32,200 nt of DNA, taken from assembly GCA_026418115.1 (NCBI GenBank), contig JAOABY010000021.1, positions 1 through 32,200 on the forward strand, read 5' to 3'. Shown here piece by piece: positions 1-32,200 of the stretch. Source of the DNA: Spirochaetaceae bacterium (GTDB taxonomy: Bacteria > Spirochaetota > Spirochaetia > Treponematales > Rectinemataceae). The first letter of the stretch is position 1. The number at the start of each line of letters is the position of its first letter. Both the position numbers and the translations under genes were made by a program. The notes beneath the pieces are model-generated. The model ran no database searches. It was not told the DNA's origin and worked only from the letters and a program-made list of their open reading frames with translations.

Positions 1-1
1 G

Positions 2-1459
2 GCTGAAGATGTGTGCGCCATCCTCTCTGACGAGTTCATGGCCAAGGTGATGGCGGAGCGCGAGAAGGCTGCAGCAGCTGCCGCGGCTCCCGCTCCCGCA
101 CCGGCACCGGTTCCTGCTCCGGCACCCGAACCCGTTCCGCCTCCTGCTCCTGCACCTGCTCCGGAACCCGTGCCGGCACCAGCTCCCCAGCCCGCGCCCG
201 CACCTGCCGAGGAAGCGCCGGTGTATGACATCGCTGCTGCCGCAGCCGCTGCCGATGCCATTGGCGAAGCCAACCGCAGAATGGCCTGGGCCCGCCAGAT
301 GGAGATCGGGAAGGATTATCCCTTCGAGTTCCGCAATGCCGAGACTTCGCTGGCTGCTGCCGAGATGGCCTACAGCGAGCAGAAGTATGTTCCCGCCAAA
401 GCCCTCGCCGAGGATGTGTCCCGCATTCTCTCCGATGAGTTCATGGCCAGGGTAGTCGCCGAGCGCGAGCAGGCAGCCAGGGAAAAGGCCAAGGCTATAC
501 CAGCTCCCGAACCCGCACCGGTACCAGTTGTGGTGCCGCAGCCGGTGGCCGAAGTACCTGCCGTGCAGCCAGAGCCTGTTGCAGCACAGACAGTGGTAGA
601 AACCGCTCTCCCTGCAGCTCCCAATGTCACGGAGCCACCAGCCTCACAGACCGAGATTCACGCGATACAGGTTCCCGTACTGCCTGCTCCCAAAGTCGCA
701 CTCACAGTCTCTCCCGAACGATTCAGCCCTGATGGCGACGGCATCAATGACATGCTGCGCTTCGAACTGCAGGCCTTCAGCGAAGCCGGCATCGGTGAAT
801 GGAAACTGGAGGTGTTTGAATCGCCTGTGATGGACAGCGACAGCCCCGATACTCCAGTGGCTCGCATCTTCAAGGCATGGAGCGGCAAGGGGACTCCTCC
901 GGCTTCCATCATGTGGAATGGTCTTTCCTCACGACAGGAGCTCGTAGAATCGGGTACCGACTATATCGCCATACTCACCTGTACCGACACGCAGGGCAGG
1001 CAGGCCAGCGCCGAGACAACGATTACCATCGACATACTCGTCATCAGAGATGGCGATCGTCTGGTGCTCAAGGTGCCGGCAATCGTCTTCAGAGCCAATC
1101 ATGCCGACTTCATCGGCCTGCCGCAGGAAGTCCGTGATCGCAACTCTCAGGTTATGGCACGGGTTACGCAGATACTCTCAAGGTTCCCGGAGTATCAGGT
1201 CCTGATCGAAGGCCATGCAAACAATGTCGGCAAGATGCTTGGATATTCGCCTGCCCGCATCCAGCAGGAAGAGCTTAAGGAAGTGCAGCCCCTTTCCCTT
1301 GCGAGAGCAAAGAAGATCCGGGATATGCTGGTTGAACAGGGCATTCATCCTGACAGGCTCAGTGTAGCCGGAATGGGCTCCTCCAGACCGCTGTACAGCT
1401 TCACCGATGTCGACAACCGCTGGAAGAACCGACGTGTTGAATTCATACTCAAGAAGTGA
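2..1459 (+). CDS. OmpA-family envelope protein with Pro/Ala linkers, FlgD-like Ig fold and C-terminal OmpA domain (5' partial)
   Basis: The frame is open to the left edge, so the true start lies outside the window; the GTG at position 11 is only the first possible start inside it. The visible protein has a short segment (ending with ILSDEFMAKVMAEREKAA), a roughly 40-residue Pro/Ala linker, a helical module with the same closing motif (ILSDEFMARVVAEREQAA), a second Pro/Val-rich linker, an Ig-like domain opening with FSPDGDGIND (about nt 720-1050), and an OmpA-type peptidoglycan-binding domain (IEGHANN, LSLARAKKI, then NRWKNRRVEF near the end). Proteins of this build usually sit in the periplasm or outer membrane and hold on to peptidoglycan. 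The helical modules resemble spirochaetal envelope proteins of unknown function. It is a paralogue of the next gene, and a strong hairpin terminator follows it. The domain calls are firm; the cellular role is inferred. Confidence 0.85.
   Translation, partial: AEDVCAILSDEFMAKVMAEREKAAAAAAAPAPAPAPVPAPAPEPVPPPAPAPAPEPVPAPAPQPAPAPAEEAPVYDIAAAAAAADAIGEANRRMAWARQMEIGKDYPFEFRNAETSLAAAEMAYSEQKYVPAKALAEDVSRILSDEFMARVVAEREQAAREKAKAIPAPEPAPVPVVVPQPVAEVPAVQPEPVAAQTVVETALPAAPNVTEPPASQTEIHAIQVPVLPAPKVALTVSPERFSPDGDGINDMLRFELQAFSEAGIGEWKLEVFESPVMDSDSPDTPVARIFKAWSGKGTPPASIMWNGLSSRQELVESGTDYIAILTCTDTQGRQASAETTITIDILVIRDGDRLVLKVPAIVFRANHADFIGLPQEVRDRNSQVMARVTQILSRFPEYQVLIEGHANNVGKMLGYSPARIQQEELKEVQPLSLARAKKIRDMLVEQGIHPDRLSVAGMGSSRPLYSFTDVDNRWKNRRVEFILKK
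411..480 (+). repeat. Second copy of a tandem coding repeat (first copy at 2-71)
   Basis: The bases at about 2-71 and 411-480 encode near-identical peptides (AEDV..ILSDEFMA.V.AERE.A), offset by 409 bp. The first copy is the tail of a module whose body lies upstream of the window. The OmpA protein is therefore built from at least two tandem helical modules separated by Pro/Ala linkers. The DNA copies have diverged at synonymous sites, so the duplication is not recent. Confidence 0.75.
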
Positions 1460-1504
1460 GAAAAGGTTGGCGTAGGTATGCTTCACGCCTGATCAGCAAT
1501 CCTG

Positions 1505-1539
1505 AAGAGGCTGCCTTTGCGGGCAGCCTCTTTCTCTTT
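1505..1539 (+). terminator. Intrinsic terminator after the first OmpA gene
   Basis: An 11-bp perfect stem (1505-1515 with 1522-1532) encloses a 6-nt loop and is followed by a T-rich run (TCTCTTT). It lies 46 nt after the stop codon and separates the two paralogous OmpA genes into different transcripts. Confidence 0.85.
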
Positions 1540-1549
1540 GCACGCAGAC

Positions 1550-1578
1550 TTGCCTCCGGAGCAAGCCTGCACCATACT
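1550..1578 (+). promoter_or_regulatory. Candidate promoter for the second OmpA gene
   Basis: TTGCCT (1550-1555) and CATACT (1573-1578) are 17 bp apart and lie directly after the terminator. Transcription would begin near 1585, which places the in-frame ATG at 1586 at the very 5' end and favours the ATG at 1607 as the start. The match to the sigma-70 consensus is moderate. Confidence 0.4.
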
Positions 1579-1606
1579 GATCTACATGAACAGGAAGATC
1601 ACTATT

Positions 1607-2536
1607 ATGCAGAGAGTCAGAACGCGTCGCACGCGAGCCATGCTGTGTGCCTGTATCGCGCTGGCAATGGCATGTTCTCTCCAGGCATGCCAGAGTCTGA
1701 GAGACAAGCTGAGGAACAATCAGAGTTCCGCATCCACCGGACAGACTACCAAAACCGCCGGAACCGCACTCACCGCACAGCTAACTCTGAAACCGCTGCG
1801 CTTCAGCCCTGATGGAGACGGCATAGACGATTCGCTCTCCATTGGCATTGAAGTGCAGCCTTCCACCGCAATCGCCACATGGAAACTGGAGATCAGAGAA
1901 GCGCCTGCCGGCAATACTGGAACACAGACAGAATCTCGACTCTTCAGACAATGGACAGGTACCGGCAAGCCTCCGGCTTCCATCTCCTGGGATGGGACAT
2001 CCGATCGCGGCGAGCTTGTTGAATCAGCCACAGACTATCTCTGCATTTTTACCTGCACTGACACGAACAACCAAGCGGCCAAGGCTGAAGCCACCATAGG
2101 AGTGGATATTCTCGTCATACGCGAACCGGATCGCATCGTGATCAAGATTCCGTCGATTGTCTTCAGAGCTGACCATGCTGATTTCATGGGGCTCCCTGAG
2201 GAAATCATCGAGCGCAACCGCCAGGTCATCGCCAGGCTGATTCAGATCCTGTCGCGCTTCCCGGGCTACTCAATCCGCATCGAAGGGCATGCGAACAACC
2301 TTGGAAAGATCAATGGAGCATCGGAAGCAAGCATCCGTCAGGAAGAACAGCAGGAGGTGATCCCGCTTTCCCTTGCTCGTGCGGAGAAAATCAAGTCGAT
2401 GCTGATTGAGGCCGGTATAGAGGCTTCACGGCTCTCAGCTGTCGGTCTCGGCTCATCACGCCCCGTGGTTGATTTCAAGGATGCTGCGAACCGGTGGAAA
2501 AACCGCAGAGTGGAATTCGTACTCATCCGTCCATGA
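1607..2536 (+). CDS. Outer-membrane lipoprotein with FlgD-like Ig fold and OmpA domain
   Basis: This 309-residue protein is a compact paralogue of the preceding gene. It has an N-terminal stretch rich in Arg, a hydrophobic segment and a lipobox (SLQAC, lipidated Cys at residue 28), then an Ig-like domain (FSPDGDGIDD) and a C-terminal OmpA domain (IEGHANN, LSLARAEKI, NRWKNRRVEF) expected to bind peptidoglycan. It lacks the Pro/Ala and helical modules of its neighbour. The start at ATG 1607 is chosen because AGGAAG lies 9 nt before it; the in-frame ATG at 1586 has no Shine-Dalgarno sequence, and an upstream TTG frame runs back into the terminator. Lipoprotein anchoring plus an OmpA domain predicts a tether between outer membrane and cell wall. 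The hydrophobic core contains several Cys residues, so the lipidation site is likely but not certain. Confidence 0.85.
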   Translation: MQRVRTRRTRAMLCACIALAMACSLQACQSLRDKLRNNQSSASTGQTTKTAGTALTAQLTLKPLRFSPDGDGIDDSLSIGIEVQPSTAIATWKLEIREAPAGNTGTQTESRLFRQWTGTGKPPASISWDGTSDRGELVESATDYLCIFTCTDTNNQAAKAEATIGVDILVIREPDRIVIKIPSIVFRADHADFMGLPEEIIERNRQVIARLIQILSRFPGYSIRIEGHANNLGKINGASEASIRQEEQQEVIPLSLARAEKIKSMLIEAGIEASRLSAVGLGSSRPVVDFKDAANRWKNRRVEFVLIRP

Positions 2537-2580
2537 AGCCGGCTTGCAAGCATCACACCCTCATGCAATACTGGTGAACC

Positions 2581-2940
2581 ATGGATATCATGCACGTGCT
2601 CGATGGCATCGACGCTGGCATCACTGTATGCGACGCCAGTCTGACCATTACCTACATGAACAGAAAAGCAACATCGGTATTCAGCCCCGATGGGACATCA
2701 CTCACCGGAACAAGCCTCATACCCTGCCACAAGCCTTCTTCTGTGGAAAAGATCAGAACCATTCTCGAGAGTGGCATACCGAATGTGTATACCATCACCA
2801 AACAGGGCCGGAAGAAGCTTATCTGGCAGGCGCCGGTACGGGATGATTCGGGAATGATTATAGGGGTGGCCGAGCTCTCTCTTCCACTTCCTGATGCTAT
2901 GCCCCATTATGATCGGGACAGGGAGCAGGCACAGCAATGA
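2581..2940 (+). CDS. Stand-alone PAS-domain protein
   Basis: This small soluble protein (119 residues) consists of one PAS domain: LDGIDAGITVCDASLTITYMN at the start, a CH pair in the middle, and a closing strand pattern (YTITKQGRKKLIWQAPVRDD, then GVAELSLPLP). There is no output domain, signal peptide or membrane segment, so it is probably cytoplasmic. Similar single-domain PAS proteins are found in anaerobes and may bind a cofactor or small ligand; no cofactor-ligating residue can be assigned with confidence here. The stop codon overlaps the start of the phosphodiesterase gene by 4 nt (ATGA), so the two are probably translationally coupled. Its function is not known, and a sensory role linked to glycerophosphodiester use is only a guess from position. 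Confidence 0.75.
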   Translation: MDIMHVLDGIDAGITVCDASLTITYMNRKATSVFSPDGTSLTGTSLIPCHKPSSVEKIRTILESGIPNVYTITKQGRKKLIWQAPVRDDSGMIIGVAELSLPLPDAMPHYDRDREQAQQ

Positions 2941-3881
2941 AACCGGCTCGTCTGGGCCAGCTTCTTGCGGTACTGGCTGGTGCGCTTCTGGCATGCGCGC
3001 CACAGGAGAGACCACAAACCCCACCCCCACTGCCATCACTGCCCATGGAGGAACTCATGACCAATGAACATCGTCCTCTTGTCATTGCACACCGAGGTTT
3101 CCGTGGCATTGCACCGGAAAATACCCTTCTCGCTGCCCGCAGGGGATTTGAGACAGGCGCAGACATGTGGGAGCTGGATGTCGCCACTTCAAGCGATGGC
3201 ACCCTCGTTGTCATCCATGATGATACGCTGGTAAGGACCACGAATGCTGCCGCTCTGTTTCCCGGGCGCTCCCCCTGGTCTGTGTATGATTTCACGCTGG
3301 AGGAATTGCGATCGCTCGACGCCGGCTCGTGGTATGGCGTCGCTGATCCGTTTAAACAGGTTCAGTCCGGAAGAGTGTCCAGAGATGAACTTGCATCTTT
3401 CAAAGGACTGCTGATTCCCACACTCAGGGAAGCGCTCGAGCTGACCCGCGAGCTCGGATGGCGTGTCAACATTGAGATAAAGGATGCAACTGGCAGGCCC
3501 TGCGATGAGTGGATTGTAGAGAGAACCGCAGAGCTGGTGCGAGAACTGGGCATGACAGCAGATGTACTGGTCTCTTCCTTCAATCATGAATACCTCAGAA
3601 GAATGAAGAAGGCAGCTCCCGAGATTGCCATTGCCGCCCTGATCGACAAGCCGATTGATGATCCAGTCGGGAGGCTCAGGGACCTTGGTGCGGTTGCCCT
3701 CAATCCCAATTTCAAGTATCTGGACAGGGCTACGGTTGAGAAAGTGCGAAATGCCGGCTTCGGCGTCTTCCCCTGGACAGTCAATGCGCCGGCAGACATG
3801 GCAAGACTGCTGGAATGGGGAGTGACAGGACTGATTACGGACTTCCCTGACGAAGGCCTGCGGCAGGTTGCCGCTCAATGA
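2937..3881 (+). CDS. ugpQ: Glycerophosphodiester phosphodiesterase, predicted lipoprotein
   Basis: This enzyme hydrolyses glycerophosphodiesters such as glycerophosphocholine to sn-glycerol-3-phosphate and an alcohol. The GDPD fold is clear: HRGFRGIAPENT gives the catalytic His52 and Glu61, WELDV gives Glu79 and Asp81 for the metal, and VVIHDDTL gives His94; later strands include NIEIKD and the closing GLITDFPDEG. The N-terminus (MKPARLGQLL..) ends in the lipobox LLAC with Cys20, followed by a Pro-rich tether, so the full-length product should be a membrane-anchored lipoprotein facing the periplasm. It lies 139 nt before ugpB, whose transporter takes up glycerol-3-phosphate, which matches the classic ugp grouping. 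A second start at ATG 3057 has a good GGAGG in front and would give a cytosolic form. The gene name follows context; the periplasmic type could equally be called glpQ-like. Confidence 0.9.
   Translation: MKPARLGQLLAVLAGALLACAPQERPQTPPPLPSLPMEELMTNEHRPLVIAHRGFRGIAPENTLLAARRGFETGADMWELDVATSSDGTLVVIHDDTLVRTTNAAALFPGRSPWSVYDFTLEELRSLDAGSWYGVADPFKQVQSGRVSRDELASFKGLLIPTLREALELTRELGWRVNIEIKDATGRPCDEWIVERTAELVRELGMTADVLVSSFNHEYLRRMKKAAPEIAIAALIDKPIDDPVGRLRDLGAVALNPNFKYLDRATVEKVRNAGFGVFPWTVNAPADMARLLEWGVTGLITDFPDEGLRQVAAQ
3047..3059 (+). promoter_or_regulatory. Internal Shine-Dalgarno and ATG inside the phosphodiesterase gene
   Basis: GGAGG (3047-3051) lies 5 nt before an in-frame ATG (3057), just after the lipoprotein signal and Pro-rich tether. 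Initiation here would give a 274-residue enzyme without a signal peptide, which is about the size of cytosolic UgpQ. This site looks better than the ribosome binding site of the upstream start at 2937. Confidence 0.4.
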
Positions 3882-3934
3882 TGGGTCACAAGGCCATCGA
3901 TCACAGCCTTCACCAATTTTGAACCTTTCAAGTC

Positions 3935-3963
3935 TTGCGTCCCTGCACTGGTGGATGTACACT
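3935..3963 (+). promoter_or_regulatory. Promoter of ugpBAE
   Basis: TTGCGT (3935-3940) and TACACT (3958-3963) are separated by exactly 17 bp. The predicted start of transcription near 3970 leaves a leader of about 50 nt, which contains a small 5-bp hairpin (3978-3982 with 3987-3991) and then GGAGG (4010-4014), 6 nt before the ugpB ATG. Confidence 0.55.
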
Positions 3964-4020
3964 AATCCTGTATGAGTCGGACTTCCGTCCGGCCAACGCC
4001 AAGCAAAGTGGAGGCATAGG

Positions 4021-5322
4021 ATGAAAAAAGCCATTCTCGTTCTGGCAGCCCTGCTTGCCGTTTCTGCGGCATATGCCCAGGTTACGGTCGAGTTCTGGCA
4101 TGCCATGACTGGCAAGAACGGCGAGATGGTGCAGGCCATCTGCGACAAGTTCAACGCCAGCCAGAAGGACTTCAAGGTTGTTCCGGTCTACAAAGGGTCA
4201 TATTCCGATACCATGAACGCTGGCATTGCGGCATTCCGCGCAGGACAGCCGCCAGCCATCATCCAGGTCTATGAGGTTGGCACCGCAACCATGATGGCTG
4301 CAAAGAATGCGATCAAGCCGGTCTACCAGCTCATGGCAGAACATGGCAAGAACTGGAATCCCAAGATCTACATTCCAACCATCACCTCGTACTACTCTAC
4401 CTCCGATGGCCGCATGCTTTCGATGCCGTTCAACAGCTCTACGGCGGTCATGTACTATAACAAGGATGCATTCCGCAAGGCCGGCCTCGATCCGGAAAAG
4501 CCCCCTGTCACATGGCCTGAATTCTTCCAGGTTGCCGAAAAGCTCAAGGCTTCAGGCATGGAGGGAGGCTTCTCCACCAACTGGATCAGCTGGATTCAGC
4601 TCGAGAATTTCTCCGCCTGGCACAATCTCCCCTTTGGCACCAAGAGCAACGGCTTTGATGGTCTCGACACCCAGCTCGTCTACAACAACCCGATCGTGAT
4701 CCGCCATCTCCAGAACATCTACGATCTTTCCAAGAAGGGCGTGTTCATCTATGGCGGCCGCGAGAACAAGGCCAATCCTCTGTTCACCTCCGGCCGTGTC
4801 GGCATGCACTTCGAGTCGATCGGCGGCTATGGCAACATGAAGGCCAACTGCAAGTTCGAGTTTGGTGTCGCGCGGCTTCCTTACTATCCGGACGTTCCTG
4901 GCGCGCCCCAGAACACCATCATCGGCGGTGCATCCCTCTGGGTGTTCAATGGCAAGTCGGCTGCCGAATACAATGCCGTCGCCGAGTTCTTCTCCTTCAT
5001 TTCCCAGCCAGAGATCCAGGCATACTGGCACCAGAACACCGGCTATCTGCCCATCACCCAGGCAGCCTATGAGCTGACCAAAGCGCAGGGCTTCTACAAG
5101 GATAATCCAGGTCCAGAAATCGCCATCAAACAGCTGCTCAACAAGGCACCCACTCCGAACTCAATGGGCATCCGCTTCGGCAACTTCAATATCATTCGTG
5201 AAATTGAAGACCAGGTGTGGGAGGACATTCTTGCCGGAAAGATTTCAGTCAAGGATGGTGTCAACAAGATGGTCACGGAAGGTAACAAGACCCTCCGCGA
5301 ATTTGAGAAACTCTATAAGTAA
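4021..5322 (+). CDS. ugpB: Glycerol-3-phosphate ABC transporter, periplasmic binding protein
   Basis: This solute-binding protein captures sn-glycerol-3-phosphate and glycerophosphodiesters in the periplasm and hands them to UgpAE. It starts with a clean signal peptide (MKKAILVLAALLAVSAAYA, cleavage before Gln20). The mature part follows E. coli UgpB closely from memory of that sequence: VEFWHAMTGKNGEMV near the N-terminus, VVPVYKGSY, QVYEVGTATMMAAK, MPFNSSTAVMYYNKDAF, IQLENFSAWHNLPF, NTIIGGASLWVFNGK, WHQNTGYLPIT and KDNPGPEIAIKQLLNK. At 433 residues it has the usual family length. A GGAGG sequence precedes the ATG, and a promoter is visible upstream. A strong stem-loop separates it from ugpA and may hold back transcription of the permease genes so that the binding protein is made in excess. 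Confidence 0.95.
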   Translation: MKKAILVLAALLAVSAAYAQVTVEFWHAMTGKNGEMVQAICDKFNASQKDFKVVPVYKGSYSDTMNAGIAAFRAGQPPAIIQVYEVGTATMMAAKNAIKPVYQLMAEHGKNWNPKIYIPTITSYYSTSDGRMLSMPFNSSTAVMYYNKDAFRKAGLDPEKPPVTWPEFFQVAEKLKASGMEGGFSTNWISWIQLENFSAWHNLPFGTKSNGFDGLDTQLVYNNPIVIRHLQNIYDLSKKGVFIYGGRENKANPLFTSGRVGMHFESIGGYGNMKANCKFEFGVARLPYYPDVPGAPQNTIIGGASLWVFNGKSAAEYNAVAEFFSFISQPEIQAYWHQNTGYLPITQAAYELTKAQGFYKDNPGPEIAIKQLLNKAPTPNSMGIRFGNFNIIREIEDQVWEDILAGKISVKDGVNKMVTEGNKTLREFEKLYK

Positions 5323-5375
5323 CATCCTTTCTGCGTGGGAGCCGACGGCTCTCGTGCAGGCATGATTCCGCATCT

Positions 5376-5405
5376 GGAAAGGCCGCCGCTGCTGGCGGCC
5401 TTTCC
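5376..5405 (+). promoter_or_regulatory. Stem-loop between ugpB and ugpA (likely attenuator or mRNA stabiliser)
   Basis: A perfect 12-bp stem (5376-5387 with 5394-5405) with loop GCTGCT lies in the 97-nt gap after ugpB. No U-run follows, so it should be a partial block or a 3'-end protector for the ugpB message and not a full terminator. The ugpA Shine-Dalgarno (GAGGGAG) starts just beyond it. Confidence 0.7.
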
Positions 5406-5419
5406 CCTGAGGGAGCACC

Positions 5420-6307
5420 ATGAGCAGCAAGCAATACGAATTCAAGTCACCAATTCTGCCCTATCTTCTCGTGCTGCCGCAGATGGTGATCGTGTTCATC
5501 TTTTTTTTCTGGCCTGCAGCACAGGCCATTCTGCAATCCTTCTATCTGCAGGATCCCTTTGGTGGCCGGATGATTTTTGTAGGCTTCCAGAATTATGCAA
5601 AACTTTTCGCCGATCCTGATTACTGGCAGTCCTTCAGCGTGTCGGCAGCGTTCGCCGTATGCATCACCGTTTCGGCCATGAGCATTGCCCTCTTCCTTGC
5701 AGTACAGGCCAACAAGAAGATCAGGATGGAAACCTTCTATAAAACCATGCTGATCTGGCCCTATGCCGTTTCGACTCTCGTATCCGGTGTTATATGGCTC
5801 TTCATGTTCAACCCGAATGTCGGTGTCATCGCCTATGTGCTCAAGCATCGATTCGGTGTCGACTGGCAATACCTCCTGCATTTCGATCAGGCATTCATCC
5901 TGCTCACCCTTGCAGCAAGCTGGAAACAGCTCGCCTATAATTTCGTGTTCTTCCTGGCAGGTCTGCAGAGCGTGCCCGAGACACTCGTTGAGGCAGCTGC
6001 CATTGATGGTGCCGGCTCGGCGACCCGTTTCTGGAAGATCATCTTCCCCATGCTCTCCCCGACCACCTTCTATCTTCTGGTCATGAACCTTGTCTACGGC
6101 TTCTTCGAGACCTTCCCCATTGTGCATGCGATTACCCAGGGAGCTCCGGGAAAATCAACCGGTATTCTCGTGTACAAGGTATGGCGGGATGGTGTCATCA
6201 ATCTCGACCTGGGTGGCTCTGCAGCCCAGTCGGTTATCCTCATGGTGCTTGTCATAGTCCTGACAGTGTTCCAGTTCAGGTTCCTCGAGCGCAGGGTCAC
6301 GTACTGA
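5420..6307 (+). CDS. ugpA: Glycerol-3-phosphate ABC transporter, permease UgpA
   Basis: This is a 295-residue inner-membrane permease of the MalF/UgpA type. Six membrane segments can be seen, the first at about residues 12-35 (PYLLVLPQMVIVFIFFFWP). The cytoplasmic coupling loop that contacts the ATPase (EAA motif) is clear at about residues 191-210: EAAAIDGAGSATRFWKIIFP. The sequence ends shortly after the last membrane segment (FRFLERRVTY). The start at ATG 5420 has GAGGGAG in front. ugpE follows 16 nt after the stop, so both permeases come from one transcript. The substrate is inferred from UgpB and the phosphodiesterase neighbour, because permeases alone do not tell it. Confidence 0.93.
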   Translation: MSSKQYEFKSPILPYLLVLPQMVIVFIFFFWPAAQAILQSFYLQDPFGGRMIFVGFQNYAKLFADPDYWQSFSVSAAFAVCITVSAMSIALFLAVQANKKIRMETFYKTMLIWPYAVSTLVSGVIWLFMFNPNVGVIAYVLKHRFGVDWQYLLHFDQAFILLTLAASWKQLAYNFVFFLAGLQSVPETLVEAAAIDGAGSATRFWKIIFPMLSPTTFYLLVMNLVYGFFETFPIVHAITQGAPGKSTGILVYKVWRDGVINLDLGGSAAQSVILMVLVIVLTVFQFRFLERRVTY

Positions 6308-6323
6308 AAGGAAGGGTACCAGC

Positions 6324-7169
6324 ATGAAAGAACTCAGCAAATCGCGAAGGCTCTTCCCCCACATCATCCTGTGGCTGGGCATCCTGATCATTGTATTCCC
6401 CATCTACTTTATTTTCGTGGCTTCAACTCATACCAGCGCTGAAATACTTGCTGCGCCGATGCCGCTCAACCCAGGCCCTCATCTCTTCGAGAACTATCGA
6501 CGCGCGCTCCTGGAAGGAACCAAGAACATGGGCGTGCCCGTCATCACCATGATGAAGAATTCGCTGATCATGGCGCTGGGCATCTCGATCGGCAAGATCA
6601 TTGTTTCGCTGCTTGCTGCCTTTGCCATAGTATTCTTCAGGTTCCCGCTCAGAGGCTTCTGCTTCTGGAGCATTTTCATCACCCTCATGCTACCGGTCGA
6701 AGTACGTATCATGCCTACCTACAAAGTCATTTCCGACCTGGGCATGCTGAACAGCTATGCTGGCCTCATCCTGCCGATGATCGTGTCGGCTACAGCCGTC
6801 TTCCTTTTCAGACAGTTCTTCATGTCGATTCCAAGGGAGATCGCCGAAGCCTCACAGATTGATGGCGCAACGCCAATGGAATTCTTCAGGGATATACTGG
6901 TGCCCATGACCAGGACGCCCATTGCTGCCATGTTCGTCATCCAGTTCATCTATGGATGGAACCAGTACCTGTGGCCACTGCTGATTACCACCAAGCCCGA
7001 ATTCTACACGCTGCTCATCGGTATCAACCGCATGATGTCGGGTGCCGATGTGCAGATTGAGTGGCAGATTGCGATGGCCACCACACTGCTTGCCATGCTT
7101 CCGCCAGTCGTCGTCGTGATTCTTATGCAGAAGCAGTTTGTGGCGGGCATGACGGAAACCGAAAAGTAA
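6324..7169 (+). CDS. ugpE: Glycerol-3-phosphate ABC transporter, permease UgpE
   Basis: This second permease (281 residues) belongs to the MalG/UgpE type and pairs with UgpA in the inner membrane. It has six predicted membrane segments and the EAA coupling motif at about residues 174-193 (EASQIDGATPMEFFRDILVP). The C-terminal strand QKQFVAGMTETEK is typical: MalG-type permeases end in a short tail that reaches the ATPase dimer. AGGAAGG lies 9 nt before the ATG. No ugpC ATPase follows; a strong terminator closes the operon 48 nt after the stop. The ATPase must be encoded elsewhere or shared with other sugar importers, as is common for this family. Confidence 0.93.
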   Translation: MKELSKSRRLFPHIILWLGILIIVFPIYFIFVASTHTSAEILAAPMPLNPGPHLFENYRRALLEGTKNMGVPVITMMKNSLIMALGISIGKIIVSLLAAFAIVFFRFPLRGFCFWSIFITLMLPVEVRIMPTYKVISDLGMLNSYAGLILPMIVSATAVFLFRQFFMSIPREIAEASQIDGATPMEFFRDILVPMTRTPIAAMFVIQFIYGWNQYLWPLLITTKPEFYTLLIGINRMMSGADVQIEWQIAMATTLLAMLPPVVVVILMQKQFVAGMTETEK

Positions 7170-7217
7170 GCTTCGCCATGGGGACGGCTTCGTTCTGGCT
7201 GTCCTCAGCATGAAATG

Positions 7218-7255
7218 CAGGAGGCCGCACCGAACCGTGCGGCCTCCTGTGTTTA
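7218..7255 (+). terminator. Terminator after ugpE, between convergent operons
   Basis: A 13-bp perfect GC-rich stem (7218-7230 with 7237-7249) with a 6-nt loop is followed by TGTGTTT. It lies between the convergent ends of ugpE and uxaC and probably works in both directions. The rest of the 153-nt spacer (7170-7322) holds only a weak 5-bp hairpin at 7264-7278. Confidence 0.85.
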
Positions 7256-7322
7256 CGCGCCCCGTTTCTGACTGAAACAGACCAGTGATCAGCGGACAGC
7301 CAAGAGCATCTCGCCGTGCAGT

Positions 7323-8795
7323 TCAGGGTACCTCAATCCCAAAGTAGTTCCGCGCATTTTCCCAGCAGATGGCGCGCACCAGCGATTCGGTGAAGGCAGG
7401 GTCATCGGGCAATTCACCATCCTCAACCCATGTGCCTATGGTATTGCAGAGAATACGCCGGAAATATTCATGCCGAGGGAAACTCAGAAATGATCGGGAA
7501 TCAGTCAGCATCCCCACCCAGGCACCAAGCAGCCCTATGGCCGCATACTCACGCAGATGTCGCTCCATGCCATCTTTTTGATCGTTGAACCACCATGCGG
7601 CTCCGAGCTGTACTCTCCCTGGTGGCAACTGTTCGGGTACTGGGGTTGATACTGTCTCCGGCGAAGCAGCGGGGGCACCGCCTGTCAACGAAAGTGCAAG
7701 CGCTGCGAGTGCTTCGTGGCGGGAGGAATCAAGCGTATACAGAATCGTGCGCGGCAGCGAGCCTTCCTCGTCGAGCGTGCCCAGCAGACTTGCAAGAGGA
7801 TGTACTATCGACTCGTCCGAGATTGTGTCTCCTCCGACATCTGGGCCATACACTCTGTACAGCCCTCTGTTGACATTCCGCAAGGCACCGATGTGCAGCT
7901 GCATGGTCCATCCCTTTGCCGCATTCAGACGTGCCACATGCATGAGCAAGGCTGTGGCGAATTTTTCCTGTTCTTCCTCAGAAGGCGCCTGCCCTGCAGC
8001 TGCCTTTTTGAAAATCTGCTCGAGCTCACCGTCTGCTGCCATACGGAAAGGAGGCACAACAAGTGCATGATCAGACAGCCTGCAGCCTTGCTGATGGAAA
8101 TACTCGTGTCTTTTGGCAAGCGCTTCCAGCAGCCTGCCAAAAGATGCGATCTCGACGCCCGCAGCCTCGCTCAGAACACCCAGGTAGCTCTTCCATTTAA
8201 AAGGATCACGAAGATCGAGTGCCCTGTCGGGTCGGAAGGTCGGCAGCACGCGAGTGAAGAAACTCGAGCCGGCGTTCTGTTCGGCAGCAATCTTCCGATG
8301 CCAGACCAGATCATCTGCCGGATCGTCAGTCGTGCACAGTACCCGTACATCAAACTGCATGAGCAGCGTACGCGGGCTCATACGCTTTTCCTGCAGGATG
8401 CGGTTTGCCTGCGCTCTGACCTCGAGCGCATTGGCTGGCATTAGCACGGTATCGATGCCAAATATCCTGCGAAGCTCAAGATGCGACCAGTGCAGAAGAG
8501 GATTGCCGGCCGCCCTGGTGAGCGCAGCTGCATAGGCTACAAACTTCTCATCCCAGGGCCCATCGCCCGCGCAGAGCCGTTCCGGTACTCCATTGGCACG
8601 CATGAGTCGCCATTTGTAGTGGTCAGCTTCCAGCCACAGCCTGGCTATATCCTCAAATGGTTCATCTTCGGCAATGGCACGGGGCGAGAGATGACAGTGG
8701 TAGTCAAAGATAGGCTGTAATGACGCTACCTCGACATAGAGCCGTCGAGCGGTGATAGTGCGGAGCAGGAAGTTTTCGTCAAGAAATGCTGGCAT
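7323..8795 (-). CDS. uxaC: Uronate isomerase (glucuronate/galacturonate isomerase)
   Basis: UxaC isomerises D-glucuronate to D-fructuronate and D-galacturonate to D-tagaturonate in the cytoplasm. The 490-residue protein (E. coli UxaC is about 470) starts FLDENFLLRT and carries the amidohydrolase-type metal motif FDYHCHLSP (His33, His35), LWLEADHYKWRLMRANG, CTTDDPADDL, TFRPDRALD, LHIGALRNVN and MLTDSRSFLSFPRHEYFRR near the C-terminus, all hallmarks of the family. The start at 8795 is preferred because AAGGAG lies 7 nt upstream and the family begins there; an in-frame upstream ATG would add 17 unrelated residues. It is the last gene of the uronate operon, 69 nt after the SDR gene. There are no signs of damage. 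Confidence 0.95.
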   Translation of the reverse strand: MPAFLDENFLLRTITARRLYVEVASLQPIFDYHCHLSPRAIAEDEPFEDIARLWLEADHYKWRLMRANGVPERLCAGDGPWDEKFVAYAAALTRAAGNPLLHWSHLELRRIFGIDTVLMPANALEVRAQANRILQEKRMSPRTLLMQFDVRVLCTTDDPADDLVWHRKIAAEQNAGSSFFTRVLPTFRPDRALDLRDPFKWKSYLGVLSEAAGVEIASFGRLLEALAKRHEYFHQQGCRLSDHALVVPPFRMAADGELEQIFKKAAAGQAPSEEEQEKFATALLMHVARLNAAKGWTMQLHIGALRNVNRGLYRVYGPDVGGDTISDESIVHPLASLLGTLDEEGSLPRTILYTLDSSRHEALAALALSLTGGAPAASPETVSTPVPEQLPPGRVQLGAAWWFNDQKDGMERHLREYAAIGLLGAWVGMLTDSRSFLSFPRHEYFRRILCNTIGTWVEDGELPDDPAFTESLVRAICWENARNYFGIEVP

Positions 8796-8864
8796 CGTGG
8801 TTCTCCTTGTATTGTCCAGAGCCGCCATCCATGGGCATGAAGCCATTTTCGACCCGGACGCCCC

Positions 8865-9719
8865 TCAAATATTGTCGCAGAGAAATCCCCCATCAACGGG
8901 AATGCTGACACCTGTGACGAAACCACTGGCACGCTCACTCGCCAGGAACAGCGCAGCTCCCCAGAGCTCCTCCTGTCGCCCGAAACGCCCAAACGGCGTA
9001 CGTGCAATGACAGTCTTGCCACGATCGGTGAGTTCTCCTGTGTCTTCTCTGATCAGAAGGGTGCGATTCTGATATCCAAGGAAGAAGCCTGGCGCGATGG
9101 CATTCACCCGGATGCCATGAGGCGCCAGTTCTTTTGCAAGTGCCTGCGTCAGGTTGAGCACTCCTGCCTTGGCTGCATTGTAGGCCCACACACCCGAAAG
9201 CCCCTTGTAGCTTGTCATTGATGTCATGTTGATAATCGAACCCTGGATACCATCCCTTATCCACCGCCGGGCGAAGACACGAGATGGGATCATGAGCCCA
9301 GCCATGAGATTGAGGCGGAGCACCTCCTCAAACGTGGTTTCGTCAAAATCCACAAACGCGCTCTTGCCGAGATTGCCTCCCACGCCGTTGAGCAGAATGG
9401 AAGGCATGCCCAGCTGCGCCACCGTCGCATCGAATGCAGCTTCGCAGGCAGCCGTATCGGAGGTATCGACCTTGAAACCCGCCACAGCAGGGGCACCTGT
9501 ACCATCTCCGGCGGGAGCGATACCTGCAGCCTTGGCAACCTCCCGTGCAGCAACCTCAATGGGATGATGCGTGCTCCTCCCCCAGAGCGCGACGCGGGCT
9601 CCAGCTTTTGCAAAACCAACTGCAATCGAGGATGGCAGCCCTCCTGCTCCACCTGTCACGACTGCGACTTTCCCTTTCAGAGAGAACATCTCGTCAAGAA
9701 AATTACCGGTGCCTTCCAT
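8865..9719 (-). CDS. SDR-family oxidoreductase, likely D-mannonate oxidoreductase (fructuronate reductase)
   Basis: This short-chain dehydrogenase (284 residues) has the nucleotide-binding start VTGGAGGLP (residues 21-29), NGVGGN in place of the NNAG motif, Asn137, a catalytic Ser in NMTSMTSYKG, and YNAAK (Tyr180, Lys184). The C-terminus reads SGFVTGVSIPVDGGF, typical of classical SDRs. In many bacteria an SDR of this kind (like Bacillus YjmF) replaces the long-chain UxuB and reduces D-fructuronate to D-mannonate with NAD(P)H. The location between TRAP and uxaC genes supports this. One oddity is that the third Gly of TGxxxGxG is Pro29. It starts 1 nt after the dctM stop, with a G-rich ribosome binding site. 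Gluconate 5-dehydrogenase-like activity is an alternative. Confidence 0.8.
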   Translation of the reverse strand: MEGTGNFLDEMFSLKGKVAVVTGGAGGLPSSIAVGFAKAGARVALWGRSTHHPIEVAAREVAKAAGIAPAGDGTGAPAVAGFKVDTSDTAACEAAFDATVAQLGMPSILLNGVGGNLGKSAFVDFDETTFEEVLRLNLMAGLMIPSRVFARRWIRDGIQGSIINMTSMTSYKGLSGVWAYNAAKAGVLNLTQALAKELAPHGIRVNAIAPGFFLGYQNRTLLIREDTGELTDRGKTVIARTPFGRFGRQEELWGAALFLASERASGFVTGVSIPVDGGFLCDNI

Positions 9720-9720
9720 G

Positions 9721-11025
9721 TCAGCCCCCCGGCATCAGCAGATTGGGTACCGTCATCGTGATGGCGGGTACATAGGTTATGAGCAGCAGCACGATTACCA
9801 TCGCCAGGTAGAATGGCAGCATGGCTCTGGTTGCCCTTTCTATCGATATTTTGCCGATCGCGCAGCCAACGAACAGTGCCGAACCAACGGGCGGCGTGCA
9901 GAGACCTATTGCAAGATTGATCATCAGCATGATGCCGAAATGGATTGGCGACAGGCCGAGCTTCCCTACCACAACCGGATACAGAATGGGTGTGACAATC
10001 AGAATGAGCGGCGCCATATCCATGATCATGCCGAGCAGCAGAAGCAGTACATTGATCAGCAACAGCAGCAATATCCTGTTGTCCGTAACGGAAAGCAGCA
10101 TTTCTGTGGCTCTCGCGGGTATGCGCAGATATGCCATGAGCCAGGAAAACGCACTCGCCGATGCGATGAGCGCCATGACCATCGTCAGCGTCTTCAGAGT
10201 GTTGTAGAGAATGCCCTTGAATGCCTTGAGCGGTATCTGCCGGTACACGAAAAAGGTGATGATGAAGGCATAGACTGCTGCAACAGCTGCGGATTCCGTT
10301 GCAGTGAACACCCCGGACACCACGCCTCCAATGATGATGATTGCGGTCAGCAGGCCGAGAAAGGCGTCCAGAAATACCTTTATTCCCTCTTTGAGTGAGA
10401 CCTTTGGTTCCTTGGGATATCTGCGCTTTACGGAAATGATATACGCCATCACCATGAGCGAAACACCCAGTAGCACACCTGGCACAAACCCGGCAAGAAA
10501 GAGCCTTCCCACCGACACGCCGCCCGCGGCTACCGAATATAGAATCATGTTGTGGCTTGGTGGAATGATGATACCCTGCGTTGCAGAGGTCACGGTGATA
10601 CCCACGGAGAAATCATCATCGTACCCTTTCTGCTTCATCATGGGGATCATGATGGTGCCGGTCGATGCCACATCCGCAACAGCCGAGCCGGAAATGCCGC
10701 CGAAGAACATGCTCTCCACAACATTCACCATTGCCAGTCCGCCACGTACCCGCCCGACCAGCACATTGGCCAGATTGATCAATTTCCTTGCAATGCCGCC
10801 GCTTCCCATCATCTCTCCTGCGATGATGAAGAAGGGTATGGCAAGGAGCGAGAACGAGCGCACACCCTGTACCATCTGCTGGACGATCGCCATCAGCGGA
10901 ATTCTGAGATAGCTGGCAGTGGCAATGGAACATGCAGCAAGCGCAAAGGTGATGGGTACCCTCAGCACGAGCAGGACCACGAATCCTCCCATGAGGATGA
11001 GAGTCGCAACAGTCTGGTCTATCAT
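9721..11025 (-). CDS. dctM: TRAP transporter large permease subunit (DctM type)
   Basis: This 434-residue inner-membrane protein is the ion-coupled channel of a tripartite (TRAP) importer. About 12 hydrophobic helices run through it. Family motifs are clear: AIPFFIIAGEMM near residue 65, MVNVVESMFFGGISGSAVADVAS, GYDDDFSVGITVTSATQGIIIPPSHNMILY, and MIDMAPLILIVTPILYPV toward the C-terminus. It overlaps the end of dctQ by 4 nt and is followed by the SDR gene after 1 nt, so it is in one tight transcript. Uptake of a hexuronate driven by a Na+ or H+ gradient is inferred from the flanking uxaE, SDR and uxaC genes. Confidence 0.93.
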   Translation of the reverse strand: MIDQTVATLILMGGFVVLLVLRVPITFALAACSIATASYLRIPLMAIVQQMVQGVRSFSLLAIPFFIIAGEMMGSGGIARKLINLANVLVGRVRGGLAMVNVVESMFFGGISGSAVADVASTGTIMIPMMKQKGYDDDFSVGITVTSATQGIIIPPSHNMILYSVAAGGVSVGRLFLAGFVPGVLLGVSLMVMAYIISVKRRYPKEPKVSLKEGIKVFLDAFLGLLTAIIIIGGVVSGVFTATESAAVAAVYAFIITFFVYRQIPLKAFKGILYNTLKTLTMVMALIASASAFSWLMAYLRIPARATEMLLSVTDNRILLLLLINVLLLLLGMIMDMAPLILIVTPILYPVVVGKLGLSPIHFGIMLMINLAIGLCTPPVGSALFVGCAIGKISIERATRAMLPFYLAMVIVLLLITYVPAITMTVPNLLMPGG

Positions 11026-11642
11026 TGCGTGTTTCCTCTTTTTGCTGCCGTATCGTGATCTGAAGATGCTGCAGCGCCAGGAGTATCCGAGCTGCGCTGC
11101 GCAGCATCGTCGAAGATATCACCTATGGACTTGCCTTCTCCTGAGAGGTACCGGTCTATGTTTGCATCGTAGGTATCCAGCTTGAGGATATGCAGCATGG
11201 ATTCAACAATGACAAGAAGGCCTGAGAGCGGAGTCACCATGTACAGTATGCCGGCTGGCCACTTGGTGGCCGGCATGATGGACCGCATGGTAAACTGGGT
11301 AAGCCGAATGCCGAATATGATCAGCACAATCCCTACCAGAATGAAAATCAGCTCCGAAAGCAGATCGAGCGCCTTGTCCAGCCTCGGATCAATCCTGTTT
11401 CTGGGGAGCATATTGATGGAAATATGCAGGCGCTGCTTCACACCAAGTCCCAGACTCAGGAAGATGAACCAGACCTCGAACAGCAGTGCTACTTCCTCGG
11501 ACCACAGAATGCCGCTGTTGAAGACATACCGCAGCACCACATTCGCAAACACGATCAGAATCATGCCTATGAGCAGTATTTTAGAAAAATTGATCAGAAG
11601 TATGTGCAGCAGGTTGACGAATCGCAACAATCGATCTTTCAT
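11022..11642 (-). CDS. dctQ: TRAP transporter small permease subunit (DctQ type)
   Basis: This is the small four-helix membrane partner of DctM, 206 residues long. Typical features are FANVVLRYVFNSGILWSEEVALLFEVWFIFLSLGLGVKQ and the following hydrophilic INMLPRN segment. The C-terminus after about residue 155 is an unusually long, polar tail rich in Asp, Ser and Ala that is not needed for the fold. The start at 11642 is chosen because GGAGAG sits 8 nt upstream; an earlier in-frame ATG (11684) would add 14 residues encoded within the hairpin that follows dctP. The stop overlaps the dctM start (ATGA). Confidence 0.9.
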   Translation of the reverse strand: MKDRLLRFVNLLHILLINFSKILLIGMILIVFANVVLRYVFNSGILWSEEVALLFEVWFIFLSLGLGVKQRLHISINMLPRNRIDPRLDKALDLLSELIFILVGIVLIIFGIRLTQFTMRSIMPATKWPAGILYMVTPLSGLLVIVESMLHILKLDTYDANIDRYLSGEGKSIGDIFDDAAQRSSDTPGAAASSDHDTAAKRGNTQ

Positions 11643-11662
11643 GAAAGTTTCTCTCCAGCCAA

Positions 11663-11695
11663 CCGCGAGGGCTGTGGCGTGCACGGCCCTCGCGG
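11663..11695 (-). promoter_or_regulatory. Stem-loop between dctP and dctQ (likely attenuator or mRNA stabiliser)
   Basis: A 10-bp perfect stem (11663-11672 with 11686-11695), extended by four inner pairs including one G-T, lies in the 80-nt gap after dctP. No T-run follows on the transcribed strand. Position and form match the ugpB-ugpA stem-loop. Confidence 0.7.
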
Positions 11696-11722
11696 AGATG
11701 ATGCCGAGAATCCTCTGAAACG

Positions 11723-12694
11723 CTACTTCACTGCACGAATTTTTTCGATGAGATCCTGGATTTCCTTACTCTGCCTTGCGTACAGCGGTTTCATGAGTTC
11801 CATCCAGGGGGTCTTGTCAGTGATTTCAATAATCTGGCAGCCGGCAGCAACGACCTTGTCGCGCGCAAGCTTTTCATAGGCAGCCCATTCAGCACGCTGA
11901 TAATCGATGGCATCGAATGCAGCCTGGCGAATGAGCTCCTGATCGGCCTTCGACAGCTTGGAGAGCGAAATCTTGGATCCTACAATAATCTCGGGAACCC
12001 GGGTGTGCTCGTCGAGCGTATAGTACTTGGCTACCTCATAATGGCTGGTAGAGAAATAGGATGGCCAGTTGTTTTCAGCACCATCAACGACACCAGTCTG
12101 GAGCGCCGAATACACCTCGCCGAACGGCATGGGCGTAGGAACAGCGCCGAACGCTGCAACCAGACCCATCATGAGCTCACTCTCCTGCACCCTTATCTTC
12201 AGCCCCTTCAGATCGGCAGGGGTCCGGATCGGGCGCTTGCTGTTGTAGAAATTGCGTGCCCCGCTCTCGAACCAGCCAAGGCCGATGAATCCAAAAGGCT
12301 CAAGGCTCTTCAGCAGCTCCTTGCCTATGTCTCCCTTGAGCACCTTCCACATGTGTGCCTCATCCCTGTAGAGATAGGGCATCTGGAAGGCATTGAGCCT
12401 GGGCACGAAGCTCGCCATGGGGCTTATGGACACCCTGGTGAGGTCTATGGCACCGAACTGCACCTGTTCGATGACGGCCTTCTCCTGCCCAAGCTGTGAT
12501 CCAGCATACACTTCTATGATAATGCGGCCATTCGATCGTTCCTTCACAAGGCGGGCAAACTCATAATCACCCTTCGTAGTGGGATATCCTTCGGGATGAG
12601 TCTCCGCAAGCCTCAGTACGATCGGCCTGGCCTGGGCAAACAGCAGAGCCGGCATAAGCACCAGCATCAACACAATTGCCAGTTTTCTCAGCAT
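11723..12694 (-). CDS. dctP: TRAP transporter periplasmic binding protein (DctP type)
   Basis: This extracytoplasmic binding protein (323 residues) has a signal peptide (MLRKLAIVLMLVLMPALLFA, cleavage near Ala20). The DctP fold shows in LRLAETHPEGYPT, GSQLGQEKAVIEQVQFGAIDL, PYLYRDEAHMWKVL, GARNFYNSKRPIRTPADLKGLKIRVQ with the conserved carboxylate-binding Arg168, and VVDGAENNWPSYF. TRAP systems carry organic acids, and the flanking uronate genes make a hexuronate the likely ligand; glucuronate and galacturonate cannot be told apart from sequence. The start at 12694 is fixed by a strong AAGGAGG upstream; an earlier in-frame start would add 11 residues across that site. It follows the response regulator gene after 33 nt. 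Confidence 0.93.
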   Translation of the reverse strand: MLRKLAIVLMLVLMPALLFAQARPIVLRLAETHPEGYPTTKGDYEFARLVKERSNGRIIIEVYAGSQLGQEKAVIEQVQFGAIDLTRVSISPMASFVPRLNAFQMPYLYRDEAHMWKVLKGDIGKELLKSLEPFGFIGLGWFESGARNFYNSKRPIRTPADLKGLKIRVQESELMMGLVAAFGAVPTPMPFGEVYSALQTGVVDGAENNWPSYFSTSHYEVAKYYTLDEHTRVPEIIVGSKISLSKLSKADQELIRQAAFDAIDYQRAEWAAYEKLARDKVVAAGCQIIEITDKTPWMELMKPLYARQSKEIQDLIEKIRAVK

Positions 12695-12727
12695 ACAGGA
12701 ACCTCCTTGCAATGGATCTGTCTGCAA

Positions 12728-14074
12728 TCAAGTATCAGGCGGAGGATGCATGGGCGGCATGGTGAATTTTTGCGTTTCTCTGGTACGTACTTGATATTCA
12801 GAGGGCGAAAGTCCCGTCAGCCTGCGGAACACCTTGCTGAAATGGCTCTGATCTCTGAATCCCGCAAGTAAGGAGGCTTCCTTTGCCGTACAGCCTTCCC
12901 TCAGAAGTTCCTCAGCCCTCACAATTCTGATACTGGCGAGCAGAGCTGCAAAGCCTTCTCCTGTCGTATTGCTGAGGAGACGGGAGAGATGCTCCGGGCT
13001 CAGATGTACGGCAGCGGCCAGATCAGTGAGACCGACAGGTTCCATGAAATGATCCTGCAGCCAGTGCAGGCATTGTCCCACAATCTGATCACTGCCGGAT
13101 GGCATGCTGCGCCCTGGTCCGCGATCATTGCTGCTGTCCCTCATGCAGGGAGCCAGATGCAGTACCGGATGCTGGGGTCCAGTCAATCTCAGCGCCGTCA
13201 GCGCTGCGCGCAGCACCCCCATTGCACCTCTGGCTCCGGACGAAATACCCATCCTGCAGTCTGCTCCCACCTCGCGCTTGATTGCTGCCCTGAAGCGCGA
13301 GCCCGCCTCAATCCAGCCTCTCGGCCTGCTTCCATGAACCGCCTCATCAGACGCATCGGCGGCTGCAGGCTGCAGCACCAGCAGCAAGGCTGCATCTCCA
13401 GTATCGGCCTGTAATAGTACAGCATCGACCGCAGCCGACAGGGCTTGCACCAGGACTGTTGCTGCCTGTACATGCACATACCGCTGCACCGCTGCTGTTC
13501 TCACCCCACTGGCTATGCCGAGCGCAACGGCAATCATATGCCAGGGCTTCCTGCCGAACCTGAGCGAAGCATATCGTTGCAGTTCTTCTTCATCGATTTT
13601 CAGCAGCCCCAGATCGTGTACAAGCCTCTGCCTGAGAGATTGTTCCAACTCTGCGGCAGCAACAGCACGCGCATTGGCTTCTGCGATGCCACGTCTTCGG
13701 TGTACCTCCGCTATGGCTTTGTGCAGCACCGCTTCGTACTCCTCTCGGGAAACAGGCTTGAGCAGGTACTCGATAGCCCCCTGTCTGAGAGCGGTTCTTG
13801 CATGTTCAAAGTAATCATAGGCGGTGATCATCACCATCACCGGTGGCTTTGCCAGCATGGCAAGCTGGCGGCCTGCCTCCAGACCGTTCATGCCCGGCAT
13901 GCGGATATCGAGCAGCACAATATCTGCATCATGCTCACGAGCCAGATCCACCGCTTCCCGCCCAGTTGTAGCCGGCAGCAGTTCGACAGGCTCATCAAAA
14001 ACCATCGTTGCGGTGAATCGCCGGATTGCCTCCCGCTCAAGCGCTTCGTCATCAGCGGCAACAATGGTGATCAT
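12728..14074 (-). CDS. Response regulator with AraC-type DNA-binding domain (YesN family)
   Basis: The 448-residue protein has an N-terminal receiver domain (acidic pocket Asp8/Asp9, phospho-acceptor Asp56 in DIVLLDIRMPGMNG, Thr84, Lys106 in YLLKPVS), a long middle region without a clear family (about 120-330), and a C-terminal AraC helix-turn-helix pair (IVGQCLHWLQDHFMEPVGL, then LLAGFRDQSHFSKVFRRLTGLSPSEY). This is the build of YesN-type regulators, which switch on nearby carbohydrate uptake and breakdown genes when phosphorylated by a YesM-type kinase. The kinase gene lies 3 nt upstream. A perfect GGAGGTGA located inside the kinase 3' end sits 7 nt before the ATG. It probably controls the uronate operon in which it lies. 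Confidence 0.9.
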   Translation of the reverse strand: MITIVAADDEALEREAIRRFTATMVFDEPVELLPATTGREAVDLAREHDADIVLLDIRMPGMNGLEAGRQLAMLAKPPVMVMITAYDYFEHARTALRQGAIEYLLKPVSREEYEAVLHKAIAEVHRRRGIAEANARAVAAAELEQSLRQRLVHDLGLLKIDEEELQRYASLRFGRKPWHMIAVALGIASGVRTAAVQRYVHVQAATVLVQALSAAVDAVLLQADTGDAALLLVLQPAAADASDEAVHGSRPRGWIEAGSRFRAAIKREVGADCRMGISSGARGAMGVLRAALTALRLTGPQHPVLHLAPCMRDSSNDRGPGRSMPSGSDQIVGQCLHWLQDHFMEPVGLTDLAAAVHLSPEHLSRLLSNTTGEGFAALLASIRIVRAEELLREGCTAKEASLLAGFRDQSHFSKVFRRLTGLSPSEYQVRTRETQKFTMPPMHPPPDT

Positions 14075-14077
14075 GCT

Positions 14078-15601
14078 TCACTCACCTCCGGGCAGCACAA
14101 TCCTGACCATGGTTCCCCTCCCCTGCATCGAACTGATATTGATTGCTGCATCTGTGCCATACAGAAGATGCAGACGCAACGCCACGTTCGCCAGCCCGAT
14201 ACCCCTCCCCTCTACCAGATCGTCTGCCGACCGTGCAGCTGGTGCTGCAAGATGCGCTTTGATGGCTTCCAGCCTTTCCCGTCCCATACCCACACCATCA
14301 TCAACAACCCAGAGAGTAAGCCTGCACCCTCTTCGAACTGCCTTGAGGAGTATGGTACCGCCTTCTTCTTTTGGCTCGATGCCATGACGCACCGCATTCT
14401 CCACAAGAGGCTGCAGCAGGAGTCGTGGAATCATGGCGTTCCGTACTGTCGGTGCAATCCTGATATCCCAGCGCAGACGTGCTCCGAAACGTGCCTGCTG
14501 GAACGCCAGGTAGGATTCCGCCAGGCTGAGCTCCTCTCCGAGCGTGGACATGTTCCCGCGCTCATCAAGTGTGGCTCTGAGCAGATGCGCAAGCTTCATG
14601 ACGAGCTGTTCCGTCTCGCGGGCCTGTTCAACCAGTGCCATCCGGGCAATGGTATTCAGCGCATTGAAAAGAAAATGTGGCTTGAGCTGCTCCTGCAGGT
14701 TGAGATACTGCGCCTCGCGAAGCGCCTCGCCCATCTTTGCCAAGGCAAGTTCCTCCTCATGAAGGAGCCGTTCGAGCTCGGCCTTCTCCTTGAGACCTTC
14801 GACCAGCGTTCTGAGATTTGCAGCCATGAGAGTGAAATTGCTGGTGAGGGCCGCGACTTCATCGCGGGAGCGCACCTTGCGGATGCTGACATCGAGGTTT
14901 CCTCTGGCCAGCTCGTTCGAGACTTCTGCCAGATGGTGCAGCGGCCCGGTAATGGAGGTAGTCACAAAGAGTATTGCGGCAATAGCCAGGAGGCTGGCAA
15001 GCGCTGCTGCAAGAAAGATGGTGGTTCTGGTGCGCCGGATGCTCCGTACGAGCCGGCCATGAGTCTCCTCGCTCTGCTTCAGAAGCTCGGTCAGGAGCCG
15101 ATCAAGATAGGTTGCTATGTATCCCTGTATCCGGGTTGCATCTAGGAAGGGCTGAAAATATTCATTGCTGCCGGCTGCCCTGAGATTGACAGCCTTTGAG
15201 ACGAGAGGAAGATAGACTTCCAGCGCATAGCCGATTGCTCTCGTTTCAAAACCTGCATGTATCGAATAGTCTTCCAGAGGCCTGAGGTCCCTGTACGATG
15301 CGTGCAGAGACCCTATCGATCTATAGATGATTTCGACATTTACGGATGGTGGATCGCGGATATAGTGTTCTAGCATGCGATGGAGCGAATTGAATCCCAG
15401 ACGGAAGCGGTGCACCATGAGGAAGCGGTCAATACTGTCGCCATATTCCCTCGAAATCGTAGCAGAAGAGCCGAAAGCTGCAAGTGCTAGTCCTGCAAAA
15501 GCCAGAATGACCACAAGAAAGCAGATGAGAATCTTGGCCTGGATCCCCGGAGAGAACCTCCCGCGTGCGGTGCTTCTCTCTGATATAACCTGTTCCATCA
15601 T
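14078..15601 (-). CDS. Sensor histidine kinase (YesM/LytS type)
   Basis: A membrane sensor kinase of 507 residues: first membrane helix at about 22-44, a periplasmic domain of about 150 residues, second helix at about 194-215, HAMP linker (TGPLHHLAEVSNELARGNLD), a short coiled coil, and the His_kinase domain with phospho-acceptor His309 in LKPHFLFNALNTI. The ATPase part has LLLQPLVENAVRHGI (Asn402), DDGVGMG and RGIGLANV. It is the partner of the AraC-type regulator encoded 3 nt downstream. Its ATG overlaps the uxaE stop by 4 nt and lacks a good ribosome binding site, so it is probably translated by coupling. The periplasmic domain may sense a uronate directly or a ligand-loaded DctP, but nothing in the sequence decides between them. 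Confidence 0.9.
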   Translation of the reverse strand: MMEQVISERSTARGRFSPGIQAKILICFLVVILAFAGLALAAFGSSATISREYGDSIDRFLMVHRFRLGFNSLHRMLEHYIRDPPSVNVEIIYRSIGSLHASYRDLRPLEDYSIHAGFETRAIGYALEVYLPLVSKAVNLRAAGSNEYFQPFLDATRIQGYIATYLDRLLTELLKQSEETHGRLVRSIRRTRTTIFLAAALASLLAIAAILFVTTSITGPLHHLAEVSNELARGNLDVSIRKVRSRDEVAALTSNFTLMAANLRTLVEGLKEKAELERLLHEEELALAKMGEALREAQYLNLQEQLKPHFLFNALNTIARMALVEQARETEQLVMKLAHLLRATLDERGNMSTLGEELSLAESYLAFQQARFGARLRWDIRIAPTVRNAMIPRLLLQPLVENAVRHGIEPKEEGGTILLKAVRRGCRLTLWVVDDGVGMGRERLEAIKAHLAAPAARSADDLVEGRGIGLANVALRLHLLYGTDAAINISSMQGRGTMVRIVLPGGE

Positions 15602-16851
15602 GCAATATCAGACATCGAACCATCGAACAGCGGAATGAGGTGCCGTTCCAGCAGATTCCTGGTTACGTTGCGCTCGATTGGCTCCCTGTATCTGGCAAGC
15701 GCATCAAGGAAGGGTTGCCCCATGGCGGCAGCCATCTTGTAGCCTACATGCATGAGCTGGCGCATGGAAGGATTCATCTCAGAAGTATCAGGATCATGGC
15801 GCAGCGCCATGGCCAGCCTCTCTGAATTCCAGTGTTCTACCTCGTCCGGTGGGGGCAGGAGCCTGCTGTCAATTGAAACCACTGCCGCATATGGTGCAAC
15901 GAGCTCGTCAAGGGCTGCATGCGCCTGTCGGTAAATCTGGCGGACTATTGCAAGGCCTTCTCCTCCTGCCTCGGTGAGTCCGATGATTTCCTCAAGCCAG
16001 GTCGTACCGGCAGTCTTCAGATGCACACCTGCACCAGTACGCATGAGCACAGCATGCATGCCCTTGTACAGACTGAACTTGTCCGAGCCTGAGTGCACTG
16101 ACAGCTTGAGCCCCTCAGGCAGCTCGAACACTGTCTGGGCCCATTTCAGAATGTTGACTTCATCTTCGAAAACCCTGAGAAAGAACGACGTATCGCCAAT
16201 ATAATCCAGGCCTTTCAGGAATTTGCCGGGGAATCGTGGAGCGATGGTCGAGAGCGGAATTCCCTCAAGGGCAATCGCTGCAAGCATGCATGCCAGCTCT
16301 GCGGGGGTCTGAGGTTCGTCGGTTTCATCAACCGAAAGTTCAAGCACATAGTCACCAGAAGGTCGCGCTTCCGCAATGCGTCGATAGACTGCTGCCGCTT
16401 CCTGTATCGCACGGAGATACTTGCGGGCAGATGCTTCCACCACAGCCCTGTCCATCGGAATCGGACAGGATTCCCTGGTCAGGAGAGGAGCAGCTCGCTG
16501 GAGAAACAGCTGCATGCTCTCCGCATCAGCCTCCCTGCCTATGAAGTCTGCCACATCGATCGTGAAAAAATTGCACCAGGGGAGGAAGGCTTCCACCGTT
16601 GCCAAACCGATATGGTCGGCATCGACAAACCATGCTCCACGCCATCCGCTGGCTACGATTGCCCGCTCTGCCGCTTCGCGCTGATGCCGGGGAGTGGTGC
16701 CGATAATCTGATGCTCCCTGTTCGATTTGTTCCAGACAATGTCGGCCTCGATGCCCAGTGCCCTCAGGCGCGCGAGGGCTTCAATCTGCGCCTTGCCTTC
16801 CATGCCGAAACGATCGCCTGTGCCGATCGAAAATCTGGCCAGTTTTTTCAC
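15598..16851 (-). CDS. uxaE: Tagaturonate epimerase
   Basis: UxaE converts D-tagaturonate to D-fructuronate, joining galacturonate breakdown to the glucuronate branch; it was first recognised in Thermotoga. The 417-residue protein has the family start RFSIGTGDRFG, then FVDADHIGL, FFTIDVADFIG, ELSVDETDEPQTP, RFPGKFLKGLDYIGD, LSVHSGSDKFSLYK (residues about 250-263) and GVHLKTAGTTWLEE. The start is a GTG at 16851 with GGAGG 8 nt upstream. It is the first gene of an eight-gene minus-strand operon and is preceded by a good promoter. Its presence next to UxaC and an SDR-type mannonate oxidoreductase replaces the classic tagaturonate reductase/altronate dehydratase route. The assignment rests on recalled family motifs and strong context. 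Confidence 0.9.
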   Translation of the reverse strand: MKKLARFSIGTGDRFGMEGKAQIEALARLRALGIEADIVWNKSNREHQIIGTTPRHQREAAERAIVASGWRGAWFVDADHIGLATVEAFLPWCNFFTIDVADFIGREADAESMQLFLQRAAPLLTRESCPIPMDRAVVEASARKYLRAIQEAAAVYRRIAEARPSGDYVLELSVDETDEPQTPAELACMLAAIALEGIPLSTIAPRFPGKFLKGLDYIGDTSFFLRVFEDEVNILKWAQTVFELPEGLKLSVHSGSDKFSLYKGMHAVLMRTGAGVHLKTAGTTWLEEIIGLTEAGGEGLAIVRQIYRQAHAALDELVAPYAAVVSIDSRLLPPPDEVEHWNSERLAMALRHDPDTSEMNPSMRQLMHVGYKMAAAMGQPFLDALARYREPIERNVTRNLLERHLIPLFDGSMSDIA

Positions 16852-16877
16852 CTGCTGTTCCTCCCTGTCATGGAATC

Positions 16878-16906
16878 ACTATAATTCGAGGGTAGAGCAG
16901 GCGCAA
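16878..16906 (-). promoter_or_regulatory. Promoter of the uronate operon (uxaE onward)
   Basis: Reading the minus strand, TTGCGC (16906-16901) and TATAGT (16883-16878) are 17 bp apart. Transcription would begin about 20 nt before the uxaE GTG, just upstream of the ribosome binding site. The -10 box overlaps the TATAAT of the opposite promoter. Confidence 0.55.
16880..16885 (+). promoter_or_regulatory. Perfect -10 box of the larA-type gene promoter
   Basis: TATAAT at 16880-16885 faces the LarA-family gene, with a start of transcription expected near 16892 and a leader of about 50 nt. No good -35 box stands at 16-18 bp, which hints at dependence on an activator. It shares four base pairs with the -10 box of the uronate operon. 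Confidence 0.45.
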
Positions 16907-16930
16907 GTTTGCAGACAGCCAAGAGAAGGC

Positions 16931-16937
16931 AGGGAGG
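16931..16937 (+). promoter_or_regulatory. Shine-Dalgarno that decides the larA-type start
   Basis: AGGGAGG abuts the in-frame TTG at 16938, leaving no spacing, but lies 6 nt before the GTG at 16944. The GTG is therefore the likely start. Confidence 0.65.
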
Positions 16938-16943
16938 TTGCAG

Positions 16944-18221
16944 GTGACAGTATCATATGGCGGACAGCATGCTTTGATTGATCAGGACAAGCTGAGCAAT
17001 CTGGTTGATATGACCCTCGAGCAGGCGGGAGCATCACAGGCAAAACAGATACTTATCGTACCTCCTGATATTACCCGACTGCATTCGAGGGCGGGGCTCA
17101 TTACCGACATGCTGGTAAAGCGATGTGGCGACCGCATTGCCGCCATTCTGCCGGCGCTCGGGACGCATCAGCCCATGACGGCCGCAGAACTCGATCTCAT
17201 GTATCCGCAAAGCCCTCATACGCTCTTCCGCATCCACGACTGGCGTCATGATGTCCGCGAACTCGCACGGGTCCCGCGTGAATTTCTGGAAGACATTTCG
17301 GACCAGCGGGTATCGTACGACTATCCCGTGCAGGTCAATCGTCTGTTGCTCGAAGGAGGCCATGATCTGATCATCTCGGTCGGCCAGATCATCCCTCACG
17401 AGGTGGCAGGCATGGCGAATCATGCCAAAAATCTTCTTGTAGGCACAGGGGGCAAGGAAGCCATCGACAAGAGCCACTACCTTGGGGCTGTGTGCGGCAT
17501 GGAGCGCATCATGGGCACCATCGACAATCCGGTGCGCAGGCTCTTTGACCGGGCGCTTGCGGAAGCTCAGCAGCATCTGCCACCCGTCCTCTGGATACTC
17601 ACCGTCATCGGGCGGGATGAGAGTGGCAATCTTGTGCAGCGAGGGTATTTTGCCGGATTCGGACGACAGTGCTTTGAGGAAGCTGCTGCCCTTTCCATGG
17701 CTGTGAATATTGAGACACTGCACAGTCCCATCAAGACCGCAGTAGCCTGGCTGGATCCTTCCGAATATCGCAGTACATGGCTTGGCAACAAGGCGATATA
17801 CCGCCTCAGAATGGCCATGGCACAGGGAGGCAGGCTGATTATCCTTGCTCCGGGGCTGCAAACGTTTGGAGAAGATCCGGGCATCGACATGCTCATCAGA
17901 AAATATGGCTATCGCTCTCAGGAAGCGATGCAGGCGCTGGTATCTGCCGGAACCGAGCTGGCAGACAATCTTTCTGCTGCAGCGCACCTCATCCATGGAT
18001 CCAGCGAAGGGAAATTCCAGGTAATCTATGCAACCGGCCATGAGATGCCTGCGGAAGCCATCCGATCAGTAGGTTTTGAATGGATGGATATTCGAGAGGC
18101 TGTCGCTGCATTCCCCCCGGATCGACTCGAGCCAGGTTGGAATACCACAGCCGGCGGCGAAGAGATATTCTTTGTGCCCAACCCCGCGCTCGGGCTCTGG
18201 AAAGCAGGAAACCAGTCATGA
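16944..18221 (+). CDS. LarA-family nickel-pincer hydroxyacid racemase/epimerase
   Basis: LarA-type enzymes invert the carbon carrying the hydroxyl of 2-hydroxyacids using a nickel-pincer nucleotide bound to a Lys. All key residues of Lactobacillus LarA have counterparts with matching spacing (425-residue numbering from GTG 16944): Asp42 and Arg45 in PPDITR, His75 in GTHQPMT, His98 in IHDW, His152 in IIPHEVAG, the cofactor Lys162 in NHAKNLLVG, and His178 in DKSHYLG, followed by DNPVRRLF. The family includes lactate, malate and phenyllactate racemases and a gluconate 2-epimerase. The gene is divergent from the uronate operon and shares its promoter region, so a sugar acid such as mannonate, gluconate or altronate is a more likely substrate than lactate. 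The cofactor-making genes larB, larC and larE are not in the window. The family call is firm; the substrate is inferred. Confidence 0.85.
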   Translation: MTVSYGGQHALIDQDKLSNLVDMTLEQAGASQAKQILIVPPDITRLHSRAGLITDMLVKRCGDRIAAILPALGTHQPMTAAELDLMYPQSPHTLFRIHDWRHDVRELARVPREFLEDISDQRVSYDYPVQVNRLLLEGGHDLIISVGQIIPHEVAGMANHAKNLLVGTGGKEAIDKSHYLGAVCGMERIMGTIDNPVRRLFDRALAEAQQHLPPVLWILTVIGRDESGNLVQRGYFAGFGRQCFEEAAALSMAVNIETLHSPIKTAVAWLDPSEYRSTWLGNKAIYRLRMAMAQGGRLIILAPGLQTFGEDPGIDMLIRKYGYRSQEAMQALVSAGTELADNLSAAAHLIHGSSEGKFQVIYATGHEMPAEAIRSVGFEWMDIREAVAAFPPDRLEPGWNTTAGGEEIFFVPNPALGLWKAGNQS

Positions 18222-18248
18222 GCCGCTGCAGGCTTGGTACTTTTGTAG

Positions 18249-19616
18249 TCAGCCGAGCAGAAGGCGAACCTGCAGGCCGGATGCGCCATCAGGGCGCGAT
18301 CGCGCTTCCACTTTCCATCCATGGAGATCGGCGATGGCCTTGACTATGGTGAGTCCCAGACCGTGTCCGCTTTCCTGGCGTGAGTGGCTCCCTCTATAGA
18401 ATGCATCAAAAATAAAGGGCAGGTCTGATGGCGGTACACCGGGCCCGTTATCAGTGACGCTGATCACAAGCCCCCCCTCCTCTCGCGCGCACGCAAGTTC
18501 GATCAGTCCATCAGGACCTGTATACCTGAAAGAATTCGAAATAAGATTCTCGATGGCGCGTTCTGCCAGAAGGCGATTCATGACGACTCTGCGGGCAGAT
18601 TGTGCATCAGGATGAGCCAACTCGGGTGCGATGGTGCACACAAACCGCTTGCCGAGCAGCCGCGCATCTTCATCGAAGCGCCTGCCAAGCGCAAGCATGA
18701 AAGTGCCGATATCGGTTTCTTCCATTGCATCACTGTGTTCACCGATTTTCATGAACTCGATGAGGTCACTGACCAGATCCTCGAGCTGTCCCGCCTTATC
18801 CCTGATGATACGGATGTATCGCAGACGGGTTTCCTCATCGGCATCCAGATTGTCGGCAAGGGCATCCGCATACCCCTGGATAAGGGCAATAGGTGTCTTG
18901 AGGTCATGGCTGACACCGATCAGCATATTCATGCGCCGCGTGATCATGTCACGCAGGGCAATCCTCATGTGATTGATGCGCGCAGCGAGCGATCTCATTT
19001 CTACGCTGCCTGTGCCTGTGACTTCATGATCAAGTCTGCCGGCAGCAACAATGGCAGTATCTTCCTCCAGTTTTCGAATTGCCTTGCCCGTGGACCGCAC
19101 AATAAGCAGAGAGATGACGCCTGCTATGATAAAAATTCCCAGCGCAAAACTCGCCACAAGAACGAAGCTTCGATATCGTACATCCTGCTTGGTCCAGAAG
19201 GGCTGCACATCGAAGAGCAGCAGGGGGCTTCTATCCATGGTCTCGTCTACCGGGAGGAGTCTCAGTTCCGGTCTTGGCTTGCCGGGCATCATGAGAGGAG
19301 GTTTGACAAAATCTACAAACTGCATGGTCGTGCCTGCGGGCAAATCCCTGAAGGAAGACAGCAGCACGACTCCATCCGGGGCAATGAGCGCAGCATCCAG
19401 CACAGGGAGGCCGGAAGCCTCACCTGCACGCTTGATATCATCGATAGAAAGGCTGCCACGTTCCTTCATGATGCCTGCAACAGTCTCTATGAACCTTCTG
19501 GTGGGGATACGGGGATCCCTTGGCATGGATTGCCCTGAGAAATACAGCAGACTGAACAGCAGAGGGAAGAGTGTGACCGCTGCCGTGAGAATTGCGAACT
19601 GGGTTCTGAGCCTCAT
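18249..19616 (-). CDS. Sensor histidine kinase (EnvZ/HAMP/HisKA type)
   Basis: A 455-residue membrane kinase: helix 1 at about 8-27, a periplasmic domain to about 149, helix 2 at about 150-172, HAMP, then HisKA with phospho-acceptor His237 in GVSHDLKTPIALIQGYADAL and a HATPase_c domain (ERAIENLISNSFRYT, DNGPGVPP, GHGLGLTIVKAIADLHG). It overlaps the response regulator stop by 4 nt and is the last gene of the trans-envelope operon, ending 28 nt from the convergent LarA-type gene with no clear terminator between. The periplasmic region is about 120 residues and not recognisable. Because its gene closes an operon for envelope transport, it may sense outer-membrane or periplasmic stress or the transported lipid. 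Confidence 0.9.
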   Translation of the reverse strand: MRLRTQFAILTAAVTLFPLLFSLLYFSGQSMPRDPRIPTRRFIETVAGIMKERGSLSIDDIKRAGEASGLPVLDAALIAPDGVVLLSSFRDLPAGTTMQFVDFVKPPLMMPGKPRPELRLLPVDETMDRSPLLLFDVQPFWTKQDVRYRSFVLVASFALGIFIIAGVISLLIVRSTGKAIRKLEEDTAIVAAGRLDHEVTGTGSVEMRSLAARINHMRIALRDMITRRMNMLIGVSHDLKTPIALIQGYADALADNLDADEETRLRYIRIIRDKAGQLEDLVSDLIEFMKIGEHSDAMEETDIGTFMLALGRRFDEDARLLGKRFVCTIAPELAHPDAQSARRVVMNRLLAERAIENLISNSFRYTGPDGLIELACAREEGGLVISVTDNGPGVPPSDLPFIFDAFYRGSHSRQESGHGLGLTIVKAIADLHGWKVEARSRPDGASGLQVRLLLG

Positions 19617-20320
19617 GACGCTTCCCTGGAGAGCGCCTCGGGATTGAATCTATATCCGAGGCCATACTGTGTCTGAATGTAGTAGGGGCTTGAAGGATTG
19701 TCCTCAATCTTCTTGCGCAGGCGTTGTATGTAGACACCCACAGCGCTGATATCACCATAATCCTGCCCCCAGACCAGGTGGTACAGCTCTTCTGGCGTGA
19801 AAGGCTTGCCGGCATGCAGTATCAGCGTTTTCAGAAGGCCAAACTCTCGAGCTGAAAGGTTGACAGGCTGCCCTTCTCTGGTGAGATACATACCTTCAAC
19901 ATCGAGTTCGAAAGGGCCGAATTTTACCAGCGCCCCGCCGTTTCTCGCCTTGAGGCTTTCGACACGCCTGATATGGGCCCGCACCCTTGCTGCAAGCACT
20001 TTGGGTGGGCATGGCTTGACGACGAAATCATCCGCACCCACCCCCAGACCGAATATGATATCCTCATCTGCCTCACGTGCAGTAAGGATCATGACAGGTG
20101 TTGGCTTGTGTTTTCGCAACTGTTCCAGAAACTGGAATCCATCCATGCCCGGCAGATTCAGATCGAGAATGATGAGATCCCAGTCCTCCTCCAGAGCTGC
20201 AGGGAGAGCTGACTCCGCATCATGACGCAGCGTGCATACGAATCCTTCATTACGAAGGTACATGGCGTAGAGCTCCGCAAGCTCCACAGTGTCTTCAATA
20301 ATCAGAATTCTGCCTTGCAT
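19613..20320 (-). CDS. OmpR-family response regulator
   Basis: This 235-residue regulator has a receiver domain (acidic pocket Glu9/Asp10, phospho-acceptor Asp53 in LIILDLNLPGMDG, Thr80, Lys102 in DDFVVKP) and a C-terminal winged helix (LSAREFGLLKTLILHAGKPF, then VYIQRLRKKIEDNPSSP and QTQYGLGYRF). The start at ATG 20320 is preferred because GGAG lies 6 nt before it; an upstream TTG at 20332 would add four residues. It begins 17 nt after the beta-barrel gene and overlaps the kinase gene by 4 nt, so it is part of the same transcript. It probably controls the operon that contains it or wider envelope genes. Confidence 0.92.
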   Translation of the reverse strand: MQGRILIIEDTVELAELYAMYLRNEGFVCTLRHDAESALPAALEEDWDLIILDLNLPGMDGFQFLEQLRKHKPTPVMILTAREADEDIIFGLGVGADDFVVKPCPPKVLAARVRAHIRRVESLKARNGGALVKFGPFELDVEGMYLTREGQPVNLSAREFGLLKTLILHAGKPFTPEELYHLVWGQDYGDISAVGVYIQRLRKKIEDNPSSPYYIQTQYGLGYRFNPEALSREAS

Positions 20321-20337
20321 GACCAACTCCAACCATT

Positions 20338-21915
20338 TCAGAATGATACTGCATTCCAGTACAGGCTGAACTCCACCGACACCTTGCGGATGGAATAATC
20401 ATCCTGCAGCAGCATCGGAACGGAAGCACTCAGGCTTACCGTATCCCGGATACTGAGGGAGAGGGAAGGCGTAATCTTGTTGCCCTGAGGCGCATATTCG
20501 GAAAGCTTTGGTCCGAGTGCGGTGAGGGAGGAGGCCGTCAGGCTCATCTTGCCTCCTTCATCGCCCATCTGTACCTGCACCTTGGGATTGAACCTCATGG
20601 AACCATCGGAAAAGCTGGCAATGCCATAGCCCGAGAGACTGAGCACGGTGTAGGTCTTCCCTTCACCGAACCGCTGCGACACCGAGCCCTGACCCGCGAG
20701 ATACCACATGCCAGGCTGAGACACGTCCCTCGAATAGTTGGCACTGTCGGACCTGAGCTGCTGCCGGGCCGCGGTATTGAGCAGAATGCGGGCATCGGCA
20801 TAGCCGGTACCATTGTAGTACCCCTGCAGATTGAGGGAAAGGGAGAAGCCCTGCGAGGTGCTTTTCGAATACTTGAAGCCAAGCGTCGATTGCAGGAAGA
20901 CACGATCATCAGGTCGGTAGGTCACATAGCTGCCTGGAGTATCTCCCTGTTTCACAAAGGTCCTGTCTGCTCCCCAGAGCAGAACCTGCTCACCGTACAC
21001 ATCGATGGAGCCAATCGCTCCTGTGAAGGTGAACATGGCCCGCGGGCTCACCTGCATGTCTGTCCTTCCGAATCCTGCAAAACTCAGCTCCCAGCCACCA
21101 ACAACCCAGTCGTACCGTCCGGCTGCAGAGAAGGCACCTGCATTCCCTGACAGCGGCGGCACGAGATACAGCATGGCATGGTTGAGTCCGATCGGCAGAT
21201 CTGCCTTGAAGGCAAAAGGCCCTTCCCTCGAGGCTGCAGGATCATCAGGATCTATAGCAGCGAGACTCAGCACATCGGATGGTTTGAACCAGGTACCCAC
21301 ACCCCAGCTTATCCGCTGCTTGCCAAGCCGGAAAAAGACTTTCTTGCCAATTTCGGTATCTACGAACAGTTCATCCAGAAGTATGGTGGGTGAGGTATAC
21401 TGCTCTCCCTCCGGGTCGTACCTGAACTGTACGGAAGCTCTGAATCGTTTAAAATCAGACACTCGCAGATCCGCACTTGCATCGATCGACGCAGATGCAA
21501 TGCCTGACGGCAGGGCGAGGAGCGAGGTCTCCGCCTGGAAGTGTATATTCTTGACGGGCAGAAAATCCAGTGAAAGTCCGCTGATGTTCACCCCGCCGAC
21601 AAGGTACTGACGATCCTGTGCAGTAGCTCCGAAGGGAACATATCTCCCCTGCAGGCCTGCACCTACCGTGCCATCGAGAAGAAACACGGGATAGGTCTTG
21701 GTGTCCTGTACCAGCTGGATGACGCCGGTAGAGGCAGCCTTTTCATCAATGACGGTGACGATATCCTTTTCTCCGCCGAAGAGAGCCTGCTCGTCGATGA
21801 CTGCCGGAGGGGCCTGCGCAAAGGCTCCCGCGGCTGCGAGCATCAGCCAGAGAATGGAAAAAGCGCGGATCATGGCTTTAGAGCTGAGCTGTCCTGATGT
21901 GATGCTGATTTCCAT
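20338..21915 (-). CDS. Outer-membrane beta-barrel protein of a trans-envelope operon
   Basis: A 525-residue protein with a long signal peptide (hydrophobic core at about 17-33, cleavage near AFA-Q34), amphipathic beta strands throughout and a C-terminal Phe (LYWNAVSF), the usual end of barrels inserted by the BAM machinery. The segment FRLGKQRISWGVGTWFKPSDVLS resembles the GRQ..SWG...NP.D motif of DUF1302-like outer-membrane proteins, which are found beside LolA-like proteins and RND or ABC transporters. The ATG at 21915 has AGGAGAG 7 nt upstream; an internal ATG (21873) would give a shorter signal peptide but has a weaker site. It lies 11 nt after the LolA-like gene. A role as the outer-membrane end of a lipid or lipoprotein path is an inference; it could also be a plain porin. 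Confidence 0.75.
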   Translation of the reverse strand: MEISITSGQLSSKAMIRAFSILWLMLAAAGAFAQAPPAVIDEQALFGGEKDIVTVIDEKAASTGVIQLVQDTKTYPVFLLDGTVGAGLQGRYVPFGATAQDRQYLVGGVNISGLSLDFLPVKNIHFQAETSLLALPSGIASASIDASADLRVSDFKRFRASVQFRYDPEGEQYTSPTILLDELFVDTEIGKKVFFRLGKQRISWGVGTWFKPSDVLSLAAIDPDDPAASREGPFAFKADLPIGLNHAMLYLVPPLSGNAGAFSAAGRYDWVVGGWELSFAGFGRTDMQVSPRAMFTFTGAIGSIDVYGEQVLLWGADRTFVKQGDTPGSYVTYRPDDRVFLQSTLGFKYSKSTSQGFSLSLNLQGYYNGTGYADARILLNTAARQQLRSDSANYSRDVSQPGMWYLAGQGSVSQRFGEGKTYTVLSLSGYGIASFSDGSMRFNPKVQVQMGDEGGKMSLTASSLTALGPKLSEYAPQGNKITPSLSLSIRDTVSLSASVPMLLQDDYSIRKVSVEFSLYWNAVSF

Positions 21916-21926
21916 GATCGTCTCTC

Positions 21927-22850
21927 CTACTGGCTCATCCGCTCAAGATATTCCTTGGTGAATATGTAATCGGGCACGGGCTGTGTCGAGATATTGGTAT
22001 AGGTAACCTGGGAACGCTTCTCCGGAATCAGACCATCCTGAAAAATCTGCACCGTAGGGACATAGGAATCGCCAATCTGCACATATTCCGTATAGTAGGC
22101 CGTCCTGAGCAGTTTGCCCGACAGGCTGAACTCCTCCACCTTGAGGACGATCATTCTCTGTTTTTCGATGTACATCCGGATGCGGGGGAACGGTACCTCA
22201 TCATTGTTGGCTTTGAGCTCTCCGATGATCACATCATACTTGCCGAGTTTGCCGGTGGTGAGGGATTCAACAGTGTAGTCCAGCGAGCGCTGCCATCGCC
22301 GGAAATCATTGTTCCTCACGGTGGAGTTCTCATAGGTATCTTTGAGGGTAGTGTGGGTGAATTTTCTGCTCGTAGGATCATAGCGCCACATGTTGTTGCT
22401 CACCCGGAGCATGCCCTGCCCCTTACGGGACTCCGGCTCCAGCGTGATCATGAGAAAGGCATCATCTTTATCACGTCTGTATATCTGTTCCTTGCGGACA
22501 AAGGTGCCCCTGTCCGGACTCACGCTGACGGTCGTTATGGTGGCGGTCATGTCTGATTTGTAGAAGCTCGATCGTATATCAGTCCGTCGTACCAGCATGA
22601 GAAAGTCAAGACCAGTGAATTTGCTGATATCATCAGGAAACTTGTAGTCCTTGAGGCTCTCCATAAATCCCGGTGGAAGCCCCCCTCCCTGCGGCGGGGT
22701 GCCGGCTGGAGGTGTTCCTGCCGGAGGAGTTCCCTGCGCCCTGGCAGCAAACACCAGCACCGCCGCGAAGAGAATCAGACTCACTTTGCCTGCCAGGCTG
22801 GAGTGCGCACCGAATCTTCTGATTGCCACGCCATCGCCTTTTATTGTCAT
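21927..22850 (-). CDS. LolA-like periplasmic outer-membrane lipoprotein-sorting protein
   Basis: This 307-residue exported protein has a signal peptide (hydrophobic core at about 22-37, cleavage after ARA38), a short low-complexity stretch with GTPPA repeats, and a LolA-like half-barrel: YKSDMTATITTVS, KEQIYRRDKDDAFLMITLEPESRKGQGML, NNMWRYDPTSRKFTHTT, YIEKQRMIVLKVEEFSLSGKLLRTAYY. This matches the family of LolA-like proteins that stand next to LolCDE- or MMPL-type transporters and carry a lipid or lipoprotein across the periplasm. AAGGAG stands 6 nt before ATG 22850. It is encoded between the two permeases and the beta-barrel, which orders the proteins from inner to outer membrane. The cargo cannot be read from sequence. 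Confidence 0.85.
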   Translation of the reverse strand: MTIKGDGVAIRRFGAHSSLAGKVSLILFAAVLVFAARAQGTPPAGTPPAGTPPQGGGLPPGFMESLKDYKFPDDISKFTGLDFLMLVRRTDIRSSFYKSDMTATITTVSVSPDRGTFVRKEQIYRRDKDDAFLMITLEPESRKGQGMLRVSNNMWRYDPTSRKFTHTTLKDTYENSTVRNNDFRRWQRSLDYTVESLTTGKLGKYDVIIGELKANNDEVPFPRIRMYIEKQRMIVLKVEEFSLSGKLLRTAYYTEYVQIGDSYVPTVQIFQDGLIPEKRSQVTYTNISTQPVPDYIFTKEYLERMSQ

Positions 22851-22869
22851 GTCATGCTCCTTTCCTGTT

Positions 22870-24141
22870 TCATGCCGTCACGCGCAGCGCATCAGCCGGC
22901 GCTATGGCAGCTGCGCGCCGTGCCGGCATGACTACCGTCAATATTGCAGCTATCGTCACACACACCAGTACTATCAGCATCTGCACAAGAGAAGGCATGA
23001 AGAGCAGATGCCCCTTCACGAGTGCGGCACCGAAATCACCATGAGGATCAAAAGGAATGAGAGAAAGCAGCAGGCCAAGAGGGATGCTTGCCACAATGCC
23101 GGCAAGGGCAGCACCTCCCGCCAGCAGCACGCCTTCCGATAGAAACGATGCAAACACATCCTTCTTCTTGAAACCGATGCACCGCAACATGCCGATTTCC
23201 CGTGTCCTCTCGAGCAACACCATCCGGAATGAATTTGCAATGCCCGTTGCGCATACCGCCAGCATCAGCGCAAATACGGCATATCCAATCCACCTGATTG
23301 CGCCAAGCGCAGACCCCACTTCTCCTGCAAGCTCCTGTACCGTAGCAATCCTGTACGAAACGCTGCCTGCAACGGCTCCAGTTCTAGATTGTCCATCCAG
23401 TTTCAGCCCCTGGCGCTCCATCGCACGCTTCAGAATGGACGCTCCAGATGGCGCCTGTGCTCCATCCCCAAGGAATACCGCTACCGACTGCCATTCATGT
23501 TCCTTCATGTTGAGATCGGCCCGCAGATCCTCTGCGCGAACGAATGCGGCATGGAGACCGCCCGCCGCAGTTTCGTCATAGATTGCGACCACCCTGTACT
23601 CGGTAACATTCTGCTGTCCCGATGCCGTAGACATGCGAACCAGCACCTCATCGCCCAGCGCCAGACCAAATCGTTTCACCGACTGCGCACTGAGCACCAT
23701 CGGTCGCGAGATTGCTGCGCTGTCCCAATTCCCTTCCTTCAGGATAAGTATGGTGCGATAGAGCTGATCCTCTTTCCAGTCGATACCGCGTACCGTCATC
23801 TGAAGTTCGCGACTGCCAAAGACCATGGTAGCCCGAGTCTGCACCAGTGTGGTTGCCGACCTTACATCCGGCACCACCTGCCGCACCAGGTCGAGTACCT
23901 CACTTCCCGAAGCCCGGTTCTGGGATCTGCCGGACCAGCTGACCGTATAGCCCGATATCTGCACATGCCCGCCGGCATACAGCGTGACATTGTTCTGTAC
24001 CGCTGCATCCATGCCGTTGACAAACCCTGCGATAAGGCTCATTACAAGCGCGCTGAATGCAACCGCTCCCCCCAGCGCGAGTGTCCGGTGAGGCTGTCGT
24101 CCAAGGTTGCGTGCCGCAAGCCGTATATGCATGTTCTGCAT
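22870..24141 (-). CDS. FtsX/LolCE-type ABC permease (second of pair)
   Basis: A 423-residue permease of the MacB/LolE class: helix 1 near residues 18-40 (LALGGAVAFSALVMSLIAGF), a large periplasmic domain (about 45-280), and three C-terminal helices with the FtsX core (EIGMLRCIGFKKKDVFASFLSEGVLLAGGA) ending PARRAAAIAPADALRV. It pairs with the permease encoded just upstream and with the LolD-like ATPase to move a lipid or lipoprotein out of the inner membrane, or to work as a mechanotransmitter. Three ATG codons stand in a row (24147, 24144, 24141); a GGGGAG is 1, 4 and 7 nt before them, so the third is preferred. The first overlaps the upstream stop as ATGA, which is an alternative. Confidence 0.9.
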   Translation of the reverse strand: MQNMHIRLAARNLGRQPHRTLALGGAVAFSALVMSLIAGFVNGMDAAVQNNVTLYAGGHVQISGYTVSWSGRSQNRASGSEVLDLVRQVVPDVRSATTLVQTRATMVFGSRELQMTVRGIDWKEDQLYRTILILKEGNWDSAAISRPMVLSAQSVKRFGLALGDEVLVRMSTASGQQNVTEYRVVAIYDETAAGGLHAAFVRAEDLRADLNMKEHEWQSVAVFLGDGAQAPSGASILKRAMERQGLKLDGQSRTGAVAGSVSYRIATVQELAGEVGSALGAIRWIGYAVFALMLAVCATGIANSFRMVLLERTREIGMLRCIGFKKKDVFASFLSEGVLLAGGAALAGIVASIPLGLLLSLIPFDPHGDFGAALVKGHLLFMPSLVQMLIVLVCVTIAAILTVVMPARRAAAIAPADALRVTA

Positions 24142-24143
24142 CA

Positions 24144-25604
24144 TCATTCTCCCCGCATTGCAACCACAGGCTCGATCCTCAGGGCAAGCATCACCGGGTA
24201 CAGCGACGTGCCCAGACTCATGACCAGTATCCATGCGAAGGCTCTGAGCGCTGCTCCCAGCGTTACAACGGGCCTGAGTACCCTGCCGCCAAAGAGCGCT
24301 TCAAAAAACAGCGACGGCGCGCGTACCCCCACTTTGCCGAGCACCAGCAGCAGGATCAGGCCAACCAGAAGCCCTGCCGCCCCTGCCAGCACCGCAAGAA
24401 AGGTTGTCTCAAGGAGTATCATCCTCCGCACAACTCTCCGTTTTGCACCGATTGCTCGGAGTGTACCGATTTCATACAGACGCTCGTTGAGGGAAATCAC
24501 CAGCACATTCATCATGATAGCCACCACAACGACGGCGACCACTGCCACCAGCGCATCGAATACAAGCCTGATCGTCTGCGCAGTACGAGCCACCTTTCCC
24601 GCGCCCTGGATCCAGTCCTGTACTCGATCTCCATCGCCGATACTGGCAGCAACCTTGGCAAGCTCTTTCTGCAGGGACTTTGTGTTCGCGCCAGGAACCA
24701 TGCGGATCAGCAGAAACTGCCAGGCAGGTTCGGCAGCAGGCAGCGAGGATGCCGCCTGTTTCTCTCCAGCGCTGCTCGCCGCCGTCTGGTCCGATGCATG
24801 CGCTTTTTGCTGGTCCTGTTCTGCGAACAATGAGTCGAACAGCGTATCAGGATCGAAAGACTGCACGAACGCTGCCTCCCTGCCTGTCAGCACAGGCGGT
24901 CCATCCCGGAGACTTGCAAACCCCAGCAGATCGCGCAGCACATCGGCATCCGTAAGCGAAACACCAGCCAGCTGCTCGTTGCTCTGGTTGAAGCGCACAA
25001 TACCCTGCACCTTCACCTCCCGGATCACGGTGCCAGCCCCTTCTGCAAGCGCAGTCATAATGATGGTACTGCCCGGTCCCAGCAGGGAACCGCTCTGCTG
25101 CTGCAGCATGGTTCTCATGCGCTCCGAGAGCAGTACCCATCCATGCGAGCCTTCTTCCGGCCAGGCTCCTTCCACGATGCTCACATTGCCGCTGAAGAAT
25201 GCTCTGTAGGCTTCGCTTTCGACGCCAAAGCAGACTCCCGACCCCAGCTCCGTCTCACCCATCCCGAAGGAAATCTTTCCGCTCAGCATGGGCAGTGTGG
25301 CACGCACATCCTTTCTGCCCGCGAGAAATGTCTGATACTGACTGATTTTCGCGATATGAGGAAGCACCTCTTCACTTCCGGCCGTCTCTCCCAGCACGGT
25401 GACGGGAAAATCCGTAGGACCCGTCACCATCAGATCACCTGTAAAGCCTTCAATGAACATGCTTCTCAATCCACTGATGGTGGTATCGATCATCGAATTC
25501 CCCACAAACAGGAGAAAGATGCCGATACCCATGATTGAGGCTATGAGCGCCGATTTGGCTTTGTGGAGGCCGAGATTCCCCCATGCCAGGCGTGCTGCAA
25601 TCAT
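24144..25604 (-). CDS. FtsX/LolCE-type ABC permease (first of pair)
   Basis: The 486-residue protein has the same build as its neighbour: helix 1 at about 17-38 (SALIASIMGIGIFLLFVGNSM), a periplasmic domain of about 300 residues, and a C-terminal three-helix FtsX core (ISLNERLYEIGTLRAIGAKRRVVRRMILLETTFLAVLAG) ending MLALRIEPVVAMRGE. The periplasmic domain contains an Ala/Ser/Gln-rich low-complexity insert at about residues 266-290 (FAEQDQQKAHASDQTAASSA) that is absent from the partner. The ATG overlaps the stop of the ATPase gene by 4 nt. Two different permeases with one ATPase recall LolC/LolE with LolD, and the LolA-like gene downstream agrees. Substrate unknown. Confidence 0.9.
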   Translation of the reverse strand: MIAARLAWGNLGLHKAKSALIASIMGIGIFLLFVGNSMIDTTISGLRSMFIEGFTGDLMVTGPTDFPVTVLGETAGSEEVLPHIAKISQYQTFLAGRKDVRATLPMLSGKISFGMGETELGSGVCFGVESEAYRAFFSGNVSIVEGAWPEEGSHGWVLLSERMRTMLQQQSGSLLGPGSTIIMTALAEGAGTVIREVKVQGIVRFNQSNEQLAGVSLTDADVLRDLLGFASLRDGPPVLTGREAAFVQSFDPDTLFDSLFAEQDQQKAHASDQTAASSAGEKQAASSLPAAEPAWQFLLIRMVPGANTKSLQKELAKVAASIGDGDRVQDWIQGAGKVARTAQTIRLVFDALVAVVAVVVVAIMMNVLVISLNERLYEIGTLRAIGAKRRVVRRMILLETTFLAVLAGAAGLLVGLILLLVLGKVGVRAPSLFFEALFGGRVLRPVVTLGAALRAFAWILVMSLGTSLYPVMLALRIEPVVAMRGE

Positions 25605-26380
25605 GAGCCATGCCTCCCTGTGAGTCTCAGGCTGCTCTGCAACGCCATGCCTTCCATGCCTGCAGCATCCATCACCATGGACTTTCTTCTGTTTTCCACA
25701 ATACGGCCATCTCTGAGCCTGATGACATGATCTGCCTCATGCTCGATATCCGGATCATGGGTACTGAAAATGAAGGTAGTGCCAAAGGTTTCGTTCATGT
25801 GCCGCATGAGGCGCAGGATGCTCTCGCCTGTTGCAGAATCGAGATTGGCAGTCGGCTCATCCGCGAGTACAAGCGCCGGTTTCATGACCAGCGCTCGAGC
25901 GATCGCCACCCTCTGTCGCTGACCTCCTGAGAGTTCGGCTGGCCGGTGACGCATGCGGTCGGCTAGTCCGACATTCTCTATCAGAAAATCGACCCATTCC
26001 CGACGCTGTCGCCGCTCCTCCTCTCCGATGTTCGTATCGAGCATGAGCGGAAGCTCGACATTCTCCCTGATATTCAACACAGGGATAAGATTGAAGGTCT
26101 GAAAGATGAACCCGATGGCATGATGCCGCAATTCCGTCAGCTCATCATCATTCAGCTCTGAAGTACGTCTGCCGAGTACGGTCACGATGCCCGAACTCGG
26201 CTTGTCCACGCATCCGATAAGGTTGAGTATGGTCGTCTTCCCCGATCCCGAAGGACCTGCGATGGTCACAAAATCGCCCGCCTGAATCTCCAGGCTGACT
26301 TCCTTCAATGCCTCTACCTGCACTTCATCCAGACGGTATGCCTTGCCGACTCTGTCAAGCGCTACGATTGTTTCTGCCAT
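25601..26380 (-). CDS. LolD/MacB-type ABC transporter ATPase
   Basis: This 259-residue ATPase drives the two FtsX-type permeases encoded after it. Motifs in order: Walker A GPSGSGKTT (42-50), Q-loop FIFQTFNLIPVLNIRENVELPL, signature LSGGQRQ (150-156), Walker B LVLADEP (170-176) followed by TANLDS, and the switch His in FIFSTHDP. The FNLIP..ENVELP sequence is characteristic of the LolD/MacB branch. It has about 25 extra residues at the C-terminus after the usual RLRDGRIV. It is the first gene of a minus-strand operon and overlaps the next gene by 4 nt. It is named by family; whether it serves canonical lipoprotein export or a specialised cargo is open. Confidence 0.93.
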   Translation of the reverse strand: MAETIVALDRVGKAYRLDEVQVEALKEVSLEIQAGDFVTIAGPSGSGKTTILNLIGCVDKPSSGIVTVLGRRTSELNDDELTELRHHAIGFIFQTFNLIPVLNIRENVELPLMLDTNIGEEERRQRREWVDFLIENVGLADRMRHRPAELSGGQRQRVAIARALVMKPALVLADEPTANLDSATGESILRLMRHMNETFGTTFIFSTHDPDIEHEADHVIRLRDGRIVENRRKSMVMDAAGMEGMALQSSLRLTGRHGS

Positions 26381-26536
26381 GATATCCCTTTATCTGTATG
26401 CTACAGGCAAAGAGTATCGCACGCTGACTTTTCATGCCATAAAAATGTAGTGAAACCTTTATGAATGAAAATAACGGCATCCGCTGCCATGGAGAAGTAG
26501 CAAGAATATTGCTGTTTCTGTATACTTGCAGCCATC
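26381..26536. promoter_or_regulatory. Divergent promoter region of the trans-envelope and quinone operons
   Basis: This 156-bp spacer is clearly richer in A+T than the genes around it. Toward ubiD it holds TATACT at 26521-26526, with a weak TAGCAA 17 bp before it (26498-26503). Toward the ATPase gene the best -10 candidate is GATACT on the minus strand (26418-26413), without a convincing -35 box. AAGGG stands a few nt before the ATPase ATG. No clear operator palindrome was found. Confidence 0.5.
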
Positions 26537-27988
26537 ATGGCATATCAGGGATTGCAGGAATTTCTCGCACGACTCGAGGCAGCGGGCGAGCTCGTACGCA
26601 TCCGGACGGAAGTCGATCCGATACTTGAGATTACCGAAATTGCCGACAGAGTCATGCGAAAAGGTGGCCCGGCTCTGCTCTTCGAAAAGGTGAGGGGGTC
26701 GGAATGGCCGCTCATCATCAATGCCTATGGCTCGGAACGCCGCATGGCATGGGCACTGGGAGCCGAGAGCCTGGATGAAAAGGCAGCCGCAATTTCTGAG
26801 CTGCTGGCCTGGGGCTGGTCACAGCTCAGAGACTTTTCACTGCTCAGTACCCTGCCCTCCGCGCTTCCCAAAATTCCCCTTGCCCGGGCCCTCCTCCCGA
26901 AGAAGGTGCGCCACGCTCCCTGCCGCGAGGTGGTGGATCCCCGGGGCTTCGACAGCCTTCCCATACTGCAGTGCTGGCCGGACGATGGTGGTCGATTTCT
27001 GACGCTTCCTGTGGTGTGTACCATAGACCCTGAAACAGGTGCCCAGAACTGGGGCATGTACCGGATGCAGGTGTATGACGACCGCACCGCAGGCATGCAC
27101 TGGCACATCCACAAGGATGGCGCTCATTTCTTTGCAAAATATAGCAAGGCTGGACGGCGCATGCCGGTGGTGATAGCGCTCGGTGGCGACCCTGCAGTCA
27201 CCTACGCCTCGACAGCCCCGCTCCCTGAAGGCATCTGGGAAGCAATGTTTGCAGGATTCCTGCGGGGCAAACCTGCCGAAGTCGTCTCCATCGGTGATAC
27301 CGGTATCCTGGCTCCGGCCGATGCCGAATTCATTCTAGAAGGATACGTTGATCCGGGAGAGATGCGGATGGAAGGACCTTTCGGCGATCATACCGGCTTC
27401 TATTCGCTTCCGGATCTCTACCCGGTGTTCCATCTTGAGCGCATCACGCGGAGGCGACAGCCTGTCTATCCTGCCACCATCGTAGGAATTCCTCCCAAAG
27501 AGGACTGCTATCTGGCCAAGGCGACCGAACGGCTTTTCCTGCCTTTGCTCCGCCAGCTCTGCCCTGAAATTACCGATCTCTCCATGCCGCTGGAGGGTGT
27601 GTTCCACAACTGCGTACTTGTCTCGATCCGCAAGCGTTACCCAGGTCAGGCACGGAAAGTCATGCATTTCCTCTGGGGCATGGGGCAACTGATGTACACC
27701 AAGCTCATTGTGGTGGTCGATGACGATATCGAGCTCAGCGATCTCTCCATGGTGGCCTGGCGCGTTTTCAATAACATTGATGCATCCCGCGATCTGGTGT
27801 TCTCGGATGGCCCGCTCGATGCGCTCGATCATTCTTCTCCCCGCCCCCGTTTTGGCACCAGACTGGGCATCGATGCCACCAGAAAGCTGCCTGAGGAAGG
27901 ACATGACCGGGAGTGGCCCGAGCCACTGCGCATGCGCAAGGATGTTGTGGAACTGGTCGACCGCAGGTGGAAGGAATATGGCATCTGA
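26537..27988 (+). CDS. UbiD-family decarboxylase (menaquinone, futalosine pathway candidate)
   Basis: UbiD enzymes remove a carboxyl group from aromatic or unsaturated acids using prenylated FMN made by UbiX. The 483-residue protein has the canonical start (AYQGLQEFLARLEAAGELVRI), NWGMYRMQVYDDRTAGMHWHIHKDGAHFF for cofactor and metal binding, ALGGDPAVTYASTAPLPEG, the active-site region EGPFGDHTGFY, and VVVDDDIELSDLSMVAWRVFNNID. The following UbiA- and UbiX-type genes point to late quinone synthesis, and the UbiA protein looks like the futalosine-pathway MqnP, which would make this protein MqnL-like. It has no Shine-Dalgarno; a TATACT box ends 10 nt before the ATG, suggesting a leaderless transcript. 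The next gene overlaps by 11 nt. Confidence 0.9.
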   Translation: MAYQGLQEFLARLEAAGELVRIRTEVDPILEITEIADRVMRKGGPALLFEKVRGSEWPLIINAYGSERRMAWALGAESLDEKAAAISELLAWGWSQLRDFSLLSTLPSALPKIPLARALLPKKVRHAPCREVVDPRGFDSLPILQCWPDDGGRFLTLPVVCTIDPETGAQNWGMYRMQVYDDRTAGMHWHIHKDGAHFFAKYSKAGRRMPVVIALGGDPAVTYASTAPLPEGIWEAMFAGFLRGKPAEVVSIGDTGILAPADAEFILEGYVDPGEMRMEGPFGDHTGFYSLPDLYPVFHLERITRRRQPVYPATIVGIPPKEDCYLAKATERLFLPLLRQLCPEITDLSMPLEGVFHNCVLVSIRKRYPGQARKVMHFLWGMGQLMYTKLIVVVDDDIELSDLSMVAWRVFNNIDASRDLVFSDGPLDALDHSSPRPRFGTRLGIDATRKLPEEGHDREWPEPLRMRKDVVELVDRRWKEYGI

Positions 27989-28856
27989 ACGGCAGAGTCT
28001 CTGGAGTCGTCTGCGTATGCTGGGCGATTCCGTGATGATCACCCATACGCTCTTTTCTCTCCCCTTTGCGGTGAGTGCCGTGCTGCTGGAAACAGCAGGC
28101 AGGCCGCCCGCCAACAAGGTGTTCTGGATTGTGCTGGCGGCATTCGGGGCGAGAAATGGCGCCAATGCCTTGAACCGGATCATCGACCGAGACATCGATG
28201 CGCGAAACCCCCGCACCGCTGACCGCCATCTGCCACAAGGCACACTCACGGTGCGTGAGCTCTGGCTTTTTGCAGCAGGCATGCTGGCGCTGCTGGTGCT
28301 TGCCGCCGCCATGCTCAATCCGCTCTGCGTTGCCCTCCTCCCGGTGGCAGGAATCCTCGTGTTTGGATATTCCTATACCAAACGTTTTACCTGGCTCTGC
28401 CACTACTGGCTGGGTGTCGCATGTTCGGCAGCGGTCATGGGTGCGTTTCTGGGCATCTCCGGGGCGTTCGCATGGCGTTATTTCCCGCTCACCGGCGGTG
28501 TGGCGCTCTGGGGTGCAGGATTCGATATCCTCTATGCCCTGCAGGACATCGAGTTCGACAGAAAGGAAGGATTGCATTCGATTCCTGCCCGGTTCGGCGA
28601 AACCGGAGCAAGAATCATCGCCGCATTGAGCCATCTCGGTGCACTCGCAGGCATGGGAAGTGTCTTTCTGTTCTGGCCTGCTCCTGGTCTCTTTCTCGGC
28701 ATCGCGCTTGCAGCGTGTGCCATACTGCTCGTTCTGGAACATGTTGTATCGCTGCGCGCTACCAGTCACCGCATCAAGATAGCTGCGTATACCATGAACC
28801 AGATCATTCCTCTTGTCTATCTTTGCGGTGTTGCGCTTGATATCTACGTTGGATAG
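27978..28856 (+). CDS. UbiA-family polyprenyltransferase (MqnP-like)
   Basis: This 292-residue membrane enzyme attaches a polyprenyl chain to an aromatic acid. It has about eight membrane helices and both Asp-rich motifs: NRIIDRDIDARNPRTADRHLP (Asp70, Asp74) and LQDIEFDRKEGLHSIPARFG. The NPRTADR sequence and length match the UbiA-like prenyltransferases of futalosine menaquinone producers and 4-hydroxybenzoate prenyltransferases. The start at ATG 27978 lies inside the end of ubiD (11-nt overlap), with AAGGA 3 nt and AGGTGG 9 nt before it; the longer open frame upstream is out of frame with ubiD coding and unlikely to be real. The order decarboxylase-prenyltransferase-flavin prenyltransferase forms one pathway unit. 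Confidence 0.9.
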   Translation: MASERQSLWSRLRMLGDSVMITHTLFSLPFAVSAVLLETAGRPPANKVFWIVLAAFGARNGANALNRIIDRDIDARNPRTADRHLPQGTLTVRELWLFAAGMLALLVLAAAMLNPLCVALLPVAGILVFGYSYTKRFTWLCHYWLGVACSAAVMGAFLGISGAFAWRYFPLTGGVALWGAGFDILYALQDIEFDRKEGLHSIPARFGETGARIIAALSHLGALAGMGSVFLFWPAPGLFLGIALAACAILLVLEHVVSLRATSHRIKIAAYTMNQIIPLVYLCGVALDIYVG

Positions 28857-28865
28857 AATGAAATC

Positions 28866-29459
28866 ATGGCGATGCGTGTTCTGGTGTGCATCACGGGCGC
28901 TTCGGGAGCCCTGTATCCTCTGCGCCTGATTGCGGCGCTCACCGCACGGGGAGTCGCGCTCCATGTGATCGCCACGCCATGGGGAGGGCGAGTCATACTT
29001 GAAGAAACCGCACGTCCCCTGGGATACTGGCTCAACAGGCTCAGATACCATGGCGGGCCGGGAGGAAGCGCTGCGCTGGTGACTCTGCATGCCAGCGATG
29101 ATTTTTCGTCGCCACTTGCTTCCGGATCCTTCAGGCTGTCGGGTACTGTCGTAGCACCATGCTCGATGGGTACCATGGGCGCGCTTGCCAGCGGGACCTG
29201 CACGACACTTGTTCACAGAGCTGGCGCCGTTGCGCTCAAGGAAGGCTGGCCGCTCATTCTGGTACCGAGAGAAGCTCCGCTGTCCCTTATTGCACTGCGC
29301 TCCATGACCACGCTGAAAGAAGCGGGGGCAGTCATCATGCCGGCTTCTCCGAGTTTCTACAGCAGGCCAGCAACCATTGAGGCACTTGTTGATACCGTGG
29401 TGCACCGGGTGCTCGACCATCTCGGACTGGAAGCGCCTACTACTTCCCGATGGAGCTGA
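28866..29459 (+). CDS. ubiX: UbiX-family flavin prenyltransferase
   Basis: UbiX makes the prenylated FMN cofactor needed by UbiD. The 197-residue protein shows the family motifs: CITGASGALYPLRL at the N-terminus (FMN phosphate loop), VVAPCSMGTMGALASGT in the middle, and LILVPREAPLS for prenyl phosphate binding, followed by an Arg/Ser-rich closing helix. It starts 9 nt after the prenyltransferase gene without a strong ribosome binding site; ATG 28872 is a possible alternative two codons on. It serves as the cofactor partner of the UbiD enzyme encoded first in this operon. Confidence 0.95.
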   Translation: MAMRVLVCITGASGALYPLRLIAALTARGVALHVIATPWGGRVILEETARPLGYWLNRLRYHGGPGGSAALVTLHASDDFSSPLASGSFRLSGTVVAPCSMGTMGALASGTCTTLVHRAGAVALKEGWPLILVPREAPLSLIALRSMTTLKEAGAVIMPASPSFYSRPATIEALVDTVVHRVLDHLGLEAPTTSRWS

Positions 29460-29464
29460 TACCA

Positions 29465-30382
29465 ATGAGACACAACCTTATGCTCGTAACCGCCCTTCTG
29501 TTGGCAGTATGCTGTGTTGGTGGCGCGAGTGCCGCCGATCTCTCTGTCGGTGTGTTCGCAGATGCCGATTCATTGCCGCTCTATGTAGCGCAGCAGGAAG
29601 GGCTGTTTGCACGTGAAGGCATCAGCGTGGACCTCGTGCGTTTTGCGAGTGCCGTGGAACGTGATGCTGCCCTGCAGGCCGGCAGACTCGACGGAGCAAT
29701 CACTGATGTGCTTGCAGTCTATCTTTCACAGGCAGGCGGCACGCAGCTCCTGATCACCAGTCATTCCGATGGACGGTACGGTCTTGTTGCGGCGCCCAGC
29801 TCCCCCGTCAGGAACACAGCCGATCTGAAAGGCCGGAAAGTAGGTCTTTCGCTCAATACCGTGATCCATTATGTCGTCGATACCTCGCTTGCTGATGCAG
29901 GCGTCGATACCACAAAGGTCCAGCTTGTGCCTGTCCCGAAGATGCCGGTGCGGCTCGAGATGCTGCTGGCCGGCCAGGTCGATGCAGCCGCCATGCCCGA
30001 GCCCTTTCTGACAGCAGCAGCGATCCGTGGTGCACGCATTCTTGTCACCACCGACGACACAGGCATGGATGCAGGAGTCATCGCATTTACTGCAAAAGCT
30101 CTCTCGACGTCACTCCCCGCCATTAAGGCCTTCCATAAGGCTCTCTGGCTTGCCGGTCAGCGTATCAATGCAGATCCGGAGCGCTACCGGCCCATGCTGT
30201 CAGGAACACTCGGTTTCCCTGAAGAAGCTGCAGCAAAATTCAGATTCCCCAGATATCGCAAGCCGAGTCTGCCAACCTCTGCTTCACTGGATGCTGCAGC
30301 CAACTGGCTGCTCACCAAAGGCCTCCTGAAAGCCAGGCCTTCGTCGCCCATCACGGATGACAGACCACTCGCCGGCTGGTGA
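29465..30382 (+). CDS. ABC transporter periplasmic binding protein, NMT1/SsuA/TauA-like
   Basis: This 305-residue exported binding protein has a signal peptide (MRHNLMLVTALLLAVCCVGGASA) and the NMT1/TauA-like fold: LSVGVFADADSLPLYVAQQEGLFAREGISVDLV, DGAITDVLAVYL, ADLKGRKVGLSLNTVIHYVV, and LLAGQVDAAAMPEPFLTAA. Such proteins bind small organic molecules such as sulfonates, nitrate, thiamine precursors or aromatic acids. The start at ATG 29465 has GGAG 9 nt upstream; ATG 29450, inside the end of ubiX, is an alternative. It lies between quinone genes and the fused ABC protein, in the same direction with minimal spacing, so the ligand may be a quinone precursor or another aromatic acid. That ligand is an inference only. 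Confidence 0.85.
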   Translation: MRHNLMLVTALLLAVCCVGGASAADLSVGVFADADSLPLYVAQQEGLFAREGISVDLVRFASAVERDAALQAGRLDGAITDVLAVYLSQAGGTQLLITSHSDGRYGLVAAPSSPVRNTADLKGRKVGLSLNTVIHYVVDTSLADAGVDTTKVQLVPVPKMPVRLEMLLAGQVDAAAMPEPFLTAAAIRGARILVTTDDTGMDAGVIAFTAKALSTSLPAIKAFHKALWLAGQRINADPERYRPMLSGTLGFPEEAAAKFRFPRYRKPSLPTSASLDAAANWLLTKGLLKARPSSPITDDRPLAGW

Positions 30383-30391
30383 ACGGAAACC

Positions 30392-31990
30392 ATGGTAGAG
30401 CTGCAGAACATAAGCTTCTCGTACAGAAGCAGAGGAAGCGAGATACCGGTATTTTCGAATCTGAACTGCCATTTCAGAAAGGGCCGCATTACCGCGGTGC
30501 TGGGTCCTTCGGGATGTGGCAAGACGACCCTGCTCAGAATCATTGCAGGGCTCCTCAGCCCCGGTCAGGGCAGCGTCACCATCGATGGCCAGCCGCTGCC
30601 TGGTATCAGAAAGCACACGGCATTCATGTTCCAGGACTACGGACTTCTTCCGTGGCTAACGGTAGAGCGGAATGCTTCGCTCGGTCTTGAGGCTCAGGGT
30701 GTATCGGAGGATGTCAGAAACAGGCGCGTTGCAGCGATACTTGAGGAGCTGGGCCTTCTTGCATGGCGGCATGCCTATCCTGCCCGCCTCTCGGGCGGCA
30801 TGCAGCAGCGTGTCGCGCTGGCACGAGCGTTTGCTACCGAGGCTGATCTCATTCTCATGGATGAGCCGTTCTCCAGTCTCGATGCGCTCACGAGGGAGTC
30901 GCTGCAGGACATGCTCGCCTCGGCGCAACGAAATCATGGTACCACGATTATCCTGGTGACTCATTCAATCGAGGAGGCTGCTTTCCTTGCTGATGAGATA
31001 GTGGTGTTCAGTGGCAGCGTGCCAGCCGGTGAGCTCGCGGTGTACTCCAATCCCAGAGCCTGGCTGACTCATGAGGGTTCGGAAAGACCTCCACGGGAAC
31101 ACCATGCGTATCTGGAAACTGTTGGTGAGCTGCGGGCTCTCTTCGACCGGATGGTGGTCAACCACAAACCGGAAACATCCGGATCAGGCCATGTTTCACA
31201 ACAGCCAGGTCCTGCAGCAGCAGGATATGGTGCTGAGCGCTGGAAACAGCCTGCCCTGCGAACAGCCCAGATGCTGGCTGCAGCAATGGTGGTCACTCTG
31301 GCATGGGCTGGTCTTGCAACCTTGCTTGCCAAGCCATTTCTTCCTGCGCCAGCAGCAGTGTATGTACGCCTCGCACAGGCACTGCGCCAGGGAACGCTGA
31401 CAGGCCATGTGCTGATATCGCTGAAACGTGTGCTTCTCTCGCTCCTTGCAGCGGGAGTGCCGGCCTGGGCACTGGGGCTGCTGGCAGGGCGGATTCCTGC
31501 CCTGGATCATTTTCTCTCACCCCTGCTGTATCTCTTCCATCCATTGCCGAAGGTGGCCTTTCTGCCACTGCTGATGCTGTTTCTGGGTCTGGGAGATGCA
31601 TCAAAGATTGCGCTGATGGGGCTCGTGATTTTCGGTCAGCTTTTTGTTTCGGCGCGTGATGCGGCGAAACGCATTGCACCGGTGATGCTGGATTCCGTGC
31701 GTACCCTGGGAGGAGGCTCTCTCGGTACGCTCCGCTGGGTCATACTTCCCTCCACCCTGCCGGAGCTCTTCTCTGCGCTGCGTGTCAGTCTGGGCACCTC
31801 TATCGCCGTGCTCTTTCTTTCCGAAACCTTTGCATCGGTAAACGGACTGGGATGGTATATCATGGATGCATGGTCACGTATCGACTACCCCGATATGTAT
31901 GCATCAATTGTGGCGCTCTCGCTGTTCGGACTGGTGCTCTATCTGCTGCTGGATCTGCTTGAAACTGCAGTCATCCGCTGGCGGGCCTGA
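30392..31990 (+). CDS. Fused ABC importer: ATPase plus SsuC/TauC-type permease in one chain
   Basis: The 532-residue protein carries a full SsuB/TauB-type ATPase (residues 1 to about 225: Walker A GPSGCGKTT 38-46, FMFQDYGLLPWLTV Q-loop, LSGGMQQ 133-139, Walker B LILMDEP 153-159, switch His191) and, after a polar linker of about 60 residues, a complete BPD-type permease (about 290-532) with some six helices, including PLPKVAFLPLLMLFLGLGDASK and the coupling loop ..LDSVRTLGGGSLGTLRWVILPSTLPELFSAL. In most relatives these are two genes. There is no frameshift or stop: the frame is open across the linker. It stands 9 nt after the binding protein gene and completes the importer; dimerisation of the chain would give the usual 2+2 arrangement. 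Confidence 0.92.
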   Translation: MVELQNISFSYRSRGSEIPVFSNLNCHFRKGRITAVLGPSGCGKTTLLRIIAGLLSPGQGSVTIDGQPLPGIRKHTAFMFQDYGLLPWLTVERNASLGLEAQGVSEDVRNRRVAAILEELGLLAWRHAYPARLSGGMQQRVALARAFATEADLILMDEPFSSLDALTRESLQDMLASAQRNHGTTIILVTHSIEEAAFLADEIVVFSGSVPAGELAVYSNPRAWLTHEGSERPPREHHAYLETVGELRALFDRMVVNHKPETSGSGHVSQQPGPAAAGYGAERWKQPALRTAQMLAAAMVVTLAWAGLATLLAKPFLPAPAAVYVRLAQALRQGTLTGHVLISLKRVLLSLLAAGVPAWALGLLAGRIPALDHFLSPLLYLFHPLPKVAFLPLLMLFLGLGDASKIALMGLVIFGQLFVSARDAAKRIAPVMLDSVRTLGGGSLGTLRWVILPSTLPELFSALRVSLGTSIAVLFLSETFASVNGLGWYIMDAWSRIDYPDMYASIVALSLFGLVLYLLLDLLETAVIRWRA

Positions 31991-32105
31991 CGAACCTGCC
32001 AGTTCAACGTTTTTCCGATATGCCGGTCCGCCGCGCAGACCATTGCGAACACGGGATGCTGTTGCGCGGCGGATACACGGCGCCGCAAGGCGCCGTGCTG
32101 CACAC
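31991..32105. other. Convergent 3' spacer with two inverted repeats
   Basis: The 115-nt spacer between the fused ABC gene and the partial minus-strand gene has two inverted repeats. The first is an 11-bp perfect pair (32027-32037 with 32063-32073) around 25 nt. The second is a 9-bp perfect stem (32076-32084 with 32089-32097) closed by a GCAA tetraloop. Neither is followed by a clear T-run, although TTTTTCC stands just before the first at 32010-32016. Together they probably end both transcripts, or they belong to a repeat family. Confidence 0.6.
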
Positions 32106-32200
32106 TCAATTGTCTTTCTGGACCGGCAATGCCCTTACAAGCTTTTCATTGAGGCCGATCCATACTGTCTCGCCTTCGCCAGGTACCACCTTGCCAGAGG
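32106..32200 (-). CDS. C-terminal end of a gene on the minus strand (possible ABC ATPase TOBE end)
   Basis: Only the last 30 codons are in the window; reading the minus strand they give SGKVVPGEGETVWIGLNEKL followed by VRALPVQKDN and TGA. The pattern of a Val-rich strand, GETVWIGLNEKLVRAL and a short polar tail is like the final strand of the TOBE domain in MalK/PotA-type ABC ATPases, but the piece is too short to be sure. The frame has no stop to the window edge. Confidence 0.35.
   Translation of the reverse strand, partial: SGKVVPGEGETVWIGLNEKLVRALPVQKDN

Follow-up and report, generated by a model that had tools for sequence, protein, structure and literature searches.

The window examined here is a stretch of 32,200 nucleotides from a Spirochaetaceae genome, in which a compact run of genes encodes an ATPase, two FtsX-type permeases, a LolA-like carrier, an outer-membrane barrel and a two-component pair. 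The question raised by this locus is whether it specifies a trans-envelope conduit of its own and, if so, how a periplasmic shuttle would recognise the two ends of it. A preliminary description of the DNA proposed a seven-gene conduit dedicated to lipids or lipoproteins, with a built-in envelope sensor. All seven open reading frames are present, on the minus strand between positions 18249 and 26380, and the domain calls of that description are borne out for each of them (Table 1). The junctions, in gene order from the ATPase to the kinase, are −4, nominally −91, 19, 11, 5 and −4 nt. Starting FtsX2 at Met30 (ATG at 24147), likely its true start, turns the nominal 91-nt overlap of the permease genes into a 4-nt ATGA overlap; with this start granted, the tight spacing claimed for the block holds, the genes being separated by 4-nt overlaps or gaps of 5–19 nt.

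Table 1. Features of the seven-gene unit and of the DNA upstream of it (positions in the window)
Feature	Position	Strand	Basis
LolD/MacB-type ABC ATPase, 259 aa	25601..26380	-	Pfam ABC_tran, 113 bits
FtsX-type permease 1 (FtsX1), 486 aa	24144..25604	-	Pfam FtsX
FtsX-type permease 2 (FtsX2)	22870..24147; ORF opens at 24234	-	Pfam FtsX; lolCE 66.9 bits
LolA-like periplasmic carrier (PF17131)	21927..22850	-	Pfam LolA_like
Outer-membrane beta-barrel, 525 aa, porin-like, weakly DUF1302-like	20338..21915	-	AlphaFold2 and structural comparison
OmpR/PhoB-type response regulator	19613..20332	-	Pfam Response_reg and Trans_reg_C
Sensor histidine kinase	18249..19616	-	Pfam HAMP, HisKA and HATPase
Carrier residues R125-R126-D127, beta2-beta3 turn	22470..22478	-	conservation in motif+ versus motif- carriers
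Low-complexity insertion, permease 1 periplasmic domain, residues 224–294	24723..24935	-	alignment
Motif D-P-D-T-L-F-D, permease 1 residues 251–257, inside the insertion	24834..24854	-	alignment
Motif D-E-Q-A-L-F-G, barrel residues 41–47, periplasmic N-terminal tail just after the signal peptide	21775..21795	-	
Conserved block upstream of the ATPase gene	26437..26477	-	alignment of close orthologues

The best NCBIfam models for the ATPase are LolD (TIGR02211, 225 bits, cut-off 307.75) and MacB, and the two permeases give 66.9 and 42 bits with the LolC/E model (TIGR02212, cut-off 362.45). The LolD and LolC/E equivalog cut-offs are not reached by these proteins; another set in the same genome, on contig C89, is clearly closer and also falls below them (245 bits; 188 and 170 bits as LolC/E, versus 67 and 42 for the window permeases).

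The assembly consists of 2.17 Mb in 141 contigs, of which the window is contig C55. It contains eight FtsX domains, arranged as four pairs, and four PF17131 proteins. Three of the pairs (window, C50 and C71) display the layout ABC-FtsX-FtsX-carrier-barrel; the barrel of the C50 set lies on C117 and is joined through a 77-bp contig overlap. The fourth pair is that of C89, a LolE-LolD-LolC-like set with neither carrier nor barrel, which adjoins ftsY, prfB and recA (gene names taken from translations). A classical LolA, a PF03548 protein, is found on C62, and the fourth PF17131 protein (C75) has an MMPL pump and a barrel as neighbours. LolB was not found in the genome, the assembly being about 96% complete. 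The unit of the window is not housekeeping Lol, since the C89 set is closer to LolCE/LolD. The preliminary description had set the unit apart from housekeeping Lol and proposed a search for a second lolCDE; the C89 set and the classical LolA, both separate from the window, agree with it. With this housekeeping-like set and the conserved barrel linkage reported below, the case in which the conduit idea was said to fail, a sole lolCDE set beside an unlinked barrel, does not apply to this genome.

A carrier alignment of 7 rows was used to find 80 loci in GTDB genomes. The five-gene core ABC-FtsX-FtsX-LolA-barrel is present in this order at 51 of the 55 loci with full context, thus the arrangement is not one of chance, and a barrel is situated behind the carrier in 70/72 loci. 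The nearest named genome is that of Rectinema subterraneum (Spirochaetota), with a carrier 80% identical. Beyond free-living spirochaetes, the unit extends to Bacillota MAGs (Limnochordia and others) and to a single MAG of the Oceanospirillaceae, in which the ABC genes are divergent. No further gene conserved in the block was seen among the families tested, lipoprotein genes were not seen as a constant part of it, and none of the neighbouring genes points to a cargo.

The regulator-kinase pair follows the barrel in 27 of the 60 loci that allow a decision. In a tree built from carrier and permeases, all placeable loci with the pair belong to a single supported clade (44 rows), and the other clade has none. 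Presence of the pair requires a minimum of 5 changes on this tree, where shuffles give a minimum of 13 and a mean of 19.5. Distances among regulators and among kinases follow those of the transporter (Mantel r 0.86 and 0.83, respectively, p <= 0.0005). The pair is a single-clade trait which co-evolves with the transporter; its interpretation as an accidental neighbour, drawn from few cases in a first phylum sample, was overturned by the larger locus set and the tree. Conservation of the block across Spirochaetota, a check the preliminary description had suggested, is found for the five-gene core, with the regulator and kinase limited to a clade. Its statement that the unit adds a barrel and a sensor pair to Lol stands in general for the barrel and in one clade for the sensor pair. 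Its broader proposal of a dedicated conduit is upheld in part, as to a dedicated unit that includes a tightly and widely linked barrel and is apart from housekeeping Lol, with lipid or lipoprotein as a putative cargo.

The kinase displays two TM segments, a variable periplasmic domain of about 115–120 aa between them, and HAMP. As the kinase carries a periplasmic domain of its own, Bce-like sensing through the permease is not suggested, and a Bce-type detoxification module was rejected on this ground and on the presence of two permeases, not one. The conserved block upstream of the ATPase gene shows TTCA repeats 11 bp apart, and is a candidate regulator or promoter site. A promoter scan gave nothing above chance.

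The AlphaFold2 model of the outer-membrane protein is a confident beta-barrel (pLDDT 88, pTM 0.79). Tail residues 33–73, which hold the motif described below, are of low confidence and are followed by the porin-like barrel. The best structural alignments are with maltoporin and OprD-type porins (Z 15–16, 4.6–5 A, about 280 residues), a porin-like arrangement that is common, and no function follows from the fold match. There is no significant Pfam match; DUF1302 (PF06980) is sub-threshold, with 17.5 bits and a cut-off of 23.2. Omp85 or LptD-like structures do not lead the structural comparison, which makes a barrel of either kind at most less probable.

Permease 1 has hydrophobic segments at positions 15–43, 341–377, 394–434 and 442–477, with a large periplasmic domain that separates TM1 from TM2. 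It matches the solved LolF, LolE and MacB permeases and shows the traits of type VII ABC permeases, namely an FtsX domain and a large domain following TM1. The insertion in its periplasmic domain is absent from solved LolF, and the profile alignment to LolF breaks there. A short motif of acidic character, D-[E/x]-[D/E]-x-L-F-G, is shared by this insertion and the free periplasmic N-terminus of the barrel. The preliminary description, correct on the gene parts, missed this shared D-x-D-x-L-F-G motif.

The motif is present in the permease 1 insertion in 60/67 cases (composition-preserving shuffles: mean 5.2, maximum 13) and in the barrel N-terminus in 71/77 (mean 9.3, maximum 17); the permease count is for the looser of two patterns and the barrel count for the stricter, and the alternative pattern gives 49/67 and 67/77. 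Elsewhere within the two proteins it is rare, most sequence windows being negative. A separate phylum-wide sample yields the motif in 34 of 35 permeases and 33 of 35 barrels with a looser pattern. Barrels too divergent for sequence search are tagged as well, e.g. FDSLFSEAED in L116 and IDSIFNKD in L117. F256 of the permease is invariant in 19 alignment rows and F46 of the barrel in 40, and, compared position by position, the two motifs have nearly the same profile. Across 31 divergent loci, the two motifs are more alike within a locus than between loci (p = 0.0012), in a test that retains lineage-wide composition effects. The two tags of the window itself (DPDTLFD and DEQALFG) are not very alike beyond the D..LF core. 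No description of the motif, or of a unit consisting of ABC transporter, carrier and porin-like barrel, was found in open-access papers, and by that literature both appear to be new.

The Hook is the element that recruits LolA in E. coli, and its sequence is poorly conserved (PMC10865981). The tag of permease 1 is not the LolC Hook, because the insertion that holds it comes after the part of the protein that aligns with LolF residue 216. A hairpin at the LolC Hook position is kept in permease 1.

The carrier consists of a signal peptide, a Pro-rich linker and the carrier domain. PF17131 is matched with 124.3 bits (curated cut-off 30) and the classical LolA family PF03548 gives no match in Pfam; membership in PF17131 and a LolA-type fold are both found. 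The best structural matches to the AlphaFold2 model (pLDDT 93) are 3buu (TM 0.82–0.85) and 9tp6, and 3bk5 and 4z48 match as well. Residues were placed on the model by strand position, and R125-R126 lie at the end of strand beta2.

A paralogous subfamily of the C71 type, represented by 20 loci, shares both the gene order and the types of protein. The insertion is missing from its permeases, and its barrels begin with no acidic tag, with one partial exception (EEFDPDAFFAP in L231). Comparison of 88 motif+ with 21 motif- carriers, a contrast that is largely one evolutionary split, gives D100 in 100% versus 0, R125 in 92% versus 0, R126 in 98% versus 29%, D127 in 93% versus 0, G146 in 100% versus 0, R162 in 92% versus 10% and F164 in 97% versus 0. 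Inside the tagged group, carriers with an altered R125 or R162 have loci with normal tags. A hallmark described for LolA is an arginine in the beta2-beta3 loop, and in the structurally close LolA3 of Porphyromonas gingivalis the surface around the opening is positive (PMC13103446). By analogy, the positions of the carrier residues and the surface of LolA3 are compatible with docking of an acidic tag near the mouth of the carrier.

The reading preferred here, which we hold to be somewhat probable, is a dedicated export conveyor in which the carrier docks via the same tag at both membranes and the barrel substitutes for LolB. Its observed basis is the gene order and its conservation, the folds, the motif in both proteins, the near-absence of the motif in the paralogues and the carrier residues that track it. 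Together, the ATPase and the two permeases would constitute a type VII (LolCDE/MacB-like) machine and extract from the inner membrane an amphiphilic cargo, which may be a lipid, a lipoprotein or another hydrophobe. The cargo would then be loaded into the periplasmic carrier, recruited by the flexible tether of permease 1 with its D-x-D-x-L-F-G tag. The loaded carrier would diffuse across the periplasm, dock on the barrel by way of the N-terminal tail, which bears the same tag, and transfer the cargo. The presence of one tag on pump and barrel is thus a possible way for the shuttle to find both ends, and docking on the tag of the barrel would give the barrel the receptor role that LolB has in E. 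coli. Counting against this role, the barrel may be no more than a co-regulated porin. In the clade of the window, the co-evolving OmpR-type regulator and kinase may tune expression of the unit to an envelope signal. A further proposal, for which the chances appear slightly short of even, is a two-ended address code, i.e. a single motif on pump tether and barrel tail read by the same site of the shuttle. If both tags are read by one site, the shuttle would alternate between the membranes.

Parts of this arrangement are found in known systems. The LolCDE-LolA-LolB system of E. coli likewise combines a LolD-like ATPase with two FtsX permeases, whose periplasmic domains are large, and with a LolA-fold carrier, which is recruited by the permease. 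The window unit differs from it in a PF17131 rather than PF03548 carrier, a receptor that is apparently the barrel instead of LolB, the extra tagged insertion of permease 1 beyond the Hook position, a dedicated two-component system, and a separate housekeeping-like set in the genome. The nearest published unit is Borrelia BBJ23-BBJ29, also of a spirochaete, in which a MacB/Lol-like ABC transporter, a LolA-like carrier and an outer-membrane barrel are clustered; however, its barrel is of the Omp85/BamA type, it has one permease gene (a homodimer is proposed) and two TPR proteins, and it is without a two-component system (PMC13078400). No TPR gene is present in the seven-gene unit according to Pfam. 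AmeABCD of Castellaniella defragrans combines a LolA-superfamily periplasmic protein, a DUF1302-type barrel and an inner-membrane pump, but the pump is of the RND/HAE3 type, the carrier is a DUF1329 protein and there is an extra AmeC, where the window has an ABC pump and a sub-threshold DUF1302 signal; a carrier-barrel pair can thus serve hydrophobe efflux with another pump (PMC6394551). MacAB-TolC shares the type VII ABC permease fold but is a continuous tube, whereas the window unit has a carrier and a barrel. A MacAB-TolC tripartite pump was rejected, as neither a MacA-type adaptor nor a TolC-type channel is detected by Pfam among the seven genes. LolA3 of P. gingivalis (9tp6), the close structural match of the carrier with the positive opening, does not pair with LolB and comes from a different phylum (PMC13103446).

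Several other explanations of the locus were weighed. The locus might simply place ordinary neighbours, an ABC transporter and a general porin, under one promoter; the barrel fold does match general and substrate-specific porins. Retention of the order at 51/55 loci, other phyla included, and the motif common to permease and barrel make this explanation hardly credible, and it is strongly disfavoured. A conveyor might also be dedicated as proposed, with the motif binding not the carrier but a third periplasmic factor, e.g. a scaffold or chaperone, that joins permease and barrel. That the motif lies in flexible segments of two distinct proteins fits a bridging adaptor, and the hairpin at the usual Hook position means that carrier recruitment and loading could use the hairpin while the tag binds something else. 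We regard this as rather unlikely, given that the families tested reveal no other conserved gene in the block, that the carrier gene nearly always lies between the permease and barrel genes, and that carrier residues track the motif.

Other alternatives concern the cargo. The unit could be an ATP-driven efflux pump for small hydrophobic toxic compounds, similar to AmeABCD, which confers monoterpene tolerance (PMC6394551), with the kinase sensing the compound. An MMPL-LolA-like-barrel set in the same genome, the weak DUF1302 signal and the porin-like barrel are in favour of such a pump. LolA-like folds, however, usually carry acyl chains, and the cores are widespread in spirochaetes from many habitats; efflux is unlikely, if a serious contender. 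A LolCDE-like pump with a LolA-like carrier could instead serve as a second Lol pathway, in which selected lipoproteins are flipped or threaded outward through the barrel, and lipoprotein or other non-polar cargo was proposed for the Borrelia BBJ23-29 set (PMC13078400). Against such surface-lipoprotein export, PF17131 carriers fall outside classical LolA, the window protein being without a PF03548 match, no lipoprotein gene is seen fixed in the block and the barrel is porin-like by fold. This route is considered improbable.

The proposed conveyor with tag-mediated docking bears on how lipid or lipoprotein shuttles recognise an outer-membrane receptor in bacteria without LolB. Were the tag the answer, recognition would be reduced to a binding assay with two peptides and a few point mutants, and the tag would provide a sequence signature by which conveyors could be found and paired in any genome and separated from look-alike paralogues of identical gene order. 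If the address code is true, a LolB-free hand-off would be wide in spirochaetes and would occur in some Bacillota and in at least one gammaproteobacterial genome.

A second complete set (ABC ATPase, two FtsX permeases, PF17131 LolA-like carrier and outer-membrane barrel) is found in the same genome as the window, divided by an assembly break between contigs C50 (end of locus L014) and C117 (L078). The two contigs share a 77-bp overlap that falls within the barrel gene of this set, and the mature N-terminus of the barrel is QEGGSLDDLFSDE. The MMPL cluster of the same genome (see table) does not carry the tag, the D-x-D-x-L-F-G-like motif common to the permease 1 insertion (tether) and the barrel N-terminal tail. 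The table also lists a candidate site upstream of the ATPase gene and two other probable or possible gene clusters of the window.

Additional features of the window and of contig C75
Location	Features	Reading
Window 26437-26477	TTCA repeats, 11 bp spacing, conserved, upstream of ATPase gene	Candidate regulator site
Window 26537-31990	UbiD-type decarboxylase, UbiX-like flavoprotein, NMT1-type binding protein, fused ABC importer	Perhaps uptake and decarboxylation of an aromatic acid
Within window 9721-18221	TRAP transporter genes, AraC-type response regulator and sensor kinase	Probably sugar-acid utilisation
Within window 9721-18221	Tagaturonate-epimerase-like and lactate-racemase-like genes	Same probable cluster
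L016:5051-9709 (contig C75)	MMPL-type pump, DUF1302-like barrel and PF17131 carrier, single cluster

In locus L083, the D-x-x-[LM]-F tag is present in several tandem copies within the same tether or tail, both in permease 1 and in the barrel. Adjacent genes appear joined in single open frames in L123, L131 and L198, the pairs across these loci being regulator-kinase, barrel-regulator and permease 2-carrier; these may be either real fusions or the result of lost stops.

L196, from an Oceanospirillaceae MAG, has the carrier and barrel divergent from the ABC genes, with the tag kept despite this layout (SDDSLFA in the permease, DDASLFG in the barrel). The set, with barrel and tags, is also present in MAGs labelled Bacillota, Clostridia, Limnochordia or Peptococcaceae (L149, L151, L161, L163, L166, L168, L169, L171, L172 and L177). 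The presence of the set argues for an outer membrane in the lineages so labelled, or else for misbinned contigs.
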